IMG/VR virus record: IMGVR_UViG_3300044611_002466
Coordinates: 62,001-126,000 of that record
Length of the DNA stretch: 64,000 nt
Source: a virus
Reading direction: 5' to 3' (one strand)
Both the position numbers and the translations under genes were made by a program. The notes beneath the pieces were generated by a model. The model was not told where the DNA came from. It saw only the letters and a list, made by a program, of their open reading frames with translations, and searched no databases. Positions 1 through 64,000 of this stretch are shown in pieces; positions within the stretch are counted from its first letter, which is position 1; every line of letters begins with the position of its first letter.

Positions 1-1
1 C

Positions 2-1504
2 TTCTACCTGGACGGGGACGGCGCGATCCACGTCGGCCCGAACATCCTGCGCAACAAGAGCTCCGGCATCCCGTTCTCGCTCGCGTCGGCGCTCGCAGAC
101 ATCTACGTGTCGTACACCGCGCTGCGTAGCGATGTGACCGCCTCCGCGGTGGCCCCGTCGCTGCTGGCCTTCAGCGACGTCGCCACTCTGGAAGCCAGCA
201 TCGGTCCCATCAGCACCAACAACCCCCTGGCGTTGGGCACCTTCCTCGCCATGGTCAACTGCCCGACCTACCAAGTCAGCGCGCTCGGTGTCGACGAGGC
301 GAGTGCGGCGGCCCCGTTCGGTACCCTGGATGGCTGGAGCCGCGCGATCGGGTTCCTGGAGAGCAAGGAGATCTACGCGCTGGCTCCGCTCACCGATGAC
401 GAGTACGTCCAGGGGCTCCTGGCCACTCACGTGCTCGCGATGAGCGCCCCGACTGAGCGCGGTGAGCGCATCCTGCTCATCTGGCAGCCCATCCCCTCGC
501 GGGCGGACACCATCACGGTGTCCAGCGGGGAGGACGGCGCGACGAACGGGACGAGCAACTCCTTCACCCTCGGGTCGAACCCGAACTCCGACCTCCTCGC
601 CAACGACATCGACCCGACCGATGCGATCGAGGTGAGCGAGAACCTCTACCTCGAGCTGGTGGTCGCCAGTTCCGGTGCCACGGAGCTGCGGCGCTACTCG
701 GTGTCGGAGGTCAATGGCGTGGTCCTCACGCTGCGCACGACCTTCGCCACCGACGAGAACGTGGATGGGTTCTTCACGACGGCGACGCTCAGCGAGGATC
801 TCTCCGCGGTCGACTACTCGCTGAAGATCCGCGGGGCCGAGCTGCTCATCGCCGGGACCGCCATCCCCGACCTCTCGGCGCGAGCCGCCGCGGCCGCCTC
901 GGCGGCAACCCCGTACGCCAGCAGGCGTGTCTACCTGCTGGCCTGCGAGGCGGTCGACACCAGCATCGACGGCGTGACGCAGAAGGTCGAGGGCTTCTAC
1001 GCCGCCGCGGCGGTGGCGGGCATGGTTGCCCAGCAGGCCCCGCAGCAGCCCTTCACCCACTTCCCGATTGGCGGAATCGGGAAGGTGTACGGCACCGATG
1101 ACACGTACAGCGAGCGACAGCTCGACGTCGTCGCGGACGGTGGCAGGTACGTGCTGGTGAACATGGGAGGCGCGGTGGTCTCCCGCAAGCAGCTCTCGAC
1201 CTCCACCACCAGCATCCAGAGCATGGAGATGTCGATCACCCGTGCGATCGACTACCTCGCCAAGGCCCTTCGCCTGACCCTCCGGGTCTTCATCGGGCGT
1301 TCCAACATCTCGTCCGGCTTCCTGGACCAGGTCACGATGGCGATCGAGGGGGCCCTCGACTACCACGAGAACCAGAAGGTGGTCAACAAGGCGGAGCTCA
1401 AGGAGCTCCTTCAGGATGAGAACCGCCCCGACACCGTGATCATCGAGGTGGAGGTCGAAGTGGCCTACCCCTGCAACAAGATCAAGGTCACCATCGTCTC
1501 CTGA
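2..1504 (+). CDS. Tail sheath protein (5' end cut by window)
   Basis: Open reading frame enters from the left edge, so the N-terminus is missing; 500 residues are visible. The segment ALAPLTDDEYVQGLLATHV followed by a statement of MSAPTERGERILLIWQP and the C-terminal part with FIGRSNISSGFLDQV and AYPCNKIKVTI resemble contractile-tail sheath proteins, whose C-terminal domain forms the interlocked core around the tube. A Ser/Thr/Asp-rich insertion near residues 170-280 looks like a surface domain. It is followed after 24 bases by a second virion gene and then a tube-like gene, the usual sheath-tube order. The GTG at 107 is internal and not the real start. Confidence 0.82.
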   Translation, partial: FYLDGDGAIHVGPNILRNKSSGIPFSLASALADIYVSYTALRSDVTASAVAPSLLAFSDVATLEASIGPISTNNPLALGTFLAMVNCPTYQVSALGVDEASAAAPFGTLDGWSRAIGFLESKEIYALAPLTDDEYVQGLLATHVLAMSAPTERGERILLIWQPIPSRADTITVSSGEDGATNGTSNSFTLGSNPNSDLLANDIDPTDAIEVSENLYLELVVASSGATELRRYSVSEVNGVVLTLRTTFATDENVDGFFTTATLSEDLSAVDYSLKIRGAELLIAGTAIPDLSARAAAAASAATPYASRRVYLLACEAVDTSIDGVTQKVEGFYAAAAVAGMVAQQAPQQPFTHFPIGGIGKVYGTDDTYSERQLDVVADGGRYVLVNMGGAVVSRKQLSTSTTSIQSMEMSITRAIDYLAKALRLTLRVFIGRSNISSGFLDQVTMAIEGALDYHENQKVVNKAELKELLQDENRPDTVIIEVEVEVAYPCNKIKVTIVS

Positions 1505-1528
1505 CCCCCGACCCTCTGCGGAGCCCAC

Positions 1529-2902
1529 ATGTCGACCGTCGCGAAGTGCCTTTCCAACGCCCCCTCCTACACCCGGCGCTACGTGGACACGTTCGCCACG
1601 CCGAAGCACCGCACGTTCGACGCGCGTGATGCGATCCTCGGCGACGCCCTCCAGATCTCCGAGGAGCGGCCGGACAGCTACTACCCGATGATCACCGACC
1701 TCGCTGAGGAGATCGTCCTCCTGGCCTCGGCCTCTCCCCTCACCGGCCTCGTGATCTCCGGCGCGAACTTCGTCGGCGATGCAGTGCGAGCCTCCGGCAT
1801 CAGCGATGAAGACGGGACCGTCACCACCAAGGAGCTGACCTGGACCCGAGTGGTCCCCGGCGACGAGGACATCACGGTCACCATCGCCTCCTCGGGCGTG
1901 GCGAACAACACCGTGACCTGCTCGTGGAACCCCTCCACCCTGGTCCTCACCGTCACCCGCGGCACCACGGCCACCGCCGATGACGTGTTCACCGCGGTCA
2001 ACTCCGACACGACCGGAAAGTGCATCGTCGACGTGACGAAGACCGGCCTCACCGCCGGCGGCGTACCGACGGCCGGGTCCATCACCCTCACCGGAGGCTC
2101 CGGCAAGCTGCTGACGCTCTCGATCGGCAGCACCGCTCTCGACGGTGGGACCGAAGGCTGCGGCATCACCGCCGTGACCGACAGTGCGATCACCTTCGAC
2201 TTCGACGCCTCGACCGAGACCAGCGGAGCGATGGTCCTCCTGCAGCTCCGCTGCGACGGGGTCTTGGTCACCCCGATCCCGCTCATCGTCGACTTCCCGA
2301 CCGTGACGGTCGCAGACCTGGCCATCACCGCCGCCAAGTTCGCAGTCGGGGCCCTCTCCGCCGACGCCACTGGTCGCGCCGCGATGGCGACCGACTACTT
2401 CAACGCCGCCACCCTCCTCCTCAAGTTCGCGGACGGCTGCTTCGCCGCGGACACCGCCACGCGCGCCCTCTTCGGCGACGGGATCTGGACCTCGGAGAAG
2501 CTCGCCGAGACGACGATCCAGTACGCCGAGATCAGCATCAACTCGGCGGCCATCAAGCAGCTCTTCACCGCCCCCTACACCCTCGTCGCAGGGGTGGCCG
2601 GGAAGGTCGTCGAGTTCCTGAGCGCCACGGTGATGCTCGACTACGGCACGGTCCAGTACGCCACCCAGGGCACCTTGGTGGTCGTCGAGGAGACCTCGAA
2701 CACCGTCATGTCGTTGGACCTCGCGAACACCCTGCTCTACGCTTCCGCGGATCGCGTGAGCACCCTCAAGCCCCTCGCCACCGACGTCGTGCTGACCTCG
2801 GGCAAGGGCCTCAAGCTCGCCTGCAAGACCGCCGACCCGACGGCCGGTGACGGCGTTCTGCGCGTGAAGGTCGCCTACCGCGTCCACACCACCGGGTTCT
2901 AA
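1529..2902 (+). CDS. Putative virion structural protein
   Basis: 457 residues beginning MSTVAKCLSNAPSYTRRY, with GCGGAG upstream of the ATG. The central part is rich in Thr, Val, Gly and Ser in alternating beta-type patterns (for example ITVTIASSGVANNTVTCSW), like an Ig-like or beta-sandwich decoration domain; the C-terminal third is more globular. It sits between sheath and tube-like genes on the same strand and ends just before a perfect hairpin. I do not recognise a specific family; tail-associated or decoration protein is an inference from position and composition. Confidence 0.6.
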   Translation: MSTVAKCLSNAPSYTRRYVDTFATPKHRTFDARDAILGDALQISEERPDSYYPMITDLAEEIVLLASASPLTGLVISGANFVGDAVRASGISDEDGTVTTKELTWTRVVPGDEDITVTIASSGVANNTVTCSWNPSTLVLTVTRGTTATADDVFTAVNSDTTGKCIVDVTKTGLTAGGVPTAGSITLTGGSGKLLTLSIGSTALDGGTEGCGITAVTDSAITFDFDASTETSGAMVLLQLRCDGVLVTPIPLIVDFPTVTVADLAITAAKFAVGALSADATGRAAMATDYFNAATLLLKFADGCFAADTATRALFGDGIWTSEKLAETTIQYAEISINSAAIKQLFTAPYTLVAGVAGKVVEFLSATVMLDYGTVQYATQGTLVVVEETSNTVMSLDLANTLLYASADRVSTLKPLATDVVLTSGKGLKLACKTADPTAGDGVLRVKVAYRVHTTGF

Positions 2903-2908
2903 GATAAC

Positions 2909-2939
2909 GAAGGGGGCGGGCAGTGTGCCCGCCCCCTTC
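2909..2939 (+). terminator. GC-rich hairpin after the 1529-2902 gene
   Basis: Perfect 12-base inverted repeat GAAGGGGGCGGG / CCCGCCCCCTTC with a 7-base loop, starting 6 bases after the stop codon. No T-run follows, so it may be a weak terminator, a transcript-stability element, or an expression-level switch before the tube-like gene. Confidence 0.55.
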
Positions 2940-2976
2940 ACATCGAACATCGCTCCCCAAGCAGGAAGGCAGCATC

Positions 2977-3678
2977 ATGGCGACCGTCTCAAACTGGAGC
3001 CCCTACGACCAGTTCGTCCAGGGGGGTATGGTCGATGGGCGTTACATGAACGCGGCTTACACGCTCATCGCCGCGGGCCCTCCCCGCTTGGCGAACGTGG
3101 GAGGGCCCGCGTTCCTGGCGGCGGCGTTCGCCGCGGGGAGCTCCGCCGCCGATCAGATCGCCTACCCGATCGGGGTGGTGCAGAGCTTCTCTCTTGGCCA
3201 CTCGATGCAGCTCAACAGGTTCTTCGAGCTGGGCTCTGAGCGGAGCTACGTCGTCCCCGGCCGCGTGATGGGCCAGCTCTCGCTGTCGCGCATCATGTAC
3301 CACGGACCCTCGCTGCTGCGCGTCCTCTACGCGTACTACCAGGACCTCGTCCCGAAGACGGTCATTCCGGCCCTGTTCGCGAACGTGGGCGCCGGCACCG
3401 TGGCCAACCCCCACGACGTCGTCATCCCTCCTGGATACGAGAACGTCTACTTGAACCTGGCCTCGGACTTGTTCAAGCAGCCCATGGGACTGCTGACCAT
3501 GTTCAAGGACTCGAACGAGGACACGATGGCCGCGTACTACTTCGAGAGCTCCTACGTCTCGAACCACTCTCTTGCGACCGACGCGATGGGCACGGTCATG
3601 CAGGAGCAGGTGGGCGTCCAGTTCGAGCGCATGATCCCCATCGCTACCAAGGTCGTCGGCCTCATCAGCGGCCTGTAG
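2977..3678 (+). CDS. Putative tail tube protein
   Basis: 233 residues from the ATG at 2977 (AGGAAGG 9 bases upstream); an in-frame GTG at 2923 would start inside the hairpin and is rejected. The segment VVQSFSLGHSMQLNRFFELG followed by SERSYVVPGRV and then LSLSRIMYHG resembles the pattern in tube and tube-like proteins where a reference to an axis or property is followed by a glycine turn and an SISR/NxTxxRG-like strand. Its place downstream of the sheath supports tail tube. The family was not confirmed by alignment. Confidence 0.55.
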   Translation: MATVSNWSPYDQFVQGGMVDGRYMNAAYTLIAAGPPRLANVGGPAFLAAAFAAGSSAADQIAYPIGVVQSFSLGHSMQLNRFFELGSERSYVVPGRVMGQLSLSRIMYHGPSLLRVLYAYYQDLVPKTVIPALFANVGAGTVANPHDVVIPPGYENVYLNLASDLFKQPMGLLTMFKDSNEDTMAAYYFESSYVSNHSLATDAMGTVMQEQVGVQFERMIPIATKVVGLISGL

Positions 3679-3688
3679 GGGGCCCTGA

Positions 3689-6106
3689 ATGTTGTCCGCC
3701 TCGAGCTCTGCGGGGCATCGCGTCCCCCTACCTCCGCGTGCTGTTGCCGGGGGGCGCATCTTCGCCGAGCTCGGGACCAAGCTCGCGGACCTGATGCCCG
3801 CTCCGACGCAGCCGAGCTCGGCCCTTCGCCCTGGCGTGGAGTTCCGTCCCCACCAGGAGGACGCCATCCAGAAGGCCATGCGGCAGAACGGCAACCTGCT
3901 GCTGAGCCACCCAGTCGGCTCCGGCAAGACGGTCACGGCCATCGGCGCGTTCGAGCGGCTGCGGCAGGCAGGGAGGGCCACGCGGGCCCTCATCGTGACC
4001 CCGGCCTCCCTGCGGAAGAACTTCACCGACGAGGGAGTGCACAAGTTCACGACGGACCACTGCACCGTGTTCGGCAACGCCCAGGAGGTGGCCGCGGGTC
4101 AGGGCCGAGCTCTCGACAACCCGGACCCCGACTCCCGCTACCACGTGGTCAGCTACGACCTCTTCCGCGCGGCCCCCGAGGCGTACATCAAGGCCTCTGG
4201 GGCGGACACCGTCATCTACGACGAGCTCCACAAGATCAAGAACATCGGTGCCACGGGCAAGGCGCTGAAGGACGCCAGGAAGTTCCACCGGAACTTCATC
4301 GGCCTCACGGGCTCCATCGTCAGCAACACCCCTGCCGACCTGGTACCGCTCATCGACGCCATGACGGACGGGAAGCATCACCTGGGCACCAAGGAGAACT
4401 TCGAGCGGAGGTTCATGACCGACGACGGGAAGCTGCAGAACACGCCCATCGTGCGGATGTTGTTGAACCCCTACATCCACCACGTCGACGCCGCGGCGAG
4501 CTCCGGCAACATGCCGGTGAAGGAGACGGAGACCATCAAGGTCGACATGTCCCCCGAGCAGCGCGAGCTCTACCAGTACGTCGTGGGGAGGATGGATCCG
4601 GTCACCGCGCTGAAGTTCCGCTTTGGCACGTCGAAGCTGAAGACCAACGACGTCAACAACATCTTCAACAAGATGACCCAGGCGAGGCAGGTCTCCAACG
4701 CCATCCACACGGTCAACAAGTCGGTGACGCTCTCTGAGAGTGCAGAGCGCTCTCCGAAGATTCGGAAGATCCTGGACGACGTGGAGGACCACCTCAGGGA
4801 CACGCCAGACGGCCAGGTCATCATCTACTCGAACATGATCCACGGCGGCCTCGACGTCATCGGGCAGGGCCTGCGCGACCGCGGCATCGACCACGGGATC
4901 TTCATGGGCAAGGGCCAGCCCGGGTCCACCGAGAAGAGCCGGACGCAGGCGGTCTCGGACTACCAAGCTGGCAAGAAGAAGGTCATCCTCCTCTCCTCCG
5001 CCGGTGGCGAGGGGCTGAACCTCGGCAACACGACCTTCGTGGCCAACGTCGATGGACACTTCAACCCTGAGAAGATCCACCAAGCAGAGGCCCGCGGTGT
5101 GCGCGCCGGCGGGCAGGCCCACCGCGCCCAGGCCGATCGCAAGGTCATCGTCAGGCGCTACGTCACGAGGGTCCCGCTCTCGACGTCGACGGTCCTCAAG
5201 GACACGATGAACCTCGTCGCGCCCAGCCAGATCATCACGCGGGCCCTGGAAGGGCAGCCGGTGTTCTACAACCCCCTGAAGAGGGAGCGGTCTCCGGACG
5301 AGTGGGCTTACGAGGTCGCAGGGCTAAAGGACGAGCGGAACAAGGCTCTCCGCGGCAACCTCGACAAGTCGGCTGAGCAGGTGCCGGACAGCGTCGAGGA
5401 CATGTTGGACCTCCTCGAGGCAGGCGTTGTCGCGCGAGCGGAGGACCGAGCACTGCCGCTGGTGAAGGAGGCCGTTGCGAAGGTGGACCACAAGGAACGG
5501 CGGATGGCCGCCGACCGCATTCCGATGCAACCGCACCGGCTCGTCAAGTCCGACCGCGTCGTGATGAACGCGTACATGAAGGAGTTCTCCCCCCACCTCG
5601 AAGAGGCCACGGACCCGGCCACGGTCGCGCTCCCCGCGGACAAGCAGCTGCGCGAGCAGGAGTACATCGCTGCGCTCCGGGCCTACTACCGGGAGGCAGC
5701 CAAGGGAGGCGGTACCGGACTGTCGAAGGCCACGACAGACGAGGAGCGGAAGAAGGAGGTGTGGCGCAATGCCGCGCTCGCCGGAGGCATCGGAACCGTC
5801 TGGGGCGGTACGCAGGGCACAGTTCAGGCGGTGGCCGGCGGCCTGCCCCTCACACACTCGCTGATGTTTGGCGCGGGGACGGCCGCCCTCCTCGGCGGTA
5901 CCTTCGGTGGCATGACCCTCTGGGATGGGATGCGCAATCCCGCCTACAGCACTCCCGCCACGCGTGCCAGGAAGACCGGCAAGCTGACCGACGCTCAGAT
6001 GGTACAGCTCCTCCGCGGCCTGGAGGTGCAGCAGAAGGAGGAGAAGACCCACCGATTCGCCGTAGGATCCACTCCTCGGGCTACCACTACTACCCTCCCT
6101 TCTTGA
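3689..6106 (+). CDS. SNF2-type superfamily 2 helicase with hydrophobic C-terminus, virion-associated candidate
   Basis: 805 residues. Walker A HPVGSGKT at 74-81, DELH box at 178-181, motif III GLTGSIVSN, and a C-terminal helicase lobe with LLSSAGGEGLNLGN and a QAEARGVRAGG arginine-finger region, so both RecA-like lobes of an SNF2/RapA-like ATPase are present. Unusually, residues about 690-745 form two glycine-rich hydrophobic segments (for example SLMFGAGTAALLGGTFGG) that look like membrane or membrane-fusing helices. Lying inside the tail gene block and upstream of a polyvalent protein with similar segments, it may be packaged and ejected with the DNA; that is inference. Confidence 0.85.
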   Translation: MLSASSSAGHRVPLPPRAVAGGRIFAELGTKLADLMPAPTQPSSALRPGVEFRPHQEDAIQKAMRQNGNLLLSHPVGSGKTVTAIGAFERLRQAGRATRALIVTPASLRKNFTDEGVHKFTTDHCTVFGNAQEVAAGQGRALDNPDPDSRYHVVSYDLFRAAPEAYIKASGADTVIYDELHKIKNIGATGKALKDARKFHRNFIGLTGSIVSNTPADLVPLIDAMTDGKHHLGTKENFERRFMTDDGKLQNTPIVRMLLNPYIHHVDAAASSGNMPVKETETIKVDMSPEQRELYQYVVGRMDPVTALKFRFGTSKLKTNDVNNIFNKMTQARQVSNAIHTVNKSVTLSESAERSPKIRKILDDVEDHLRDTPDGQVIIYSNMIHGGLDVIGQGLRDRGIDHGIFMGKGQPGSTEKSRTQAVSDYQAGKKKVILLSSAGGEGLNLGNTTFVANVDGHFNPEKIHQAEARGVRAGGQAHRAQADRKVIVRRYVTRVPLSTSTVLKDTMNLVAPSQIITRALEGQPVFYNPLKRERSPDEWAYEVAGLKDERNKALRGNLDKSAEQVPDSVEDMLDLLEAGVVARAEDRALPLVKEAVAKVDHKERRMAADRIPMQPHRLVKSDRVVMNAYMKEFSPHLEEATDPATVALPADKQLREQEYIAALRAYYREAAKGGGTGLSKATTDEERKKEVWRNAALAGGIGTVWGGTQGTVQAVAGGLPLTHSLMFGAGTAALLGGTFGGMTLWDGMRNPAYSTPATRARKTGKLTDAQMVQLLRGLEVQQKEEKTHRFAVGSTPRATTTTLPS

Positions 6107-6146
6107 GGGACATCGCCGACGGGCGCGTCGAGTTACAGGGAGGCCC

Positions 6147-8207
6147 ATGTCTGAACTACCCCCCTCCGTAGAGCGAGCCATCGGTACCACCGTGCACTGG
6201 GCCGCCTTCGCGGACGAGCTCGGGAAGCAGGCTGCCGTGGTGGAGGTCGCACACAACTTCCACCCCGTCGTCGTGCAGCCTCCGCGGGCGAAGCGTGCGA
6301 AGTTCCCCTTCACTGGCTTTATCGACTTCCAGGGCATCAAGATCGACGTCGAGAACAAGAAGGGCGAGTACCGCCGCGGGAAGGACAAGGACGGGCACGA
6401 GTGGAAGTGCCTGATGCACTCGCACTACGGCGAGATCCGGGACACGGAGGGCACCGACGGCGACAAGCTCGACGTCTACGTTGGCCCCAACCACGACTCG
6501 AGCTTGGTCGTGGTCGTTCGACAGCTCAAGCCAGACACAGGAGCCTTCGACGAAGACAAGGTGATGCTCGGGTACGACTCAGTGGAAGAGGCCATCGGAG
6601 CCTATAAGAAGCAGTATGACAAGCCTGGCTTCTACAAGGACGGTGGCCACAAGGTGATGCCGATCGGTGAGTTCTGGCGGTGGGTGCACGACCGCGAGAA
6701 CTACGGCAAGAAGGTGGCTGGATTCCTACATGACCTGACCGGCAGAAGTCTGGACGAGGCGCGCAAGGCGCACGTGCGTAGGGTGGAAGAACACAATGCC
6801 CACCTGCAGGGCGCGATCCGCGACTACGACGAGATGCGTGACTTGGTGGAGCAGTCAGCCCGATGGAAGTCGACGAGGCTTGGGAGGCACCGCAAGCGCC
6901 TTGCCGACGCCGCCAAGTCCGTCGAGCGTATTGCGGCCCTGGCTCCTCCGCATTTCGACCCCTCTCCGATCGCCAGGAGGATCCGAAACACGCGTCTCGG
7001 CACCGCGGCTGTTCTCGGTGGGGGCGCGTTGCTCACGGGGCTTGCCGCGCACCGTCACAGACAACCCGAGGCGAAGAAGGCGGCGGCCCCCCTGGACGCG
7101 GGGGTGCGAGAGTTCGCCCTGCACCCTCGTCTCCAGAAGGCGCTGGGTGGTGTAGCCGCCGCCGGAGGCCTGTACGCGGGGTACAAGTACCGCCAGCGGG
7201 AGCGCCTGAAGGAGCTGGAGTCCGGCACGCCCAGTATGGGCAGACACGCGCTGGAAGGAGGAGCAGCGGGCGTCCTCGCAGGCGCGAGTCTCGGCGGAGC
7301 AGCGGTACACAAGGCCAAGCCCGTGCTCGCGCGGATGCGGGACCTTACTGCACCAGTCGCGGCAGCTATGACAGAGAGCGCCAAGACGATGCGGAACTCG
7401 GGGATGTCCCCGGAGAAGATCAAGCAGACCGTTCTCCAGAACCCCGTGTCCGTCAAGGGACTGCACGTGGCGCGAGCAGGGCATGCGGCGCACCTGCTCC
7501 ACGGGAAGCTCAGTGTCGGGAGGGGTGCCCTGGCAGGCGCAGCCATCGCTGGTATTGCTGGCGCCGGGCTCGCGGCACGCGGCGCACGCGGAGACGAGGC
7601 GAAGGCTGACCTCCGCGGAGAGCAGCGACGGCTCAAGCGCGGCCCGTACGCCCAGCCTAAGGAGGCCGGTGCGAGCCCCCTCTCTGCGGCGGGGACTGCT
7701 ACTCCCAGCGGCCTCGTAGCACGGAACAAGATGCAGAAGACGGCGCCCCCGCACTACACCCCACCGCCTGCTGCCGTACAGGTCGCGCCCTCGCCGTGGA
7801 CAAAGGGAGCGGACGCTGAGCTGCCCGGCGTCGGTGACGAGGGAGAGCGGCCGCACATCCCTGGGATGAAGCAGCCTCGCCTGGCCACTCCACGCCTGAA
7901 CCCCGACCAAGGGAAGCACATCCCCACGAACCCCTTCCGCGGCAGCTGGAAGAAGCTGGGAGGCGGTCCCTTACACGAGGTCGCCGAGGTGGCGCACCAC
8001 TTGACCGCTGCGATCCCTGAGAAGGTGAAGCACGGCATCCTGGGCGCTGGCATCTTGGGCGCGGGGGCCCTGGGGCTAAAAGCAACCGCCGACCAGGTGG
8101 TCAATCCCCGCCCTGAGGGGGTTGGCTTAGGCGCTGGAGCGCGAGCCGGCCAGAAGGCTCTGACTCTTGGGCTCTCGCGGGCTGGATCGGGGCCCGTGCA
8201 GTATTAG
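6147..8207 (+). CDS. Polyvalent-type protein with inorganic-pyrophosphatase-like domain
   Basis: 686 residues. Residues about 45-200 match the phage/plasmid Inorganic Pyrophosphatase domain of polyvalent proteins: GTDGDKLDVYVGPN (about 100-113), FDEDKVMLGYDSVEEAI, and MPIGEFWRW. The remaining 480 residues alternate basic stretches with at least five Gly/Ala-rich hydrophobic segments (such as ALAGAAIAGIAGAGLAARGA), suggesting membrane insertion. Polyvalent proteins are known as multi-domain proteins delivered with incoming DNA. Near the N-terminus is FADELGKQA, a short motif I associate with phage internal virion proteins. Start ATG at 6147 has GGGAGG upstream. The 3' end overlaps the convergent minus-strand gene at 8101 by 107 bases. 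Confidence 0.8.
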   Translation: MSELPPSVERAIGTTVHWAAFADELGKQAAVVEVAHNFHPVVVQPPRAKRAKFPFTGFIDFQGIKIDVENKKGEYRRGKDKDGHEWKCLMHSHYGEIRDTEGTDGDKLDVYVGPNHDSSLVVVVRQLKPDTGAFDEDKVMLGYDSVEEAIGAYKKQYDKPGFYKDGGHKVMPIGEFWRWVHDRENYGKKVAGFLHDLTGRSLDEARKAHVRRVEEHNAHLQGAIRDYDEMRDLVEQSARWKSTRLGRHRKRLADAAKSVERIAALAPPHFDPSPIARRIRNTRLGTAAVLGGGALLTGLAAHRHRQPEAKKAAAPLDAGVREFALHPRLQKALGGVAAAGGLYAGYKYRQRERLKELESGTPSMGRHALEGGAAGVLAGASLGGAAVHKAKPVLARMRDLTAPVAAAMTESAKTMRNSGMSPEKIKQTVLQNPVSVKGLHVARAGHAAHLLHGKLSVGRGALAGAAIAGIAGAGLAARGARGDEAKADLRGEQRRLKRGPYAQPKEAGASPLSAAGTATPSGLVARNKMQKTAPPHYTPPPAAVQVAPSPWTKGADAELPGVGDEGERPHIPGMKQPRLATPRLNPDQGKHIPTNPFRGSWKKLGGGPLHEVAEVAHHLTAAIPEKVKHGILGAGILGAGALGLKATADQVVNPRPEGVGLGAGARAGQKALTLGLSRAGSGPVQY

Positions 8208-8364
8208 AGAGCACGGCCCCGGTCTCTGGGTCGTAGGTGCCCTCGTCCACGATGGCGAGCTCCACCAAGAGCTCGAGCACCTCCTCCGGCCGAACGCGAC
8301 GGCCCGCCTCCCGTGAGAGAGTGCGGGCCGTGCGCTCGAGGTAGCGGAGGTGGTGGGGCTGCAT
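8101..8364 (-). CDS. Small unknown protein, last gene of the minus-strand block
   Basis: 87 residues starting MQPHHLRYLERTARTLSREA, mostly helical with acidic and basic residues, reminiscent of small ribbon-helix-helix or antitoxin-like proteins but without a clear match. The C-terminal 35 residues run antisense to the end of the pyrophosphatase-domain gene. A G-rich stretch precedes the ATG but no clean ribosome binding site. The true stop could be what defines the convergent junction; moderate confidence that it is expressed. Confidence 0.5.
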   Translation of the reverse strand: MQPHHLRYLERTARTLSREAGRRVRPEEVLELLVELAIVDEGTYDPETGAVLSNTARAPIQPARAQESEPSGRLALQRLSQPPQGGD

Positions 8365-8384
8365 CCCCCACCACTACCACCCCC

Positions 8385-8669
8385 TCAGTGGTTCCGCTTG
8401 CGGCCCCGACGGTAGGACGCGTAGCGGAGCTTCCGGACCCAGACACGCACCGACGCGTAGACCAGCCACGCCACCGCGCGGAAGTACGACGAGCAGTCGA
8501 TGACCGCCTCCGTCTCCCGCAGCTGCTTCTCGAGCAGCGCCCGTTCCGTCTGCGCGTACGACAAGGCGGACCACGCCCAGTTCTTCGCCCCCTGCAGTCC
8601 GTACTGCGGATCTGCGACCATCTCATCGAAGGTCTCGTGGAACTCCTTCCTGTCTACATCGAAGCTCAC
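8385..8669 (-). CDS. Unknown 94-residue protein
   Basis: Starts at GTG 8669 with GGAGGAG upstream, the stop of the preceding gene overlapping the start (GTGA). Sequence begins MSFDVDRKEFHETFDEMV; a hydrophobic, aromatic stretch (YFRAVAWLVYASVRVWV) lies near a very basic C-terminus ending RRGRKRNH. The pattern could be an amphipathic membrane-surface or nucleic-acid-binding helix. No family recognised. Confidence 0.65.
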   Translation of the reverse strand: MSFDVDRKEFHETFDEMVADPQYGLQGAKNWAWSALSYAQTERALLEKQLRETEAVIDCSSYFRAVAWLVYASVRVWVRKLRYASYRRGRKRNH

Positions 8670-8968
8670 GACGCACTCTCCTCCGGTGGAAGGTGTTCGA
8701 GTGCCGGGCGCGTCGCCTGCCACTCCAAGGTGCCGCCGCTATCGCCGACCGCCACCGCCTGGAGGAAGTCCATCCGCAGCCCCACCAGGCGCGCTCTGCC
8801 GTACCCCCCAGGTCCCGTGTAGTGAGCGACCACGGAATCGAAGAGTTCGCGATCTTCGTAGTACTTCACCCAGTGCAGGTCCCCGTGGACCGAGAACCCG
8901 ATCTTGAAGAGCGTGACCGGACGCCCACCGAGGTTGTTGAACTTGTCGAGATGTGTCGACTGCTTCAT
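8666..8968 (-). CDS. Unknown 100-residue protein
   Basis: ATG at 8968 with GAGGAGAGGA upstream; start overlaps the stop of the preceding zinc-ribbon gene. Begins MKQSTHLDKFNNLGG and contains mixed alpha/beta sequence (TLFKIGFSVHGDLHWVKYYE). Not recognised. Coupled in a run of four overlapping genes from 9993 to 8385, so it is probably co-translated with them. Confidence 0.65.
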   Translation of the reverse strand: MKQSTHLDKFNNLGGRPVTLFKIGFSVHGDLHWVKYYEDRELFDSVVAHYTGPGGYGRARLVGLRMDFLQAVAVGDSGGTLEWQATRPALEHLPPEESAS

Positions 8969-9993
8969 TTCCTCTCCTCGTCGAATGCGGTGCACTCGCA
9001 TTCGGTGCGATGACCGCGGCAGGGGCCAAGGCGTTTGTCGGGGTCGTTCTTGCGGTAGTGAAAGTCGATGGAGTGTCCGCAGGCGGCGCAGTGCGGGATG
9101 CGCTGCACCTCCTGCTGGTACTCCTGCATGAACGGGCTTTTCGGCTTCTTCTCCAGAGGGAGAATGCTCCCCGCGTAGCTGGACTCGTTCACCCTCTCCC
9201 TGATGTAGCCAGCCACCAGGTGACCAGAGTACGCCGCCCCCAGCGCCCTCTTCAGGCGCTTCTTCCGGAGCCGCTTCGGTCCCGGCCCGAGCTTCAGCGC
9301 GAGGATGCGCGGGAAGTTCCTGAGCCAGAACTCCCGGAACTCCATCCCATCGACGTACTCGGTGTCGAGGTTCACGGGCCGCGTGAGCCTCGCATGAGCC
9401 GCCACGAGGAGCTCTTCTCGCCGCTCCTCCACAGCCCTCATCCACGCACCGGTCGTGGAGTAACTGACACTCGGAGTACCCTCGAGGAACTCCTTCGGAA
9501 CCCCCAGAGCGATGATGATGCTCTCCCGGATGTCGATCTTCTCCTTGTCGAGCTCGAGCCTCGCTATCGCTTCCGGGTTCGACACGAACAACCCGGCTTC
9601 GACGTCCACGACCTCATGAACCACGGGCGGCGGGGAGTACTCCCGCTGCAGGTGCTTCGCGAAACCGTCGAGCGACTCCCACAGTCCTTCCGGAGACGTG
9701 AGAGGGTCCCCGGCGCTCTGCGCGAAGATCTCCGACAGCGGGGGGTACTTGATCAGCGCGCCACGTGCCGCCCCGCTGACCATCGGCAAGGACATGATGC
9801 CGCTCATGTTCATCATGCCGACGCCGAGCTTCGTCGAGACGCCCTCAGCGATCTTCGGGATGTTGTCGGTCCCGCATGAGGGGCAGACGTGCGCGTCCAC
9901 GGCGTAGTGGGCCACCAAACAGCCCTCCTTTCCGTCCGGACAGGGGACCATCCGCGAGGAGTACTCGGCGCCGCAGGCGCAGACGATCCTCAC
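8965..9993 (-). CDS. Zinc-ribbon-flanked protein with a portal-like segment
   Basis: 342 residues from GTG 9993 (GGAAGGTG upstream). Cys pairs CACG, CPDG/GC and CPSCG in the first 50 residues and CAACGH...CRGH...CEC near the C-terminus suggest two metal-binding ends. Between them, IIIALGVPKEFLEGTPSVSY followed by a long helix resembles, from memory, the region of some phage portal proteins where a GVP-x-x-x-L-x-G turn precedes the helical core. It is shorter than a portal (usually over 450) and lies opposite to the structural genes. Alternative: an unknown regulatory or DNA-binding protein. Confidence 0.4.
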   Translation of the reverse strand: MRIVCACGAEYSSRMVPCPDGKEGCLVAHYAVDAHVCPSCGTDNIPKIAEGVSTKLGVGMMNMSGIMSLPMVSGAARGALIKYPPLSEIFAQSAGDPLTSPEGLWESLDGFAKHLQREYSPPPVVHEVVDVEAGLFVSNPEAIARLELDKEKIDIRESIIIALGVPKEFLEGTPSVSYSTTGAWMRAVEERREELLVAAHARLTRPVNLDTEYVDGMEFREFWLRNFPRILALKLGPGPKRLRKKRLKRALGAAYSGHLVAGYIRERVNESSYAGSILPLEKKPKSPFMQEYQQEVQRIPHCAACGHSIDFHYRKNDPDKRLGPCRGHRTECECTAFDEERK

Positions 9994-10367
9994 GAGGACA
10001 CCTTCCACTTCTGCGACGCGCAGTACTCCTTGAACGCCTCGACGGCTTCGTTGGGCACCGTCACCGAGAGGGAGGTGACCGTGCGCGCCTTCAGCCACTT
10101 CCGGACCACCGCGACAAAGTCGCTGTTGAAGCCGGCCGGTACCGGGCCCTTGCCCTGCCAGTCGAGAGTGCCGAACTCCAGGTCGTACTTCGCCGTCGGA
10201 TCTACGATGGCACCCGGACTGCCGTACTCATCGGACAGGTGAAGGGTCGCGACGGTACTGCCCTCGGGGACCTCTCCCTCCGTGAACGTGCAGCTGTCGT
10301 AGCAGACGTCGGTACCCGGCGGCCACTCCTGAAAGAACGCGATGATGTCAGCGCCTTTGATCTTCAC
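9990..10367 (-). CDS. Unknown 125-residue protein
   Basis: GTG start at 10367 preceded by GGAGGTGG; both ends overlap neighbours by 4 bases (GTGA at each junction). The protein begins MKIKGADIIAFFQEWPPG; the C-terminal half has EAFKEYCASQKWKVSS, a short helix and strand. It resembles small phage proteins with a PPG turn near the N-terminus, but no function is assigned. Directly downstream of the NUDIX gene. Confidence 0.65.
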   Translation of the reverse strand: MKIKGADIIAFFQEWPPGTDVCYDSCTFTEGEVPEGSTVATLHLSDEYGSPGAIVDPTAKYDLEFGTLDWQGKGPVPAGFNSDFVAVVRKWLKARTVTSLSVTVPNEAVEAFKEYCASQKWKVSS

Positions 10368-10825
10368 GTACCACCTCCAGCCTGGGTTGAGTGCTCTCTC
10401 GCACGCTCCCGCCTCGCCTTGATCTCGGCGATGAAGTAGGGGAGCGAGAGCGTCATTGCGGCTTCGTCGAGGAGCTGCAGCTGCTCCAGGGACATCCACG
10501 CGAAGTCACTGTGGATCTTAGAATCCATCTCGGGCGGACCGAACCGCGGCGGCTGTACCTCGTAGAGGTGCACCACGAAGCGGATGCCGCGTTGGTCCTC
10601 AAGGACGGGGGTGGTCGTGATGTAGTGCCCGATGTCGACGTTCACCTTCAGCTCTTCCCACAGCTCCCGCCGCAGGGCTGCGGAGTGTCGCTCCCCCGCC
10701 TCCACCTTCCCGCCAGGCATCTCCCACGCGCCGGCGGGGGAGTGCACCCGCTTGGCCACGAAGAGCTCGCCCGAGGCGTTCTGCACGCACCCCGCCACCA
10801 CCTGAATGAGCGGCTTCGTACTCAT
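10364..10825 (-). CDS. NUDIX hydrolase (MutT-like)
   Basis: 153 residues. The NUDIX box is complete at residues 39-61 (GGKVEAGE, then RRELWEEL), with the conserved glycine, glutamates and arginine that bind the divalent metals. Family members hydrolyse nucleoside diphosphates linked to another group, such as 8-oxo-dGTP; the VAGCVQNASGELFVAKR opening and the WEMPGGK core are MutT-like. It is coupled to ThyX by a 4-base overlap, which fits a nucleotide-pool role. The substrate cannot be read from the sequence. Confidence 0.93.
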   Translation of the reverse strand: MSTKPLIQVVAGCVQNASGELFVAKRVHSPAGAWEMPGGKVEAGERHSAALRRELWEELKVNVDIGHYITTTPVLEDQRGIRFVVHLYEVQPPRFGPPEMDSKIHSDFAWMSLEQLQLLDEAAMTLSLPYFIAEIKARRERAREHSTQAGGGT

Positions 10826-11742
10826 CGCAGCCCCAGCTTGCTGAAGAAGTCGTCTTGCTCACGATTCGTGAGCCCCCCGACATCTTCCAGCAGGAGGAGC
10901 ACGTGATCCCCTTCCGTGGTACCGGAGATCCCGCGCGACTCCGCCTCCAGCTGTTCGTCGCGGGCGTAGCCCTTGACCATCCTGCGCAGCGCCTCGACCT
11001 CCTTACGGGAGAAGGTCTTCGCCTCGAGGCGGTAGTCGACGAAGGCCTCGGCCGCGAGCGGACACCAGTCCTGCACGATCCTCCAGATCGCCTCGGCGTA
11101 CTGGCGGATCTCCCACTGTGCGTGGGGGTCGAGGCGCTGCTCCAGCATGTGGAGCAGGTTGTGCAGGTCCCACGTGGTCACCCAGTGGGTGTAGGTCGAG
11201 AGGGGCAGGCCGATGCGCGCCGTCTCCCGCGCCATGCCAGCGCCGATGAACTGGCGGTAGCTGGCGAAGCTCTCATTCGCCTCGCCGATCATCTGGCCCC
11301 GTAGCTGCTCCGCCTCTCCCAGAGGGAAGCGCTTCGCGGAGCGCCCCTGCTTGTTGCTCGAGGTCTGGTAGCAGACTTGGTCCACCGGCGGCGTGTAGAA
11401 CTCCTCCGGGAGCACAGAGTACCGCCCCGAGAGCTCGTTCAGCTTCTGCGTCCGGTAGCGCACCAGCTGACGAGCCACGAAGATGGGCAGCTTGATGTCG
11501 AGAGTGATCGCCACCTGCTCGAAGGGGCTGGTGTGCCTCTCCCGCATCAGATGACGCAGCAGCTTGCGGGTGTCCGAGATGGGGCGCGCGTCCTCGTAGG
11601 AGATGCGGGCCGCCTCCTCGATGCGCACATCCCCTCCCATGCAGTCGACGACGAAGACGTGTCCGATCTCGTCGAGGACCTTGATCTTGTTGTCCTTGCC
11701 GTACTTGGCGCGAAGCTCCGCGCGAATGGTGTCGAGGCTCAT
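10822..11742 (-). CDS. thyX: Flavin-dependent thymidylate synthase
   Basis: 306 residues. ThyX motif region at residues 95-109 reads RYRTQKLNELSGRYS, against the usual RHRxxSxNExSxRYS: the first His is Tyr and the first Ser is Lys, but Asn, Glu, Ser, Arg and Tyr are kept. The upstream RHTSPFEQV and the later ETARIGLPLSTYTHW and LLHMLEQR match the family. ThyX methylates dUMP to dTMP using methylene-tetrahydrofolate and FAD/NADPH, and is common in phages. Coupled to NUDIX downstream. C-terminal 70 residues are longer than in compact ThyX proteins. Confidence 0.95.
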   Translation of the reverse strand: MSLDTIRAELRAKYGKDNKIKVLDEIGHVFVVDCMGGDVRIEEAARISYEDARPISDTRKLLRHLMRERHTSPFEQVAITLDIKLPIFVARQLVRYRTQKLNELSGRYSVLPEEFYTPPVDQVCYQTSSNKQGRSAKRFPLGEAEQLRGQMIGEANESFASYRQFIGAGMARETARIGLPLSTYTHWVTTWDLHNLLHMLEQRLDPHAQWEIRQYAEAIWRIVQDWCPLAAEAFVDYRLEAKTFSRKEVEALRRMVKGYARDEQLEAESRGISGTTEGDHVLLLLEDVGGLTNREQDDFFSKLGLR

Positions 11743-12050
11743 CGATCTGCCGTGGTGAGGGTGGTGACTACCGGACCATTCTTGAGGAGGTCCTCCAGAC
11801 GGGCTCGCTGTAGCTCGAGGCGCTTGAGCTTGGCGGCGATCATCTGCGCAACCCGCGAGCGCGCCCCCTCCTCGTTCTGGTGCCAGTTCGTTCCCTCACC
11901 GTGTGCATACACCGCCGGACAAGCTACGCCGCCGGGATGCCAGTACACCATGTCATGGGACAGATAGACCCGATCGACCTTCTGGATGCCCTGAGTGAGG
12001 GCGTATGTCGTGACCCACACCGGTCCGATTGTACTTGCCCTGCTACTCAT
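11739..12050 (-). CDS. Unknown 103-residue protein
   Basis: ATG at 12050 with GAGAGGGG upstream; TGA overlaps the thyX start. Sequence has VDRVYLSHDMVYWHPGG in the middle and a long helix (AAKLKRLELQRARLEDLL) at the end. The layout, a beta-rich start and coiled-coil tail, suggests a small oligomer. No family recognised. Confidence 0.65.
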   Translation of the reverse strand: MSSRASTIGPVWVTTYALTQGIQKVDRVYLSHDMVYWHPGGVACPAVYAHGEGTNWHQNEEGARSRVAQMIAAKLKRLELQRARLEDLLKNGPVVTTLTTADR

Positions 12051-12310
12051 GTTGACGCCCCTCTCGGCACGGAACGCCGAAGTCTGGAGATTTGATCGGC
12101 ATGGTACTCCCGCTCCTTGTTTCCGTTCCAACGCACGACCCAGACCGTGTATGGCCGCGGAGTGGTAGTGGTCGTCGACATGCGCTCCTCGACGCGGACC
12201 ACGTCCACGGGCCATGCTACCAGATGACTCAGCATCGTGTTGCCCCGCTTCTCCCGGCGGACGTCCCAGAGGCGATCACCTGCCTTCACGTTCGCTGCGT
12301 TGATTCCCAC
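12047..12310 (-). CDS. Unknown 87-residue protein, start uncertain
   Basis: The frame is open further upstream to 12445, but GGAGG lies 5 bases before the GTG at 12310, giving MGINAANVKAGDRLWDVRRE. An ATG at 12322 is the alternative. The C-terminal half (YTVWVVRWNGNKEREYHADQ) looks like a small SH3-like or KOW-like barrel. If the longer frame is used, the 115-base gap to the next gene disappears. Confidence 0.55.
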   Translation of the reverse strand: MGINAANVKAGDRLWDVRREKRGNTMLSHLVAWPVDVVRVEERMSTTTTTPRPYTVWVVRWNGNKEREYHADQISRLRRSVPRGAST

Positions 12311-12425
12311 CAGCACCTCCATACAGGCATCTGCCCTGCGCTTTCTGTGGTCCAGGTACCGAAAGAGGCTCTGCACGGGGAGGGAGACCACCCCGCGCAG
12401 AGCGCTCAGAAGAAGGCCGCCAGGG

Positions 12426-12788
12426 CTACCCCTCGGCGGCGACACCGCTTCCCCGGAGGAACGCCCGCTGCTGCTCCTCGAGCTCGTCGGCGCCGGCCTC
12501 CACCGACTTCTGGATGGCCCCGACCGCCTGGTGGAGGGTGAGCCCGGAGTACTTCATCAGCAGGCGGATGAGCACCTTCTGCATGCTGTCGGCGAGAAGC
12601 GCCGCCATGCGCCCGTCCGAGATCCCCTTCTCGTAGTACCCGGCGACGGATGCGACGGCCGGGATGTCCACCAGCTCCTTGTCCGCGTCGAACACGATCG
12701 TCTCGAACAGGAACGAGTCGACCCCGTACCTGCCCAGAAGGTCCACGAGCTCCTGCTGAAAGTCCTTGAGGTTCTTGGTCTGAATCAC
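12426..12788 (-). CDS. Unknown helical protein, 120 residues
   Basis: ATG at 12788 overlapping the TGA of the gene before it; begins MIQTKNLKDFQQELVDLL. Hydrophobic-heptad helices throughout, including LLADSMQKVLIRLLMKYSG, and no Cys or obvious catalytic motif. No family recognised. The overlap indicates coupled expression with 12785-13093. Confidence 0.65.
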   Translation of the reverse strand: MIQTKNLKDFQQELVDLLGRYGVDSFLFETIVFDADKELVDIPAVASVAGYYEKGISDGRMAALLADSMQKVLIRLLMKYSGLTLHQAVGAIQKSVEAGADELEEQQRAFLRGSGVAAEG

Positions 12789-13093
12789 GTGGTCTCCTTG
12801 GCGACGACAATGCGCCGCGGTTCGTCGGAGCCCTCGACCACCGCGAGTCGATAGCCGGGGCAGAAGTGCATGAAGATGCCGTTGATGATGCCGAACGCGC
12901 TCACGATGAGGACGTCTTCGTCGCCGGCGCGCATGACGGGGGACGGCCCACCGGCGACCTCGTCGGTGTTGAAAAGCCGCTGCAGGACGTCCAGACAGGA
13001 GGGGTCCGACTGCATGTACGAGTAGGTCTCGATGGTGCCGAAGAGGGCGGCATCCACTTCATCCGGGACACTGGGGAGAATGTCGAGCTTCAC
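12785..13093 (-). CDS. Unknown 102-residue protein
   Basis: GTG at 13093 with AGGAGG eight bases upstream; upstream in-frame ATGs have no ribosome binding site. Begins MKLDILPSVPDEVDAALFG; the C-terminal part (FMHFCPGYRLAVVEGSDEP) is beta-rich. No family recognised; overlaps both neighbours by 4 bases. Confidence 0.65.
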   Translation of the reverse strand: MKLDILPSVPDEVDAALFGTIETYSYMQSDPSCLDVLQRLFNTDEVAGGPSPVMRAGDEDVLIVSAFGIINGIFMHFCPGYRLAVVEGSDEPRRIVVAKETT

Positions 13094-13473
13094 GAGATTG
13101 CCTCCTGGGTTGACCACGGCAGCGAGGCCGTGGGGACGATCGTCAGCCACCTGGAGCCGAGGATCTGGTCGTGTTTGACGATGACGAGGGCCGAGCCGTC
13201 GACCCGCTCGACGACCTCGAAGTACTTCCGGTCTCGCTCGATGACGAGCATCTCCTTTGCGATCCACGACACGAGCTCTGGCTTCGGGGAGACATGAAAC
13301 GAGCGATGCCCGTTCACCCCCGACACCACCAGGTAGTGTCCGATGTCCGGGTGATTCGCGACAGCGTCGCTGCGGTGTCCATCGTGTTCACTGTCCCACT
13401 TGCGGAGGTAGTGGTCCTGGGTGAAGAAGAGGTCCTCGAAGGTCTTTCCTTCCATGAACAGTTGAGCGATCAT
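13090..13473 (-). CDS. Unknown 127-residue protein
   Basis: ATG at 13473, overlapping the previous stop. Sequence begins MIAQLFMEGKTFEDLFF and holds a central GHYLVVSGVNGHRSFHV and a later VERVDGSALVIVKHDQILG. Mixed alpha/beta, aromatic-rich; not recognised. Confidence 0.65.
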   Translation of the reverse strand: MIAQLFMEGKTFEDLFFTQDHYLRKWDSEHDGHRSDAVANHPDIGHYLVVSGVNGHRSFHVSPKPELVSWIAKEMLVIERDRKYFEVVERVDGSALVIVKHDQILGSRWLTIVPTASLPWSTQEAIS

Positions 13474-13688
13474 GCCTTCCTCGCACGCAGCACGCGCGGT
13501 CGATAGGGGTGTTCATTCGGAGGCAGGGGGACACGCATTTTCCATGAGGCATTCATGTGCAGGCCCAGACCCTGCGGCCTGGGCTCCGGATTCGGCTTGG
13601 TGAACGCCGTCTCGAGAAGCGCAAGCATCCAGGTATGCGCTGTCTCCTCACTGTCGACATCAACCTCGACCTCGATAATGCACTTCAT
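13470..13688 (-). CDS. Unknown 72-residue protein
   Basis: ATG at 13688 overlaps the TGA of the VWA gene. Begins MKCIIEVEVDVDSEETAHTW; a short beta-alpha protein with a proline-rich middle and basic C-terminus. Size and coupling are like many small phage regulators but nothing specific is seen. Confidence 0.6.
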   Translation of the reverse strand: MKCIIEVEVDVDSEETAHTWMLALLETAFTKPNPEPRPQGLGLHMNASWKMRVPLPPNEHPYRPRVLRARKA

Positions 13689-15625
13689 GACCGAGCGAGT
13701 CCCTTCTGCACGTGCGCCGACGCGAGGATCCGCACGGACATCGGCAGCTCGGTGGCGAGCTCGTCGAAGGAGCTGATCATCCCGAAGCCCCCTTGACCGA
13801 ATGCGATGTTGTACTGGGTCTTGGCGTCCTCCACCGAGGTGCCCGGGTGCCTGATGGCCAGGACGGAGAGCGGAATCTTGTCTGCCCTCACCTCCGAGAG
13901 CACGGCGTGCAGGTCCGTGAGGGGGTTGCCCGTGCTCCCCCGCGCGCGAAGACTGGTCGGCCAGCCGTCGGTCACGAGCATGATCGCACGCTTGGTGGGG
14001 GCCCTCCTGCCCCACCGGTGTGCCACATCGAGCGCCTGTACCGTGTGTGTCGAGCCGTAGCGGATGCCAGTAGTCGTAGGACCGCCGACCTTGTCGAAGA
14101 TGTAGAGGGCGTCGGAGAACCCCCACATGTACGCCTTCGACCGGATGGCCTCCACTGCGTAGATAGAGTCCGCCAACGCTCGCTCCACCAGCGCGAGAGC
14201 TTGGCCCATGGTCATCGAACCGCTCACGTCGAACAGGAACAGCAGCTCGAACCGCGGCACCCGCACCGTCCTGTCGTAGAACGGGCGGTCGAGCTCGCCG
14301 GCCCCCAGCGCGCCCAGGAACTGGTCTCCGTTGAAGTCCCCTTCATCGCCCAGCTTCCGTCGCTTCTTCATCCGCAGCTGCTCCAAGATCCTGCGGTTCT
14401 CGTGCCCGGTCGCCGTAGGAGCCGGCAGCGGTCGGATGGGGGAGACGTTTCGGATCTGAATCCCCGACTCCTGTGCCCACCCCAGGCACACAGCCGCGTT
14501 CGACTCGTCCGGCGTGTCCTGTCGGCGCATCATGGCCCTGCGCGCCTCCTCCAGACGGTCCTGGAGGCTGTCGGCCCCCTGCGCCATGATGAGTCCGAAC
14601 GGTGTGACGCCGGACTCGTCCGTCTCGCGGTCGTCGGCCGACAGGAGCTTGTCCACCCCGATCATCTGCGCGTAGCGCTTCCGCTCCAGCTTGTCGGAGG
14701 GCTTCCCCTCCTTGGCCAGCGGCACATTGCTGCCGATCCGCCCACTCCCGTCGTCCTGCAGGGAGTGCGGCCCTGTCCGCGGAACCATGGACAGCAGCAT
14801 ACGGAGGAGGTGCTCTGCTTGCTTCTTTCGCGCCTCCCGCTGCTGTGCTGGGGCACCGCCGGCGCCGCCCCCTCCACCGCCTTGTGCGGGTGGCGGAGGG
14901 GGGTTGTTGGCCAGGAGCGTGTCCATGATCTCGTCGACGAGGCGCGCTGTGATGGCCAGGCAGGCCACGTTGTCGACCCCCTCCACCAAGTTCAGGGCCC
15001 TGCGCATGGGGCGCCTGCAGTCCTGGAAGTCCTGAGGGGCCTCAGGGGTCTCCACTCCGGCAGAGTAGGCGCCGAGGAACATCACGAGGTTCGACTTCTT
15101 GACCGCCAGCGGCATGACGTGCTCGCTGATGTCGTGCCAGCGCTGCTGGAGCAGCTCTCCCCCGCCCTTGTAGATCTGGCTCCACGCCCAGCAGCACCGC
15201 CAGTCCTCGATGATGTTCCACAGGTGGTGAAGCACCTTCGTGAGGTGCTTCTCGTACGGCAGCGCCGCGTCGGTACCAAGAGGGGCTCCGAGCGCATTCA
15301 GCAGCTTGCTTGCCAACTTCTCGACGAAGCGGCCAGCCAGGACCACATCGGTCTCGAACAGCCAGTGCGAGAGCTCGTGCTCCGTGACCAGGTACCCCTC
15401 AGGATCCTGAAGGGGCGCCCAGATCGTGCTCGAGCAGTCGGTCTTCCCTCCCTCCGGTGAGCTGTCGACGAGCTTGATCTCGCCCACGTCGAGCATTGCA
15501 GCGTACGCCCGGACCAAGTTCTCCGAGCGCAAGAGGATGTATGCCGGGTCCCCGGTCATCGGCCCGAGGTTGAGAGGCGGACGTACACGCGCCGACGTGG
15601 CGCCAGAGCCCTGTGTGGTTGTCAT
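13685..15625 (-). CDS. VWA-domain protein with N-terminal HExxH metallopeptidase-like region (CobT-like)
   Basis: 646 residues. HELSH at 83-87 and NIIEDW at 137-142 match the HExxH...ED metal-site arrangement seen in the peptidase-like N-terminal region of many VWA proteins that partner MoxR-type ATPases. A proline/glycine linker (NPPPPPAQGGGGGGAGG) is followed by a C-terminal von Willebrand A domain with a MIDAS motif DVSGS near 470 and TDGWP later. The AAA+ gene at 17351 is the likely partner, as MoxR/VWA pairs remodel or insert metals into protein complexes. Start ATG 15625 is chosen because it overlaps the previous stop (ATGA); an upstream in-frame start lies inside that gene. Confidence 0.85.
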   Translation of the reverse strand: MTTTQGSGATSARVRPPLNLGPMTGDPAYILLRSENLVRAYAAMLDVGEIKLVDSSPEGGKTDCSSTIWAPLQDPEGYLVTEHELSHWLFETDVVLAGRFVEKLASKLLNALGAPLGTDAALPYEKHLTKVLHHLWNIIEDWRCCWAWSQIYKGGGELLQQRWHDISEHVMPLAVKKSNLVMFLGAYSAGVETPEAPQDFQDCRRPMRRALNLVEGVDNVACLAITARLVDEIMDTLLANNPPPPPAQGGGGGGAGGAPAQQREARKKQAEHLLRMLLSMVPRTGPHSLQDDGSGRIGSNVPLAKEGKPSDKLERKRYAQMIGVDKLLSADDRETDESGVTPFGLIMAQGADSLQDRLEEARRAMMRRQDTPDESNAAVCLGWAQESGIQIRNVSPIRPLPAPTATGHENRRILEQLRMKKRRKLGDEGDFNGDQFLGALGAGELDRPFYDRTVRVPRFELLFLFDVSGSMTMGQALALVERALADSIYAVEAIRSKAYMWGFSDALYIFDKVGGPTTTGIRYGSTHTVQALDVAHRWGRRAPTKRAIMLVTDGWPTSLRARGSTGNPLTDLHAVLSEVRADKIPLSVLAIRHPGTSVEDAKTQYNIAFGQGGFGMISSFDELATELPMSVRILASAHVQKGLARS

Positions 15626-15873
15626 TTCGCGGCCGCGTCGGGGCGGAGGTCGGCAGCCTTCTTCACGGGCCACGCGTCCATCAGGACGGCGTGCACGCGC
15701 GCAAGCCGAGACGCCTCCGGGTCTCCGCCATTGCTGTCGTTGAGGTCCGCCCAGGCGCGCACCGCGGGGGCGCCGGAGACGTCCTGCGCCCTGATGATGA
15801 ACACCGGCTCGTCCGCCGGGATGAGGTTGAGGGGATCTTGGAAGCGGTCGTAGTCAGCCCGTGCGTGTCGCAT
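15622..15873 (-). CDS. Small conserved-looking phage protein of unknown function
   Basis: 83 residues with CAGGGAG upstream of ATG 15873. The pattern DRFQDPLNLIPADEPVFIIR then a conserved-looking AQD and a VRAWAD core is one I recall from small phage proteins of unknown function. Likely a compact alpha/beta protein. It overlaps the HD gene upstream by 20 bases and the VWA gene downstream by 4. Confidence 0.7.
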   Translation of the reverse strand: MRHARADYDRFQDPLNLIPADEPVFIIRAQDVSGAPAVRAWADLNDSNGGDPEASRLARVHAVLMDAWPVKKAADLRPDAAAK

Positions 15874-16705
15874 CGAAAGCTCCCTGCAGGTAGTGGAAGT
15901 GGTTGAGGAAGAGCTGCTCGCTCTCCGCAGGCAGCAGTGGGTGGGTGATTCTCAGGTGTTCGAGCGGCGTGCGCAGTCCCGACCACTTGCGGGAGGGCGA
16001 GCCATCCGACTTGAAGTACGGCATCAAGTCCATTCGCTCGGTGGCGAGCATCTCGTCGTCCGCGTCGTGCACCACATCCTCGAGCGCGGACGTCATCACC
16101 ACACCGAAGCGCTGGTAGATGTGGTACTGCAGCGACTCCTCTGCTTTGCGGTAGGGCTCCATCAGGGCGTGACGCTTCATGGGCCGCGGCACGTCCACGA
16201 GGTACGCTTCCGACCCGTCATGCAGCAGACCTGCCAGCCCTGCGAGCGTCTGCCCCTCGCGAGCCCCCCAGAGCTCCATGGCCCGTCGTGAGACGTGAAC
16301 CGAGTGCTCGGCCACGGAGTAGAACTCCTGCACGTGGCCCGCGAAGCGGCACATGTTCGAGAGAGCGTGCGCGATGTCGACCAACAGGATCTCGTCCGGG
16401 CGAGGATCCAGCGGGTAGAACGCCACTCCAGAGAAGGTGCACTGCCAGTCCCCTATGCGAGGCAGGACTCCGTCCAGCTCCTTGTCCCTGGACTCCCAGA
16501 GGTGCTCTGCGGCGTCCTTGAGCAGGTCGTACCGCCCAACGAGCTCGCCGTCGCGCGTGGCTTCCCAACGACCCTCCCGGTCGTAGTTGTCACGCGCCTC
16601 AACCATCCCGAGCTGGCGCCGTTGCTTGCGTTCTCCCTTGGTCCACACCGAGTAGACCCCTCCCGTACCCAGCGACATGTAGGGGAGTCCGTTCTTCTTA
16701 CTCAT
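15854..16705 (-). CDS. HD-domain phosphohydrolase (YfbR-like)
   Basis: 283 residues from ATG 16705 (AAGGAAGG upstream). The core DIAHALSNMCRFAGHV, EFYSVAEHSVHVSRR and LLHDGSEAY contains the H...HD...D metal-binding set of phage HD hydrolases related to 5'-deoxynucleotidase YfbR. Such enzymes dephosphorylate dNMPs or adjust nucleotide pools. The N-terminal 90 residues are an unknown extension rich in charged residues. Coupled to the Dam gene by a 4-base overlap, suggesting a shared nucleotide/DNA-modification module. Confidence 0.85.
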   Translation of the reverse strand: MSKKNGLPYMSLGTGGVYSVWTKGERKQRRQLGMVEARDNYDREGRWEATRDGELVGRYDLLKDAAEHLWESRDKELDGVLPRIGDWQCTFSGVAFYPLDPRPDEILLVDIAHALSNMCRFAGHVQEFYSVAEHSVHVSRRAMELWGAREGQTLAGLAGLLHDGSEAYLVDVPRPMKRHALMEPYRKAEESLQYHIYQRFGVVMTSALEDVVHDADDEMLATERMDLMPYFKSDGSPSRKWSGLRTPLEHLRITHPLLPAESEQLFLNHFHYLQGAFDATRTG

Positions 16706-17286
16706 CGAACCTTCCTTTTCCACGGCGCGTAGCCGAAGACGATGGGGGCTGCGTCCCCGAGTTGCTGCGGGTAGCGGATGTCTCGCTTCACCTGCCGGGG
16801 CCGAATGACGGCGACCATGGACCCTCCCATCGGGCGAGTGCGTTCGCCGTCCGGGTCAATGAAGGAGATCCGCGGAGTGAAGCGTAGCTCTGCGCCCTGC
16901 TCCCAGAGGAACTCCGCCCACCCTGTGTCTGGTGTCGCCGGCAGCAGGAGGACCACCACTTCCATGCCCTGCGCTTCGGTGTGGGCACATCCGACCCATC
17001 GGTCGAGCCCCCCGCCGTCCGGTGAGTAGGGCGGGTTCAGGAACCCGCGCCGACCGGGCCACACCCGGGTGAAGGCATCTCGCCTGCTGGGATCTGGGTG
17101 GTCGAGTCCCATCCAGTTGGCACACTTCGCCGTCTCCGTAGTGGCGGCGCAGTCCAGATCGAAGTCGAACTCCTGGTCGAGCTCGTCGAAGACCCGATAG
17201 GGCGTTCCCCAGAAGTTCTTGAGGTCGATGCCGAGACGGAGGACCTTCTCTCGCCTCTTCCCTTCCGCTACTGCCGAGTGGTCCAC
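16702..17286 (-). CDS. Phage DNA N6-adenine methyltransferase (Dam family)
   Basis: 194 residues. FWGTPYRVFDELDQEFDFDL, DCAATTETAKC, FLNPPYS (catalytic NPPY), and VVLLLPATPDTGWAEF followed by ISFIDP make the full pattern of the phage Dam-type MTase family (DNA N-6-adenine-methyltransferase). It would methylate adenine in the phage DNA using S-adenosylmethionine, possibly for evasion of restriction. GTG at 17286 is used because GGAGG sits five bases upstream; GTG 17292 would overlap that site. Confidence 0.92.
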   Translation of the reverse strand: MDHSAVAEGKRREKVLRLGIDLKNFWGTPYRVFDELDQEFDFDLDCAATTETAKCANWMGLDHPDPSRRDAFTRVWPGRRGFLNPPYSPDGGGLDRWVGCAHTEAQGMEVVVLLLPATPDTGWAEFLWEQGAELRFTPRISFIDPDGERTRPMGGSMVAVIRPRQVKRDIRYPQQLGDAAPIVFGYAPWKRKVR

Positions 17287-17350
17287 GTGCACCTCCGATG
17301 GCTCATGGTAGCTCCGCCGTAACCGACGAAGTATGCGCGCTGTTGCGGCC

Positions 17351-18403
17351 TCACCAGAGGCTCACGGCCGTGATGTCGATGTTGAAGACGCTCTTCACAC
17401 GCGCGCGCAGGTCGGCCACAAACTGGGCATCGAACTTCCCCTCGAGCATCTTGAGGGCCAGGGCGGTCGACTTGAATGCGACGTAGTCCTCAAGCACCTG
17501 CTCGAGGTCGCGCGTCGACAACGCGTACCCAAACTTCCCGCCGCGGCTCTCCTTCGCCAGGGCCTGAAGGCTCCCGATGAACCGCACCTCGTCCGCCGTA
17601 GCCTTGCCGCCGGGCATCCTCTTGGTCAGGATGGCCTGCTCGACGGCGTCCTCCATGAAGGACATCTCTACGAACTTGAAGCGGGACCGGAAGTCCTCGT
17701 TCAGGTCGTAGGTGCCCCCGTACCCGGGGTTCATCGTGCCGACGATCCAGAGCCTCGGCCTGACCGTGAGGATCTGTCCCTTGGTCACCGAACAGCCCAC
17801 CAGGCTCGCGGGGTCGAGGAGGGCGGTGACCATCTTCTGCTCGAACACCTCCTCGGTGGTGGCGTTGGCGATCACCAAGTTCGTCGTGAACTCGTCGAGC
17901 TCGTCCCTCTCTACGATTACCCCCGCGAAGGGAGCCGCCACGGCCTCCGCCAAGCGGTACACGGCGCCGACATGCGGCAGGTCGACCTCACGCCGGTAGT
18001 CGGCGATGGAGTTGACCGCCTTCTGCGCTTCCTCGTTCAGCGCGTTGATCTCCTCGAGCACCAACACGCACCTGCCGGTCTGGTTGGCCACGTCGATGGC
18101 CGTCGCCAGGACTCCCAGGGTGAAGTAGCTCTCGTCGAAGCTCTTGAGGGTGAAGGCGCCGAGCAGGTGGCGGTCGCCGGTGTCGGCGGTGCAGCTCTTG
18201 CGCAGGAAGGGCACCTTGCGCACGGCCGCCCACTGCTCGATGTTCAGGGTCTTGCCGGCGCCCTTGGGGCCCTTCAGGATGAGGGGCGAGCCCCACGCCA
18301 GCTTGTCGAGCACCTCGATGACCTTCGTCTGGTGAAAGCCCGGGAAGTGCCGGGCAACAAGCTGGTCGGTGGCAATGCGGCGGATCTCGGTATTCTCGTA
18401 CAC
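17351..18403 (-). CDS. MoxR/CobS-type AAA+ ATPase
   Basis: 350 residues from GTG 18403 (AGAGGTC upstream; the GTG at 18430 abuts the terminator hairpin). Walker A GPKGAGKT at 45-52, Walker B VLVLEEIN at 113-120, and a sensor/arginine region VGTMNPGYGGTYDLNEDF then RSRF, typical of MoxR/CobS-like ATPases. These act with VWA-domain proteins; the VWA gene at 13685 is four genes downstream on the same strand. Function in the phage is unknown. Confidence 0.9.
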   Translation of the reverse strand: MYENTEIRRIATDQLVARHFPGFHQTKVIEVLDKLAWGSPLILKGPKGAGKTLNIEQWAAVRKVPFLRKSCTADTGDRHLLGAFTLKSFDESYFTLGVLATAIDVANQTGRCVLVLEEINALNEEAQKAVNSIADYRREVDLPHVGAVYRLAEAVAAPFAGVIVERDELDEFTTNLVIANATTEEVFEQKMVTALLDPASLVGCSVTKGQILTVRPRLWIVGTMNPGYGGTYDLNEDFRSRFKFVEMSFMEDAVEQAILTKRMPGGKATADEVRFIGSLQALAKESRGGKFGYALSTRDLEQVLEDYVAFKSTALALKMLEGKFDAQFVADLRARVKSVFNIDITAVSLW

Positions 18404-18436
18404 GTTGACCTCTAAAAGGGTATTTGGCACAGAGAA

Positions 18437-18466
18437 AAGCCGCCCTGGGTCGGACCAGGGCGGCTT
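18437..18466 (-). terminator. Rho-independent terminator on the minus strand
   Basis: 12-base stem AAGCCGCCCTGG / CCAGGGCGGCTT with a 6-base loop; on the minus strand it is followed by TTCTCT. It separates the ParB transcript from the MoxR gene, which starts 33 bases further on. Confidence 0.85.
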
Positions 18467-18492
18467 CGTTTGTGGGGTCTGCGGTGAGTGCG

Positions 18493-18648
18493 CTACGCCT
18501 CAGCGACCTGAGCGGCGATGACGGACACCACACGCGCGATGGGGGTGTACTGCGGGACCCCCCGCGAGTTGAACGTCACCTGAAACAGGACGGTGACCCC
18601 CGTAGGGCCGACCCCGCGCACCACGGTGTTGGCCGTCCAGGTGAGCAT
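18493..18648 (-). CDS. Unknown 51-residue protein
   Basis: Short gene directly after parB: ATG at 18648 is three bases past the parB stop, with GCGGAG upstream. Sequence begins MLTWTANTVVRGVGPTG and continues as beta-rich strands to VIAAQVAEA. It ends 26 bases before the terminator hairpin, which supports real expression. No family recognised. Confidence 0.65.
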   Translation of the reverse strand: MLTWTANTVVRGVGPTGVTVLFQVTFNSRGVPQYTPIARVVSVIAAQVAEA

Positions 18649-18651
18649 CTA

Positions 18652-19551
18652 CTACTCCGCGTCCCTGGTGGACCGCCGGCGGCGCACCACCCGCTCGACA
18701 GGCGTCGAGCCCGCTTCCTCCTCCGGCTCGTACTGGATGGCCGCCTTGACCTCATCCTCGGCGCAGAGGCCGAGGACGCCCCGAAGCCCCATGGCGACCC
18801 CGTGCGCGTTCCGCTTCTTCGGGTTGGTGCTGGCCTCTTCGGCCAGGGCCAGCAGAGACATCAGCGTCTTCTTGCTGGGCTTGGCGGTCTTGTCGGGCTT
18901 GCCTTCCACCTTGGCGTCTTCCAGCTTGATCAGCTTCTCGCCCGCCGTGCGGGCCTGCTTGATGCGCTTGTCCTGGTCCTCCTTGGACAGGTTCTTCGCG
19001 AGCTCGTAAGCCGCGGAGATGGAGATGATGCCCTCGCGAAGAGCCTTCAGGAGCTCCTCAGACCCCTTGCGGCAGATCGTCAGCCGCAGGGAGACCCACT
19101 GGGCGCCTCGGTGAAGCCGCTTCGCCAGGCCCTCCGGGTCATGTCCCTCTTCCTCCACCATCCGATGAACCCACAGGAGCTCGTCGACGGGGTCGACGTC
19201 CTGCCGGTCGATGTTCTCCACGCCGTTGAGGAGCTTCGCATCCTCGAGGCTCCCCACGAACTTGTTGCACCGGACCTCCCCGTCGTTCCAGTCCACGTCC
19301 CGGTTCTCGAGGATCGACTGAATGGCCCGGAGTCGCCGAGAGCCGCACACGAGCTCGATGATCTCATCCCCGGTCTCCGGATCCGCGGTCTCCATGACCA
19401 CGAGGGGGTTCAGCAACCCCCCTTCGTAGATGCTGTCGGCGAGGTCGGCGATCTCCCCGGCGTCGAACTGGGTGCGGATGTTCTTGATGCTACGCCCGAC
19501 CTTGATCTCCCCGACGGGGATCATGATGGGGGCGGGTTCAATGACGTACAT
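18652..19551 (-). CDS. ParB-like nuclease-domain protein
   Basis: 299 residues from ATG 19551. The ParB N-domain is clear in the first 90 residues: VGEIKVGRSIKNIRTQFDAG, SIYEGGLLNPLVV and ELVCGSRRLRAI (the GSRR/GERR CTP-binding-like motif). A helix-turn-helix-like part (GLAKRLHRGAQWVSLRL) follows. The C-terminal third is lysine-rich. In phages such proteins serve in segregation, transcription control or as nicking-like nucleases; which applies here cannot be read. A promoter with CATAGG around 19604 may drive it (weak). Confidence 0.85.
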   Translation of the reverse strand: MYVIEPAPIMIPVGEIKVGRSIKNIRTQFDAGEIADLADSIYEGGLLNPLVVMETADPETGDEIIELVCGSRRLRAIQSILENRDVDWNDGEVRCNKFVGSLEDAKLLNGVENIDRQDVDPVDELLWVHRMVEEEGHDPEGLAKRLHRGAQWVSLRLTICRKGSEELLKALREGIISISAAYELAKNLSKEDQDKRIKQARTAGEKLIKLEDAKVEGKPDKTAKPSKKTLMSLLALAEEASTNPKKRNAHGVAMGLRGVLGLCAEDEVKAAIQYEPEEEAGSTPVERVVRRRRSTRDAE

Positions 19552-19621
19552 GAGTGCAGTTCCTCACAAGAAGGGGGCGAATCGGGACCAAGTACCCTAT
19601 GTCACGGGTGTGCCCGGCTTT

Positions 19622-19963
19622 TCAGGACTTGATCCACACCGACGGAATCAGAAGGTTGTAAGTGAATACGTTTCCATCGTCCCTGGTGTCGAACTCAATC
19701 CGCCAACCAAGGGAGCTCGGGCACAAGCGCACGTCCTCCACCCCGTGGACGCTTCGCTTCACCGCAGCTACGAGCTGCTCGAACGTCTCGGAGGGGGCTG
19801 CCTCGAAGATGTCCTGCACCGGCGACGACTCCTTGCAGGAGCGACAGATCCCCGCACACAGGTTCAGCAGGTAGCGCATGTCGGGTGCGTAGGAAGGGAA
19901 CTTCACCTCGGCACGCGCTCTGTCCGCAAACTTCCCTCGGGCGTCAATGACATTCATACTCAT
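19622..19963 (-). CDS. Unknown 113-residue protein
   Basis: ATG at 19963 (or 19957) with AGGAGCG upstream. It has a CxxC pair in LCAGICRSCK near residue 37, then a beta-rich C-terminus (WRIEFDTRDDGNVFTYNLL). Overlaps the next gene upstream by 4 bases. No family recognised; a small metal-binding protein is possible. Confidence 0.65.
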   Translation of the reverse strand: MSMNVIDARGKFADRARAEVKFPSYAPDMRYLLNLCAGICRSCKESSPVQDIFEAAPSETFEQLVAAVKRSVHGVEDVRLCPSSLGWRIEFDTRDDGNVFTYNLLIPSVWIKS

Positions 19964-20223
19964 CCGGCTTTCTCGCTCCTTCGGGCTTGGCGGGCTTCCA
20001 GGAAGCGAAGGATCTCGTCCTCGCTCCACGCGCTCAGGAGGGCCTCTGCCATCCTGTCGTCAGACACGTCGTCCAAGACGACTGGGTTCAGGGTCGTGAC
20101 CTCCCGCACCCCCCGTGCGAGTAGGATGAACGCCCCTGTTCTCTGTAGGCTGAGCTGGGCAAGCTCCCCCAGCCGCATCTTGAACTCGGCGGGGGAGTCT
20201 TGGCTGAAGTCGAGGTCGGGCAT
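19960..20223 (-). CDS. Unknown 87-residue protein
   Basis: ATG at 20223 with TAGGTG upstream (GTG at 20229 is an alternative). Helical sequence MPDLDFSQDSPAEFKMRLG then ELAQLSLQRTGAFILLARG; the C-terminal half is a second helix pair. No family recognised. Confidence 0.65.
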   Translation of the reverse strand: MPDLDFSQDSPAEFKMRLGELAQLSLQRTGAFILLARGVREVTTLNPVVLDDVSDDRMAEALLSAWSEDEILRFLEARQARRSEKAG

Positions 20224-20271
20224 CGCCACACCTACACCCTTGTACTCACATCGTCAAGGGCACGGCGCGGC

Positions 20272-20544
20272 TCAGCCCTTGATGCGGCCCTTCAATATCT
20301 GGATTGCCGGGTTCCATGCCCGTGAATCACAGGCGTAGAGGGTGCGCAGGATCAGCGTGGCGAGCTCTTCCGCCCGCACCTGCAGCAGGTCAGGTCGGCC
20401 GGTACCGAGGCTCACGAGCACGGCACCCGTGTCGGTCGCGGAGAACCCGACGGACACGAACACGACCTCCGGCACCGCGAAGAGCACACGCTCGAGTTCT
20501 TCACGGAGTGCGCGGAGCTCGGGAGTCAGAACGAGCAAGTCCAT
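20272..20544 (-). CDS. Unknown 90-residue protein
   Basis: ATG at 20544 with GGGAGGT four bases upstream. Sequence starts MDLLVLTPELRALREELERV, and EVVFVSVGFSATDTGAVLVS is a beta hairpin-like core. It lies just after the tail-fibre-like genes, so a virion-assembly accessory is possible but unproven. Confidence 0.65.
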   Translation of the reverse strand: MDLLVLTPELRALREELERVLFAVPEVVFVSVGFSATDTGAVLVSLGTGRPDLLQVRAEELATLILRTLYACDSRAWNPAIQILKGRIKG

Positions 20545-20562
20545 GAACACCTCCCAGGTCGG

Positions 20563-22059
20563 CTACTTGAGCTCGATCTCGAAAAGGTCCATCCGGACCT
20601 TGTTGTCCGCGTGCGCAGCCGCCCACTGGGCGGTCACGCGAACCACGGCGGTCTGGGTGGTGTTGACGCTCGGTGACGCGTCCGACCGCGCCACCAACGC
20701 CACCCCGTTCATGCCCGAGCCACCGCTCCACAGCTGCCGAAGGACGCGGGTAGCGTCGGTGCCGGTGGAGAGGATGTGCCCGTCGTAGAACAGGACCCAG
20801 CTCTCCCCGTCGGCGACCGTGAGCGAGAGCGTGGCCAGCGTGACCGCGGTGGCCCCGTTGAGGTAGAGCTGGAGTCGCAGGGTCAGCCCCGCGCTTCCTC
20901 CGTTGGTGTCGACGATGGTGCCGCCCGCCCGGATGCACAGCCCGCGCCCGCTCACGAGAGTGTTCGCGGGCAGGGCCGCGGGGGCGAGGCTGAACACCGT
21001 CTCCACGGTGGTGTTCTCCACCAGGGCGGAGACGTCGAGGTTGACGTAGAGGGTGCCGCCCACTGTCAGGATCGAGCCCGAGGCCACTCCCATCTCCGTG
21101 GTGAGGAGCCCATCAACCCGCAGGTCCTGGGACACCACCACGTCGCCCACCCCGAGAGTGATGACCTCAGCCCCGTTTCGAGTGTCGACGTTGAGGTAGA
21201 CGTTGCTGCCCTGCTTCACCTGCCAAGCCGTGGCCAGGTGGTCGGCGATAGAGAAGTCCGCAGACAGGGCCGTGACCGAGTAGGCTTCGCCGGCGACGTT
21301 GTAGGAGTAGCTCCCGGCGGTCTGGGAGTAGCCTCCGCTGTTCGTGAGGAGGCCTTCGACGGTGAGCGGGCCCTCCTGGAGCATCAGACCGCTGCCCAGG
21401 AAGGTGTACTGCGGGTTCGTGGTCGTGTTGCCGAACCGCATCTCCTCAGACGTGCCGGTCGTGTTGAGGTTGAAGTACTCGTTCGCTCCCTGGGCGATGA
21501 TGTAGGCGTTCTCCACGCCCTCCTTGACCGCGTAGGAGTAGCTCGCGCCCGTGAAGAGGTGGTTGGCAAGCGCAGACCCGTAGTTCAGGTCGCGCTCTCC
21601 AGAGGTGCCGATGTTCACGTCTTGGTCGACGTCGTCTGTGCCGATGTTGACCGGCCCGGCGCTCGAGTTCAGCGAGAGCGCGCTGACGCTGTCGAGGTCC
21701 ATCCCCGCGGTGCTGGTCATGGCCAAGCCGCCGAGGCCTGCGCGCATCCAGAGGCGAGCCGTGGTGACCGTCGTGGGGTCCGCGCCGACGACGACCTCTT
21801 CAGACCCGTTCGTGGTCTTGAAGATCATGTAGCGGTCGATGCCCTGCACGAGCGCCCACGCCTCGGAGGTGTTGTCGAGGAGCGCCTTGTTGGCCTCGGG
21901 CACCGTCGAGAGCATGAAGGCTCGTTCGGTGCCGGCGGAGTCGCGCACGTACGGGTAGCCGTCGTTCTTCCAGTACAACCGGTCGACCCCGGAAGCGGGG
22001 TTGGCGGGGGCCGCGCCGCGGCGGAAGTCGATGTTGTCGGTGGTGATCAAGCCAGGCAT
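20563..22059 (-). CDS. Tail-fibre or baseplate-decoration-like protein with internal repeats
   Basis: 498 residues, almost free of Cys and charged clusters, rich in Thr/Ser/Gly/Asn/Leu. The pattern AW-x3-QG-x3-Y-x4-T-x-NG-x-E-x4-G recurs three times (near 67-92, 184-210 and 273-299), which is characteristic of the repetitive shafts of receptor-binding fibres. The N-terminus resembles phage-particle attachment segments (DNIDFRRGAAPANPASGVDR). Host range is probably determined by the C-terminal 180 residues. It is on the opposite strand from the tail sheath gene. The next two genes upstream look structurally related. Confidence 0.65.
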   Translation of the reverse strand: MPGLITTDNIDFRRGAAPANPASGVDRLYWKNDGYPYVRDSAGTERAFMLSTVPEANKALLDNTSEAWALVQGIDRYMIFKTTNGSEEVVVGADPTTVTTARLWMRAGLGGLAMTSTAGMDLDSVSALSLNSSAGPVNIGTDDVDQDVNIGTSGERDLNYGSALANHLFTGASYSYAVKEGVENAYIIAQGANEYFNLNTTGTSEEMRFGNTTTNPQYTFLGSGLMLQEGPLTVEGLLTNSGGYSQTAGSYSYNVAGEAYSVTALSADFSIADHLATAWQVKQGSNVYLNVDTRNGAEVITLGVGDVVVSQDLRVDGLLTTEMGVASGSILTVGGTLYVNLDVSALVENTTVETVFSLAPAALPANTLVSGRGLCIRAGGTIVDTNGGSAGLTLRLQLYLNGATAVTLATLSLTVADGESWVLFYDGHILSTGTDATRVLRQLWSGGSGMNGVALVARSDASPSVNTTQTAVVRVTAQWAAAHADNKVRMDLFEIELK

Positions 22060-22092
22060 GAAGGTCTCCGGGAGGTACAGGGGGCGCGTGAC

Positions 22093-22644
22093 TTACGGGA
22101 GGAGGTACAGGTCGCCCTGGACATCGAGGCGCCCGTTGACGGTGAACGAGCGGACAACGATGTGCTGCGTGTCGGCGGCGATGACGTCGTCGACCTCGGC
22201 GGGGACGATGTTCGGCCAGCCGTAGGCCGGGCCGGGCACCCGCCCAGAGTGGAGGATCACGGTGCCGAGCACATCGAGGGAGCCCTGGACGTCGAGCTCG
22301 CTGATGAGGAGCTCGGTCTCGGCGGGGATCGAGACCTCCTCGCCCTCTGGGATCACCTGCTCCTGCGACCAGCGCAGGCGGTACAGGTCGGAAGTCGACC
22401 CGCCGGCACCGTACCCGTGGCGCACCCACCTCCCGGGCCCCCCAGTCGGCGGCACGATGTCCGGGAGGCTCTCCGCGAGCACCGAGGCGTAGTCGTAGAA
22501 GTAGAGGCTCCGCTCGTCCTCGACGTAGACGCCCTGTGCGTTGCTGGCGTCTCCGGTGGGGACCAGCCTGAGCTCGTCGATGTCCTGGACGGGCTGTGCC
22601 AGGGTCTCGTTCGGTCCGCGATGGGTGAGGATGCGCTGTCCCAT
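22093..22644 (-). CDS. Putative tail-associated protein
   Basis: 183 residues from ATG 22644, overlapping the previous stop. Contains VYVEDERSLYFYDYASVLAE then SLPDIVPPTGGPGRWVR, a phrase I associate with phage fibre-head joining proteins (a gp12/collar-like 'P..P.GRWv' segment), followed by beta-helix-like stretches SLDVLGTVILHSG and RLDVQGDLYLLP. It is directly upstream (in reading direction) of the fibre-like gene, so it probably forms part of the same appendage. Confidence 0.55.
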   Translation of the reverse strand: MGQRILTHRGPNETLAQPVQDIDELRLVPTGDASNAQGVYVEDERSLYFYDYASVLAESLPDIVPPTGGPGRWVRHGYGAGGSTSDLYRLRWSQEQVIPEGEEVSIPAETELLISELDVQGSLDVLGTVILHSGRVPGPAYGWPNIVPAEVDDVIAADTQHIVVRSFTVNGRLDVQGDLYLLP

Positions 22645-23021
22645 CAGACCGGCCGCACGAGCGCGAGCCACGCGTCGAGGGTGGGGGAGGTGCCGCTGGG
22701 CGTGCCTTCGACCACGAGGGCCACTCGAGGGGCCCCCTGGGACTCTACGAGGACGCAGTCGTCGCCGTTCACCACGATCTGGTTCCCCCTGTGCCACCTT
22801 CCGGACACCTCGGAGAACCAGTAGAGTCGAACCCGAAAGACGGGGTTCGTGCCGCCCAGGGCGAAGAGCACGTGGATGTACTCGTTCTGCTGAAGCAGAT
22901 GCCCGTGGCTGCTCGTGGTGGGGACTGCCGTTGCAGCGGACACGCCGGCCAGGACACGGCGCTCAGCGGCCGTGGTCCCGGAGACCGCAGTGACGTTCTT
23001 GACTCGGCGGGTTGACGGCAT
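22644..23021 (-). CDS. Putative virion accessory protein
   Basis: 125 residues beginning MPSTRRVKNVTAVSGTTAA. The middle (QNEYIHVLFALGGTNPVFRV) and the following aromatic strand are beta-rich. It begins the fibre-like gene cluster (22644, 22093, 20563) with a one-base overlap at 22644. Function inferred only from the cluster. Confidence 0.5.
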   Translation of the reverse strand: MPSTRRVKNVTAVSGTTAAERRVLAGVSAATAVPTTSSHGHLLQQNEYIHVLFALGGTNPVFRVRLYWFSEVSGRWHRGNQIVVNGDDCVLVESQGAPRVALVVEGTPSGTSPTLDAWLALVRPV

Positions 23022-23082
23022 GGTGTTCCTGCTCGGGGTGGTCCGGTTCCCCTGATACTACCTCGCCGTGGAGCTCTGCGCC

Positions 23083-23107
23083 CCAGGGCTAAGAGGACGC
23101 ACCCTGG
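23083..23107 (-). terminator. Weak hairpin after the 23144-23356 gene
   Basis: Six-base arms CCAGGG / CCCTGG around a 13-base loop; in the minus-strand reading TTAGCCC lies in the loop and second arm, like the tails of other terminators here, but no T-run follows. A T-A-rich TAGTAT lies at about 23054-23059 on the minus strand and could be a -10 box for the fibre cluster; no matching -35 was found. Confidence 0.35.
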
Positions 23108-23143
23108 ATGACTCCAGGTACGCCCACCACCGTCGCCGGTCCG

Positions 23144-23356
23144 CTACTCCTTGGCGGGCCCCAAGGACGCAACGTAGCTCGCGTGCGCCTTCCACGGACC
23201 GCCGTGGCGCACGTCTATGGCCACCCCCCGGTACCAGTCCCTTCGCTCGGGAGGGCAGGAGCGATGCAGCGCCAGCCCTTCCAGCCACGCCGCGATGGCG
23301 GCCGCGACGGCCTGCTCACTGTCATTCAAGATCGCCGCTTGTTCCTTGTCTCCCAC
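23144..23356 (-). CDS. Unknown 70-residue protein
   Basis: GTG start at 23356 with AGAGGTGAA six bases upstream, the standard ribosome binding site here. Sequence begins MGDKEQAAILNDSEQAVAAA (helix) and ends in a beta-rich, basic part. A CATAAG element lies 43 bases upstream of the start. No family recognised. Confidence 0.6.
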   Translation of the reverse strand: MGDKEQAAILNDSEQAVAAAIAAWLEGLALHRSCPPERRDWYRGVAIDVRHGGPWKAHASYVASLGPAKE

Positions 23357-23582
23357 GAGTTCACCTCTGGCACTGGGTTGTGAGGACTGCACTGCCGTAC
23401 TTATGCCGTATTCAGGAAGCATCATGCGTTCAGAGCTTCATCATGAAGCCACCTCTTGCATAGTGCGTGCGGCCCTGGGGCGGTACTGAGCCGTTCTCGC
23501 GGCTAAGAGCCAGCGCGCACTTGGAGCCAAAACACGGCGCGAGCCCCAGCAGGATTTCCCCTCCCGTGGTATGCTGGTGCCC
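23357..23582. other. Divergent non-coding spacer
   Basis: 226 bases between divergently transcribed genes. On the minus strand it contains CATAAG (23405-23400), a GCTCTTAGCC string near 23500 and a very short ORF after a GAGGTGG site (about 23430-23460). On the plus strand the TATGCT near 23570 precedes the plus-strand gene. A minus-strand frame 23430-23618 that overlaps the plus-strand start is judged spurious. Confidence 0.5.
23400..23405 (-). promoter_or_regulatory. CATAAG promoter element, candidate
   Basis: Minus-strand CATAAG after TACGG, 43 bases before GTG 23356. Same hexamer as at 14 other operon starts, but the leader is longer and no terminator precedes it, so this is a weaker example. 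Confidence 0.45.
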
Positions 23583-23825
23583 ATGAAAACCAAACACGTC
23601 AAGATTGGCCGTCTTCAAGTCCGCATCCCCCTGGCGCAGCTCCTGGCTGCCATTCCTGGAGGTGTACGCGCTGCGATCAAGAAGGGGGCGGACGATCGCG
23701 ACCCCTCCAGCCCGGGAGGGAAGAAGATCACGGCTGCGGAGATTGCCGAGGATGTCGCGGCATTCTTCAAGGCATGGGGAGAGGCAGCGCTGCCGGCCAT
23801 CCTACAAGCCAACGGGCTCCCGTAG
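23583..23825 (+). CDS. Unknown 80-residue plus-strand protein
   Basis: ATG at 23583 (MKTKHVKIGRLQVRIP); an earlier ATG at 23571 would add four residues. A TATGCT hexamer seven bases before the ATG at 23583 may be a -10 box, which would give a leaderless transcript. The protein has a basic N-terminus, a hydrophobic LLAAIPGGVRAAI and an acidic helix EIAEDVAAFFKAWGEAALPA. It is the only plus-strand gene for 14 kb on either side and ends at a bidirectional terminator, suggesting independent control. No family recognised. Confidence 0.6.
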   Translation: MKTKHVKIGRLQVRIPLAQLLAAIPGGVRAAIKKGADDRDPSSPGGKKITAAEIAEDVAAFFKAWGEAALPAILQANGLP

Positions 23826-23840
23826 CTCCGGCCTAAGAAA

Positions 23841-23866
23841 AGAGGCCGCACACCTGTGCGGCCTCT
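23841..23866 (-). terminator. Convergent-gene terminator
   Basis: Twelve-base arms AGAGGCCGCACA / TGTGCGGCCTCT between the ends of the plus-strand gene at 23583 and the minus-strand methylase-like gene. On the minus strand the stem is followed by TTTTCTTAGG, a good T-tract ending in the TTAG typical of terminators in this genome. Confidence 0.85.
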
Positions 23867-23872
23867 ACCTCC

Positions 23873-24733
23873 TCAGGTCCAGGCGTTCGCCTCGATGATA
23901 GCCTTGGCCACATCGGGACAAACGCTGTTTCCAATACGGGCGATCTGCTCCGTCTTGGTCCCGGTCAGGATGTAGGAGTCGGGGAAGCCCTGGGCACGCG
24001 CCAGCTCCCTTGGCTGCAGCATCCGCATCCCGATGTCGACCACGGCGTACTCCTCGCCGCCGAGCATGACGGTGACCAAGCCGAACCGCGCCTTGCTCAC
24101 GACTGTGGCCAGCGGCTCGTCAAGCCCCTGCCACTGGCCGCCGTTCGAGTAGTACTTCACCAGGAAGGCAGCCACCAAACCGAGGTGCTGCCCTCCCCCC
24201 GTGACCGTAGGCATCGGGTCCCGAAGGTCGCTGCCCGTCGAGGTCCCGTAGAACTTCGTGAGGTGCGCGACCGTCACCGCGTGGTGGTCCTTCCCGGTGA
24301 CCGTGGACATGGGCTCACGGATGTCGATCCCCACGACCCCGCCGTAGTGCTTGGCCAGGAAGGCGGTCACCAGCGCGTGTTTCCCTCCGCCCCCCACCAC
24401 CGTGCCCAGCGGCGCCTCGATGTTGAGCGCACGCGGGCGCTGCCCCTGCCGCTCGCCGTACCCCACCTGGACGAGGGTGGCCGCGGCCACGACGTGCCTC
24501 GCCTTCGAGGTCACCGTGGTCAGCGGATCGCGCACGCCTCGCGTCGTTGTCGTCGGGCTGGAGGACTGGTGGTCGATGGATGCAACGACGGGAGCGACGA
24601 CCACCCGCCTTTTCCTCCGCCGCAGTGCCATGCTCGCGCTCGGGCGACACACCCGGGTCACCTGCTGGTAGCTCCCATCAGGCAGGAGCTCCAGGAGGAA
24701 GGGGTCCTCCGCCTCGAAGAAGTACCGCTTCAA
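23873..24733 (-). CDS. C5 cytosine methyltransferase-like protein lacking the catalytic half
   Basis: 286 residues. The C-terminal end carries MTase motif X-like elements: RMLQPRELARAQGFPDSYIL and IGNSV. Before it are five repeats of a unit with the pattern [DE]P-x-x-TV (EPMSTVTGKDHHAV is one), as in the long target-recognition arrays of phage C5 MTases. The N-terminal part that should hold the SAM-binding FxGxG, the catalytic PC and the ENV motif is absent; the protein starts MKRYFFEAEDPFLLELLP. The start is coupled to the upstream stop (ATGA), so truncation is not just an ORF-calling artefact. The catalytic half may be elsewhere, or this is a decoy or regulator. Confidence 0.7.
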   Translation of the reverse strand: MKRYFFEAEDPFLLELLPDGSYQQVTRVCRPSASMALRRRKRRVVVAPVVASIDHQSSSPTTTTRGVRDPLTTVTSKARHVVAAATLVQVGYGERQGQRPRALNIEAPLGTVVGGGGKHALVTAFLAKHYGGVVGIDIREPMSTVTGKDHHAVTVAHLTKFYGTSTGSDLRDPMPTVTGGGQHLGLVAAFLVKYYSNGGQWQGLDEPLATVVSKARFGLVTVMLGGEEYAVVDIGMRMLQPRELARAQGFPDSYILTGTKTEQIARIGNSVCPDVAKAIIEANAWT

Positions 24734-24933
24734 GCCCTCCGCGATGCGGCGCTCTCGGCCTCCGTCACGGGCTCGACGATGCCCGTCTCCTCCTCTTCCC
24801 CCAGGTTGATGTAGATCGTGGTCTCGGCGAACGTGGCGTTCGGGTACTTGTCGAGGATGCGAAGGAGGTTGCCCAGGGGGACACCCCGCTGATCAGTCTT
24901 CACATGGATACGATGGTGTTTGAGCGGTGGCAT
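24730..24933 (-). CDS. Unknown 67-residue protein
   Basis: ATG at 24933 in a TAATG overlap with the preceding stop, GAGGAA upstream. Sequence begins MPPLKHHRIHVKTDQRGVPL and ends with an acidic helix (EEEETGIVEPVTEAE). It is coupled to the methylase-like gene downstream; no catalytic MTase residues are present in it. No family recognised. Confidence 0.6.
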   Translation of the reverse strand: MPPLKHHRIHVKTDQRGVPLGNLLRILDKYPNATFAETTIYINLGEEEETGIVEPVTEAESAASRRA

Positions 24934-25340
24934 TATTCCTCTTCCCCACTGATGTCTGCGAACTCGTTGGGACGGCCCTTCAGGTCTTCGTAAGTGGAGA
25001 CCAGCTCGAGCAGTTGAATGGTTTCTTCGGCGGAGAGCTCGTGCGCCTCACGCCCGGCGAGGAGGTCGGCGATCTCCTGCCTCTTGAGCTCAGTCATGAG
25101 CGGCCAGTTCACCAACATCTTGGTGATGGGCGTTGTGACACTCTCCTGGCCCCGCGGGACGACGTACTTGGTGACGTCGATCTCCTCTACAAGCACGTCG
25201 GGGCCATAGTCGACCTCGGGAGTCGAGATCGCCGTCACCGTCCCGATGACCTTCCCTCCGCAGGTGATGGTGAGTCCCATGAAAGACGCACCGGTTCCCC
25301 AGTCGATGCCCACGTGAAGGGCTTGGTCCCTGCTGCCCAT
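24933..25340 (-). CDS. Unknown 135-residue protein
   Basis: ATG at 25340 (alternative GTG 25352, as the frame stays open). Begins MGSRDQALHVGIDWGTGASF, a phrase weakly like a start of an actin-like or RuvC-like fold (xIDWGTG), but no further motif of either fold is seen. C-terminal half is helical and acidic. Function unknown. Confidence 0.6.
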   Translation of the reverse strand: MGSRDQALHVGIDWGTGASFMGLTITCGGKVIGTVTAISTPEVDYGPDVLVEEIDVTKYVVPRGQESVTTPITKMLVNWPLMTELKRQEIADLLAGREAHELSAEETIQLLELVSTYEDLKGRPNEFADISGEEE

Positions 25341-25344
25341 ATCA

Positions 25345-26004
25345 CTACCCACGGGTTCTACGGGCCTTATTCCACACAGCGAGTTCCTCCTCGTCATCCG
25401 GGTCGTCGACGTCCTCATCGGAAGTGCGTCCGACGAACTCCACGGCCTCCACGAGCTCGTCGAGTCCATCGCCCTCGTTCGTGCGGACCTCGACTTGGCA
25501 GGACTCCCCCGCACCGAGGTCGAGCATCTCCTCCCAGTCGAAGACTTCCGGTCCTTGGCCCTCCTTGAGCTTCAGCTTCAGCGTGACCGCCCAGGAGCGC
25601 AGCTTCGATTCAGGCTTGGCCTCGTGGAAGGGCTTGATCTCTGCACTGCATTCCCCGCAGTACTCGTTCTCACCCTCCATGTGGTGCGACCAGCCGACGA
25701 CCAGCCCCTTCTTGAAGTCCTTCGTCGCGCACAGATGGCAGAGCCCGTCCCCGCCGTCCGCCGGGACCACGTAGAGGTACGGGTAGCCCCCGTGACCGTG
25801 CTGCATCAGGTGGTCGACGTGGAACTCCAGCCCGAGCTCCGCCGCGTAGTCGGTCCAGGCGACGGCGCGCAGAGCATCGAGGGTCTCGTCGTCACGACAC
25901 GCGTAGCCTCGAGACCCCGTGAGGTACTCCACGAGCTCTTCGCGCTCCATCTCGTCGAAGTCGCGGTAGAGCTCCGCGACCTTGTCCTTCTTCACGTCCA
26001 TCAT
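25345..26004 (-). CDS. Unknown protein with a zinc-ribbon
   Basis: 219 residues, ATG at 26004 overlapping the upstream stop. The middle holds CHLCATKDFKKG and, after a WSHHMEGENEY, CGECSAEIKPFH, a four-Cys set as in a zinc ribbon, and the C-terminus is acidic (TSDEDVDDPDDEEEL). Could be a DNA-binding or nuclease-inhibitor type protein; not recognised. Confidence 0.65.
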   Translation of the reverse strand: MMDVKKDKVAELYRDFDEMEREELVEYLTGSRGYACRDDETLDALRAVAWTDYAAELGLEFHVDHLMQHGHGGYPYLYVVPADGGDGLCHLCATKDFKKGLVVGWSHHMEGENEYCGECSAEIKPFHEAKPESKLRSWAVTLKLKLKEGQGPEVFDWEEMLDLGAGESCQVEVRTNEGDGLDELVEAVEFVGRTSDEDVDDPDDEEELAVWNKARRTRG

Positions 26005-26666
26005 GGGGTCTCCGGAAGGCCGAGCAGCTTCTGCCTGCTGGCTTGCAGTAGTAGGACTCCCACGTCCGCGTGGGAGAGGAGTGTGCGCAGGTTGTGGTTC
26101 AGCTCGCGGATCCTCGACTGGAAGTCCCGCAACGCCGCCCACATCTCTTCGGTGTAGGGAAGCTGTACCCGCACGCCCGGCTCGGGCTGGTACGACCCGT
26201 CGTCCACGACACGACGCTGCTCATTGAAGTACGGGCCGGCCTCGACCTCATCGCGCGGCCACTCTCGAATGAACCCCTTACCGTCTCGCACGGCGAACTC
26301 CATCCTCTGGAAGTCCAGGCGGATGTTGTCGCCAGCGGTCTCTGGGTCGGTTGGATCCCATCTCGTCGTCTGCGTGGAGTAGCTGCGCATGGTGTGCTGC
26401 TCGCGTCGCTCCGGAGGCGCGAGCTCGGCTCGGATGATCGGCACCCAGACGAGGTTGAAGACGCGATCGGCGACGGGGCGGATGGCCCTGACAAGGTCGT
26501 CCCTCGTCTTCGCGCGTACCAGCTCGCCCACCTCCGTCTCGGGGATGCGGGCGTAGAACTCTCCCTCCGTCGCGATGTAGATGCCGACGATGTTGCGCGT
26601 GTCGGGGTGCTTCCACTCGTCGAGACGCCACCGCTTCACGAGTTTGTAGCTTGGAATGCTGCTCAT
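26001..26666 (-). CDS. Unknown 221-residue protein
   Basis: ATG at 26666. Begins MSSIPSYKLVKRWRLDEWKH; the central segment FNLVWVPIIRAELAPPERR and a later YFNEQRRVVDDGSYQPEPG are followed by a long helix (REFQ-type) with LRDFQSRIRELNHNLRTLL. No family recognised. Overlaps the next gene by 4 bases. Confidence 0.65.
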   Translation of the reverse strand: MSSIPSYKLVKRWRLDEWKHPDTRNIVGIYIATEGEFYARIPETEVGELVRAKTRDDLVRAIRPVADRVFNLVWVPIIRAELAPPERREQHTMRSYSTQTTRWDPTDPETAGDNIRLDFQRMEFAVRDGKGFIREWPRDEVEAGPYFNEQRRVVDDGSYQPEPGVRVQLPYTEEMWAALRDFQSRIRELNHNLRTLLSHADVGVLLLQASRQKLLGLPETP

Positions 26667-26673
26667 GCCTGAC

Positions 26674-26907
26674 TCACCGGTACTTGTTCGGGTTCTTCAG
26701 AAGGCGCTTCACCGCGCGGGCGACCCGGCGTTTCGCCGTACGGACGTCATCCGCCTGTCCGGCGATCTGTGCCGTACCTCCACCCTGAAAGTCGAGACAC
26801 ACACGCCATTTGTAGGCCCCGAGGGTGTCGGAGAAGTTGATGTGGGAGTAGAACCGTCCCTGGTCGTGATCCTCCCTCCCCACCCACGTGTCTGCAGTCC
26901 ACCTCAT
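26674..26907 (-). CDS. Unknown 77-residue protein
   Basis: ATG at 26907; begins MRWTADTWVGREDHDQGRFY, strongly basic at the C-terminus (TAKRRVARAVKRLLKNPNKY), so a nucleic-acid-binding helix is likely. No family recognised. Confidence 0.6.
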   Translation of the reverse strand: MRWTADTWVGREDHDQGRFYSHINFSDTLGAYKWRVCLDFQGGGTAQIAGQADDVRTAKRRVARAVKRLLKNPNKYR

Positions 26908-27284
26908 GGTTTCGGTCCTTCCTCGAGAATCGCAGGCTTCGTCCAGGTCAGGAACTCGGCGAGCTCATAGATCACCATGTTGTGTCCGTCGACGGTGAAG
27001 CCGCTACCGCAGCCGGTGTACATGAGGCCTGCAGCCATCAGGGTGCCGACCAGGTGGAGGGAGAGTCCCGCCTCGTTGGGCTCGAGGAGGGGCACGTCCG
27101 CCGGCATCCGGAGGCGTGCTATGCAGATCTTCCACGCGTCCCGTCTGGACATGAAGGAGGACTCGACCAAGTGGACGCTGGCGCTCTGGCCTACGCCGAC
27201 GACCACCTCCTTGTCGTCACGGCAGAGCACCAGGATCTGGTGGTCGAGCAGGGCCCGCTTCTTGGGTGGCTCTTGAAGACTCAC
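26904..27284 (-). CDS. Unknown 126-residue protein
   Basis: GTG at 27284 with AGGAACGAG upstream, chosen because an upstream in-frame ATG at 27413 runs through a region that reads better in another frame. Begins MSLQEPPKKRALLDHQILVL; a C-rich segment YTGCGSGFTVDGHN and a helical end. No family recognised. If 27413 is the true start the protein has 43 more residues. Confidence 0.6.
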   Translation of the reverse strand: MSLQEPPKKRALLDHQILVLCRDDKEVVVGVGQSASVHLVESSFMSRRDAWKICIARLRMPADVPLLEPNEAGLSLHLVGTLMAAGLMYTGCGSGFTVDGHNMVIYELAEFLTWTKPAILEEGPKP

Positions 27285-27292
27285 GCTCGTTC

Positions 27293-27413
27293 CTACGCTT
27301 CGGTGTTCGCCCTGGCCGCGATCTTCTGGAAGATCGCAAGCTCGGGGGAAGGTGCGGTCCTTGAGCTCCAGAATGTCCTTGAGCGAGTTCTCTTCCCTGC
27401 GGGTCACGGGCAT
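27293..27413 (-). pseudogene. Short gene with a probable frameshift at a C5 run
   Basis: ATG at 27413 has a good GGAGG six bases upstream and overlaps the TGA of the gene before it. It reads MPVTRREENSLKDILELK then DRTF in one frame; removing one base from the five-C run (plus-strand GGGGG 27344-27348) makes it continue as PELAIFQKIAARANTEA and stop at TAG 27293, just before the next ribosome binding site. As given, the frame either stays open into the next gene or breaks. An assembly error or a decayed gene is likelier than a programmed frameshift. Confidence 0.4.
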
Positions 27414-27640
27414 CCCGAGTCCTCCGATTCGAGGGGAGTGGTGAGCTCTTCCTGCCGAACGACCACCGAGCGCTTCGTCCTATAGACGAGGAACTTGGCA
27501 TCCGGCAGGGTCCCACCTCGTGTGTAGGTGTGTATGTGAGCCCTGTGCCGGCCCACCTCGGCAGGGCAGAATGAGAGGCTGGCGAGCATGCGCTCGTACT
27601 GCGCAGGATCGCCCTCCAAGATGACACGCTGTCGCTTCAT
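27404..27640 (-). CDS. Unknown 78-residue protein
   Basis: ATG at 27640 with GGGAGACAGC upstream. Begins MKRQRVILEGDPAQYERMLA, ends SEDSGCP; a beta-alpha protein with a His/Tyr-rich centre (RAHIHTYTRGGTLP). No family recognised. Confidence 0.6.
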   Translation of the reverse strand: MKRQRVILEGDPAQYERMLASLSFCPAEVGRHRAHIHTYTRGGTLPDAKFLVYRTKRSVVVRQEELTTPLESEDSGCP

Positions 27641-27662
27641 GCTGTCTCCCGCAGACAATGCC

Positions 27663-28172
27663 CTACCCCGCATCTGCGTCGTCGAAGTAGCGGTTGATGC
27701 GGTCACGGAGGTGGGATGGGAATGCCTCTCCTGCCCCCTCGCTGAACCACTTCCACTTCTTGAGGCGGTTCGCCTTCGGGTTGGTGTATTTGATCGCGGC
27801 CAACGCGAACGTCAGGAAGGGGTGCTCGATTTCCGCGCGCCCATACGCCCGCCATATCGCCTGTTCGACGAGCGCATACGGAAGACACCTACGCAGGTAC
27901 TCCGCGCCCTTCGCGGGGTAGCCGAGGCGTGCGCACTGCCGAGCGCGCCGCCGCACGTCCGCTGCGTAGATCAACGCGTTGAGGCGACGCCAGCGGACTT
28001 CCGACTGTCGGTCCGTGGGCCAGTTAGGTCCCATGGCCGTACACGCAGCCACCAGAGCAGTCATCAGCTCAGTTCCGACACCGACCTGCGGCAACCCGCC
28101 CAGGCGCGCAATGTCGGTACCGGTGAGCTCGTCCGCCAGCGCCTCCTCGACCACACGACTGCTTGTGGTCAT
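27663..28172 (-). CDS. Unknown 169-residue helical protein
   Basis: ATG at 28172 with GGAGGGCAA upstream, overlapping the TGA of the gene before. Begins MTTSSRVVEEALADELTGTD and is almost all helix with a basic centre (VRRRARQCARLGYPAK), and a KANRLKKWKWFSEG near the end. Likely DNA- or RNA-binding. No family recognised. Confidence 0.65.
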   Translation of the reverse strand: MTTSSRVVEEALADELTGTDIARLGGLPQVGVGTELMTALVAACTAMGPNWPTDRQSEVRWRRLNALIYAADVRRRARQCARLGYPAKGAEYLRRCLPYALVEQAIWRAYGRAEIEHPFLTFALAAIKYTNPKANRLKKWKWFSEGAGEAFPSHLRDRINRYFDDADAG

Positions 28173-28396
28173 TTGCCCTCCTGTGCCCGGCGAATCGGAT
28201 CGAGTGAGACGCCCCCGAGCTGCAGATGTAGGAACAAGAGCATCTCCTCTGTGATGTTCTTGATGTTGGAGGGAGCGAAGCCCCCCTTGCTCAGCCACCC
28301 CAGCAGGTCCCACACCGCATCCTCGAGGTCGTCCACCTCCATGGGCTTGGCGCGGTAGATCCTGCAAATCCGGTCGACGCAGGCGTTAGGATCCAT
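28169..28396 (-). CDS. Unknown 75-residue protein
   Basis: ATG at 28396; begins MDPNACVDRICRIYRAKPME and continues with a helical core EDAVWDLLGWLSKGG. It overlaps the next gene upstream by 11 bases and the one downstream by 4. No family recognised. Confidence 0.6.
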   Translation of the reverse strand: MDPNACVDRICRIYRAKPMEVDDLEDAVWDLLGWLSKGGFAPSNIKNITEEMLLFLHLQLGGVSLDPIRRAQEGK

Positions 28397-28589
28397 GAGG
28401 TACTTCCAGACCGAGCGCAGTGTACGCCTCGGCGAGTGTCATCTTCGGGGCGAAGGGTTTGCGCTTGGGGAGGTAGTGCGTGTACGCTTCGATCCGCGCA
28501 TCCAGCACGTCTTTTGCGCGGGACTCCTCCGTGATCTCGGGACCGAGGAAGTGGCCGCCAGAGAACACGAGACCGGACGGCCGGATCAC
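28386..28589 (-). CDS. Unknown 67-residue protein
   Basis: ATG at 28589; begins MIRPSGLVFSGGHFLGPE, contains a helical EAYTHYLPKRKPFAPKMTL. Small, alpha/beta; no family recognised. Overlaps both neighbours. Confidence 0.6.
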   Translation of the reverse strand: MIRPSGLVFSGGHFLGPEITEESRAKDVLDARIEAYTHYLPKRKPFAPKMTLAEAYTALGLEVPHGS

Positions 28590-28849
28590 GGGATCTCCAG
28601 CTTCCCATCGTCGGGGAGCTCGCTCGAGTTGACCTTGTGCACCAGCACGTAGGCGTGGTTGATGGAGCTGTCGGTGTCGGGCAGTCGCTCCGGGGGCTCC
28701 TGGTAGGTGCAGCCCTCACCGTAGCGCAAGAGCTGGATGTGCCCGACTCGCGAGGAGTTGAAGTTCTGGTTCTGGTAGACACCCCAGGTCCCGCCGCGTT
28801 CGCGAAGAGTCTTGACGGTCCCGGGGTCGAGTTCGAGAGTGCGACTCAT
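28586..28849 (-). CDS. Unknown 87-residue protein
   Basis: ATG at 28849 with CCGGAG upstream. Begins MSRTLELDPGTVKTLRERGG then a beta-rich middle (WGVYQNQNFNSSRVGHIQL). No family recognised; coupled to both neighbours. Confidence 0.6.
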   Translation of the reverse strand: MSRTLELDPGTVKTLRERGGTWGVYQNQNFNSSRVGHIQLLRYGEGCTYQEPPERLPDTDSSINHAYVLVHKVNSSELPDDGKLEIP

Positions 28850-29055
28850 CGGCAGTTCTCCGGAATGATGACGTTTTCGTACTTCTTGACGGTGTTCACG
28901 AGTTCCTTGGCCACCGCCACGTGAAGCCACTTCAGGTGTTTCACGTTGGCGAGGATCTGCCCGCGATTGGCGCAGAGGTCGTAGACGAGCTCGTCATCTC
29001 GGTCGATGCGGCGCTGGGCGGCCACCAGCACATCGTCCCACGTAGGCGACCTCAT
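28846..29055 (-). CDS. Unknown 69-residue protein
   Basis: ATG at 29055; begins MRSPTWDDVLVAAQRRIDRD, then a helix pair ending YENVIIPENCR. Mostly helical; no family recognised. Confidence 0.6.
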   Translation of the reverse strand: MRSPTWDDVLVAAQRRIDRDDELVYDLCANRGQILANVKHLKWLHVAVAKELVNTVKKYENVIIPENCR

Positions 29056-29420
29056 GACCAGATCAGGGGCTGACCGCCCAGGTCGCTGATGTTGTCCTGG
29101 ATGGCTTGGACGCGAGCGGCGTCGGCCCTCGCCCCCGTGTATGGGCTCGCGTGGCGGGCAGTCACGGCCTTCGCCACGTACTCGAACTTGGCTGGCAGGA
29201 CGTGGGTCGCGCAGAAGTTCCGAGGATCCTCCACCCCGTCCCACTCGACCCAGGTGTCCTTGTTGATGTCGAGCAGCCACGCGCTGCCGTGCTGGGCCTT
29301 CATCGCCCTGATGACAGCGCGGTTGGCATCGTTCAGGTCATCGTCTGCCTCTGGGCTCCCCTGCCGCAGCCAGCTCAGCAAGATGCTGGTGTGCTTGCGA
29401 GCGGCCTCATCCACGGTCAT
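29052..29420 (-). CDS. Unknown 122-residue protein
   Basis: ATG at 29420. Begins MTVDEAARKHTSILLSWLRQ; helical first half, then WLLDINKDTWVEWDGVEDPR and a C-terminal helix. No family recognised; overlaps its neighbour by 4-14 bases. Confidence 0.6.
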   Translation of the reverse strand: MTVDEAARKHTSILLSWLRQGSPEADDDLNDANRAVIRAMKAQHGSAWLLDINKDTWVEWDGVEDPRNFCATHVLPAKFEYVAKAVTARHASPYTGARADAARVQAIQDNISDLGGQPLIWS

Positions 29421-29799
29421 CGGAGCCTCCGGCCTTCGGTGTCGACTTCGGCTTCCGCTTCCCCGTGGTCTTCTTGATCAGGGTGTACCCGAGCTGGCCC
29501 GCCGCTCGTCGGATCAAGTCCACCTGGTCCTCGTGCGAGTGATGTCCTCGATTTCCCCACTGCTCCTGGAAGACCACGGAGGGGTAGTTCCCTCCGATCG
29601 CCAGGAGCGTGATCACGTTCGCGTTCTGGTTGCTGGCGGCCCAGAACCCGTTCGCGTAGCTTCCGAAGCCGTACTCGACTGGGGCGCCCGCTTCAGCTCG
29701 GCTGATCGCCGTCTTGGTCGCGGTCCACCACTTCGCCGGATCGCTGTCGATCTCGGAGAATGCGTCGTTACAGATCACCAGTCCGGTGTTGAATCCCAT
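29407..29799 (-). CDS. Unknown 130-residue protein
   Basis: ATG at 29799 with CGGAGATAGG upstream. Begins MGFNTGLVICNDAFSEID, which with the later FQEQWGNRGHHSHEDQVDLI recalls a phage family where a His-containing loop follows NDAF; function unknown. Lysine-rich C-terminal tail. It opens an operon after the terminator at 29843-29870. Confidence 0.6.
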   Translation of the reverse strand: MGFNTGLVICNDAFSEIDSDPAKWWTATKTAISRAEAGAPVEYGFGSYANGFWAASNQNANVITLLAIGGNYPSVVFQEQWGNRGHHSHEDQVDLIRRAAGQLGYTLIKKTTGKRKPKSTPKAGGSDDRG

Positions 29800-29842
29800 C
29801 ACCTATCTCCGGAGTTGTTGGAAGTGTATCTACAAGCAGACA

Positions 29843-29870
29843 GGCCCCAGCAGTACGAGCTGCTGGGGCC
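29843..29870 (-). terminator. Terminator before the 29799 gene
   Basis: Eleven-base arms GGCCCCAGCAG / CTGCTGGGGCC, six-base loop. On the minus strand it follows the stop of the 29877-30089 gene, and TGTCTGCTTG follows the stem. Confidence 0.8.
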
Positions 29871-29876
29871 CGGGAA

Positions 29877-30089
29877 TCAGCGGACGACGACGCCCAAGGC
29901 AGCGAACTTCTCGCGTTCCTGTCGAGCCTCTTCGCGCAACCTCTCCGCCTCCGCGAGCTTCTTCGCCGCCTGGAGCTCGCACTTGGCGGCGCGCGCTTCC
30001 TGCTCACCGCCGGGCTGGAGGTAGAACCCTGCGTCCATCCGACCGGTCTTGCGAATGGCGGAGGCGGGTACGATCCCGCAGCGAGCCAT
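29877..30089 (-). CDS. Unknown 70-residue protein
   Basis: ATG at 30089. Begins MARCGIVPASAIRKTGRMDA; the second half is a strongly predicted helix (AEAERLREEARQEREKF). No family recognised. The stop TGA is next to a strong terminator. Confidence 0.6.
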   Translation of the reverse strand: MARCGIVPASAIRKTGRMDAGFYLQPGGEQEARAAKCELQAAKKLAEAERLREEARQEREKFAALGVVVR

Positions 30090-30524
30090 TTACTCCCCCA
30101 ACTTGATGGCGACGTTGTACTCGCTCGTGTAGTCGTGCTTGGCACGCCACTCCACCTGGACCTCACTCAGGTCCGATCGGTGGAAGCGCACCTCCCACAT
30201 CTCTGTTGCAGCGGCCTGGATGCCTCCCACGAGCGACGCGTCCACCTCGGCGGGTCCGCCGTTGACGTCGATCATGGCGAAGTCGGCCGCCTGGCGGGCC
30301 TCGTCACAGTGCTGCTGGAAGTGGCGCAGCTCGACGGCATCTCCCCGATAGATGACCCAGCTGAAGGTGTCCGGGAGGCTGGGGAGCGGGAGCTCACACA
30401 GCTGCCGCGCGGTCTCCCTCAGGCCTCTCAGGAACTTGATGTCGTTCTCCGAGATCATGAGGATGTGGCTGATGGCGGTGTCCCCGCCGGACGAGTAGTA
30501 GATGTGCCTCTTCTCGGGACTCAT
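30090..30524 (-). CDS. Unknown 144-residue protein
   Basis: ATG at 30524 overlapping the stop of the next gene upstream. Begins MSPEKRHIYYSSGGDTAISH; mixed alpha/beta with a helical EARQAADFAMIDVNGGP. The C-terminus has RAKHDYTSEYNVAIKLG. No family recognised. Confidence 0.6.
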   Translation of the reverse strand: MSPEKRHIYYSSGGDTAISHILMISENDIKFLRGLRETARQLCELPLPSLPDTFSWVIYRGDAVELRHFQQHCDEARQAADFAMIDVNGGPAEVDASLVGGIQAAATEMWEVRFHRSDLSEVQVEWRAKHDYTSEYNVAIKLGE

Positions 30525-30883
30525 CCGAAGAGCTCCGTACGCTGTGTGCTGAGCGTGGCAGAGATCACCGAGCGGCGCTCGTTGAAGCGCTGAGCCACCT
30601 CCTTCGCGACGGGCCGCAGCCCGGTCGCCTTCCACACCCACACGCAGCTCTCGATGGTCTGCTCGAGCCACCCGTTCTCGCGCACGGCCGGCAGCGCGCC
30701 CCACCTGCTGAGCGCGGCGTGCCACACCGCGACGTCCTCGTGCTCCACCAGCTCGCCCTTCTCGTCCAGGACGAAGTAGACAAGCGGGCCGGCGGGAGCC
30801 GGAGGCGCCTCAGCCTTCGCCTCCTGCCACACCCCCACACGAAACTCGACCTCTTCCCGATACGGAATGTTCACGACGTCCAT
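30521..30883 (-). CDS. Unknown 120-residue protein
   Basis: ATG at 30883, GTGGGGTGC upstream. Begins MDVVNIPYREEVEFRVGVW with an LEQTIESCVWVWKATGLRP middle. No family recognised. A small hairpin (GTAGCG / CGCTAC, 30914-30930) separates it from the previous gene's stop. Confidence 0.6.
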   Translation of the reverse strand: MDVVNIPYREEVEFRVGVWQEAKAEAPPAPAGPLVYFVLDEKGELVEHEDVAVWHAALSRWGALPAVRENGWLEQTIESCVWVWKATGLRPVAKEVAQRFNERRSVISATLSTQRTELFG

Positions 30884-30926
30884 ACAAGCACCCCACGATT
30901 GAGAGTTGATAGCGTAGCGTGCATCG

Positions 30927-31181
30927 CTACTTCCAGCGGTCGATGATGACCTCTGCACGCGAGCCGTCCGGCTTCTTCCCGCTCTCGACGTAGCAGGTGC
31001 CGCTGTTGCCGTAGATACGGCAGTAGACCCGCCGCCATCTCCTTGAGCCCGGGAGCTGCACCATGAGGGTCATCGGGATGCGAGACCCGTACCCGCTCAG
31101 ATTAAACGAAACACCCATCTTCTGCCACCAGAGGAGCTTTTCCTTCCAGCGACAGGGCTTGCCATTCGCAGTAACCTCCAT
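30927..31181 (-). CDS. Unknown 84-residue basic protein
   Basis: ATG at 31181 with GGGAGTGAG upstream. Begins MEVTANGKPCRWKEKLLWW; rich in Arg, Lys and Trp (GSRRWRRVYCRIYGNSG). The 5' end overlaps the 3' end of the next gene upstream by 85 bases in another frame. No family recognised. Confidence 0.6.
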   Translation of the reverse strand: MEVTANGKPCRWKEKLLWWQKMGVSFNLSGYGSRIPMTLMVQLPGSRRWRRVYCRIYGNSGTCYVESGKKPDGSRAEVIIDRWK

Positions 31182-31591
31182 GACTCACTCCCGCGCATAG
31201 TCCTTACATCATTAACGCGCCGGACATGCAGCAGATGAAGCACTCCTGGGCAGCGCGCAGTTGTCGCATACTCGGTGTTCCTGTAGATCAGCCGGAACCG
31301 TATGTCCGGCTCAGCCGCGCGGTACCGTCGGTAGTTGTCCTGAAGCCATCCTCTGTATCCACCGCGCTGACACTGCACGATGAGGAGATCCTCCCATCCA
31401 TGTACGCGTCCGTAGTAGCCCTGGAGGACTCGGTACTTCGCCGAGGGTGGCCAGCCAGATCGATCTTGGGTGCCTGTACGAAGGAACCAGCGCGCACGAC
31501 AGAATACCGTGCGTGCGCGCTTAGTTGCACCGCAGAGGGGCAGCTCCTCCAAGAGCTGCCCCTCGCAATCGCGGAGGTTGGTAGTCGTCAT
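31097..31591 (-). CDS. Unknown 164-residue protein, overlapping the next gene
   Basis: ATG at 31591 overlaps the TGA of the preceding gene. The centre has coding character, with strongly G/C-ending codons and many aromatics (QGYYGRVHGWEDLL, DNYRRYRAAEPDIRF). The N-terminal part (EGQLLEELP) is encoded by a perfect inverted repeat GAGGGGCAGCTC / GAGCTGCCCCTC at about 31536-31565, which could be a terminator instead. The last 28 codons overlap the 30927-31181 gene. Real gene likely; its true start and end are uncertain. Confidence 0.5.
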   Translation of the reverse strand: MTTTNLRDCEGQLLEELPLCGATKRARTVFCRARWFLRTGTQDRSGWPPSAKYRVLQGYYGRVHGWEDLLIVQCQRGGYRGWLQDNYRRYRAAEPDIRFRLIYRNTEYATTARCPGVLHLLHVRRVNDVRTMRGSESWRLLRMASPVAGRKSSSGGRRWVFRLI

Positions 31592-31806
31592 CGTCCGAGT
31601 TCGCCGGTGTAGCAGTACACGCCCACGAGGGTCCACACGTGGTGCGGGCCGAACTCCTCGACCGCCTGCTCGATCGCAGCTTTCTTGGAGCTGGCGAAGA
31701 TCCGGCGCGTGCTCACGACGGGGTTGAACGCCGGAATAGGATCTGTGCGTGACATCGTCACGTCGTACTCCCGGTCGGTACTCCGTCCCCAGACCCTCAT
31801 GCCCAT
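31588..31806 (-). CDS. Unknown 72-residue protein
   Basis: ATG at 31806, overlapping the previous gene's end by 10 bases. Begins MGMRVWGRSTDREYDVTMSR; a helix (AAIEQAVEEFGPHHVW) then a beta strand. No family recognised. Confidence 0.6.
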   Translation of the reverse strand: MGMRVWGRSTDREYDVTMSRTDPIPAFNPVVSTRRIFASSKKAAIEQAVEEFGPHHVWTLVGVYCYTGELGR

Positions 31807-32102
31807 GTCGAGTCCTGCGGGTCGTTCACGTTGGGGACGTTCTCCTGTCCGAAGTAGGCGCGGCAGTCCGCTCGAAGAGCCCGACGAAGTCTACGCGTCT
31901 TCAGCAGGCGCTGGAGGATGCCCGCGTAGTCAGGCCAGTTCTCGGGCCGGGGCTCCTCGTTGAGAGCCATCTCGTCGAACGAAGAGCGCCAGACCGCGAA
32001 CGCGGCCACTTCCTGCCAGTCCTTCTCCTTCATCCAGGAGAGCTCCGGGAAGCATGCGGTGAGGGCGCCGATCTCTTCCGTGGTCAGCGGTTCCGTCGAC
32101 AT
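31797..32102 (-). CDS. Unknown 101-residue protein
   Basis: ATG at 32102 in a TGATG overlap; GGGAGTGG upstream. Begins MSTEPLTTEEIGALTACFPE, helical, ending QENVPNVNDPQDSTWA. No family recognised. Confidence 0.6.
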   Translation of the reverse strand: MSTEPLTTEEIGALTACFPELSWMKEKDWQEVAAFAVWRSSFDEMALNEEPRPENWPDYAGILQRLLKTRRLRRALRADCRAYFGQENVPNVNDPQDSTWA

Positions 32103-33127
32103 CACCACTCCCACTTCGGCAGGTCGTCGCAGGCCTCCGCGTCTCGGTCGAAGTCGATGAGCAAGGCCTTCTCCTCCCTCGCCACCTTCAGGATCGGCCG
32201 GAGCCAGTCCGGCTCACCGGCGAGCTGCTCGTCGGACGGGGTGCCGTCCACGCCCGGCACGAAGACCACCCATCCGCACTCATGCGACACGGCGCGCACG
32301 TCCCCCCAGGGCGGGCTGGCCGAGGGCATGTGAGCGGTGGAGAGGTCCAGCGTCTTCTTGGTCGAGTTGCGCAGAAGAGCCATCTTCGTCCACCCCGCCT
32401 CCATGAGGTACCGGACTTGGCTGGTCGATCCCTCGTTGTTGATGTCAGACGCCTCGACGCTCTTCGCGTCGTGCACAACCTCGTCGAGGTCGTTGAGCTC
32501 GTCGACGGCCGTAGCGAACTGCTCGAACTCCGCCGCCTTCTTGGCACGAGCATGGGCGACGCCTCGAGCGGCCTCGGTACCGGCCTCCTTCGCAGCTTCC
32601 ATGCCGTAGAAGCCCCAGCAGCTCTCGGACATGTCTCCATCGACGACGTAGCCGTACACATCACCGCTGAGGTACTGGTTCCACTCGGCGACATGCGCCT
32701 CGGCGAGCTTCCTCCAGTCGACTTCCGCCTCCGGAATGCCGGAGTACTCGGCCCATTCCTTGCGGGGGATGAGGATCCACCCACAGCGGCTCACGTCCCA
32801 TTGCTGATCGGGGAAGGTAGAGGCCCTCTCGGAGCCCATGAGCGCGAGCACCACACCCCCGTGGATGTAGCTCGCCAGCGGCCAGATGGACCACGTCTTC
32901 TCCCCCTCCGGCTCGGCTGCGCGCTCACGGAGCCACTCTCTGATGTCAGCGCGCGAACGCTTGTCCTTCATCTCCTCAGGACAGACCTCGAGCTCGCGGT
33001 GGAAGTGCATCAGGTAGATCGGTGCGTCGGCGCTGTCTTCCGGATTCGAGGCGTGCTCGTCGATGAAGATCTGCACCAGGATCTCTTCCATCGTGAACGT
33101 CTCCACGGGCTTTGTCTCTCGTCCCAT
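32102..33127 (-). CDS. Unknown 341-residue phage protein with YIHGG motif
   Basis: ATG at 33127 with GGAAGG upstream. Residues about 80-115 (PLASYIHGGVVLALMG, WDVSRCGWILIPRKEWAEYS) match a pattern I recall from unannotated phage proteins with a YDHSGI-like turn followed by a WDSGQVG-like strand. C-terminal third is helical. Role unknown; gene sits directly upstream of the GyrB gene in the reading order 35054 to 31797. Confidence 0.65.
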   Translation of the reverse strand: MGRETKPVETFTMEEILVQIFIDEHASNPEDSADAPIYLMHFHRELEVCPEEMKDKRSRADIREWLRERAAEPEGEKTWSIWPLASYIHGGVVLALMGSERASTFPDQQWDVSRCGWILIPRKEWAEYSGIPEAEVDWRKLAEAHVAEWNQYLSGDVYGYVVDGDMSESCWGFYGMEAAKEAGTEAARGVAHARAKKAAEFEQFATAVDELNDLDEVVHDAKSVEASDINNEGSTSQVRYLMEAGWTKMALLRNSTKKTLDLSTAHMPSASPPWGDVRAVSHECGWVVFVPGVDGTPSDEQLAGEPDWLRPILKVAREEKALLIDFDRDAEACDDLPKWEW

Positions 33128-33152
33128 CGGTCCTTCCATTCGGTGAGGGAGC

Positions 33153-35054
33153 TCACCCATCTGTGTTGTTGCGGTACTCTGCGCTGGAGCCGGCCTCCTC
33201 GATGTAGGCGAGTCGCATGCGCACGTCCGAGCCCATGAGGTCCTGGAGCGTTGTCGCCGCCAGGAGCTCTTCGCCTTCCGGGATCGTCACGCGGAGCAGG
33301 CGTCGCGTCGATGGGTCCATGGTCGTGGCGTACAGCATCGCCGCCGGCATCTCGCCCAGTCCCTTGAAGTACGAGACCTGCGCCGTTCCCCGCATCCCAC
33401 GTGGCAGCGACGCGAGGTAGACGTCCCGCTCCTCGTCGTTGATCGCCCAGAAAGATGCGGAGCCCGCGTTGATCCTGTAGAGCGGAGGACACGCCAAGAA
33501 CAACTTCCCTGCGCGGATGAGCTGAGGCATCGCGCGGAAGAAGAACGTGAGCAGCAGCGTGGAGATGTGGTGCCCGTCCACATCGGCGTCGACCATCAGG
33601 AGGACCTTGCCGTAGCGCAGCTTGCTGAGGTCGAAGTCGTTCCCGATTCCGCACCCCAGCGCCTGGATGAGGTTCGAGATCTCCTGATTCGACTCCATCT
33701 TCTGGAGAGGTACCTCCATCACGTTCAGGACCTTCCCGCGCAGAGGAAGGACGGCCTGCACGTCTCGGTTGCGTCCCTGCTTGGCCGAGCCACCGGCGGA
33801 GTCCCCCTCCACGACGAAGAGCTCGGTCTCCGCCACGCTCGACGAGCTGCAGTCGGCCAGCTTGCCGGGGAGCGTGATGGCCCGCACCGGGCTCTTGCGC
33901 CGAACGTCGTAGACCGCGTCCCGTGCGGCCGTACGTGCCCTCGCAGCCTCCACCACGCGCGCTGCGAGACGTTCCGACTGCTTGTGGTTGGTCTGGAGCC
34001 ACACGCCCAGGGCGCGGCGAACCTCCCCCGCCACGAAGCCCTGTACCTCCGGGTTGTTCAGGCGATCCTTCGTCTGGCCCTGGAACTGTGGGTTCTCCAC
34101 GAGCACGTGGATGGCCCCTATGAGGCCTTCCCGGACGTCCTCCGCTTCGACGGCTGGCTTGCGTGGGAGGAGGCCCCGCTCCTCCATGAAGTCGCGCACC
34201 GTCGCCGCCACGACGGTCTTCAGGCCTGCGACGTGCGTGCCGCCGTCCCTGGTCGGGATGCCGTTCGCGAAGGCCTGCAAGGTCTCGTCCATCTGCCGGT
34301 GGTCCGTGGTCCACGTGAGGGCGACGTGCAGGTTGGCGAGCGTGAGGAGGAAGGGGAACTCCGTCACGCTCGTGAGCTTCTCGTCGACGAGGCGCTCCGT
34401 CAGCATGTCCGACAGCCCGCCCTTGAAGCAGAACTCCTCCCCCGCCAGGAGGAAGCGTACTCCCGGATTCAGGTACGCCTTCACCTTGACCCGCTCTCGG
34501 ACCAGGGCGCGATCGAACACCTGCTCGCCGAAGATCTGCACGTCGGGAGTGAACGTGGTCTTCGTCCCCCGCCGGGTCGCGCGCCCCGTGCGCGCGATCT
34601 TGGCCACGCTGGGGATGCCGCGGCGGTACACCTGCGTGTACGTCTGCTCCCCCCTGCCGATGGTGATCTGCAGGCTGGACGACAACGCGTTCACCACGCT
34701 GCTGCCCACGCCATGCAGACCACCCGCGTTCTTGTAGGCACCGCCTCCGAACTTCCCGCCCGAGTGCAGGGTGGTGAGGATCACCTCGACGGCCGGCCTG
34801 CCGCTCTTGTGCATGTCGAAGGGGATGCCGCGGCCGTTGTCCGTCACCGTCGCCGAGGTCGCCGTGCTGTCCAGCTCGATCTCTACCTCGGTGGCGTGCC
34901 CCGCGATGGCCTCGTCGACGGAGTTGTCGACGATCTCCCACAGCAGGTGGTGGAACCCATCCTTCCCGGTGCCGCCCACGTACATGCCGGGGCGTTTGCG
35001 CACCGGGTCCAGACCCTCGAGAACCTCGATGCTCGAAGCGTCGTAACCGCTCAT
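33153..35054 (-). CDS. Type II topoisomerase B subunit (GyrB/ParE-like)
   Basis: 633 residues, full length. ATPase domain of the GHKL type (EIVDNSVDEAIAGHA, TDNGRGIPFDMHKSGRPAVE and GGLHGVGSSVVNALS); TOPRIM domain with EGDSAGGSAKQGRNRD and DADVDGHHISTLLLTF, where the usual A of DADVDGAH is H. C-terminal LPRGMRGTAQVSYFKGLGEM. With a GyrA/ParC partner it would alter DNA topology using ATP. No A subunit is seen in the window. Start at 35054 overlaps the stop of the gene before; no start further upstream has a ribosome binding site. Confidence 0.93.
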   Translation of the reverse strand: MSGYDASSIEVLEGLDPVRKRPGMYVGGTGKDGFHHLLWEIVDNSVDEAIAGHATEVEIELDSTATSATVTDNGRGIPFDMHKSGRPAVEVILTTLHSGGKFGGGAYKNAGGLHGVGSSVVNALSSSLQITIGRGEQTYTQVYRRGIPSVAKIARTGRATRRGTKTTFTPDVQIFGEQVFDRALVRERVKVKAYLNPGVRFLLAGEEFCFKGGLSDMLTERLVDEKLTSVTEFPFLLTLANLHVALTWTTDHRQMDETLQAFANGIPTRDGGTHVAGLKTVVAATVRDFMEERGLLPRKPAVEAEDVREGLIGAIHVLVENPQFQGQTKDRLNNPEVQGFVAGEVRRALGVWLQTNHKQSERLAARVVEAARARTAARDAVYDVRRKSPVRAITLPGKLADCSSSSVAETELFVVEGDSAGGSAKQGRNRDVQAVLPLRGKVLNVMEVPLQKMESNQEISNLIQALGCGIGNDFDLSKLRYGKVLLMVDADVDGHHISTLLLTFFFRAMPQLIRAGKLFLACPPLYRINAGSASFWAINDEERDVYLASLPRGMRGTAQVSYFKGLGEMPAAMLYATTMDPSTRRLLRVTIPEGEELLAATTLQDLMGSDVRMRLAYIEEAGSSAEYRNNTDG

Positions 35055-35380
35055 TGTCGTCGTTCCTTCCACGTGAGGCGTAGTGCGGAGAAGTCCTCGC
35101 TCAGCAGCCAGCGCTGGAAGGCGTCGATGACTTCCCGCTGCGGAATGCCGCGAGTCGCCGCGATCCTCCGAATCTCGGTCTCCCCTCGAAGCCGCTCCTG
35201 CAGTACGCGCTTGTCCTCCTGCAGCTCGGACATCTCCAACATGAGCGCGCCCACCAGGCGGTCGTGGTCGCGCACACGCTGGGATGCGTCCAGCAGCTTA
35301 CGCAACAGCTTCTGCTCGAGCTGGGTGGGGAGTCGTTCCTGGGACGGTGGAGTCGCCTCTCCGTTCGTCACAGCGTCCAT
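35051..35380 (-). CDS. Unknown 109-residue coiled-coil protein
   Basis: ATG at 35380, helical with heptads (LLDASQRVRDHDRLVGALML, VLQERLRGETEIRRI). Sits between GyrB and a small gene, overlapping both. Could be an oligomerisation or assembly factor; no family recognised. Confidence 0.6.
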   Translation of the reverse strand: MDAVTNGEATPPSQERLPTQLEQKLLRKLLDASQRVRDHDRLVGALMLEMSELQEDKRVLQERLRGETEIRRIAATRGIPQREVIDAFQRWLLSEDFSALRLTWKERRQ

Positions 35381-35586
35381 GAGTCACCCTGGAGCGTGAG
35401 CTCCACGCTGCGGGAGCGCTGGTGGTACTGGACGGTCACGGTGGAACTTCCGAGGGCCTCGATGTCCTTTCGGTCCACCAGCAACCCGTCGGGCTGCCGC
35501 ATGAAGCGCTCACCACCTACGAAGGCGGCGAGAACTTCGGCCTTTGATGTGTAGTCTTGTTCTGGCACTGGAGACAGAGTTGGCAC
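35368..35586 (-). CDS. Unknown 72-residue protein
   Basis: GTG at 35586 with GGGAGG nine bases upstream. Begins MPTLSPVPEQDYTSKAEVLA; small alpha/beta, KTFPALG-type SH3-like ending (VTVQYHQRSRSVELTLQ). It is the first gene of the transcript to GyrB and has a CATAAG element 34 bases upstream. Confidence 0.6.
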   Translation of the reverse strand: MPTLSPVPEQDYTSKAEVLAAFVGGERFMRQPDGLLVDRKDIEALGSSTVTVQYHQRSRSVELTLQGDSWTL

Positions 35587-35620
35587 GGTGCAATCCTCCC
35601 ATTAGTACGGATGCACCATG

Positions 35621-35626
35621 CTTATG
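35621..35626 (-). promoter_or_regulatory. CATAAG promoter element, candidate
   Basis: Minus-strand CATAAG in GGTGTCATAAGC, 34 bases before GTG 35586 and overlapping the end of the endolysin gene. Presumably drives 35586-33153 (including gyrB). No terminator sits directly upstream, unlike most copies. Confidence 0.5.
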
Positions 35627-35630
35627 ACAC

Positions 35631-36374
35631 CTACCTCGGGATCTTCGTCCAGGCGAGCGCCGCAGGCAGAGCCCGCAACGGCTCTGCGAGGTCCATGAAG
35701 TACGGGTACACGCTCTCGTAGTCAGCGCCCAGCGCCCGTCGGAGCCCGGCCCGGGTGCGCTGACCGCGCACTCCGTCCGGCTCCCCGATGTCGAACCCGG
35801 CGCGCAGGAGCAGCGCCTGAACGAGCCGGACGCTCGACTGCCACTCCCCTGCCTGGCCAACGTCGAGCGCGGCGCAGAGGCAGGCCGTCTCGTATCCCAG
35901 GCGCTGATGCACACCGACCCAGTCGTTCCAGCAGTCGAAGTGCCAGCGCTCGCTCTTCTTCTCATCGGGCATGGCGATGATGGGGCTGAACCCGAAGGGC
36001 GCCCCCGTCTCCCACAGGAGGTCCACCTGTCGAGAGGCGGGCTCGTGCGGGAATGCGTTCAGGGTGGCCAAGTCGACCGCGCGGCCCGCCTGGTGGTTGG
36101 ACCTGCCGGGCTTGTTGGCGGCGGCCACCGCCGCCGGCGCCTTCCCCTTACTGCCTCCGGCCTTCCAGGCGCGGAGCTCGTCGAGGTAGGCGGTGTACTG
36201 GTCCCGAAGGACCTGCTGCTGCGGGCACGTGCGCGTCAGCGAGTTGACGACGAAGCGACCCCCGCGGGCCTCAACCGCGGCCTTCCAGCCGAGCAGCTGG
36301 CCGCGCACATCATCGGCGCAGACGGCGCCCTCACCGAGCTCGGGGATGGGAACGAGGGGACGGAAGGCGGGCAT
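35631..36374 (-). CDS. Endolysin, M15 D-Ala-D-Ala carboxypeptidase-type with PG-binding domain
   Basis: 247 residues from ATG 36374 (CCGGAG upstream). The M15 zinc peptidase core has SNHQAGRAVD (92-101; H and D ligands) and SERWHFD (141-147; H145), matching VanY/M15-type endolysins. C-terminal residues about 180-225 (VRLVQALLLRAGFDIGEPDG) look like a peptidoglycan_binding_1 repeat. No signal peptide is visible, so export would need a holin; a membrane protein gene at 37135 lies nearby on the other strand. It would cut the peptide bridges of cell wall at lysis. Confidence 0.9.
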   Translation of the reverse strand: MPAFRPLVPIPELGEGAVCADDVRGQLLGWKAAVEARGGRFVVNSLTRTCPQQQVLRDQYTAYLDELRAWKAGGSKGKAPAAVAAANKPGRSNHQAGRAVDLATLNAFPHEPASRQVDLLWETGAPFGFSPIIAMPDEKKSERWHFDCWNDWVGVHQRLGYETACLCAALDVGQAGEWQSSVRLVQALLLRAGFDIGEPDGVRGQRTRAGLRRALGADYESVYPYFMDLAEPLRALPAALAWTKIPR

Positions 36375-36445
36375 GGACACTCTCCGGAAGGCAGGGGGGC
36401 TGTACGGGGACTCGGCTTCCCTAACAGCAACCCCCACTTAAAGGA

Positions 36446-36469
36446 ACGGCCCCTCCGAGGAGGGGCCGT
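36446..36469 (-). terminator. Terminator after the 36473-37018 gene
   Basis: 11-base arms ACGGCCCCTCC / GGAGGGGCCGT; minus strand continues TTCCTTTAAG. It begins 4 bases after the stop of the preceding gene and separates it from the endolysin gene. Confidence 0.85.
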
Positions 36470-36472
36470 CGC

Positions 36473-37018
36473 TCACCACACAACGGCCTCCCGCGCTTCC
36501 GCTTCCTCGGCGCGGACTGCCTGTCCGTACAGGCCACGGAGATGATCGAGCTCAGGGTCGAGGGAGATCCACCCGCCCGGAGCCCCCAAGGTGCGCCGCC
36601 AGTAGGTGTCGTCCCAGTACCCGATGTCCGAGAAGACCGTCCCAGCCTCCTCAAGGGCACGCTCCAGGTCCGCCCCGCGCGGGATGATCACGGTCTTCTC
36701 GTAGCGGTACCGCTCGCCCCGCTCCCCTTCCACGGGAGCCACCGGCTTGAAGATCCTGACTCGTCGCATCTTCACCTCCTTCGGGGCATCCGCCGCCCCG
36801 TTGCACAACGCGTCCACGTACCAAAACCCGTTATTTTCCCTACTCTTGGCGCGGCTGACACGCTCCTGGAGCGCGTGACCCGGAATCAAGACGCGGTAGA
36901 GAACGACCACTCCTCGGTTGTCCTCCCGCTGCTCTCGGCCCGTCACCGTCCCGACCCCTCCCGGGTCGCCCTTCCTGGCCGTAACCCTGGCAGCATCTCC
37001 CAACTCAAATCGGTACAT
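36473..37018 (-). CDS. Unknown 181-residue protein
   Basis: ATG at 37018 (GGGAGCTGAA upstream); ATG at 37030 is less likely. Begins MYRFELGDAARVTARKG, as in small RNA-binding barrel proteins, with a GKVTGREQRED-like loop, and an aromatic-rich C-terminal half (YWDDTYWRRTLGAPGGW). No family recognised. Promoter CATAAG lies 24 bases upstream. Confidence 0.6.
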   Translation of the reverse strand: MYRFELGDAARVTARKGDPGGVGTVTGREQREDNRGVVVLYRVLIPGHALQERVSRAKSRENNGFWYVDALCNGAADAPKEVKMRRVRIFKPVAPVEGERGERYRYEKTVIIPRGADLERALEEAGTVFSDIGYWDDTYWRRTLGAPGGWISLDPELDHLRGLYGQAVRAEEAEAREAVVW

Positions 37019-37042
37019 TTCAGCTCCCATATGAGGTACTTA

Positions 37043-37048
37043 CTTATG
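37043..37048 (-). promoter_or_regulatory. CATAAG promoter element
   Basis: Minus-strand CATAAG in CTGGTCATAAGTAAG, 24 bases upstream of ATG 37018. The divergent plus-strand promoter starts 16 bases away, so this is a back-to-back promoter pair. Confidence 0.6.
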
Positions 37049-37063
37049 ACCAGAAGGAGCTCC

Positions 37064-37093
37064 TTGTGCGCGGCCCCCCGGCCCGGCTACACT
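37064..37093 (+). promoter_or_regulatory. Sigma70-like promoter, candidate
   Basis: TTGTGC (37064-37069), 18-base spacer, TACACT (37088-37093), in front of the plus-strand gene at 37135. Both boxes keep four of six consensus bases or better; the only canonical-looking promoter I found. Confidence 0.45.
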
Positions 37094-37134
37094 CTGCCGG
37101 GTTATCGGACGTCCGCCACAGGAGCTCGCAGTAA

Positions 37135-37539
37135 ATGTCCACCGAGACACCCACTCCCAAGCCCATGGATCCTCTTTCCGAGTGGATGCTCGAGATGACA
37201 GCAGCGCTCGAGCGGCTCTCAGCCCGTGTGCAGGCCACGGAGAAGACGGTGGACCAGCAGGGCATCACGCTGGCAGTCAACACCTCGACTGCCGCGGCCG
37301 CGGCCAGCGCGCTGTTGCGCATCGCCAAGGCGGAAGAGGATCGGCTCGTCTTCGATCGGCAGCAGACGGTCTCGCGGAAAGAGGCCGAGGCGGCGGCGAA
37401 GCTACGGTCAGACCAGTGGTTTCAGCGGTTCTGGGAGTCTCAGGCGGTGCAGCTCTTGTTCCTTGGCATCGTGTTGGCCCTCCTCCAGTATTTGGGAGTC
37501 TCTCAGATGATGAACGAGCTTCATTCGGCAACGCCGTGA
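37135..37539 (+). CDS. Coiled-coil, C-terminally anchored membrane protein
   Basis: 134 residues; CAGGAG upstream of ATG 37135. The first 100 residues are charged helices (MLEMTAALERLSARVQATEK), the end has a single predicted transmembrane helix (LLFLGIVLALLQYLGV, about 110-126), followed by a short tail. It may be a tail-anchored holin, spanin-like or superinfection-exclusion protein; proximity to the endolysin (35631) makes a lysis role attractive but unproven. Confidence 0.65.
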   Translation: MSTETPTPKPMDPLSEWMLEMTAALERLSARVQATEKTVDQQGITLAVNTSTAAAAASALLRIAKAEEDRLVFDRQQTVSRKEAEAAAKLRSDQWFQRFWESQAVQLLFLGIVLALLQYLGVSQMMNELHSATP

Positions 37540-37686
37540 GCCGAGCTCTCTTTCTGGCCCAGGAAGCGGTCTCCGCCGTACATGGAACGACGCTCCGCGC
37601 ACGAAGTACCTCCGAGACCGATGATGTCGCGTCGAGCATGGTGACGCGGCTGGTGAGGCTCAGGAGGGGTGCGGAGTTAAAAGAGC

Positions 37687-37707
37687 CCCCCTCCCGTGAG
37701 GAGGGGG
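37687..37707 (-). terminator. Terminator after the nuclease gene
   Basis: Eight-base arms CCCCCTCC / GGAGGGGG with a five-base loop, flanked by GAG/CTC; on the minus strand TTTTAACTCC follows, giving a good T-tract. Located 34 bases after the stop of the 37741-39231 gene. Confidence 0.85.
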
Positions 37708-37740
37708 AACTCAGCCCCGGCGGCCTACCGACCTGCCCTG

Positions 37741-39231
37741 TCAGAGCTCGAGCTTGAGCCGCTCGATCTGCACCCGCAGGCGCCTCGACACACCGCCGAG
37801 CTTGTCGGCCGAGATGCGCACCTCGTCCTCGATGCTCTGCACCGCGGACTTGATGGTGTCGCACTTCTTGATGACGTTCGCGATGCGCTCCGCGAGCTTC
37901 TCGGCCTCCGCGATGTCGGTATCGATCTTCGCGAAGTCGAACTCGGCAGCGTCCTTCTCCTTCGCCGCCTTGGTGATGAGCGCGGTCGCCACGGAGTGGG
38001 CCGCCTCGAGGTAGACGATCGAGAGGGGGTCGGCCGAGTCCCAGACGACGAGGACCGCGTTGCCGATGCGGCGCAGCGGCTTCATGCTGTGCGGGGCCGT
38101 GCGCTTGCTGAACACGAAGACGCCGACCTCGGCGTTCCGGTTCTTCATCCCGAGCTCGATCTCCGCCAAGGCCTTCGTGTCCCCGTAGGACTGATCCTCC
38201 TTGGCTTCATAGACGATGCGCGCACCCGCACCTACCCGGTCCGGGCCGATGGTGATGACGGCGTCGCCGACCTTGCAGTTGCGCACGGTGCCCGTGGTGG
38301 CGCCCGTGGCATCGAAGAGCTCGCCCGCGCCCTCCGCGATGTTCTCCATCTGCTGGAGGAGCTCGAACTCGAAGGCCATGCCGTGCTGGGTTCCGGTCGC
38401 CGCCACCCGCTTCTTCTCGTCGAAGCGCGCGAGCATCTCCAGGACGTTGTTCTGGAAGGCGAGCTGCTTGTCCCCCAGCTCGGTGAACTGGTCGTCGATG
38501 AGGCGACGCATGCGGGTCATGCCGCTGTCGGCGTTGTCCAAGCTGAACTGGTCCACCGTCAGCTTCTGCGCGGCCTCGACGCGTCCGACCAGCCGCGACA
38601 GCGCCGAGTCCGCGTGGTCCAGGGAGAGCTCGCGGCTGAAGTTGGCGTTGCGCTCCGTGATCGTCAGCACCAAGCGAGACAGCGCCGACTCCGGACGGTC
38701 GAGGCTGAACTCGCGGGCGACCGCGAGCCGCTGCTCCTCGATGTTCCGGGCCACCAGCGCCTCCACCTTCCCGTAGAGGCTCTCCCTCTGCTTGGGGTCG
38801 AGCATCTGGAACAGGGGGCTCCCCGTGCCCACCTGCTTGGCGATGCTCTGCGCCATGGGGCCCGTGTCCCCCAGCAGGGCCTGGATCTTCTTCTCCAAGT
38901 CCTTGACCACCTGGTCCTCGCGCTCGAGGAGGCGCAGGGCGCCCTGCTGGAAGGCCCCCGTCTGCGGGTGCAGGTACTGGGTCAGCGAGTTGCCGACCTG
39001 GGTGGCCACGCTCTGCGCGTGGGTGGTGAGCATCTCCCGCACGCCATGCACGATGGCGGCGCCCTCGCGCTTGATGGCGTCGGCGTCGATGACGCCTTCG
39101 GCGCTGCTCAGGGCGAGGACACCGATGCGCATCGCGGTGAGGGCGCGGACGCGCATTGCCTGCTCATCCACGCCGCCGCGCTCGAGGTAGCGAAGGACTT
39201 CGGGGTCGGTGATGCTGAGAACGAGGTTCAT
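37741..39231 (-). CDS. Coiled-coil protein with PD-(D/E)XK-type nuclease core
   Basis: 496 residues. The first half is long helices, including repeated LSLDHADSALSRL and FSLDNADSGMTRM units near residues 170-245. At about 285-350 a core reads GTQHGMAFEFELLQQM, GDAVITIGPDRVG, IVYEAKEDQSYGDTKAL and VGVFVFSKRTAP: a D...ExK set as in PD-(D/E)XK nucleases and RmuC-like proteins. C-terminal coiled coil. It may cleave or tether DNA; I have not proved nuclease activity. Confidence 0.6.
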   Translation of the reverse strand: MNLVLSITDPEVLRYLERGGVDEQAMRVRALTAMRIGVLALSSAEGVIDADAIKREGAAIVHGVREMLTTHAQSVATQVGNSLTQYLHPQTGAFQQGALRLLEREDQVVKDLEKKIQALLGDTGPMAQSIAKQVGTGSPLFQMLDPKQRESLYGKVEALVARNIEEQRLAVAREFSLDRPESALSRLVLTITERNANFSRELSLDHADSALSRLVGRVEAAQKLTVDQFSLDNADSGMTRMRRLIDDQFTELGDKQLAFQNNVLEMLARFDEKKRVAATGTQHGMAFEFELLQQMENIAEGAGELFDATGATTGTVRNCKVGDAVITIGPDRVGAGARIVYEAKEDQSYGDTKALAEIELGMKNRNAEVGVFVFSKRTAPHSMKPLRRIGNAVLVVWDSADPLSIVYLEAAHSVATALITKAAKEKDAAEFDFAKIDTDIAEAEKLAERIANVIKKCDTIKSAVQSIEDEVRISADKLGGVSRRLRVQIERLKLEL

Positions 39232-39500
39232 GGGGTCTCCGGGGGGCTCGGGTAGTCGGACTCGAAGAGGAAGAGGGGCTTGTACTTGTCGACGGAGGGG
39301 CCAGAGCGCACCGTCCCCACGCCGACCTGGCCGATGTAGCCGCAGAGGCAGGTGAAGAAGCTCGGAAGGTCGGGGTTGCTGTCGCAGCTGAGCAGCATGA
39401 CGGCCTTTTCACAGTCAGGGCAGTACGAGCTGCCCATCTCGGTCAAGGCGTAGCGAGGCGGTGTGGGAGGAGTCTCGATGAGTTGGAGGAGCTGATCCAT
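39228..39500 (-). CDS. Unknown 90-residue zinc-finger-like protein
   Basis: ATG at 39500. Begins MDQLLQLIETPPTPPRYALT, with SYCPDCEKAVMLLSC then CLCGYIG, a four-Cys set as in zinc ribbons. Overlaps the nuclease gene by 4 bases, so co-expression is likely. No family recognised. Confidence 0.6.
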   Translation of the reverse strand: MDQLLQLIETPPTPPRYALTEMGSSYCPDCEKAVMLLSCDSNPDLPSFFTCLCGYIGQVGVGTVRSGPSVDKYKPLFLFESDYPSPPETP

Positions 39501-39522
39501 GTCGGTCCCGTGCTTAGAGTGC

Positions 39523-39858
39523 CTACCGCAGCCGGCGAGTCCTTCTCTTTCGGCGGTAAGAGATTGGAATGGTGGAGAGGTCGAGGAGGGAGGGTCCTTC
39601 ATGCGCTTCCTGTATGAGGGTATGTTTCCAGTCGGCGGAAGTGCGCTTCAGTCGCCACTCCACACGAAGTGCGTGTCTCTTGTCGCCGATGAAATGCACG
39701 TAGACGAGCTCGACCGGCCGACGCCTGCTCGTGAAGCGGGCGCCACCGACGATCTCACCATTGTGCTGTCGTACACGTCGTTCCGGGTCGATGGAGGCGC
39801 CACAGTACAGACGTCCGTCCGCACATCGCACCATGTAGACCCACCAACCCGGGGTCAC
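39523..39858 (-). CDS. GIY-YIG nuclease (UPF0213-like)
   Basis: 111 residues from GTG 39858 (overlaps the previous stop). GIY-YIG hallmark: WWVYMV (5-10) and RLYCG (16-20), then RRVRQHN, a conserved arginine/His region, and a helical ALRVEWRLKR (with Glu). The single-domain length fits UPF0213/YhbQ-like proteins; its lineage includes repair-like nucleases. The C-terminal 25 residues are basic. Role in the phage is unknown. Confidence 0.85.
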   Translation of the reverse strand: MTPGWWVYMVRCADGRLYCGASIDPERRVRQHNGEIVGGARFTSRRRPVELVYVHFIGDKRHALRVEWRLKRTSADWKHTLIQEAHEGPSLLDLSTIPISYRRKRRTRRLR

Positions 39859-40055
39859 GTAGTGGTCCCGTCCACGTTGCACATGTAGCTGTCCAAGACG
39901 CGGATGCGCCCCGCCTTCTTGGGCGTCAGGTAGATCACGATGCGCAACGCGCGCTCCTCCGTCTCAGCGGCGGAGTCTCGGTGCGCGAGGATGACAGAGG
40001 AGACCTCTGTTGCCGTCGTGAGGTCCTCGAAGCGAACTGCGCGCCACTTCATCAT
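39855..40055 (-). CDS. Unknown 66-residue protein
   Basis: ATG at 40055 with AAGGAG five bases upstream, in an ATGA overlap. Begins MMKWRAVRFEDLTTATEV; alpha/beta. No family recognised. Confidence 0.6.
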   Translation of the reverse strand: MMKWRAVRFEDLTTATEVSSVILAHRDSAAETEERALRIVIYLTPKKAGRIRVLDSYMCNVDGTTT

Positions 40056-40444
40056 GCACGCTCCTTGCTCATCTTCACCCACGGCACCGATTCCGCAGGG
40101 AGCATCGCCCATCGCAACGCGAGGTAGAAGGGGTACTCCTTCATGGAGTAGCTGCCATTGCGGTAGATGGTCCACTGGTCAGGGAGCACGACCTCGCAGA
40201 TCTTCGTGGAACCATCTGGAGAAGTCCAAGTCCACTTGTCTTCATCCGACCGCCAACCAGCCTGTCTCGCAGCAGCCACAGCACTGCGATTGAGGAACCA
40301 GCGACGCTGTCGCTGAAAGACCGACCAGCCAACGGAGACAGCGATGGCCAGCGAGATGGCGCCCAGAACGAGCTGACCGACGACGATGGCCAGTGCGCCG
40401 TAGATGTTGAGGATTGAGACCATCAACGTGTCGTCGCTGCTCAC
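40052..40444 (-). CDS. Unknown membrane protein, 130 residues
   Basis: GTG at 40444, overlapping the previous stop (GTGA). One predicted transmembrane region at about 12-40 (ALAIVVGQLVLGAISLAIAV), then a basic stretch (FQRQRRWF) and a Trp-rich cytosolic-like domain. Could be a small inner-membrane protein. No family recognised. Confidence 0.6.
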   Translation of the reverse strand: MSSDDTLMVSILNIYGALAIVVGQLVLGAISLAIAVSVGWSVFQRQRRWFLNRSAVAAARQAGWRSDEDKWTWTSPDGSTKICEVVLPDQWTIYRNGSYSMKEYPFYLALRWAMLPAESVPWVKMSKERA

Positions 40445-40929
40445 GACGACTTCGCCTCGAGACGGTCCAACCTGTCCAGCAGGAGGCGCATGTCGTGGAT
40501 CGCGTTTCGACCGTGGCGAGGATCCCGATCGTGGTACCCGAGGTACACGTTCGCCTGTTCGTTCTTCTCGAGGAGGCGTCTCAGCTCCTTGATCGCGGCC
40601 TTCTCCCTCTCGTCCTTGTGGTTCCACCCACAGCGCAGGCAGACATGACGGTCGTCGTCGGACAGCGGAGCCACGAATGAGGTGCACATGGCTGCGGAGC
40701 GCTTTCCACCAGCGTAGGCGTTCTCGCGCAGCCACTTCAGCTGGTCGACGTCGGCTTGGTTGAGGGGATGATAGTCATCCCACTCTCCGAGCTCGAAGGT
40801 CTCCACCTTTCCGACTCTGGGGTGGATGCAGTCGTTGGGGAAGTTGGCGGCATGAAGCTCCTCGACAACTTCCTTGGCGCCGAGGCCGGCGTGGTCGATG
40901 ACGACAGCGGTGAGGATGTGGGCTTTCAT
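40441..40929 (-). CDS. Unknown 162-residue protein
   Basis: ATG at 40929. Begins MKAHILTAVVIDHAGLGAKE, a phrase like a phage Rossmann-type start, then CLRCGW and a long helix (LEKNEQANVYLGYHDRD). Overlaps both neighbours by 4 bases. No family recognised. Confidence 0.6.
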   Translation of the reverse strand: MKAHILTAVVIDHAGLGAKEVVEELHAANFPNDCIHPRVGKVETFELGEWDDYHPLNQADVDQLKWLRENAYAGGKRSAAMCTSFVAPLSDDDRHVCLRCGWNHKDEREKAAIKELRRLLEKNEQANVYLGYHDRDPRHGRNAIHDMRLLLDRLDRLEAKSS

Positions 40930-41219
40930 TCGTCGTCCCTCGGTCCCAGACGACGAAGACCACTCGTCGTCATGATGTAGCCGTCCACCGAGAGGGCGTA
41001 AGCGAGCCCATTCCATGGAGCAGGGGGCAGTCGGTCAGCGAGGGCCACCTCGACAGCGCGCAGCCGCAGGCGGAACTCCGTGGCGAGGAACTTCGACACA
41101 TCCTCGTACCCTCCTTTGGGACACGTCGCCCCCGCATCGGGAGGCCCCTCGATGGGCTCGTAGAGGCGTCGCATGGCGTCTGTGACGGGATCTGACTCTG
41201 GCACCATAGGCTCTTTCAT
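40926..41219 (-). CDS. Unknown 97-residue protein
   Basis: ATG at 41219. Begins MKEPMVPESDPVTDAMRRLY; helical middle, then AYALSVDGYIMTTSGLRRLG. No family recognised; coupled to the macro-domain operon. Confidence 0.6.
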   Translation of the reverse strand: MKEPMVPESDPVTDAMRRLYEPIEGPPDAGATCPKGGYEDVSKFLATEFRLRLRAVEVALADRLPPAPWNGLAYALSVDGYIMTTSGLRRLGPRDDE

Positions 41220-41479
41220 GGGGTCTCCGTTTTGATCATGAAACTCCTGCACCAGCAGGATTCGTCGCGGCACTCGACGTTCCTGGCTGCCGCGTTCTTG
41301 TGTCGACGGCTGATCGCCTCTGGTGTGGCCTCGTGCAGGGCCTCCTCCACACCCATCCATGCGCGAAGGTTGCCGTGCCCAAGCACGGTGATGATCTTCT
41401 TGGGGAGAGCGGGGATCTCCTCGATGAGCAACTCCCCGCTCCCGGCGAAGGTGTAGACCTTTCCAACTTCGAGCTTCAT
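41216..41479 (-). CDS. Unknown 87-residue protein
   Basis: ATG at 41479. Begins MKLEVGKVYTFAGSGELLIE, beta-rich at first, with C-terminal cysteines (VECRDESCWCRS). No family recognised. Overlaps the macro-domain gene by 4 bases. Confidence 0.6.
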   Translation of the reverse strand: MKLEVGKVYTFAGSGELLIEEIPALPKKIITVLGHGNLRAWMGVEEALHEATPEAISRRHKNAAARNVECRDESCWCRSFMIKTETP

Positions 41480-41976
41480 TCGTCGTCATCCTCTGGGTCT
41501 CTCAGGTCGTAGACATAGATGTCCTGGTCCTTGAAGTTCCGAAGGAGAATGCCCCCGACGACGGACCACTTGCCGCCGGCGAGACCACACCCGAGCCGTG
41601 GCATGCCGATCTTCGGGCGATCTCGCCACGACTCCAGTTGATTGGCGAGTCCTCCGATGGCGCGCTCCAGTGCCACGTAGTCGACTTGCCGGCCCCCACG
41701 CTTCACACCCCGGCCTCCGTAGTTGTACTGGCCGTAGAGGTTCACGACCGTGACGTCGCCATGGCGCTGCGAGCGGTCGACACAGCTGACCATCTCGTAG
41801 GTTCCCAGCTTCGCCATGTCCCCTCTGGTGGTGTTCTGGTCGGCCTCGTAGGCCTCCGGGAACTTGTGTCGGATCTGCAGCGCGATGCCCGCACCGAAGG
41901 CGCAGAAGCAGTTGCAACAGTGGACCATCACGTTGCAGTCCGACTCGAGAAGGTCGCCCACCACGTAGTGAATCAT
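41476..41976 (-). CDS. Macro-domain protein (ADP-ribose-binding)
   Basis: 166 residues, ATG at 41976 with AAGGAG upstream. Macro fold hallmarks: MIHYVVGDLLESDCNVMVHC, GAGIALQIRHKFPEAY, TVVNLYGQYNYGG and IGMPRLGCGLAGGKWSVV. Macro domains bind ADP-ribose or hydrolyse ADP-ribose-1''-phosphate or mono-ADP-ribosyl modifications. In a phage this could remove host-applied ADP-ribose or process NAD-derived metabolites. Part of a coupled run of unknown genes. Confidence 0.9.
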   Translation of the reverse strand: MIHYVVGDLLESDCNVMVHCCNCFCAFGAGIALQIRHKFPEAYEADQNTTRGDMAKLGTYEMVSCVDRSQRHGDVTVVNLYGQYNYGGRGVKRGGRQVDYVALERAIGGLANQLESWRDRPKIGMPRLGCGLAGGKWSVVGGILLRNFKDQDIYVYDLRDPEDDDE

Positions 41977-42296
41977 TGACGAGCTCCTTTTCCGAGTTTG
42001 CAGTGAGGGTAGCGAGCACGCACGTGCAGCACAGCTCCGGCCCGGCTGTGGCTGCGGAAGGTAAAGTCGATGGCACCGTCTTCGCTCGCGCACCAGTACA
42101 GCGGGGCCCCCAGCCCGAAGTAGGCGCCGTGTTTGTCGTAGCCCTGGCTGTCCAGGCGTACGCGCCGCAGGTACATCTTGCCGTCGTACGGGGCGCTCCC
42201 GGGCGGAGCGACGGCCGGCCTCCCATGTGCTGTGCCTCGGGAGGCCTCGCCCATCCACCCAGCCGGCGCATGGGTCTTGTAGTCCGGCTTGCTCAT
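41973..42296 (-). CDS. Unknown 107-residue protein
   Basis: ATG at 42296. Begins MSKPDYKTHAPAGWMGEASR; beta-rich middle with RRVRLDSQGYDKHGAYFG. Basic end. Overlaps the macro gene by 4. No family recognised. Confidence 0.6.
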   Translation of the reverse strand: MSKPDYKTHAPAGWMGEASRGTAHGRPAVAPPGSAPYDGKMYLRRVRLDSQGYDKHGAYFGLGAPLYWCASEDGAIDFTFRSHSRAGAVLHVRARYPHCKLGKGARQ

Positions 42297-42748
42297 CGTG
42301 GTCGTGCTCCTGGAAGGCCGAAGTAGTCCTTGATGATCTGCGAGTACTCCCGCTTGGGGGGCGGCGGAAGCTCCCGCTCTTCGCGTCGAGCCGACCTTCC
42401 ATTCCGCACACGAGGGGCCAGATCCTCCACCAGGAGCGCAGGCGTGACGGCGCGGTCGTCGAAGGTCCAGATGCCGTATGGACTCGAGGACTGCTGCAGA
42501 TGAGGAGGCAGCCTCTCAACCAGGGCCGCTTCCGTCTCGAAGACGACGTCAGCCTTCCGCCAGTAGTAGTAGGCGTCGGTGTCGACATGCACGTCGACCG
42601 AGGTACCGAACCAGACCAGCAGACAGGCCGCCAGGTCGCTGGGACCCCTGACGTACACCGCCATGCCGCGCGGAGTCCCCTTCTCGTAGAGGTAGCCTCC
42701 CCAGTTCTGGGTGTACTTGGCCAAGAAGAGCAGGTAGTACGTCTTCAT
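42293..42748 (-). CDS. Unknown 151-residue protein
   Basis: ATG at 42748, overlapping the SSB stop. Begins MKTYYLLFLAKYTQNWGGYL, aromatic-rich; a PPPPKR stretch near the C-terminus. No family recognised. Confidence 0.6.
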   Translation of the reverse strand: MKTYYLLFLAKYTQNWGGYLYEKGTPRGMAVYVRGPSDLAACLLVWFGTSVDVHVDTDAYYYWRKADVVFETEAALVERLPPHLQQSSSPYGIWTFDDRAVTPALLVEDLAPRVRNGRSARREERELPPPPKREYSQIIKDYFGLPGARPR

Positions 42749-43116
42749 CCTTCCTCCAGAGGGGGTGGTTCGCCTGGAACGGGTGCAGCCATCCCCTCGA
42801 CCCACAGGACCGAGGTCACGATCAGGTCCACCCCGTAGTGGGTGTGCCCCTGCGAGTCCGTCCAGCGCTTCGGCGAGATCTTGGCCTCCACCATGATCCC
42901 GCTGCCCTTCCGGACCGACGCCATCTGCTTCGCGATGGCGCCGTAGCCGACGAGCCGGTGCCAGTCTACGTCCTCGATGAACGTGCCACCCACCTTACGT
43001 GTGCGCGGGGTGCAGATCCTCATCTCGCAGACCGGGGCCCCGCTCGGCAGGTTGGCGAGCTCTGCGTCCCGCCCCGTTCGGCCCATCAGATAGGCCTTGT
43101 TCATCCCTGCGAGCAT
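42745..43116 (-). CDS. ssb: Single-stranded DNA-binding protein
   Basis: 123 residues from ATG 43116 with AAGGAG; ATG 43104 is an alternative. OB-fold SSB pattern: NKAYLMGRTGRDAELANLP, DWHRLVGYGAIAKQM, VRKGSGIMVEAKIS and THYGVDLIVTSV match bacterial/phage SSB. C-terminus PPPLEEG is short, without a clear acidic DDDIPF tail. It binds and protects ssDNA in replication. A two-gene spacing to an unknown 60-residue gene follows. Confidence 0.93.
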   Translation of the reverse strand: MLAGMNKAYLMGRTGRDAELANLPSGAPVCEMRICTPRTRKVGGTFIEDVDWHRLVGYGAIAKQMASVRKGSGIMVEAKISPKRWTDSQGHTHYGVDLIVTSVLWVEGMAAPVPGEPPPLEEG

Positions 43117-43117
43117 G

Positions 43118-43300
43118 TCAGTGTCGCTCCTTGGCGTGCTCGTTGATCTTGTCCTCGACCACACCGATCAGGATCTCGACCACGTAGTCGATGTCCTCCT
43201 TGTCCAGCTCCGGGTGAAGCTGCGCAACGAGGTGCTCAAGCGCGGCTTTGTAGGAGTAGGTCGCTTGACTCGCCCTATACTTCTCGAGCTTCTTGCCCAT
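43118..43300 (-). CDS. Unknown 60-residue protein
   Basis: ATG at 43300. Begins MGKKLEKYRASQATYSYKAA and ends as a helix (VEILIGVVEDKINEHAK). Likely a small helical DNA-associated protein. It overlaps the previous gene by 26 bases. No family recognised. Confidence 0.55.
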   Translation of the reverse strand: MGKKLEKYRASQATYSYKAALEHLVAQLHPELDKEDIDYVVEILIGVVEDKINEHAKERH

Positions 43301-43592
43301 CGGACTTCCTCGGGGTGACTGGGATGAAACTGTAGACGTCGATGATGTACGCCGGTACGGCCCAAGAGGGCTTCCAGAGCAGTCTGCGGTTGACGAGCCC
43401 ATGCACGACTGCCAACGCAAGCCACCTCCAAGGGAGGACTATCCCTTCGGAGCGCTCCGCCTGCGGCTCCCCACCACGAGGAACGGGCGCTGCGACGATG
43501 ACGTAGTAGGGCGGCTCGAACAACCACAGCCACGCCGGTGGATGGTCCATACGAATGCACCCGTCCTTGACGGTCAGCTTTTGGCCTGCCAC
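43275..43592 (-). CDS. Unknown membrane-associated 105-residue protein
   Basis: ATG at 43592. Begins MAGQKLTVKDGCIRMDHPP, then aromatic hydrophobic stretches (WLWLFEPPYYVIVAA, LPWRWLALAVVHGLV) that may enter the membrane. No family recognised. Confidence 0.55.
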   Translation of the reverse strand: MAGQKLTVKDGCIRMDHPPAWLWLFEPPYYVIVAAPVPRGGEPQAERSEGIVLPWRWLALAVVHGLVNRRLLWKPSWAVPAYIIDVYSFIPVTPRKSDGQEAREV

Positions 43593-44570
43593 CTATCCCC
43601 CCTTCGGTCCCCGCTTCTGGACCTCGCGGGTTTGCGCATTGATGAAGGCCACCTGCGCCTCCAGGCGCAGATCTCGCATGTCCTCAGAGCGCGTCCACTC
43701 CTCGAGCACCGCCCGCGGGCTCTCCGAGGTGTTCACCCGAAGGCGCCTCCCCAGCTCCCGCGCCAACCGCTCGAGCAGGGGAGGGGCAGTCGTCGGAGTC
43801 AGCATGGTCAGGGCCGTGAGCGCGCACCGCGTGTCCTTCTCGTCCGTCGTGAGCACGTACACCCGAAGCAAGGGCACGTCGTCCGCGCGATCGACGTCGT
43901 AGCTGCCGTACAGGCCCTCGCAGAGCCAGCTCCAGGTGACCTTTGTCCCATCCTCCAGCACGTGTACCAGGTCGGGGAAGTCGATCGGCTCCTTGAACTG
44001 CCCCGACCTGGACTGTCCCGTGGAGACCGTGTGGTCCCTCCAGGACGACTGCCAGGAGTCGTCGAGGTCGTTGGTGTCGTAGTGACCGAAGGTGGGCGCC
44101 TGGGCCCCCTCCGGGGGCGGCGACGACGCGGGCCCAAAGTCGCCGTCATCGGCGTAGTGCTCGGGGTCGAAGAAGTCCGGGGAAGAGTGCTGGGCGGCAA
44201 GGAGCGCCCTCATCTCCTCCACATTCACCAGTCGAGACGTCATGCTCTGCACAGCCGCCGAGTACAAGCCATTTGTGGCCTCTTCGAGGACGACATCCAG
44301 CCCCATGTCAGGCGGAACAGGCTCCTGACTCAGCACCTTGATCACGTAGGTAGTCTCGTAGCGCGCCTCCACGGGGGCATCAGGGTCTTCCCCTTCGCTG
44401 GTGCTAACGAAGACCTCGTCGTAGATGACGCCCTCACGCCCTTGCATGTCAGGCAGGTCGCTCGTGACCGTCAAGTGTCCCTTCTCCACGTCGTACCTGA
44501 ACTCGAAGTGCCCATCCGTGTCGACAAGGCCGACCTCGAGGACGTCACCAGGCCTCAGAAGTACCTTCAT
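43593..44570 (-). CDS. Unknown 325-residue protein
   Basis: ATG at 44570, overlapping the upstream stop. Begins MKVLLRPGDVLEVGLVDTDG; mixed fold with helical middle and a proline/glycine stretch near residue 150; C-terminal helix pair (LLERLARELGRRLRVN). No family recognised; among the longer unknown proteins in the block. Confidence 0.6.
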   Translation of the reverse strand: MKVLLRPGDVLEVGLVDTDGHFEFRYDVEKGHLTVTSDLPDMQGREGVIYDEVFVSTSEGEDPDAPVEARYETTYVIKVLSQEPVPPDMGLDVVLEEATNGLYSAAVQSMTSRLVNVEEMRALLAAQHSSPDFFDPEHYADDGDFGPASSPPPEGAQAPTFGHYDTNDLDDSWQSSWRDHTVSTGQSRSGQFKEPIDFPDLVHVLEDGTKVTWSWLCEGLYGSYDVDRADDVPLLRVYVLTTDEKDTRCALTALTMLTPTTAPPLLERLARELGRRLRVNTSESPRAVLEEWTRSEDMRDLRLEAQVAFINAQTREVQKRGPKGG

Positions 44571-44830
44571 GAATCACTCTCCATCGGGTTTGGCTGATCG
44601 TTGTGGTCGATCTTGGTGTACCACTCGTGTCCTTCTTCGCACCGGACGAGGCACGCCCCTTCGGCGTCGCACACGGTGCGCTGCCCGTTCCAGTTCATCC
44701 GGGTCTCGTTGGCCCAGGAGGTATACCCGTCCTCATCAGGCTCCTCGAGGAGGGCGACCCCATGGACGGTGTCCACCGTTCCTTCAGGATGAAGCCCGCA
44801 GGTTGGACACTTTGGCTTGTCGATCCGCAT
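44567..44830 (-). CDS. Unknown zinc-ribbon-like 87-residue protein
   Basis: ATG at 44830 in a TGATG overlap. Begins MRIDKPKCPTCGLHPEGTV with CPTC and later GACLVRC, a four-Cys pattern for a zinc ribbon. No family recognised. Confidence 0.6.
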   Translation of the reverse strand: MRIDKPKCPTCGLHPEGTVDTVHGVALLEEPDEDGYTSWANETRMNWNGQRTVCDAEGACLVRCEEGHEWYTKIDHNDQPNPMESDS

Positions 44831-45162
44831 CACCACTCCTTCGGTATTGTGTCTTCGAGAGATCTGTGCTGCTCGCCCACTGCCACGACATCCGCGTCGA
44901 ACTTACCGTGGTTCACCGCCAGTCTGAGGCGCAAGTTGTGTCCGGGTCCGAGCTGGTTGACGATCCAACCAACACAGGGCTTTTCCTTCCCCATTTCGGT
45001 CTCGTGACAGGCCATCATGGGCCGCTCATCGTTGATGTCGTCCCCCGGCTGCGCCACCGTGTCGCGGAGCTTGACGTGATTCTCCCTCTCGTAGCCATTC
45101 GGGATGTCGTAGGGGTCGACTCCTACCTTCCAGGGACACTTCTCGCACTGTCGGCGTGCCAT
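44830..45162 (-). CDS. DUF6283-like cysteine-rich protein
   Basis: 110 residues. CEKCPWKVGVDPYDIPNGY, MMACHETEMGKEKPCVGW and GPGHNLRLRLAVN match the DUF6283 pattern (CPW, MACH, CVGW). Presumably zinc-binding; function unknown. It opens a transcript, with a CATAAG element and a leader hairpin upstream. Confidence 0.75.
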   Translation of the reverse strand: MARRQCEKCPWKVGVDPYDIPNGYERENHVKLRDTVAQPGDDINDERPMMACHETEMGKEKPCVGWIVNQLGPGHNLRLRLAVNHGKFDADVVAVGEQHRSLEDTIPKEW

Positions 45163-45177
45163 CCCATCCTCACATAC

Positions 45178-45202
45178 GGGCGTTGCCGTGGTTGCAACGC
45201 CC
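45178..45202 (-). promoter_or_regulatory. Leader hairpin of the 45162 transcript
   Basis: Nine-base arms GGGCGTTGC / GCAACGCCC around a 7-base loop, directly after CATAAG on the minus strand and before the ribosome binding site region. The mRNA would begin in or just before this stem, so it could protect the 5' end or regulate translation. Confidence 0.55.
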
Positions 45203-45207
45203 TTATG
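45202..45207 (-). promoter_or_regulatory. CATAAG promoter element
   Basis: TGTCATAAGG on the minus strand, 39 bases before ATG 45162. TTTAGC lies only three bases upstream and the terminator hairpin directly before that: the most compact terminator/promoter junction seen. Confidence 0.65.
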
Positions 45208-45216
45208 ACAGCTAAA

Positions 45217-45242
45217 GTAGCAACGGCCTGTGCCGTTGCTAC
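45217..45242 (-). terminator. Terminator at operon junction
   Basis: Arms GTAGCAACGGC / GCCGTTGCTAC (11 bases), 4-base loop; minus strand continues TTTAGC. It follows the stop of the 45264-45608 gene by 22 bases. Confidence 0.9.
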
Positions 45243-45263
45243 CGTCCGCCGCTGCTCCCCGGA

Positions 45264-45608
45264 CTACGCCTCGCCGGGCTCCGGGGAGTGGAAGCCTCGC
45301 ATTCCGGGAAGAGAGGTGGGGTCGCGGTGGGCCGCCACACCAGACTCATCCTCCCCGGACAGCAATCGCTGCGCGGCCGCGTCCAGCGATTCGAGGCTCG
45401 CGGCCAAGATGATGTGCATCTCGCCGCCTCCGCCACTACACGCATGGAGCTGCACGAAGCTCCCCGTGCGCGGGTTGCGGATCTGGCTCAGCCCGGCCGG
45501 CATGCCGTCCCCCGGCACATGCACGAGCGCAGCCATCCGCTGCTGCCCCAGGAGTGCCTCAACAACGCCCCACCACTTCTGCCTTTTTGCCCATTCAACC
45601 AGCATCAT
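45264..45608 (-). CDS. Unknown 114-residue protein
   Basis: ATG at 45608 (or 45605) with GAGGTGA upstream. Begins MMLVEWAKRQKWWGVVEALL; helix-rich with a C-terminal acidic/loop part. No family recognised. No CATAAG precedes it. Confidence 0.55.
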   Translation of the reverse strand: MMLVEWAKRQKWWGVVEALLGQQRMAALVHVPGDGMPAGLSQIRNPRTGSFVQLHACSGGGGEMHIILAASLESLDAAAQRLLSGEDESGVAAHRDPTSLPGMRGFHSPEPGEA

Positions 45609-45663
45609 TCACCTCGGTTGCTTCTTGGTTGACCATCACTTCTGCTTGTCCATCTGAGGTCCA

Positions 45664-45864
45664 CTACTTGAAGACGTAGAGGCCGCGAGAGTTGGCGTAG
45701 CGCTCGGCTGCGTCCTTCGAGGCCCCTGGGGGGCAGTTCAGGATCGTGTCGATCGATGCCCAGACCGCACCTTCGGCCCGCAGGTGGTAGGCCCGAGCCC
45801 CGTCCACCGGAGGCCCCATCGCGACGATGGCCGGCGGCGGGACGATTACCACGAGCTTCTTCAT
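45664..45864 (-). CDS. Unknown 66-residue protein
   Basis: ATG at 45864, overlapping the next gene's stop. Begins MKKLVVIVPPPAIVAMGPP; a hydrophobic N-terminal strand then a helix (DAAERYANSRGLYVF). No family recognised. Confidence 0.55.
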   Translation of the reverse strand: MKKLVVIVPPPAIVAMGPPVDGARAYHLRAEGAVWASIDTILNCPPGASKDAAERYANSRGLYVFK

Positions 45865-46181
45865 TCCGGCTCCCGCAGCATCATCACCTCGAGAGCGTCA
45901 GCCTCGGAGTCGAAGTGATTGTGCCAGCCGTCGGCCCCAAAGGGCCGCCAGCGCCACCCATCGGACGCGTGGCAGACGATGATGAGGCCGGTCCCAGGTG
46001 ACCACCAGGTGCGCGCGGAGTGGACCCTGTATCGAATCCAGCCACGCTGCCTGGCCTTCCTCCGGAGCCGGACCAGCCGCAGCAGGTCCCTGACGGGCTC
46101 CTTCAGGTAGTCCGCCAGGGTCATGGAGACCCCGCCCAGGAAGAGGCCCAGGAGGACGATGAGCATCGGAGAGTTGGGCAT
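45861..46181 (-). CDS. Membrane-anchored 106-residue protein
   Basis: ATG at 46181. Predicted transmembrane helix at about 5-22 (PMLIVLLGLFLGGVSMTL), then a basic stretch (LRLVRLRRKARQRG) and a Trp/Gly-rich domain. Probably inner-membrane; role unknown. Confidence 0.6.
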   Translation of the reverse strand: MPNSPMLIVLLGLFLGGVSMTLADYLKEPVRDLLRLVRLRRKARQRGWIRYRVHSARTWWSPGTGLIIVCHASDGWRWRPFGADGWHNHFDSEADALEVMMLREPE

Positions 46182-46188
46182 GAACCCC

Positions 46189-47325
46189 TCACTTCTTGAT
46201 GAAGATGGTCTTGGTCTTCGGGGGAGGGAGATCCTCCCCCTGCAGGTAGGGCGCGAGCAGGTGCTCGACCAGGTGGAGCTTACCCCCCTTGCCGTCCTTC
46301 TCGGCGAGCACGCGCTCTCCGCCCGGGGAGCTCACCCAGTACCGATGGAAGTGCCCCGAGATGTACTTCGGGTGCTTGAGCTTGCGCACCGGCTCTTCGG
46401 GCCCGGCGGAGCCCCCCGGGCGGGCACTACGCACCTTCTTGCTGAGGCTGAGGACCCGATAGCTGTTCAAGGTCTTGCCCGCGTCCTGGAGGACCCTGGC
46501 TGCCTTCGTCGGACGACGCTTGGCCTCCTTCGTGTTCATGACCGGCGTGACCATCTCGGACAGCACGCTGGTCGTGTTCTTGAGAGCGTAGAGCAGGTTC
46601 ACGATGACCCGCTCCAGCTCGGGAACACCGCCGAACTCGCTCGGAGCCGCGCCCAGGGGGATCTCGGGGCAGAGATGGAAGACCACCAGCGCGTCGTCCC
46701 GCATCTCACGCATCCGCGCGGGCACGGTGCCCTTAGGACGGCCGACTCCCACGCAGGTGATCCCGCGCACGAAGATGTAGTCGGGCGATCCCGAGCTGAC
46801 GATTCTCTGCCCGTCGGCTTTGTTGACCCGTGCCGCCCCCGCAGCGAACGAGGGCTTGCCGTTCACCGCCGGCACGGCGATGACGTCCCACACCAAGTAG
46901 AAGCCCTCGATGGGGTGCTGCTGCCCGCTGTTCGACAAGCAGAAGAGCGGGGGTAGTACGACGTACATGCCGTTGTCGGGAACCGACTCGACTCCTAAGT
47001 CGAAGGTCTTGACCGGAATCTCGGTGAACGTCAGCGTCCGTGCCAGCTCCTCTTCGAGGAAGTACACCGGCTTCCCGTTGTCCTCCCACGCGAGGATTGC
47101 GTGGGTCAGCGCCCCTTGCGCGGTGTCCAGGGGGTCGATCTCATTACCCGCCGCGCTGTGCAGCGCGTGCAAGAAGTGCTCCAGCTGCCCGCTGCTCTTC
47201 ACCCCATCCGGAAAATACTTCCGAATGGTGTCGTACAGCAGCGGGCCATACTCGCCAGTGGTCATGATTTCGGGGTGCTGCATCTTCCGCGCCCCGATGA
47301 CTGCCTGCTTCTTGGTAGACTGCAT
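46189..47325 (-). CDS. Unknown 378-residue protein
   Basis: ATG at 47325 with GAGGTGAAG upstream. Begins MQSTKKQAVIGARKMQHPE. C-terminal part (ISGHFHRYWVSSPGGERVLA, then LVEHLLAPYLQGED) resembles the His-Trp-rich C-terminus of an uncharacterised phage/plasmid family, in which a GHxxRYWV loop precedes a conserved PYxxG. Function unknown. Large gene directly after a CATAAG promoter. Confidence 0.65.
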   Translation of the reverse strand: MQSTKKQAVIGARKMQHPEIMTTGEYGPLLYDTIRKYFPDGVKSSGQLEHFLHALHSAAGNEIDPLDTAQGALTHAILAWEDNGKPVYFLEEELARTLTFTEIPVKTFDLGVESVPDNGMYVVLPPLFCLSNSGQQHPIEGFYLVWDVIAVPAVNGKPSFAAGAARVNKADGQRIVSSGSPDYIFVRGITCVGVGRPKGTVPARMREMRDDALVVFHLCPEIPLGAAPSEFGGVPELERVIVNLLYALKNTTSVLSEMVTPVMNTKEAKRRPTKAARVLQDAGKTLNSYRVLSLSKKVRSARPGGSAGPEEPVRKLKHPKYISGHFHRYWVSSPGGERVLAEKDGKGGKLHLVEHLLAPYLQGEDLPPPKTKTIFIKK

Positions 47326-47344
47326 GATTCTTCACCTCTATCCC

Positions 47345-47350
47345 CTTATG
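47345..47350 (-). promoter_or_regulatory. CATAAG promoter element
   Basis: CTCTTTTGGGCATAAGGGG on the minus strand, 19 bases before ATG 47325. It is preceded by the terminator at 47374-47391 and TATTTAGC tail. Confidence 0.7.
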
Positions 47351-47373
47351 CCCAAAAGAGGGGCTAAATAGGT

Positions 47374-47391
47374 CCTCCCCGAGTGGGGAGG
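47374..47391 (-). terminator. Terminator at operon junction
   Basis: Arms CCTCCCC / GGGGAGG with a 4-base loop; minus strand then reads ACCTATTTAGC. Located 23 bases after the stop of the 47415-47915 gene. Confidence 0.85.
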
Positions 47392-47414
47392 TACCGCGCC
47401 ACGCGTGCGGCGTC

Positions 47415-47915
47415 TTACTCGGAGGGTGACCCGTCTGCGTTGTGCACGGTGAAGGTGGTCACCGGGGAGCCGTCGAAGCGCAGCGCCTCGAGGACCGTCT
47501 CCATGCTCACCTTCGCCTGCGTGAGGAGGTACTCCTCCCCCGCAACACCACCAGAGCTGTAGTGCTCGAACGCCGACCCAGCGAGGGCCGTCTTCAGGCG
47601 GTTGCCGATGTCCCGGTGCCACCCCTCCTCGACCGTCATCCCGGGTGCGGGGCGATACCGCAATGAGTAGAGCTGCGGGAACACCCGCCGCACCACTTCG
47701 AGCACATCGCCGACCTTCTCCACCTTCACGATGTCACCGTATCGGTAGCCGGTCTCCAGCTTCGGACACCCGTCGATGAGCCTCAGCCTGTCGCCGAGCT
47801 TCCTACACCAGATCCACCTACCACTCGGAAGGCGACAGCGCGTGAGCTGCCACCTTTTGGAGCGCTCGCGGTACTCCGTCTTGATGTACTCGTCGAAGTC
47901 GAACTCCTCTGCCAT
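47415..47915 (-). CDS. Unknown 166-residue protein
   Basis: ATG at 47915. Begins MAEEFDFDEYIKTEYRERSK; mixed, with KRWQLTRCRLPSGRWIW and a GYRYGDIVKVEKVGDVLE (a KOW-like turn). C-terminal helices. No family recognised. Confidence 0.6.
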   Translation of the reverse strand: MAEEFDFDEYIKTEYRERSKRWQLTRCRLPSGRWIWCRKLGDRLRLIDGCPKLETGYRYGDIVKVEKVGDVLEVVRRVFPQLYSLRYRPAPGMTVEEGWHRDIGNRLKTALAGSAFEHYSSGGVAGEEYLLTQAKVSMETVLEALRFDGSPVTTFTVHNADGSPSE

Positions 47916-47923
47916 GATGCCTC

Positions 47924-48283
47924 CTACCTGCCGCCCTCGCGGCTGACGATGTTGTCGTAGTCGATCCCGGCCGCTACCGTTTCAGCGCTCGTTGGCCTCT
48001 TCGACGTCACATCCGTGAACCGAGCCCACACCCAGTAGTTCCGAGTGTGAGCTCGTCTCCATGGGTTCGAGAAGCCGCTGATCTCGTGCCCCCTCGAGCG
48101 CTTCCACTCGGCGCACAGAAGGTCCCAGGCGGTGCCCTTGTTCGGCACCACAGCCATGCCGACCTTGATCATGTGCGTCTTGGCGAAGCACTGCACCTCG
48201 AGACAGGGTCGCTCTGGGTCTTCCCCGCGCTGCAGAGGCTCTCGTACCTCCTCCGGAAGATCGGCCCAGTTCACCTTACTCAC
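47924..48283 (-). CDS. Unknown 119-residue protein
   Basis: GTG at 48283 with GAGGTGCC upstream. Begins MSKVNWADLPEEVREPLQRG; contains a Cys-rich CLEVQCFAKTHMIK and a WRRAHTRNYWVWARF near the C-terminus. No family recognised. Confidence 0.6.
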   Translation of the reverse strand: MSKVNWADLPEEVREPLQRGEDPERPCLEVQCFAKTHMIKVGMAVVPNKGTAWDLLCAEWKRSRGHEISGFSNPWRRAHTRNYWVWARFTDVTSKRPTSAETVAAGIDYDNIVSREGGR

Positions 48284-48716
48284 TTGGCACCTCAGTGGGT
48301 TCCTTCCAGCACCCCACCACGTAGAGCGCATCGCCTTGAAGGTCCGGGAACTTGGCGTCGAGTCGGCGCGAGATCAGACGCACTTTCACCGCCTTTTCCT
48401 CATTCAGCCGTCGTTCCTGCAGTACGACCGCTCTTCTCGCTTTGTCGAGTTCGACCCGCCGGTCGTTCTGCGCCTGTTGCAGCTCCAGGAGCTCCTTTCT
48501 CGCCAAGATGAAGTCGTCCTGGAACAGCCGATCCTTCTCGTTATATTCAACGCCGAGGACCTTGAGCTGGGCGTCGAGCTGCGGAATGCCCTCTTCCTCA
48601 TACAGCTGTCGTTCGCATTCCACTCTTTCGATATGTCTCGTCTCCCAGCGCTTCTTCTTCGCCGATTTGGCGGCTTTGTTGTGCGCTTTCTCCTCTTCCG
48701 TCTGCTTCTTGACCAT
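48276..48716 (-). CDS. Coiled-coil 146-residue protein
   Basis: ATG at 48716 with GAGAGGT upstream. Begins MVKKQTEEEKAHNKAAK; highly charged helices throughout (YEEEGIPQLDAQLKVL, VLQERRLNEEKAVKVRL). Its codons are less GC-rich than those of neighbours, suggesting a later acquisition or lower constraint. No family recognised. Confidence 0.6.
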   Translation of the reverse strand: MVKKQTEEEKAHNKAAKSAKKKRWETRHIERVECERQLYEEEGIPQLDAQLKVLGVEYNEKDRLFQDDFILARKELLELQQAQNDRRVELDKARRAVVLQERRLNEEKAVKVRLISRRLDAKFPDLQGDALYVVGCWKEPTEVPSE

Positions 48717-48772
48717 GTGGTACCTCTCAGTGTCGCCGCCCAACGATGACGGTCCTCGCGTTCGGAGCCAGT

Positions 48773-49387
48773 CTACTGCGGGAACGAGAACGGCTCCGAG
48801 ATGGCAGGCGGGATGGGGATGTGCTGACGGATGATGTTTGCAATCTCGTCGAGGTCTATGTGCTTCTCCTGGCGCATGTACATGCGGTCAGAGTACCCCG
48901 CATTGTGGACGAGATCGGAGAGGCGCGTCTGTTGGTTGCCGTCGAGCGGTCTCGGAGTCTGATAGTACCGCTTATCGACGAGCAGTATCCCATACTGGAT
49001 CCACCGCGGATACATCCGCCATTTACCCGTGCCGCCGGTGAATCCAAACTCGATCCAAAGCTCAGAGCGTGCACTGTCGTTGGAGAAGTGCGGGTCGATA
49101 GCGGCCCAGCGCTCCAGGAACCTCGCCACCTTTTCCTCCTCGACGTCATTCCTGATGTTGAGCAGGCGGATGATGTCCGATGCGATTCGCACGAGGGGGA
49201 TGAGGTCCATCGGCTTGCAGAGCCACGCGATTGCCCATGCCATCCAGTCGCCGCGCGAACAGGCATCCCACGCCTCTACGAGAGTGTCGTACTCGTTGCT
49301 CTTCACCCACTCGAAGGCCTCGTCGCACGCTCCTGCACGCCGAATAGATTCCAGAAGATTGGCATGTTCAGGGATTGTTGCACTCAT
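48773..49387 (-). CDS. Unknown 204-residue protein
   Basis: ATG at 49387, overlapping the upstream stop. Begins MSATIPEHANLLESIRRAGA and continues WVKSNEYDTLVEAWDACSRG then AWAIAWLCKPMD, like phage proteins of the 'cysteine-tryptophan helical repeat' kind that count Trp/Asp repeats (W-x-x-C). C-terminal 60 residues are charged helices. No family recognised. Confidence 0.6.
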   Translation of the reverse strand: MSATIPEHANLLESIRRAGACDEAFEWVKSNEYDTLVEAWDACSRGDWMAWAIAWLCKPMDLIPLVRIASDIIRLLNIRNDVEEEKVARFLERWAAIDPHFSNDSARSELWIEFGFTGGTGKWRMYPRWIQYGILLVDKRYYQTPRPLDGNQQTRLSDLVHNAGYSDRMYMRQEKHIDLDEIANIIRQHIPIPPAISEPFSFPQ

Positions 49388-49698
49388 ACGTTGCTCCTGG
49401 CCTTCCAGCGCTTCCAGCTCTCGCAGAGCGCCGGGATGTAACAGTGGTACATGGACTGCCTGGGGCCGTTGATGGCCGCCAAGCTCTCATCCCAGCAGCG
49501 GTCGGACAGCGTCATGGACGCGTAGTCCGGTCCGTTGTTGCCGAAGCGTGCGATGCAACAGGTGTGCGGCCCCTCGTCGGTGACGAGGCTATCCGCACAC
49601 CTGTAGTGGTCGAGAATCCGCCCATCGCTCTCCGACTGGCCGAGGTACACGCAGGCCTCGCAGTCGTGGGTGTAGGCGGGAAGCTGTTCTACCGCCAT
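49384..49698 (-). CDS. Unknown cysteine-rich 104-residue protein
   Basis: ATG at 49698. Begins MAVEQLPAYTHDCEACVYLG, with CEAC and several further Cys (GPHTCCIARFG, YHCYIPALC), so it may bind zinc or an Fe-S cluster. No family recognised. Overlaps the bL12-like gene by 10 bases. Confidence 0.6.
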   Translation of the reverse strand: MAVEQLPAYTHDCEACVYLGQSESDGRILDHYRCADSLVTDEGPHTCCIARFGNNGPDYASMTLSDRCWDESLAAINGPRQSMYHCYIPALCESWKRWKARSNV

Positions 49699-50039
49699 TC
49701 GATGTGCGCTCCCGCAGCCATCAGCCGCTGCACGACCAAGTTGGTCAGGTGGTACTTCCCGAGGCAGAAGGGCAGGGGGTTGTCCTCCACCATGGCCTTG
49801 ATTTGCGTCAGTCCTTCCTCAGGGCGGAGCTCTCGGAGCAGAGCGATGGCCTCCACTTTGCCGACCATGTAGCGGCGAGAGTTCGGCAGGGGCAGGCGGT
49901 GGTGCACGTTGGGGGGCAGCGCCAGAAGCCACAGCTCCATCCGAGGGTCCGTCTCGTTCAGTAGGGAGAGCACTTCGGTCCGCAGGTTGTTCAGTCCCGC
50001 CAAGAGCTCCTGGAGCTTCTTCTTCTGCTCATCGGTCAT
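49689..50039 (-). CDS. Ribosomal protein bL12 C-terminal domain-like protein
   Basis: 116 residues from ATG 50039 (GGAGG upstream). Residues about 57-116 (YMVGKVEAIALLRELRPEEG, LTQIKAMVEDNPLPF and MAAGAHIEW) align with the bL12 C-terminal domain pattern KVxVIKxVR...GLKEAKxxVExxP...AGAxVE. In ribosomes this domain recruits translation factors. The N-terminal 55 residues are a different helical region, not a bL12 dimerisation domain by eye. It may attach to host ribosomes or factors. It begins a transcript with CATAAG. Confidence 0.8.
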   Translation of the reverse strand: MTDEQKKKLQELLAGLNNLRTEVLSLLNETDPRMELWLLALPPNVHHRLPLPNSRRYMVGKVEAIALLRELRPEEGLTQIKAMVEDNPLPFCLGKYHLTNLVVQRLMAAGAHIEWR

Positions 50040-50061
50040 GATGTCATTTACCTCCGCACTT

Positions 50062-50067
50062 CTTATG
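50062..50067 (-). promoter_or_regulatory. CATAAG promoter element
   Basis: GTTTTGGACATAAGAAG on the minus strand, 22 bases before ATG 50039. TTTCTTTAGCTC and a hairpin lie upstream. Confidence 0.7.
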
Positions 50068-50093
50068 TCCAAAACGACGCAGAGCTAAAGAAA

Positions 50094-50112
50094 CAGGGCC
50101 CGAAGTGCCCTG
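50094..50112 (-). terminator. Terminator at operon junction
   Basis: Arms CAGGGC / GCCCTG with 7-base loop; minus strand continues TTTCTTTAGC. It follows the stop of the 50140-50826 gene by 28 bases. Confidence 0.75.
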
Positions 50113-50139
50113 CCTCCCCGAAGACCAGCGGCGGGTCCT

Positions 50140-50826
50140 CTACTCCTTGGGAGGGTGCTTGATGAAGCGCGCCTCGAGCACATGGGCGGTGCGGAACTCT
50201 CCCTCCGTGCGTGGGAGCAGGAAGCGCGGGGTGCCGCCCTCGGTCTCTTCGTCGAGGAGCCGCAGGATGGTCTCCAGGTCCCGACCCTGGATGACCTGAG
50301 CGGGGTCGACCCCTGCCCATAGGGGAACTCCGTTGGCGCCACCCATGTCGAACATGCCCACTCGAGGGGCACTGGACTCCACTCCCACTGCGAACACGTA
50401 GCGCCGCCCTCGCCAGTTCGGGTCTCCTCCGCTGAAGAGCACCTCCATGATCGCGTCCTTGCGGGTGACCATGAGGCTGTCCGGGCCCCTCGAGTGGTGA
50501 GTCCGCCAGCGTCCCTTCACCATCTCGCGCCAGCCGTCGCCGGGCATGATGAATCCGCAGCCCCCCTTATTCGTGCGACCCCGGGTGTTCACGCGTACGG
50601 CCACCCCCTTGGTCTGTGGTTTGCTCAGAGAGAAGGCGTCGATGTGCATGTACGCCTCTCCCTCGTCAACGAGCTCCCCCAGGAGCCCTCCTGCGGAGTA
50701 GTTGCAGATCCGAATCTCGGTACCACCAGCCGTTCCCGCGTCGCCGAATGTCGACGTGCGCTGAACGAGGTCATCCACCGGGACGCCCGTGGTGATGCCG
50801 TACGGCTCAGCCGTGTAGAAGTGCAT
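50140..50826 (-). CDS. Unknown 228-residue protein
   Basis: ATG at 50826. Begins MHFYTAEPYGITTGVPVDDL; beta-rich, no Cys clusters, ending with FRTAHVLEARFIKHPP. No family recognised. Confidence 0.6.
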   Translation of the reverse strand: MHFYTAEPYGITTGVPVDDLVQRTSTFGDAGTAGGTEIRICNYSAGGLLGELVDEGEAYMHIDAFSLSKPQTKGVAVRVNTRGRTNKGGCGFIMPGDGWREMVKGRWRTHHSRGPDSLMVTRKDAIMEVLFSGGDPNWRGRRYVFAVGVESSAPRVGMFDMGGANGVPLWAGVDPAQVIQGRDLETILRLLDEETEGGTPRFLLPRTEGEFRTAHVLEARFIKHPPKE

Positions 50827-50869
50827 TTCGCCTCCAGATAGTGGAAGGCCTCGCTGACACGCAGAGCCC

Positions 50870-51184
50870 CTATGGCCTGCGCTCCGCGGCGACCTTGTCG
50901 TAGTACCGTTCCTTGCAGCGCAGGGCCTTCTGCGCCCGCCCCAGCAGCGCCTCGAGCCCGGCCTCGTCGAGTTCAGGGGGACAGCTCGAGGAGCGGTGGA
51001 CGATGCCCCTCCAGATACCCCAGTGGGGCGGCCTGGTGACTTCACCTGCCCGCGCCTTCCACTGCCCCGTCGCGTTGACTGTGAAGGCGACCAGCCCGTG
51101 GTCGAAGGCGATCACCTCGAACCCACCCTCCCGATACGTGGGCCGCTTGGTGCCCTCGATGATAGCGCCCGTTGGAGTCGTCAT
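50870..51184 (-). CDS. Unknown 104-residue protein
   Basis: ATG at 51184, overlapping the previous stop. Begins MTTPTGAIIEGTKRPTYREG; beta-rich then a helix (LEALLGRAQKALRCKERYYD). No family recognised. Confidence 0.6.
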   Translation of the reverse strand: MTTPTGAIIEGTKRPTYREGGFEVIAFDHGLVAFTVNATGQWKARAGEVTRPPHWGIWRGIVHRSSSCPPELDEAGLEALLGRAQKALRCKERYYDKVAAERRP

Positions 51185-51507
51185 ACCGGGTCTCGTCCCC
51201 AGGCCTCGAGCTCGACATGAAGCGAGAGCACCTGCGAGTCGGGCCGTCGGATCCATCCGCGCTTGCTCACCTCGAACCAAGGGACCTGCTCAACTACCCG
51301 CAGATGCTGGGCGCTGACCGCGTGCTGTATGCAGACCAACCCGAGCAAGTCGGGCGTCATGAACATGTCCCCCACCATGGGCACCGTGTCGAAGTCCACC
51401 TGAGTCACGGCGGTGCGCACGTGCCCGAAGTTCTCGAGCTCGCGGGGCCACCTGCGCACCAAGTCCTTTCGTACGTGCATGCTCAACCAGATACTGTTCT
51501 TCAGCAT
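51181..51507 (-). CDS. Unknown 108-residue protein
   Basis: ATG at 51507. Begins MLKNSIWLSMHVRKDLVRRW, mixed; a VDFDTVPMVGDMFMTPDLL middle. No family recognised. Overlaps neighbours. Confidence 0.6.
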   Translation of the reverse strand: MLKNSIWLSMHVRKDLVRRWPRELENFGHVRTAVTQVDFDTVPMVGDMFMTPDLLGLVCIQHAVSAQHLRVVEQVPWFEVSKRGWIRRPDSQVLSLHVELEAWGRDPV

Positions 51508-51986
51508 GTCTCTTCTTCCTCCTCCTCTTCCCCCTCTTCATCCCCGTAAGGGGCGGGCGGCGGCTGCCACGTCGCTTCGAGGAGCTCCCGGAGCTTGATC
51601 ATCTCCTTCAGGGCCTTCTCGGTCTGCGCGATGATCTCGTCACTGGCGCGGCCGCAGTCGTAGGGGTCGTTGTTCCGCCCAGTGAAGATTCGCGCATTCT
51701 CTCCCCAGATCTGTCCGACGAGCTTCTTCGCTCCCGCCCGCCTCTTGCGGTCCTCGTCGACTTCACCGATACGGAGGTCGAGGAGACCGTCCGGTGCCGG
51801 CACCCACTCTGGGGACGGCCGGATCGTCCAGACACGTCGGCCGTCTTCTGCAAACAGGCCCCCGCCAACTCGGTAGACAGGAAGACCCTCGAACAGCCGC
51901 CCCTTTCTGGCGAGCTTCGCCACGTCGAAGGTCACGACGTCCCTCACACTTTCCACCTGATATTCTTTTCCTTCTTGGATCTTCAC
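51501..51986 (-). CDS. Unknown 161-residue protein with acidic tail
   Basis: GTG at 51986 with GAGAGGTGAA upstream (GTG 51992 possible). Begins MKIQEGKEYQVESVRDVV; beta-rich start, then a helix, ending with the acidic tail DEEGEEEEEEETC. No family recognised. Confidence 0.6.
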   Translation of the reverse strand: MKIQEGKEYQVESVRDVVTFDVAKLARKGRLFEGLPVYRVGGGLFAEDGRRVWTIRPSPEWVPAPDGLLDLRIGEVDEDRKRRAGAKKLVGQIWGENARIFTGRNNDPYDCGRASDEIIAQTEKALKEMIKLRELLEATWQPPPAPYGDEEGEEEEEEETC

Positions 51987-52003
51987 GTTCACCTCTCGAG
52001 GTT

Positions 52004-52009
52004 CTTATG
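52004..52009 (-). promoter_or_regulatory. CATAAG promoter element
   Basis: GGGGCATAAGAACC on the minus strand, 17 bases before GTG 51986. TCTCTTAGCC follows the terminator upstream. Confidence 0.65.
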
Positions 52010-52041
52010 CCCCATTCCATCGCATTTCACGGGGCTAAGAG

Positions 52042-52069
52042 ACAGAGCCCGTCTTGACGACGAGCCCTG
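52042..52069 (-). terminator. Terminator at operon junction
   Basis: Arms ACAGAGCCCGTC / GACGAGCCCTGT (12 bases, with two G-U type pairs), 5-base loop; minus strand continues CTCTTAGCC. Located 8 bases after the stop of the 52077-52634 gene. Confidence 0.8.
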
Positions 52070-52076
52070 TCAGTAC

Positions 52077-52634
52077 TCACCCCCCGCGAGGAACGGCGTC
52101 GAACTGCACCAGCCTGTGTACGCTGAAGCATCGACCTTCGTGGCCGGGCTCGAGATTGCAGGCCAGGGCGCGCTCGTCATCGACCCCGCAGCAGTACACC
52201 CGCACACGCAGTCCTACCTCGGCGCGTATCGAGACCCGTGCTCCCTCGGGAGTGTTCGCGCGCAGCCACTCACGGAAGGACGCCTCCAGCGCGGCCTCCA
52301 TGTCTTTCGCAGGGACGTCCGCCGCGACCGCAGGACGGCTGTTGAGTTGCCCTTGAAGTCGCTCGACCTCCTCCACCAGAGCCTGCACGTCGTGCGGAGC
52401 GGTGTGAACGTAGCTCGACCACGCCCTGGCCCTGCTGAGCCGAGCCGCCTCTGCGGGGCAGTCCTTCTGGTGCCACCAGGGGTGGCCATAGCGGCAGCCA
52501 CAGGCCACGCAGACGCCTTCCCCCTTGGGCCGCCCAGGCAGCACCCTGAGCTTGGGCTGGCCTTCGTCGAGGTACTCGGAGGGCCCGATGGAGGCCAGCC
52601 GCGCCTTAATCTCGTCGAGGTTGAAGTCAGCCAT
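52077..52634 (-). CDS. Unknown 185-residue protein
   Basis: ATG at 52634 in a TGATG overlap. Begins MADFNLDEIKARLASIGPSE; contains CVACGCRYGHPWWHQKDC, a zinc-ribbon-like cluster, an acidic/helical central part (VQALVEEVERLQGQL) and a second Cys pair (VYCCG...AC). No family recognised. Confidence 0.6.
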   Translation of the reverse strand: MADFNLDEIKARLASIGPSEYLDEGQPKLRVLPGRPKGEGVCVACGCRYGHPWWHQKDCPAEAARLSRARAWSSYVHTAPHDVQALVEEVERLQGQLNSRPAVAADVPAKDMEAALEASFREWLRANTPEGARVSIRAEVGLRVRVYCCGVDDERALACNLEPGHEGRCFSVHRLVQFDAVPRGG

Positions 52635-53077
52635 CAGCTGATTTCGTCGACGAAGAGAGCGACGTCGAGCGCCCCCGGCACGAGCTCCACGCGGGACGTG
52701 CCCTCGGTGATCTCGATGATGTCGACGTACACCACCCCGATCCGCGGGCTCACCGTCCGGACGAAGAGCATGCCGTCGATCTCCTGCGCCCAGAGCGGCA
52801 TGTTCAGTTTGTTCCACATGGGGGCGTCCCCTCCCGCCCAGATCCGGATAGGGAGCTTGCTCGAGCTCTTCGACTCGCCCGGCACCCTGGCGCACATGTT
52901 GAAGCCCCTCGGCATCCCCAGCGCGAGGGTGTGGCGGAAGTCCATCGTCGTCCCGCACACGTGACTGTCGCAGCTGAGGCCATATGCCGTGCTCGGCTTG
53001 TACTCCCCGCAGTCCGTATTGCTGCCGCACACGCAGCCGGGACACACGTACTTCTCAAGAATCGACTTCGCGTCCAT
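52634..53077 (-). CDS. Unknown cysteine-rich 147-residue protein
   Basis: ATG at 53077. Begins MDAKSILEKYVCPGCVCGSN, with CPGCVC, C (DC), C (SC) and C, likely zinc-binding, and a beta-rich C-terminal half (GVVYVDIIEITEGTSRVEL). No family recognised. Confidence 0.6.
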   Translation of the reverse strand: MDAKSILEKYVCPGCVCGSNTDCGEYKPSTAYGLSCDSHVCGTTMDFRHTLALGMPRGFNMCARVPGESKSSSKLPIRIWAGGDAPMWNKLNMPLWAQEIDGMLFVRTVSPRIGVVYVDIIEITEGTSRVELVPGALDVALFVDEIS

Positions 53078-53562
53078 CAGGTCTTCTCCTTGGGTGGCGC
53101 ACTCTGCGCCTGTTGTTGTATTCGGGCTTGCTCGCGGAACTCCTCTGTGGTGAAGAGGTAGTACCCGTTGTGGACCAGCACGTTCGGGGTCGACCCCCAG
53201 GTGGCTGGGATCCAGTCTTCGCGCGGGTCGAGGCGACCGGCGTCAAACTCGCGGTCTTGGTAAGAGGCGCACGACTCGCCCACTTCACGCACCACAAGCT
53301 CGCCAAGGACGTTGACGATCTCGTAGATCATGCCCGCCTTCAGCAGGCCCTGGACGTTCTTGCCCAGGATGAGCTGACCGTCCGAGCGCACGGCCAGGCG
53401 CGCGACCGCAGCCTCTTGGCCCTTGGCCGGGGCGCGCTGACTCCCTCCACACGCCGGGCAGGTCTCCCAGCCGCGGCCCCAGCCGATGAACACCATGCCG
53501 GCTGGATGGTTGACCTCACCCGCCCTCGGTGCACAGCTCTGACACTGCCCTTTGTCCTTCAT
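53077..53562 (-). CDS. Unknown 161-residue zinc-ribbon-like protein
   Basis: ATG at 53562. Begins MKDKGQCQSCAPRAGEVNHP then CPACGG about residue 40; the middle (LILGKNVQGLLKAGMIYEIV) is beta-rich and the C-terminus is a long helix. No family recognised. Confidence 0.6.
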   Translation of the reverse strand: MKDKGQCQSCAPRAGEVNHPAGMVFIGWGRGWETCPACGGSQRAPAKGQEAAVARLAVRSDGQLILGKNVQGLLKAGMIYEIVNVLGELVVREVGESCASYQDREFDAGRLDPREDWIPATWGSTPNVLVHNGYYLFTTEEFREQARIQQQAQSAPPKEKT

Positions 53563-53572
53563 AGTGACCCCC

Positions 53573-53929
53573 TCAATACATGATCTGGCGCCAAGCGCGC
53601 TCGGCCGTGAGACGGGAGAGCGCGTCCTTCTGGTGTTCATGGTGCAGCGCCTTCACCGCATTGGCCCGCGCCACCTCCCAGGTCTGGCTGAACAGCTCCT
53701 TGCCGTGCATCCTGAGCAGGGCACGGCTGTTCTCGGGCGTGGCGATCTCGGGAGGCAGCTCCGCCTTCGCGAGCAGCTGCATGACGGCCTCTCGAGCCGA
53801 ACTCGGGTCTACGACCTCTCCGTGGTTCTCGTAGTGTGCGGCGATCAGACGAATCACTGCCCACCCCGCCATCACGCCCACGAACCGCTCGAAGGTCTTG
53901 ACATCCCGCAGGATCTCTTCGTTCATCAT
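53573..53929 (-). CDS. Unknown 118-residue helical protein
   Basis: ATG at 53929, overlapping the upstream TGA. Begins MMNEEILRDVKTFERFVGVM; a helical protein with a hydrophobic AGWAVIRLIAAHYE segment. No family recognised. Confidence 0.6.
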   Translation of the reverse strand: MMNEEILRDVKTFERFVGVMAGWAVIRLIAAHYENHGEVVDPSSAREAVMQLLAKAELPPEIATPENSRALLRMHGKELFSQTWEVARANAVKALHHEHQKDALSRLTAERAWRQIMY

Positions 53930-54189
53930 CGTACCGCCTCGAACGTGCCTTTCACTCGGTGGACCTGTATGGTACGCGACAGCAGATGCACCTTGCCGTT
54001 GTCGATACTGACGACGAGCCGCAGCTCCTTGGTGATGATGTCGTTGAGGCCCTTCACGCTCTCCGGGTTCAACGGCATGTAGATCCGGTTTGCTTCCTCG
54101 CGTACATTCACATGCTGCAGCCTAAACGTGTCTCCATCGTCAAGATCGCTGAGCAGGAGTCCGGGGTTTGTCTTGAAGGTGACGTCCAT
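53926..54189 (-). CDS. Unknown 87-residue protein
   Basis: ATG at 54189. Begins MDVTFKTNPGLLLSDLDDGD; beta-rich with a helical middle. No family recognised. Confidence 0.6.
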   Translation of the reverse strand: MDVTFKTNPGLLLSDLDDGDTFRLQHVNVREEANRIYMPLNPESVKGLNDIITKELRLVVSIDNGKVHLLSRTIQVHRVKGTFEAVR

Positions 54190-54431
54190 TAGTCCTTCCT
54201 CTTGGTGGTCTTCTCTTCGGTCTCGGCCCACAGCTCCTCGAGCTTGTGGCGCAGGGGGATGTCACAGCCCTTGTTCATGGGCTCGATCTTCATGATGAGG
54301 CCATCGCCTCGGGAGGGGACGAGCACACCTCTGGCGATGAAGCCGTAGTTCTCTTCCTTCAGGTACTTGCGGAGGTTCGAGTCCTCGATGATCAAGTACT
54401 TCGGCCCCTCTTCTCCGCTTTCGTCCGTCAT
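54189..54431 (-). CDS. Unknown 80-residue protein
   Basis: ATG at 54431. Begins MTDESGEEGPKYLIIEDSNL; acidic, then basic C-terminus (WAETEEKTTKRKD). No family recognised. Overlaps its neighbours. Confidence 0.6.
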   Translation of the reverse strand: MTDESGEEGPKYLIIEDSNLRKYLKEENYGFIARGVLVPSRGDGLIMKIEPMNKGCDIPLRHKLEELWAETEEKTTKRKD

Positions 54432-54730
54432 GACGACACCCCCGCAGCTTCGCACAGAGCGTCCCAGCTGGCGTCGAACATGTGACTCGCGTCCAGGCGG
54501 CGGTACGCCTGGCGCATCTTGCTCTCGTTGGGAGCGTACATCTTGCGCGCCTGCTCGTCTGTGGCGAGCACGAACTGTGCGCAGGAACAGCTGGCGTTCA
54601 GGCACTGTCGCTCAGTCTGCGGACTCGGCATGTTCTTGATGTGATCGACGTACGCGTGCCCGCAGGCACACATCGACACGCCCATAGGAGCGCCGTTGTC
54701 CGCGATGGGGTTCCTCTTCAGCTTCGGCAT
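54428..54730 (-). CDS. Unknown cysteine-rich 100-residue protein
   Basis: ATG at 54730 with GGAGGTGAAG upstream; GTG 54733 overlaps. Begins MPKLKRNPIADNGAPMGV; a metal-binding set CACGHAYVDHIKNMP, CLNASCSCAQF. First gene of a transcript. No family recognised. Confidence 0.6.
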   Translation of the reverse strand: MPKLKRNPIADNGAPMGVSMCACGHAYVDHIKNMPSPQTERQCLNASCSCAQFVLATDEQARKMYAPNESKMRQAYRRLDASHMFDASWDALCEAAGVSS

Positions 54731-54748
54731 CACTTCACCTCCGTGATG

Positions 54749-54754
54749 CTTATG
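54749..54754 (-). promoter_or_regulatory. CATAAG promoter element
   Basis: CACGGTCATAAGCATCACGG on the minus strand, 18 bases before ATG 54730. Preceded by CATTAACCC instead of TTTAGC. Confidence 0.7.
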
Positions 54755-54778
54755 ACCGTGAGTTTCACAGGGTTAATG

Positions 54779-54803
54779 AACAGAGCCCGCCACGGGTTGT
54801 TCA
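54779..54803 (-). terminator. Weak terminator candidate
   Basis: Imperfect hairpin AACAGAGCCCG / CGGGTTGTT around a 3-base loop, 6 bases after the stop of the 54809-55339 gene. No good T-tract; weakest junction of the set. Confidence 0.4.
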
Positions 54804-54808
54804 AGCAC

Positions 54809-55339
54809 TCAGCCCTTCTTCGCCGTCCGCGCGTGGTTCTCCACGTGCGCGTGGAAGCAGCGGGCGTGCTCTTCTTGCATGAACAGGGCCCAGGAGACCT
54901 TCATCCCGCGGTCGTCCGTTCCTCCTCTGCTCTGCTTCGAGTAGGCCCACCATCCGTCGGTGGGCCGTGGCCGCATGTCATCCCCCGCGCCCAGCCGCTG
55001 CCGAAGGTAGAGGGGCTCGCAGAAGCGGTAGAGCGGGTGCTCCTTCAGCTGGTCCTCGATGAGGTCCTCGGCCTCCCGCCGCTGGTCGGGCATCCCCACG
55101 TACCAGAGCTCCTGGACGATCTTGCTCTCCGCCGGCAGAGAGATCTTGTCCACGATCAGGTTCTCGAGCTCCCGGGCAAGCGCGTCCATCTGAGCGCCGA
55201 CCGTGCCGAACTCGAACTCCGCAGCACCCATCCACTCGATCTCGAAGTTCTGCCCGAGTCGGCCCTTGTAGCGGTTGTCCGGCTCCTCGCGCCACGTCAG
55301 GCGCTGTACCAAGTAGGGCCGTGCAGTCGTTGTCGTCAT
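54809..55339 (-). CDS. Unknown 176-residue protein
   Basis: ATG at 55339 with GGGAGCTGCG upstream. Begins MTTTTARPYLVQRLTWREEP; long helix with WMGAAEFEFGTVGAQMDALA (a phrase recalling phage proteins that start with a GAAEFE core), no Cys clusters. No family recognised. Confidence 0.6.
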   Translation of the reverse strand: MTTTTARPYLVQRLTWREEPDNRYKGRLGQNFEIEWMGAAEFEFGTVGAQMDALARELENLIVDKISLPAESKIVQELWYVGMPDQRREAEDLIEDQLKEHPLYRFCEPLYLRQRLGAGDDMRPRPTDGWWAYSKQSRGGTDDRGMKVSWALFMQEEHARCFHAHVENHARTAKKG

Positions 55340-55360
55340 CGCAGCTCCCATGCTCATGAA

Positions 55361-55377
55361 GAGGCCACTATGGCCTC
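55361..55377 (-). terminator. Short hairpin before the 55339 gene
   Basis: Seven-base arms GAGGCCA / TGGCCTC with a 3-base loop, followed on the minus strand by TTCATGAG. Follows the 55397-55723 gene by 20 bases. Confidence 0.5.
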
Positions 55378-55396
55378 GTTGTTGAAGTCGAAGGCG

Positions 55397-55723
55397 TTAC
55401 TGCTCTTCAAGGACGATGCCGAGGTCTTCTCCGCACAGCGCGGCTACCTCAGCAACCGCGGCCCACCAGCACGCACGATCTTCGTCGTCTTGCTCAGTCG
55501 GTTTGAGCCAATACCGCGCCCAGTCCGGCATGGCCTTTTCGTGCGGAGTGGGCATCCGTATGCGCCCGTAACCATCGGCATCTTCTCGCCGACCACACTC
55601 CTTGCACTTCGCGTAGAACTCGATGTTGTAGCCGAACGTGGCGTGGTCGTCGGCATACTGCTCACTGCCCTGCTCCCACACACCGCTGCACTCCACAGTG
55701 CGAAACCCGACGTGCCTGGTCAT
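55397..55723 (-). CDS. Unknown 108-residue protein
   Basis: ATG at 55723. Begins MTRHVGFRTVECSGVWEQGS, then a CKECGRREDADGYG zinc pair, helical C-terminus. No family recognised. Confidence 0.6.
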   Translation of the reverse strand: MTRHVGFRTVECSGVWEQGSEQYADDHATFGYNIEFYAKCKECGRREDADGYGRIRMPTPHEKAMPDWARYWLKPTEQDDEDRACWWAAVAEVAALCGEDLGIVLEEQ

Positions 55724-55729
55724 CTCGCC

Positions 55730-56041
55730 CTACCAGACGTGCACGTGGTACCAGCGCTCCTCGCGCTTACCGTTGGCGAAGGTGATGTGACAGCGCTGCA
55801 CCACCTTCGGCTTCCACAACCGTCCTTCCTGGGTCAAACGACGAAGAAGCTCGAGCATGTGCATGCCGCGCGTCTCGCTAAGACGAGGCTCATCGTGCTT
55901 CCCGAACTGCGCGCGCTCCTCCTCTGACAGCAGATGCAGAACGTCGCCGCCCGACATGCCTCCATCAGAGTGCTTGCGCTCGCCGTGTTGAACGAGGAAC
56001 AAGACACGCTCTTCCATGCCACTCTCGATACCACCCATCAT
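55730..56041 (-). CDS. Unknown 103-residue protein
   Basis: ATG at 56041 (or 56038) with GAGGTGA upstream. Begins MMGGIESGMEERVLFLVQHG; helical middle, aromatic C-terminus ending HVHVW. No family recognised. Confidence 0.55.
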   Translation of the reverse strand: MMGGIESGMEERVLFLVQHGERKHSDGGMSGGDVLHLLSEEERAQFGKHDEPRLSETRGMHMLELLRRLTQEGRLWKPKVVQRCHITFANGKREERWYHVHVW

Positions 56042-56063
56042 TCACCTCGGTTGTTGGGGACGA

Positions 56064-56270
56064 TCATGCCTGTCGGCTGAGATTCTCCACTCGTATCCGA
56101 AACGCGCAGTGCTCACAGGGCTCCACGTCTGGATGGCCCAGCAGCTTTGCGCAGTACCACTCTGGCGTGGGTCGGATGTCTGCCGCAGAAGAGCTGCAGT
56201 TCCCAGGTGGCGGAAGATGCACCCGGATGTGCATGTCGATGGAGCGAGAACCGCGCCGGTCAACGCCCAT
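56064..56270 (-). CDS. Unknown 68-residue protein, start uncertain
   Basis: ATG at 56270 lies inside the end of the sigma-like gene; a second ATG at 56234 is an alternative. Reads MGVDRRGSRSIDMHIRVHLP, with a Cys pair CEHCAF near the C-terminus. Called because of its position between two genes and good coding character of the C-terminal half. No family recognised. Confidence 0.45.
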   Translation of the reverse strand: MGVDRRGSRSIDMHIRVHLPPPGNCSSSAADIRPTPEWYCAKLLGHPDVEPCEHCAFRIRVENLSRQA

Positions 56271-57321
56271 CGGGCTTTCGCGGCAGCACGAAGCCACGGT
56301 TGCCGAGTCCCTCCCAGCCCATGGGAACGCCATTGGCGTCGAACCACGTCCTCGTCTCATGCGGGAAGAGTCCGTTGTTGTACTCGTGGGTTCCTTCCGG
56401 CCACGTCTGCCGGCACACATGCGCGAGCATGCCGAAGGGATGGGCGTCGGTGATCAGGACACGCTCCCGACCACTCTCGTTCACCCGCTTGTTGTAGATG
56501 TCCACGACCTCGTTTCTGAGGAACAGCTCGAACGTGAGGGCTCGTGCCGCAACGCGTCTGAGCCACTCGATCGTTTGCGGTCCCTGCACCCGCGGCCACT
56601 TGGTCTTCGCGGAGTCTCCCTCCCCACGCACCCACTGCGTCCAGTACTCGACCATCGCATCCACCGCATCCTTGCGCGTCCACACGTCGGTGGACATGAC
56701 GTTGAACACAGCGGCGACTTCACCACGTGGCACACGCGTGGGCGGGTCCAGCTCCTCGGCGGCTCGCAGCTTGTGCCGAATATCCATCTTGCAGCGCGAC
56801 ACGGTCGACGCTTGGATCTTCAGCAGCTCGGCGAGTCGCTGCGTGCACCCGCGCCCTGACAGGACCTCGTTGACGATGGTGCGCTCGACTTCGTCCAACT
56901 CGGGGAGGATTCGAGCCAGCCGCATCCCGATGTTCGTGTAGCCGCCTGAGCGCAGCGCCTCGTGCTCCCACAAGAGCGCCGTATCCGGAGCGTTCTTGAT
57001 GACGAAGCGGCGCAGCCCCCGCAGCTGCATGTGGATGTGCGTCCACAGCGTGCTGCGCCCAGGCACCCACGTCTCACACGCCACGTGAACCAGCTGCCAC
57101 GCGTACATGTTCAGACTGCTCTCTTCCACCCTGCTCGCCTTGTACTTTTCGATCTCCGCACCAACTCGCGCGGAGAAGTGCTCGACCAGCGCATCGGACA
57201 GCCCATCCTTCGTCACACTCCACACCCCCCAGACCGCAGCGTCATGCACATGCGCCAGAACGCGCGCCTTCTCTTCTTCCACTTCCATCTCTTCCACGAC
57301 CTGCTCTGACGACTGATACAT
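56260..57321 (-). CDS. Possible phage sigma-factor-like protein
   Basis: 353 residues from ATG 57321 (GGAGGTGAAG upstream). Residues about 138-187 (ILPELDEVERTIVNEVLSGR, CTQRLAELLKIQASTVSRC, then MDIRHKL) look like sigma70 region 4, with the helix-turn-helix that meets the -35 or activators. A preceding Trp/aromatic segment (about 72-112) could be region 2-like. The C-terminal 160 residues are unknown. It opens a transcript with CATAAG and is the best candidate to read that element. I could not verify region 2 by eye; a non-sigma HTH regulator is the alternative. Confidence 0.45.
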   Translation of the reverse strand: MYQSSEQVVEEMEVEEEKARVLAHVHDAAVWGVWSVTKDGLSDALVEHFSARVGAEIEKYKASRVEESSLNMYAWQLVHVACETWVPGRSTLWTHIHMQLRGLRRFVIKNAPDTALLWEHEALRSGGYTNIGMRLARILPELDEVERTIVNEVLSGRGCTQRLAELLKIQASTVSRCKMDIRHKLRAAEELDPPTRVPRGEVAAVFNVMSTDVWTRKDAVDAMVEYWTQWVRGEGDSAKTKWPRVQGPQTIEWLRRVAARALTFELFLRNEVVDIYNKRVNESGRERVLITDAHPFGMLAHVCRQTWPEGTHEYNNGLFPHETRTWFDANGVPMGWEGLGNRGFVLPRKPDGR

Positions 57322-57337
57322 CTTCACCTCCGTCACC

Positions 57338-57343
57338 CTTATG
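57338..57343 (-). promoter_or_regulatory. CATAAG promoter element
   Basis: TGCACGTCATAAGGGTGACG on the minus strand, 16 bases before ATG 57321. Preceded by TTCTTAGCTC and the hairpin at 57373-57387. Confidence 0.7.
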
Positions 57344-57372
57344 ACGTGCATTCCTTGGAGCTAAGAACAGGG

Positions 57373-57387
57373 CCCCCTGTGAGGGGG
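57373..57387 (-). terminator. Terminator at operon junction
   Basis: Arms CCCCC / GGGGG around TGTGA; minus strand continues CCCTGTTCTTAGC. Located 22 bases after the stop of the 57410-57712 gene. Confidence 0.75.
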
Positions 57388-57409
57388 ATGTTCTTGCGTC
57401 ACGTAGGTC

Positions 57410-57712
57410 TCATTCTGCGTACAGCGAAAACACCCAGAGTCCGCCTTCATCGTCTTCGTGATACCGCCACTCCACGATGTCACAGCGCAGCACCAGAGTG
57501 CATTTCTGCGCAAACAGCTCGACCAACTCGTCGGTGGTCCAGTCCCCGCGCTCTCCATCCACGGTCCAATACGCGGCGTCGAGCTCTCCCTCTTCATCGT
57601 AGGTGGTGAAGTTGGAGAACTTTCCCATGTTCAGACGTTTGTTGACCAACGGGTACAGGTCGTTATCGTTGGAGAGCTTGGCCTTGCTGTCATCCGAAAA
57701 TACAACCAACAT
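57410..57712 (-). CDS. Unknown 100-residue protein
   Basis: ATG at 57712 with GAGGTGAAC upstream. Begins MLVVFSDDSKAKLSNDNDLY; beta-rich with an acidic C-terminal half (YHEDDEGGLWVFSLYAE). The first gene downstream of the long non-coding region. No family recognised. Confidence 0.6.
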   Translation of the reverse strand: MLVVFSDDSKAKLSNDNDLYPLVNKRLNMGKFSNFTTYDEEGELDAAYWTVDGERGDWTTDELVELFAQKCTLVLRCDIVEWRYHEDDEGGLWVFSLYAE

Positions 57713-57730
57713 GATGTTCACCTCAATCTC

Positions 57731-57736
57731 CTTATG
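57731..57736 (-). promoter_or_regulatory. CATAAG promoter element
   Basis: GTTGGTCATAAGGAG on the minus strand, 18 bases before ATG 57712. No terminator hairpin directly upstream; the non-coding region lies there instead. Confidence 0.65.
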
Positions 57737-58216
57737 ACCAACTACATCGACAAGTTCCGCAACAGCCGTAGTAGCAACGAATCGCCCAAGTCCTCGAAGC
57801 ACATGTACCCCCAGAGGGAGCAACCCATACCTGTGCAGGGAGTGTGCTGAGGGAGAGTGTGTAGATGGGAGGTGTGCGTGGTGTGAATGGTGGAAGGTGT
57901 ACATGTGCGACTGGTGGGTAGAATAGGGTAAACTACGTGTTGATGAGAAACGTAGATGGCCTCTTCTATGTGCGTTTACGCAAGAATAGCATGTATATAG
58001 CACTTCTTGTGTGTAAGAGTGGCATGTATGTGGCACTTCTTGCATATACGTGATGTCCTAAAAGTGCCTTTATTCTCACGAATACGCGCAATATAGTGTG
58101 TGGTAGACTTCGCGCGGTACCGATTTAGGGTCTTTTAAGACATGCGCTATTACGAGGACTCTTGTACATAGCCAATATGGCACTTCTTGCGCACAACACC
58201 GCTACGGGTTAATACG

Positions 58217-58291
58217 ACGACGCCACCACGGGACGCCACCCCCTTGCGAGGGCTGCGTGGTGGGAGTTGGACCCACAGTTCGCCGTTAGCT
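58217..58291 (-). ncRNA. Structured RNA candidate
   Basis: On the minus strand just after CATAAG (58297-58292): GTGGG/CCCAC stem with a 7-base loop, then CCACCACG/CGTGGTGG (58223-58230 with 58256-58263) enclosing a second hairpin with CCCTCGCAAGGGG. About 75 nt of dense structure with no ORF. A tRNA reading was rejected. Could be an sRNA, or a complex terminator. Confidence 0.4.
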
Positions 58292-58297
58292 CTTATG
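58292..58297 (-). promoter_or_regulatory. CATAAG promoter element, no gene directly downstream
   Basis: CGCGCATAAGAGC on the minus strand. No start codon with ribosome binding site follows within 100 bases; the structured RNA candidate does. Confidence 0.5.
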
Positions 58298-58429
58298 CGC
58301 GTAAATCATGGTGTTTTGCATGAATGCTGAAATGAGCGCAGATAACCCTAAAAGTGCACTAATCCTCGAAGTAGCGTGTAGGTCCTTAGGGCCAGAGGAA
58401 AGACATCTGGGTGGAAAAGGGGGCCACAG

Positions 58430-58594
58430 AGGTATCCAAGACCCCGGCACCATTTTGGTATCTCTTAAAACCGACACTTTCACAGGTATCCAAAACTCCA
58501 CCCATATTTTAGTCGTTCTTAAATGGCCCCTCCAGCTATCAATCTACGCACTCAGATATCCAAACCCTGGCATCATTTTGGTCGTTCTTAAAAC
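58430..58594. repeat. Three direct repeats of about 40 bases
   Basis: Copies at 58430-58470, 58484-58523 and 58554-58594 share AGRTATCCAA, then a C-rich segment, CATTTTGGTCG (or close) and TTCTTAAA. Unit spacing is 54 and 70 bases. A fourth partial copy (CAGGTCGTTTTAAG) is near 58631-58644. Each unit ends in an A/T-rich imperfect palindrome. Confidence 0.65.
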
Positions 58595-58662
58595 AGCGTT
58601 AAGGACGCCCCCATTAGTTCCATCCCTAAAACAGGTCGTTTTAAGATGCGGGCTAAAAGGAC

Positions 58663-58680
58663 GTGCCCCCTGCGGAGCAC
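58663..58680 (-). terminator. Terminator after the 58692 gene
   Basis: Arms GTGC / GCAC with CCCC/GGGG-type inner pairing (GTGCTCCGCAGGGGGCAC); minus strand then reads GTCCTTTTAGCCC. 12 bases after the stop at 58692. Confidence 0.75.
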
Positions 58681-58691
58681 ACCCCGGATCC

Positions 58692-58937
58692 TCAGATCCA
58701 CTTGAGCCGTTCCGCGAGCCGCAGCCCGCAGAAGGTCAAGACCCCCCAGACCGCGAAGATGCCGGAAGCCTTCAAGCTGGCCACCACCGACTGCCACGCG
58801 GTCTGGTTCCAGACGTACTCGAAGGCGTCTGGGACCAGGAACCAGGCGACAACTGAGGGTGGTATGCACCAGAGCGTCCACCAAAGGTAGACCGGCGACA
58901 GGAGGGACGACACGGGAAGACATTGGTTCTTGGACAT
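58692..58937 (-). CDS. Two-helix membrane protein
   Basis: 81 residues from ATG 58937 with GAGGTGAACC upstream. Hydrophobic helices at about 15-36 (PVYLWWTLWCIPPSVVAWFL) and 55-73 (KASGIFAVWGVLTFCGL), short basic end. Small membrane protein of unknown role; size would suit a holin, but no lysis neighbour is present. Confidence 0.65.
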   Translation of the reverse strand: MSKNQCLPVSSLLSPVYLWWTLWCIPPSVVAWFLVPDAFEYVWNQTAWQSVVASLKASGIFAVWGVLTFCGLRLAERLKWI

Positions 58938-58954
58938 TGGTTCACCTCAACGTC

Positions 58955-58960
58955 CTTATG
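58955..58960 (-). promoter_or_regulatory. CATAAG promoter element
   Basis: CAAAAGGGTCATAAGGAC on the minus strand, 17 bases before ATG 58937. No terminator directly upstream; the previous gene's stop is at 58973, 13 bases away. Confidence 0.7.
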
Positions 58961-58972
58961 ACCCTTTTGGCC

Positions 58973-59332
58973 CTACTCTTGCACCTGTACCTGGATCTTG
59001 AGGAAGTCCTTCGCGGGCATGACCCGCGAGAAGTGCTTGATGTTGGCGGCCCTGTTCGCCTCGTAGGTGCCAGTATCGGCCACCGAGCCGATACTCCACA
59101 TGCCCCGCCGGCGGTACGCATCGACCGCTTCCCGATCTCCGGTCCTGGGCGTGATTGGGAACACCTGCAGGACCTCGCGGCCGTACTTGCCAAAGACCAC
59201 GATACACCACTCATTGAGCGGCACGGAACCGCCATCCTCCTTGTCGCCGAGGGAACACAGGATGCCTCCCTCGTCGAACTTGTCCTCACCCGCTTCTTCG
59301 GCACCATCATCACTCTCGTTCAAGAACGGCAT
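58973..59332 (-). CDS. Unknown 119-residue protein
   Basis: ATG at 59332 with GGAGGTGAAG upstream. Begins MPFLNESDDGAEEAGEDKFD; acidic start, then beta-rich WCIVVFGKYGREVLQVFP and a helical end. Frame 58942-59313 on the same strand is a shadow of it. No family recognised. Confidence 0.6.
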   Translation of the reverse strand: MPFLNESDDGAEEAGEDKFDEGGILCSLGDKEDGGSVPLNEWCIVVFGKYGREVLQVFPITPRTGDREAVDAYRRRGMWSIGSVADTGTYEANRAANIKHFSRVMPAKDFLKIQVQVQE

Positions 59333-59348
59333 CTTCACCTCCGCTCTT

Positions 59349-59354
59349 CTTATG
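59349..59354 (-). promoter_or_regulatory. CATAAG promoter element
   Basis: AAATCGACATAAGAAG on the minus strand, 16 bases before ATG 59332 and overlapping the end of the 59350 gene by a few bases. Confidence 0.7.
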
Positions 59355-59835
59355 TCGATTTGACTACCACTCTTGCGGCCTCACCAGGTCGTAGTGCGTA
59401 CCCGCCATCGCGGAGCTCGGGCCACAGGTACGGAAGGTCGTTTGGGACGTCGGACCAGAACACGCCATAATGCCCCTGATCTTTGCGCAGCAGGTTTGAG
59501 CGGTGTGCGCGATGGAACCGCGCGTCCCCGAGCCACGGAGGTGCCGCCGACTCCACTTCAGGGAGGAGCTCGAGCCGTTGTCGGATCTTCTCCGCACAGG
59601 TGTCAGCGTACCCGCGCGCACTCCAGACCTCGCACACGACGAGCCCGTAGAAGCAGAGCGCGCGACGATGCCCGGACCACATGCGCGCCGCAGGATGATT
59701 GCGCCACCCGGCACCAGCGAAGCCGCCGAGTGCGTTGAGCAGCTGGAGGACTTCCACACGCTGCTTGCCCAAGCGCTGCCGGTCCAGGACAGCAGCAGAC
59801 TCGTCGAACGAGGGGTACGGAAGGAAGGTTTGCAT
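59350..59835 (-). CDS. Pyrimidine-dimer glycosylase-like protein (Pyr_excise family)
   Basis: 161 residues. MQTFLPYPSFDESAAVLDRQ, RLGKQRVEVLQLLNAL and AGWRNHPAARMWSGH are the signature of the MSMEG_6728-like Pyr_excise family, related to T4 endonuclease V (DenV). The T4 enzyme removes UV-induced pyrimidine dimers; family members may act as glycosylases or have another role. It has CATAAG upstream (59856) and a terminator. Confidence 0.85.
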   Translation of the reverse strand: MQTFLPYPSFDESAAVLDRQRLGKQRVEVLQLLNALGGFAGAGWRNHPAARMWSGHRRALCFYGLVVCEVWSARGYADTCAEKIRQRLELLPEVESAAPPWLGDARFHRAHRSNLLRKDQGHYGVFWSDVPNDLPYLWPELRDGGYALRPGEAARVVVKST

Positions 59836-59855
59836 GATAGGCCTCTAAGTACCCA

Positions 59856-59861
59856 CTTATG
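59856..59861 (-). promoter_or_regulatory. CATAAG promoter element
   Basis: GATTTTGGCCATAAGTGG on the minus strand, 20 bases before ATG 59835. TTTTAGCCC and the hairpin at 59887-59920 lie upstream. Confidence 0.75.
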
Positions 59862-59886
59862 GCCAAAATCAGCGATCGGGCTAAAA

Positions 59887-59920
59887 GGGGACCCACGGCA
59901 CAGTTGTGACGCGGGTCCCC
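59887..59920 (-). terminator. Terminator at operon junction
   Basis: Arms GGGGACCC / GGGTCCCC with an 18-base loop; minus strand continues TTTTAGCCC. Located 3 bases after the stop of the 59924-60175 gene. Confidence 0.85.
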
Positions 59921-59923
59921 GGC

Positions 59924-60175
59924 CTAATCCGAGGAGAAGCGCGTGTAGCTGGGGTCATCCCAGGGCCACACGTTCTCCCATCGACCGTCGTGCAGCATCG
60001 CCTCCTCCGTGTCGCAGTTGATCTGCCACGTCCGGAGCACGCGAAGCACGCACGAGTCACAGGTCATCTCCGACGGCTTCTTGGCCGCAGTCCGGCCCTC
60101 CTTGCCGCTGATGCGCACCCGACAGACGCACTTGTCGCCGTCGCCATGCGGATGCAGCGCATGTACGCTACCCAC
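59924..60175 (-). CDS. Unknown 83-residue protein
   Basis: GTG at 60175 overlapping the upstream stop. Begins MGSVHALHPHGDGDKCVCRV, with CVC and CDSC pairs, then aromatic (GRWENVWPWDDPSYTRF). No family recognised. Confidence 0.6.
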   Translation of the reverse strand: MGSVHALHPHGDGDKCVCRVRISGKEGRTAAKKPSEMTCDSCVLRVLRTWQINCDTEEAMLHDGRWENVWPWDDPSYTRFSSD

Positions 60176-60512
60176 CGAGCATCCTCAGGTAGTTCTCCCA
60201 GGTCACGCCTTCCGGCGTCTCCACATCGGCCTTGAACTTGAGGAAGGGCAGGGGCCCCTCGAAGTGGGCGAACTCGTCGAGCCGCGGCGGTTCGACGAGC
60301 GCCCTCATGCTCTCCACCTCCTTCGGCCCGAGGAGCGCGTTGTGACTCGAGTAGAAGGAGTGCATGTAGGGAGTCGACAAGGCCGTGTTCCAGTCCCAGA
60401 CACGACGTGCGGCCGCCGCCGGCGTGTCCCAGCCCAGGAGGACCAGGAACGCGACGGGGCTGACCGCGAGGCGGAAGCCCTCCCGACCCCAGTACCAGTG
60501 CGCCGACCTCAC
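60168..60512 (-). CDS. Membrane protein, 114 residues
   Basis: GTG at 60512 in a GTGA overlap. Predicted transmembrane helix at about 12-28 (FRLAVSPVAFLVLLGW), then an extracytoplasmic-like domain. Lies in a run of four small membrane proteins (60168-61232). No family recognised. Confidence 0.6.
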   Translation of the reverse strand: MRSAHWYWGREGFRLAVSPVAFLVLLGWDTPAAAARRVWDWNTALSTPYMHSFYSSHNALLGPKEVESMRALVEPPRLDEFAHFEGPLPFLKFKADVETPEGVTWENYLRMLGG

Positions 60513-60901
60513 AGGCCCCCCTGCTGCCCGGCCGGCAGCTTCAGCTTGGGAGCGCGGCACCCTTCGTTGCCGTAGCCCTGGAGGTTGAAGCCGGCGGCGC
60601 ACTCCACCGCGACCGAGCCGATCGCACCATCGCCCTGCGGGTAGGCGATCGTGCAGGAGACGTAGCCGTCGTTGTCGGTGTCCCACTTCGTACAGGTCAC
60701 CGACGGAGAGGGGTACTTCAACTTCTGGGCGTGCTCCAGAGCCTGACGCTCCGCCTCCACCTGGACGTCGTCGCCCTTGACCGCCTTGAGCCCCTGGCAG
60801 CTCCCGCCGAGGATGAAGAGGAAGACGAGGATGATGACGGCGACGATCGCAACTTCGATGACCGTGGCGCCCTTTCGGGCGCGGATGCGGATGGAGTTCA
60901 T
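60509..60901 (-). CDS. Pilin-like or TadE-like membrane protein with cysteine-rich domain
   Basis: 130 residues. Basic leader MNSIRIRARKG followed by ATVIEVAIVAVIILVFLF: glycine then a Glu at +5 and a hydrophobic helix, the pattern of type IV prepilin/TadE class III signal sequences. The C-terminal domain has five Cys (SVTCTKWDTDNDGYVSCTI and VECAAG, GC) and looks calcium-like (DTDNDG). Co-transcribed with two other one-helix proteins. Prepilin processing is inference; a plain membrane anchor is the alternative. Confidence 0.5.
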   Translation of the reverse strand: MNSIRIRARKGATVIEVAIVAVIILVFLFILGGSCQGLKAVKGDDVQVEAERQALEHAQKLKYPSPSVTCTKWDTDNDGYVSCTIAYPQGDGAIGSVAVECAAGFNLQGYGNEGCRAPKLKLPAGQQGGL

Positions 60902-61068
60902 GGGGTTCCTGTGGGTGCGCCACTGAGAAGGGCGACAGCGGTGTCGAGGAGACGGAAGACGAGGACGAAGAGAAAGAAGGCGCTCACGCCAGCGCCGGAG
61001 ACCACCATGATGAGGGACTCGATCTCATTCCAGCGCGTGATCTCGGTCTTGTTCGTGGTGTTGTTCAT
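60898..61068 (-). CDS. One-helix membrane protein, 56 residues
   Basis: ATG at 61068, overlapping the pilin-like gene's start region. Begins MNNTTNKTEITRWNEIES, with a helix at about 17-40 (LIMVVSGAGVSAFFLFVLVF). Very small membrane protein. No family recognised. Confidence 0.65.
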   Translation of the reverse strand: MNNTTNKTEITRWNEIESLIMVVSGAGVSAFFLFVLVFRLLDTAVALLSGAPTGTP

Positions 61069-61232
61069 GGGATCCCTGTCAGGGTGCTGAGGAGAAGGAA
61101 GCCGGCAACGAAGCCGAGGGCGGCCACGACGATGACACCTGCGCCCGTGATGAAGGCCGCCAGGATGAACGACCGCATGGCCGACAGAAGCTCCTCCGCG
61201 TAGCCAGGCTCGTCCGAGGTGTCTTCGCTCAC
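61065..61232 (-). CDS. One-helix membrane protein, 55 residues
   Basis: GTG at 61232, overlapping the previous stop. Begins MSEDTSDEPGYAEELLSAM, with a long hydrophobic stretch (FILAAFITGAGVIVVAALGF). Not recognised; operon mate of the pilin-like protein. Confidence 0.65.
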   Translation of the reverse strand: MSEDTSDEPGYAEELLSAMRSFILAAFITGAGVIVVAALGFVAGFLLLSTLTGIP

Positions 61233-61498
61233 GCCGGGTCCCCCACCCAGCTCGTCGACTCGTAGGGGGCGGCCACGGGGGTGTAGGGGGCGGCCACGGG
61301 GGCATGGTCCACGTTGAAGAGCTGCCGCACCACGGGGGGTAGGCACAGCATGTGCGCATCGGCCCCAACCACGACGTACTTGCGGCCGTCGCCGTCGGGG
61401 AGGGGGCGAATGGCCTCGACCTTGAAGCGATACTCATCGTCCCCGATGAGCCCCGAGCACACGTCGCAGGTCCGGATTGTCTGGTGAACCGTACTCAT
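61229..61498 (-). CDS. Unknown 89-residue protein
   Basis: ATG at 61498 with GGAGGTCAA upstream. Begins MSTVHQTIRTCDVCSGLIGD with a CDVC pair; a PVAAPYTPVAAPY direct repeat in the middle. No family recognised. Its leader hairpin (61508-61532) sits next to the ribosome binding site. Confidence 0.6.
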   Translation of the reverse strand: MSTVHQTIRTCDVCSGLIGDDEYRFKVEAIRPLPDGDGRKYVVVGADAHMLCLPPVVRQLFNVDHAPVAAPYTPVAAPYESTSWVGDPA

Positions 61499-61507
61499 TT
61501 GACCTCC

Positions 61508-61532
61508 GTGCACCTTGGAAAGGGCGGTGCAC
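61508..61532 (-). promoter_or_regulatory. Leader hairpin of the 61498 transcript
   Basis: Arms GTGCACC / GGTGCAC with an 11-base loop, immediately before the GGAGG site at 61503-61507 on the minus strand. May occlude or present the ribosome binding site. Confidence 0.55.
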
Positions 61533-61538
61533 ATTGTA

Positions 61539-61544
61539 CTTATG
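61539..61544 (-). promoter_or_regulatory. CATAAG promoter element
   Basis: CACGTCATAAGTACAATG on the minus strand, 40 bases before ATG 61498; the extra leader holds a hairpin. The SLOG gene stop lies inside the element. Confidence 0.7.
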
Positions 61545-61980
61545 ACGTGAACGGCATCTCGCTGACCAGCCCATCTGGCCAGACGATGAGGACCAACATG
61601 CCGCGCTTCCTCGCGTGCCGAATCGTGGCCCAGGTGCCGGACCGGAGCTCCTCCTCGAAACCACCGGGCGTCGCGAGGAGGATGTCCGATAGCGCGACGA
61701 TGCCGTGGTTCCGCTTCAGCGGAGGCCGGGGGGCGTACACCACCTCGACCCCCGCGCGTTTCTTGGCTGCGCAGTGCGCCCGCTTCTCTACGATGTCGCA
61801 GGGGTGGTGGTGCCTGCGGATTCCATGCACCGAGCAGAGGAGGTCGAAGTCGTCATCCGCACCGATGCAGTCCCCGTGGTGCGCCAGGCGAATCTTGGTG
61901 TCCGCGAGCATCAGCCCGACCTGCACCTTCTGCGCGTCGGTCATCCCTTTCTGCGTCCCTGTGAAACCTACGACGATCAT
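61540..61980 (-). CDS. SLOG-like Rossmann nucleotide-binding protein
   Basis: 146 residues beginning MIVVGFTGTQKGMTDAQ. The pattern GFTGTQKG, LAHHGDCIGADDDFD, P..PL.RN, IVALSDILLATPGG and a EEELRSGTWATIRHARK run resembles SLOG/LOG-family Rossmann proteins that bind nucleotide-sugar or ADP-ribose-type ligands. In phages such proteins may be anti-defence sensors or nucleotide enzymes. Ends in a CATAAG promoter for the next operon. Confidence 0.6.
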   Translation of the reverse strand: MIVVGFTGTQKGMTDAQKVQVGLMLADTKIRLAHHGDCIGADDDFDLLCSVHGIRRHHHPCDIVEKRAHCAAKKRAGVEVVYAPRPPLKRNHGIVALSDILLATPGGFEEELRSGTWATIRHARKRGMLVLIVWPDGLVSEMPFTS

Positions 61981-62007
61981 GCCGACCTCCTTAGCGGTGC
62001 GCCTGGC

Positions 62008-62694
62008 TCAGTGACCGAGGTCGACGAACCCGGCGATGATCTCCAGCTTTTGGCTGCTCTCCCGGGACCACTTCTCGACGCCCCGTATGATGTCCATGGA
62101 CGCGTCGTGGTAGTCCACCTCCGCGAAGACGCGCACGAGCCGCGTGGCATCCTTCGGGACGTCTTCCCCGTCGCCCGGCTCGATGCGGATCTTGAGACTG
62201 GCACCGCCGTGGATGATGGTCTCCCACTCGAAGGGCGTGTACCTCTTCGTCGACTTCTTGAGGGGGAGCTGGTTCTGCTCCGGCGTGACTGCGGCGGGCG
62301 CGGAGTCACTCAAGATGCCGCCCATCCTACTGGGGGCCGTCGGGTGCTTGAGGTTGGAGAGGAACTCCCGCGCCTGGGCGGGGGTGGCGACCCAGGTCGC
62401 CTTGTAGAGCCCCTCCACGTCCGAGGTCTTGTTGATGTAGCCGTGCCCCGAGGACAGGGCCTGTCCGTGCGGGATCCGAATCCGCACCACCGACTCCGCC
62501 GACTTGACGATGTCGGTGGCGGGATACAGGAGCTCCCGGCGGAGGAAGGTGATGGTCGTGCGGAGCTCCGTCATCTCGTAGAAGATCCTGGTCGGGCTGT
62601 AGGCCCCCAGGAGGAGGAGAAGGGATCCCAGTCGCGAGTGCACCCTGCTGGGGTGGAGCACGATATCGAGGTTGGGGGGCGTGGGGATGGCCAT
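62008..62694 (-). CDS. Unknown 228-residue protein
   Basis: ATG at 62694 with CGGAGAGC upstream. Begins MAIPTPPNLDIVLHPSRVHS; mostly helical, with a middle YINKTSDVEGLYKATWVA. No family recognised. Confidence 0.6.
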   Translation of the reverse strand: MAIPTPPNLDIVLHPSRVHSRLGSLLLLLGAYSPTRIFYEMTELRTTITFLRRELLYPATDIVKSAESVVRIRIPHGQALSSGHGYINKTSDVEGLYKATWVATPAQAREFLSNLKHPTAPSRMGGILSDSAPAAVTPEQNQLPLKKSTKRYTPFEWETIIHGGASLKIRIEPGDGEDVPKDATRLVRVFAEVDYHDASMDIIRGVEKWSRESSQKLEIIAGFVDLGH

Positions 62695-62732
62695 GAGCTC
62701 TCCGTGGTGAGTAGTTGAGTCTACCCAAGGCG

Positions 62733-62738
62733 CTTATG
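62733..62738 (-). promoter_or_regulatory. CATAAG promoter element
   Basis: ATTCACGACATAAGCGCC on the minus strand, 38 bases before ATG 62694. A small leader hairpin GTAG/CTAC (62711-62724) lies between. TTTTAGCC and the terminator at 62773-62799 are upstream. Confidence 0.7.
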
Positions 62739-62772
62739 TCGTGAATACGTCCGGTCTGTGCGGGCTAAAACG

Positions 62773-62799
62773 ACGTCGACTGCAGGAGGCAGTCGACGT
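62773..62799 (-). terminator. Terminator at operon junction
   Basis: Arms ACGTCGACTGC / GCAGTCGACGT (11 bases) with a 5-base loop; minus strand continues CGTTTTAGCCC. Located 3 bases after the stop of the 62803-63153 gene. Confidence 0.9.
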
Positions 62800-62802
62800 G
62801 GC

Positions 62803-63153
62803 TCATCGACTCTGCGATCTCGTCCACCGGACGATCGCCGCAAGGCCCTCTTCCATCTCCGCCGTGTAGAGGCGGTTGCGGCACGACTCCCACAGCGCCG
62901 GGACCACAGCCCCCACCTCACGCGCCGACCAGGAGCAGACCGGGTCTCGGGAGTCTGCGCGACGCAAGTGGACCCAGAGCCCCTCGGTGGGGCGCTGCGT
63001 CAGCTCGAGGTAGAACACGCAGTCGTCGTCAAGACCGAGCGCGATCTCACCCTGCATGTTTCCCAAGGGGGAGACATGCCCGGCGTCGACGGCGTCCTTC
63101 AGAACCTCCAGCAAGGACCGCAACTCGTGCGGGCCGTTCAGGAAGGACTTCAC
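62803..63153 (-). CDS. Unknown 116-residue protein
   Basis: GTG at 63153 in a GTGA overlap. Begins MKSFLNGPHELRSLLEVLKD; helical with a Trp/Cys middle. No family recognised. Confidence 0.6.
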   Translation of the reverse strand: MKSFLNGPHELRSLLEVLKDAVDAGHVSPLGNMQGEIALGLDDDCVFYLELTQRPTEGLWVHLRRADSRDPVCSWSAREVGAVVPALWESCRNRLYTAEMEEGLAAIVRWTRSQSR

Positions 63154-63287
63154 GGCCTTCCCGCGACGTGGTCGGCCTTCCACTGTACGATCAGCTGGTC
63201 CACCTTCACCGAGTCCAACAGGACCCAGAGCGCCAGGAAGGCTCCGATGGCGGCCATGAGAATGAACCCCACAAGCTCGTCTTTCAT
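63150..63287 (-). CDS. Unknown membrane peptide, 45 residues
   Basis: ATG at 63287 with GGAGGTG upstream. Begins MKDELVGFILMAAIGAFLAL; one helix at about 5-24, charged tail VQWKADHVAGRP. Found by reading the leader of the 63153 gene; overlaps that gene by 4 bases. No family recognised. Confidence 0.6.
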   Translation of the reverse strand: MKDELVGFILMAAIGAFLALWVLLDSVKVDQLIVQWKADHVAGRP

Positions 63288-63306
63288 TGAACACACCTCC
63301 AGTCCT

Positions 63307-63312
63307 CTTATG
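63307..63312 (-). promoter_or_regulatory. CATAAG promoter element
   Basis: ACGCCGTCATAAGAGGAC on the minus strand, 19 bases before ATG 63287. TTTTAGCCC and a hairpin lie upstream. Confidence 0.75.
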
Positions 63313-63344
63313 ACGGCGTCCGCCCGGTAGTTTGGGCTAAAAGC

Positions 63345-63365
63345 CGGGCCCCGAAGGGCAGCCCG
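63345..63365 (-). terminator. Terminator at operon junction
   Basis: Arms CGGGC / GCCCG with an inner CCC/GGG pair; minus strand continues CGGCTTTTAGCCC. Located 16 bases after the stop of the 63382-63972 gene. Confidence 0.8.
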
Positions 63366-63381
63366 ACCCGATCCTTCTGGT

Positions 63382-63972
63382 CTACGAACGCGGTGCGTGA
63401 GCCCTCATGGCGCGCTCCATGGCGTCAGATCGACGCACACAGAGAGGAGCCTTCACGACGGCGCTGTAGAGGAGCAGGGCGGTCCGCACGCGGTCCTCCG
63501 CATGCAAGACCCGCTGCAGCTGGGGAGCGTCAACGAGGGCACCGTCGAGGATGTCCCGGAAGGGCTGCGCCTCCGGAAGCGCGAGCAGCGCCTCCAGGGC
63601 CTGGAGCTCCCGGACGCGGTCCGGACTCTCCACATACCACGCGCGAAGGCCCGCCTTTGCCTCTTGGAGCTCCTCGTGGCGTCGGCGGACCAACGCGTGC
63701 GAGTCATCCAGCACCGGCTCGGTCCGAGCGGTCGCCACGAGGAACTGACACGCGCACGGTTCCTTGAGGTAGAGGTCCTTCCACGTGCTGAGGATCTGCT
63801 CGGCCTCGAGCTGCTCGACGTCGAGCAGATCCATGACCTCCTTCTCGGGGGGCCCACTGTCGTCGCTGCTGAGAGTAGCGAACATCACCACCCAGGGCAG
63901 CCGCGGGTGCATCGCGGCGAGGAACTTGAAGCTGTCGGGATGCGTGGTGGTGTCGTCGGCCATTGTCGTCAT
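63382..63972 (-). CDS. Unknown 196-residue protein
   Basis: ATG at 63972 with CGGAGCGC upstream; ATG 63963 is possible. Begins MTTMADDTTTHPDSFKFLAA; helical, with acidic/aromatic WVVMFATLSSDDSGPPEK and a long Leu-rich end. The window edge (64000) lies 28 bases upstream, so any promoter is outside. No family recognised. Confidence 0.6.
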   Translation of the reverse strand: MTTMADDTTTHPDSFKFLAAMHPRLPWVVMFATLSSDDSGPPEKEVMDLLDVEQLEAEQILSTWKDLYLKEPCACQFLVATARTEPVLDDSHALVRRRHEELQEAKAGLRAWYVESPDRVRELQALEALLALPEAQPFRDILDGALVDAPQLQRVLHAEDRVRTALLLYSAVVKAPLCVRRSDAMERAMRAHAPRS

Positions 63973-64000
63973 GGGAGCGCTCCGTGTAGTGTGCGGTGAG

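What the first reader, a model, noticed from the sequence alone, without database searches (positions are those of the whole stretch)
56260..57321. Sigma-factor-like gene that could read the CATAAG promoters
The protein has a region 4-like helix-turn-helix between about residues 138 and 187 and an aromatic segment before it, and carries its own CATAAG promoter. A phage-encoded sigma would explain why the promoter class has no host-type -35 element and is confined to the minus-strand operons.
Basis: inference. Interest (0 to 1): 0.72.

Follow-up and report, generated by a model that had tools for sequence, protein, structure and literature searches.

The report
Accessory phage sigma paralogue, not CATAAG reader
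The gene is a real but divergent member of a phage sigma-factor family, yet the CATAAG promoters are also used by related phages that lack it, so they are most likely read by the phage's own RNA polymerase with a different, conserved sigma factor that lies outside the window.

Summary
The window lies in a 188-kb phage. The ORF is real (353 aa, ATG at 57321, its own CATAAG 22 nt upstream). It is a sigma relative: residues about 27-136 match a phage sigma family by profile (E 2.4e-6; 22.1 bits against at most 3.6 in 2000 shuffles), a model resembles sigma domain 2, and residues 138-187 give a sub-threshold Sigma70_r4 match. It lacks most of region 3 and has an unassigned 165-residue tail.

A collinear relative (G001) has 37 CATAAG sites, all minus-strand, and no homologue. 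Both phages share a fused beta-beta' RNA polymerase (gene 17) and a conserved sigma (gene 212, 78% identical), both outside the window. Salmonella phage Arash, whose virions contain the homologous polymerase and sigma by published mass spectrometry, has the same promoter class with T at -12 and lacks the gene.

The promoter is more than CATAAG: A-32/A-31, G-14, CATAAG at -12 to -7, T-1/G+1, at fixed spacing. G at -7 is nearly invariant, unlike host sigma70 promoters.

Best model: the phage polymerase with sigma gene 212 reads CATAAG at early minus-strand genes; the finding's gene is one of its targets and an accessory second sigma with unknown targets.

The parts
56260..57321 (-). gene 160: accessory sigma-like protein, 353 aa, ATG start at 57321
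   Evidence: ORF and Shine-Dalgarno; matched by the gene-212 sigma-family HMM, E 2.4e-6 among the proteins of three phages
56992..57243 (-). sigma region 2 (2.1-2.4), residues about 27-110
   Evidence: BLASTP 15/43 identity to gene 212, E 3e-5 for a single comparison; HMM; AF2 pLDDT about 66-87 with Foldseek hits to sigma domain 2, 8b3z TMt 0.72, rmsd 2.0 over 67 columns
56914..56991 (-). start of sigma region 3 (3.0-like), residues about 111-136; the rest of region 3 is missing
   Evidence: HMM alignment runs through residue 136
56761..56910 (-). sigma region 4-like helix-turn-helix, residues 138-187
   Evidence: Pfam Sigma70_r4 E 0.021, 2-50/50, below the curated cut-off; helices 130-141, 144-155, 161-191 predicted at low confidence
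56263..56754 (-). C-terminal extension, residues about 190-353, no recognisable domain
   Evidence: no Pfam match; apparent internal repeat not significant, 47 of 500 shuffles
57331..57363 (-). promoter of gene 160: A at 57362 (-31), G at 57345 (-14), CATAAG 57343-57338, predicted start G57331, 10-nt leader
   Evidence: position profile of 70 sites; sequence
57731..57736 (-). CATAAG promoter of the gene at 57410-57721
54749..54754 (-). CATAAG promoter
52004..52009 (-). CATAAG promoter (lacks the -31 A)
50062..50067 (-). CATAAG promoter
47345..47350 (-). CATAAG promoter
45202..45207 (-). CATAAG promoter (lacks the -31 A)
37043..37048 (-). CATAAG promoter
35621..35626 (-). CATAAG promoter
23400..23405 (-). 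CATAAG promoter (lacks the -31 A)
58292..58297 (-). CATAAG site; no close downstream start called, promoter profile incomplete
58955..58960 (-). CATAAG promoter
59349..59354 (-). CATAAG promoter
59856..59861 (-). CATAAG upstream of the ORF at 59350-59835; promoter profile incomplete
61539..61544 (-). CATAAG promoter
62733..62738 (-). CATAAG promoter
63307..63312 (-). CATAAG promoter

Best explanation
The phage encodes its own sigma-dependent transcription machine: a fused beta-beta' RNA polymerase (gene 17, contig 14161-23067 +) and a sigma factor (gene 212, contig 152493-153368 +, inside the virion-structure operon). By analogy with phage Arash both are probably packaged and injected. This holoenzyme reads the bipartite promoter A-32 A-31 ... 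G-14 n C-12 A T A A G-7 ... T-1 G+1 in front of early minus-strand genes. The gene of the finding (gene 160) is one of those targets. It is a divergent relative of the packaged sigma (region 2, start of region 3, region 4-like HTH, own C-terminal tail), most likely an accessory sigma that binds the same polymerase (or the host's) after infection has begun. Shown here: the promoter grammar, its conservation without gene 160, the presence of the polymerase and sigma genes, the sigma relation of gene 160. Inferred: packaging in this phage, that gene 212 contacts CATAAG, early timing, and the role of gene 160.
For: CATAAG 29 minus/1 plus in G000, 37/0 in G001. Gene 160 has no homologue in G001, G004, G005, Arash or Vibrio phage D69; its one hit, in G003, is that contig's own sigma gene. 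Gene 212 is 78% and 70% conserved in G001 and G002, matches Sigma70_r3 E 2.7e-6 at its cut-off and the PHROG sigma factor family E 4.4e-6. Gene 17: PF00562 E 5e-68 and PF00623 E 4e-18 in one frame with NADFDGD; it also has a stretch LPVLPPsvRR..LDG...RNPLY...N.ILK that resembles, from my own knowledge, the sigma-binding clamp-helix region of cellular beta'. Arash virions contain RNAP beta, beta' and sigma Gp10 (467 spectra, 100% coverage) (PMC10585845). Arash early regions give TGGTATAAG by unbiased motif search. GNYATAAGNA is strand-biased: G000 0/16, G001 0/18, Arash 1/27, G004 2/28, G005 24/3 in a record of opposite orientation, controls far weaker. Fixed spacing of A-31, G-14 and T-1/G+1. 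Gene 160 homology to the family and sigma-2 fold.
Against: No experiment links gene 212 to CATAAG; the host is unknown; packaging is taken from a distant relative (about 28% identity in sigma), and the Arash authors note that abundance in the cell could also explain the virion signal. Gene 160 shares with gene 212 the R/K-G residues at the positions that meet -12 in sigma70, so it could read the same promoters. Vibrio phage D69 shows the motif bias more weakly. The AF2 model of gene 160 used gene 212 rows in its alignment; the single-sequence model was uninformative (pLDDT 37).
Confidence: 0.6

Rival explanations
1. One reading: gene 160 is the sigma factor that reads the CATAAG promoters.
For: It is a sigma relative, is expressed from a CATAAG promoter, and keeps region 2.4-like residues similar to gene 212.
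Against: 37 CATAAG in G001 without the gene; the same promoter class in Arash, G004 and G005 without it; its expression would depend on itself; it lacks most of region 3.
Confidence: 0.1
2. The host's own sigma70 (or another host sigma) reads CATAAG as an extended -10 promoter; the phage polymerase and sigma serve other genes.
For: G-14 and, in Arash, TGnTATAA resemble the extended -10 element; host RNA polymerase commonly transcribes phage early genes.
Against: G at -7 is nearly invariant (28 of 28 in G000, 34 of 35 in G001, 22 of 28 in Arash, where GGTATAAT occurs once) although T-7 is a hallmark of sigma70 promoters; the grammar is shared by phages of different G+C (52-67%) that share the polymerase and sigma.
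Confidence: 0.22
3. Gene 160 is not an activator but a decoy or anti-sigma: a truncated sigma that occupies the polymerase and shuts the CATAAG class down.
For: Missing most of region 3 and having an extra C-terminal tail; no second promoter class was found that it could serve.
Against: Keeps both DNA-binding parts; no direct evidence.
Confidence: 0.15
4. Gene 160 is an unrelated HTH protein and the sigma likeness is chance.
For: No curated family passes its cut-off; Phage_CII scores as well as Sigma70_r4 on the HTH; hhalign of the single sequence gives only 13% probability.
Against: Real score 22.1 bits against a maximum of 3.6 in 2000 shuffles; next protein E 0.18; hit to the G003 sigma, E 5.7e-5; sigma folds dominate the fold search.
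Confidence: 0.07

Closest known systems
Salmonella phage Arash virion RNA polymerase and sigma Gp10 (PMC10585845)
   Same: Homologous polymerase (gp206) and sigma (about 28% identity to gene 212); structural genes on one strand, early-type genes on the other; same promoter class (GGTATAAG) found here
   Different: Arash splits the polymerase into gp206 and gp216, has T at -12, no clear AA at -32/-31 and no gene 160; the paper does not mention promoters
phiKZ/AR9-type multisubunit phage RNA polymerases
   Same: Phage-encoded multisubunit polymerase, with a packaged form for early genes
   Different: Those lack a sigma homologue by sequence (PMC7824862, PMC13282480); here a sigma-70 relative is encoded beside the polymerase
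Phage-encoded sigma factors that use host core (T4 gp55, SPO1 gp28 from own knowledge; group 2 jumbo phages, PMC7824862)
   Same: Sigma-70 relatives with phage-specific promoters
   Different: Those phages have no multisubunit polymerase of their own
ECF sigma factors
   Same: Gene 160 has region 2 and region 4 with little between; the best BFVD fold match is an RpoE homologue
   Different: Weak sequence similarity, a region 3.0-like remnant, a 165-residue C-terminal tail

Membership tests
sigma-70 superfamily (gene 160) | Region 2 (core binding, -10 recognition) | tested here: met
   Family HMM E 2.4e-6, shuffles at most 3.6 bits; fold search, with the caveat that gene 212 rows guided the model
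sigma-70 superfamily (gene 160) | Region 4 helix-turn-helix | tested here: inconclusive
   Sigma70_r4 E 0.021 over the full model, below cut-off; Phage_CII equal
sigma-70 superfamily (gene 160) | Binds RNA polymerase core and directs promoter-specific initiation | not testable with these tools
   needs in vitro transcription
reader of the CATAAG class (gene 160) | Present wherever the promoter class is present | tested here: not met
   absent from G001 with 37 sites, and from Arash, G004, G005
reader of the CATAAG class (gene 212) | Present wherever the promoter class is present | tested here: met
   G000, G001, G002, G004, G005, Arash and D69 all carry a homologue; not an independent test where the relatives were found through gene 212
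sigma-70 superfamily (gene 212) | Curated sigma domain at or over its cut-off | tested here: met
   Sigma70_r3 25.3 bits, cut-off 25.3; PHROG sigma factor family
virion-packaged phage RNA polymerase | beta and beta' catalytic domains with NADFDGD | tested here: met
virion-packaged phage RNA polymerase | Present in the virion | not testable with these tools
   shown by mass spectrometry only in Arash

The most novel reading that the evidence does not exclude
A lineage of 180-190 kb phages carries a complete, probably injected, sigma-dependent RNA polymerase with its own promoter (AA at -32/-31, G-14, YATAAG), and at least one member has added a second, early-made sigma relative that re-programmes that polymerase: a sigma-switching cascade run wholly by a viral enzyme.
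Probability: 0.3. Interest if true: 0.8.

Novelty: new variant of a known kind. Interest (0 to 1): 0.6.

Why it matters
The reviews read here say that the well-studied multisubunit phage polymerases lack a sigma homologue. Here a fused viral polymerase occurs with a true sigma relative, and a defined promoter grammar is conserved across phages of different base composition. That makes promoter recognition by a viral sigma holoenzyme directly testable, and the change between C-12 and T-12 among lineages offers a natural test of which region 2.4 residues set specificity.

Tried and rejected
Single-sequence AlphaFold of gene 160: pLDDT 37, not used. Relatives of gene 160 by back-translated peptides in viral contigs and by tblastn in 50,697 phage records: none. 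Internal duplication of gene 160: not significant. T7-like single-subunit polymerase: PF00940 gave no match, but its control did not ring either, so this is not proof of absence. A separate promoter motif for plus-strand genes or for genes without CATAAG: the plus-strand search returned only divergent CATAAG sites read backwards; after those were left out, the remaining signals were weak and look like coding periodicity. The first PDB search of the HTH fragment was in the wrong frame and was repeated: no sigma hit. Gene 124 as a further sigma: E 0.0012 with the three-sequence profile, gone with the eight-sequence profile.

Full report
What the feature is. The window is bases 62001-126000 of a 188,230-base phage contig. 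The ORF at 56260-57321 (-) is 353 codons, starts at ATG 57321 behind GGAGGTGAAG, and has CATAAG at 57343-57338. No Pfam family and no PHROG passes E 0.01 with the full protein, and no relative was found in 50,697 phage records or the viral contigs. I call it gene 160, from a simple gene caller run here.

Sigma identity. The same contig holds a second candidate, gene 212 (contig 152493-153368 +), with a Sigma70_r3 match and a match to the PHROG 'RNA polymerase sigma factor'. BLASTP finds gene 160 residues 65-107 ungapped on gene 212, 15/43 identities, E 3e-5 for this one comparison. A profile of the gene 212 family picks gene 160 out of the three phages' proteins at E 1.9e-5, 1.4e-4 without Arash and 2.4e-6 with eight members; 2000 shuffles reach at most 3.6 bits against 22.1. 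Gene 160 alone also finds the sigma gene of contig G003 at E 5.7e-5. The HTH fragment matches Sigma70_r4 over the whole model at E 0.021, below cut-off. A model of residues 1-192, built with three gene-212 region-2 rows, has pLDDT 64 overall and about 66-87 over region 2. Its PDB matches with good local superposition are mainly sigma domain 2, although no E-value is below 0.001, the two top rows superpose poorly and an unrelated scaffold protein is among the top five; the best viral match is an RpoE homologue, E 6e-3. So the protein is a divergent sigma relative with region 2, the start of region 3, probably region 4, and an unassigned tail.

Who reads CATAAG. CATAAG is 29:1 for the minus strand in this genome. 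The collinear relative G001 (182,777 bases) has 37:0 and shares most genes, including gene 212 at 78%, but has nothing like gene 160 by HMMER or BLAST other than its gene 212, and no counterpart at the syntenic place. The fragment G002 has 7:0, though some of its sites lie inside plus-strand genes. Gene 160 is therefore not needed for the promoter class, and being behind a CATAAG itself it cannot start the class unless it is packaged.

The polymerase. Gene 17 is a single frame holding beta and beta' domains, with NADFDGD. Salmonella phage Arash has the homologous polymerase, and its published virion proteome contains beta, beta' and sigma Gp10 (PMC10585845); the authors note that abundance in the cell could also explain this. 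Gp10 is the homologue of gene 212 and lies likewise among structural genes. Vibrio phages D69, D148 and D181 carry both genes too.

The promoter. Aligning 70 minus-strand sites from G000, G001 and G002 shows, at fixed spacing, A at 20 and 19 bases before the hexamer's first base (56% and 81%), G at 2 before it (87%), and T at 11 and G at 12 after it. With the hexamer at -12 to -7 these are -32/-31, the extended -10 position -14, and T-1/G+1. The signal is in G000 and G001 separately, and T-1/G+1 is kept where the start codon is far away (25 and 23 of 37 sites), so it is not just the Shine-Dalgarno. An unbiased search of Arash upstream regions returned TGGTATAAGTAA; 22 of 24 GGTATAAG in the 127 kb held are on the early strand, with the same T-1/G+1. 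The fixed pattern GNYATAAGNA then gave forward/reverse counts of 0/16, 0/18, 1/27, 2/28 and 24/3 in five genomes (none in the fragment G002), always more on the strand opposite to the sigma gene. D69 shows it more weakly. G at -7 is nearly invariant except in D69, which argues against host sigma70, whose consensus has T there (established knowledge).

Mechanism. The most economical reading is that polymerase gene 17 with sigma gene 212, probably injected, reads the minus-strand promoters, and gene 160 is one product of that wave. Its role is open: no further promoter motif was found for it, so accessory sigma with overlapping specificity, switch to unrecognised promoters, and decoy all remain possible. 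The residues at the positions that meet -12 in sigma70 read R-G in gene 160 and K-G in gene 212 by hand alignment, so overlap is not excluded.

Relation to known systems. Packaged multisubunit phage polymerases are known, but reviews state that phiKZ- and AR9-type enzymes lack sigma by sequence (PMC7824862, PMC13282480). Polymerase plus sigma in virions is reported for Arash. What appears new here is the promoter grammar, its conservation, and the accessory sigma relative. I found no description of the promoter in the papers held, which is not proof of novelty.

Noticed in passing
L042 (contig 14161-23067), residues about 1429-1920 and 2345-2709 of gene 17: Gene 17 carries two insertions absent from G001, one right after the catalytic NADFDGD and one before TFHTGGV; the first has Intein_splicing and LAGLIDADG matches, the second starts with C and ends HN before T: probably two inteins in the polymerase active centre.
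   Followed up: partly
CATAAG sites with leaders of 33 nt or more in G000 and G001: Several leaders form a short hairpin beginning near the predicted start, for example TGTGCACC...GGTGCACG; enrichment over shuffles is modest (mean z -1.36 at the best offset).
   Followed up: partly
upstream of many CATAAG sites, e.g. 50067, 52009, 57343: T-rich TTTAGCC or TTCTTAGC stretches after GC-rich inverted repeats, probably terminators of the preceding operon.
   Followed up: no
window 40052-59835, one ORF of the batch (probably 59350-59835): A pyrimidine-dimer DNA glycosylase match (E 1.4e-19) and an SSB match (E 1.7e-18) among the minus-strand genes; which ORF carries each was not checked.
   Followed up: no
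G000 and G001, plus strand: No promoter motif was found for the plus-strand (structural) genes, whose mode of transcription stays unexplained.
   Followed up: partly
sigma families of G000-G002 versus Arash, G004, G005, D69: C at -12 goes with G, and T at -12 with K or A, at the position equivalent to sigma70 Q437 by hand alignment: a possible specificity change.
   Followed up: no
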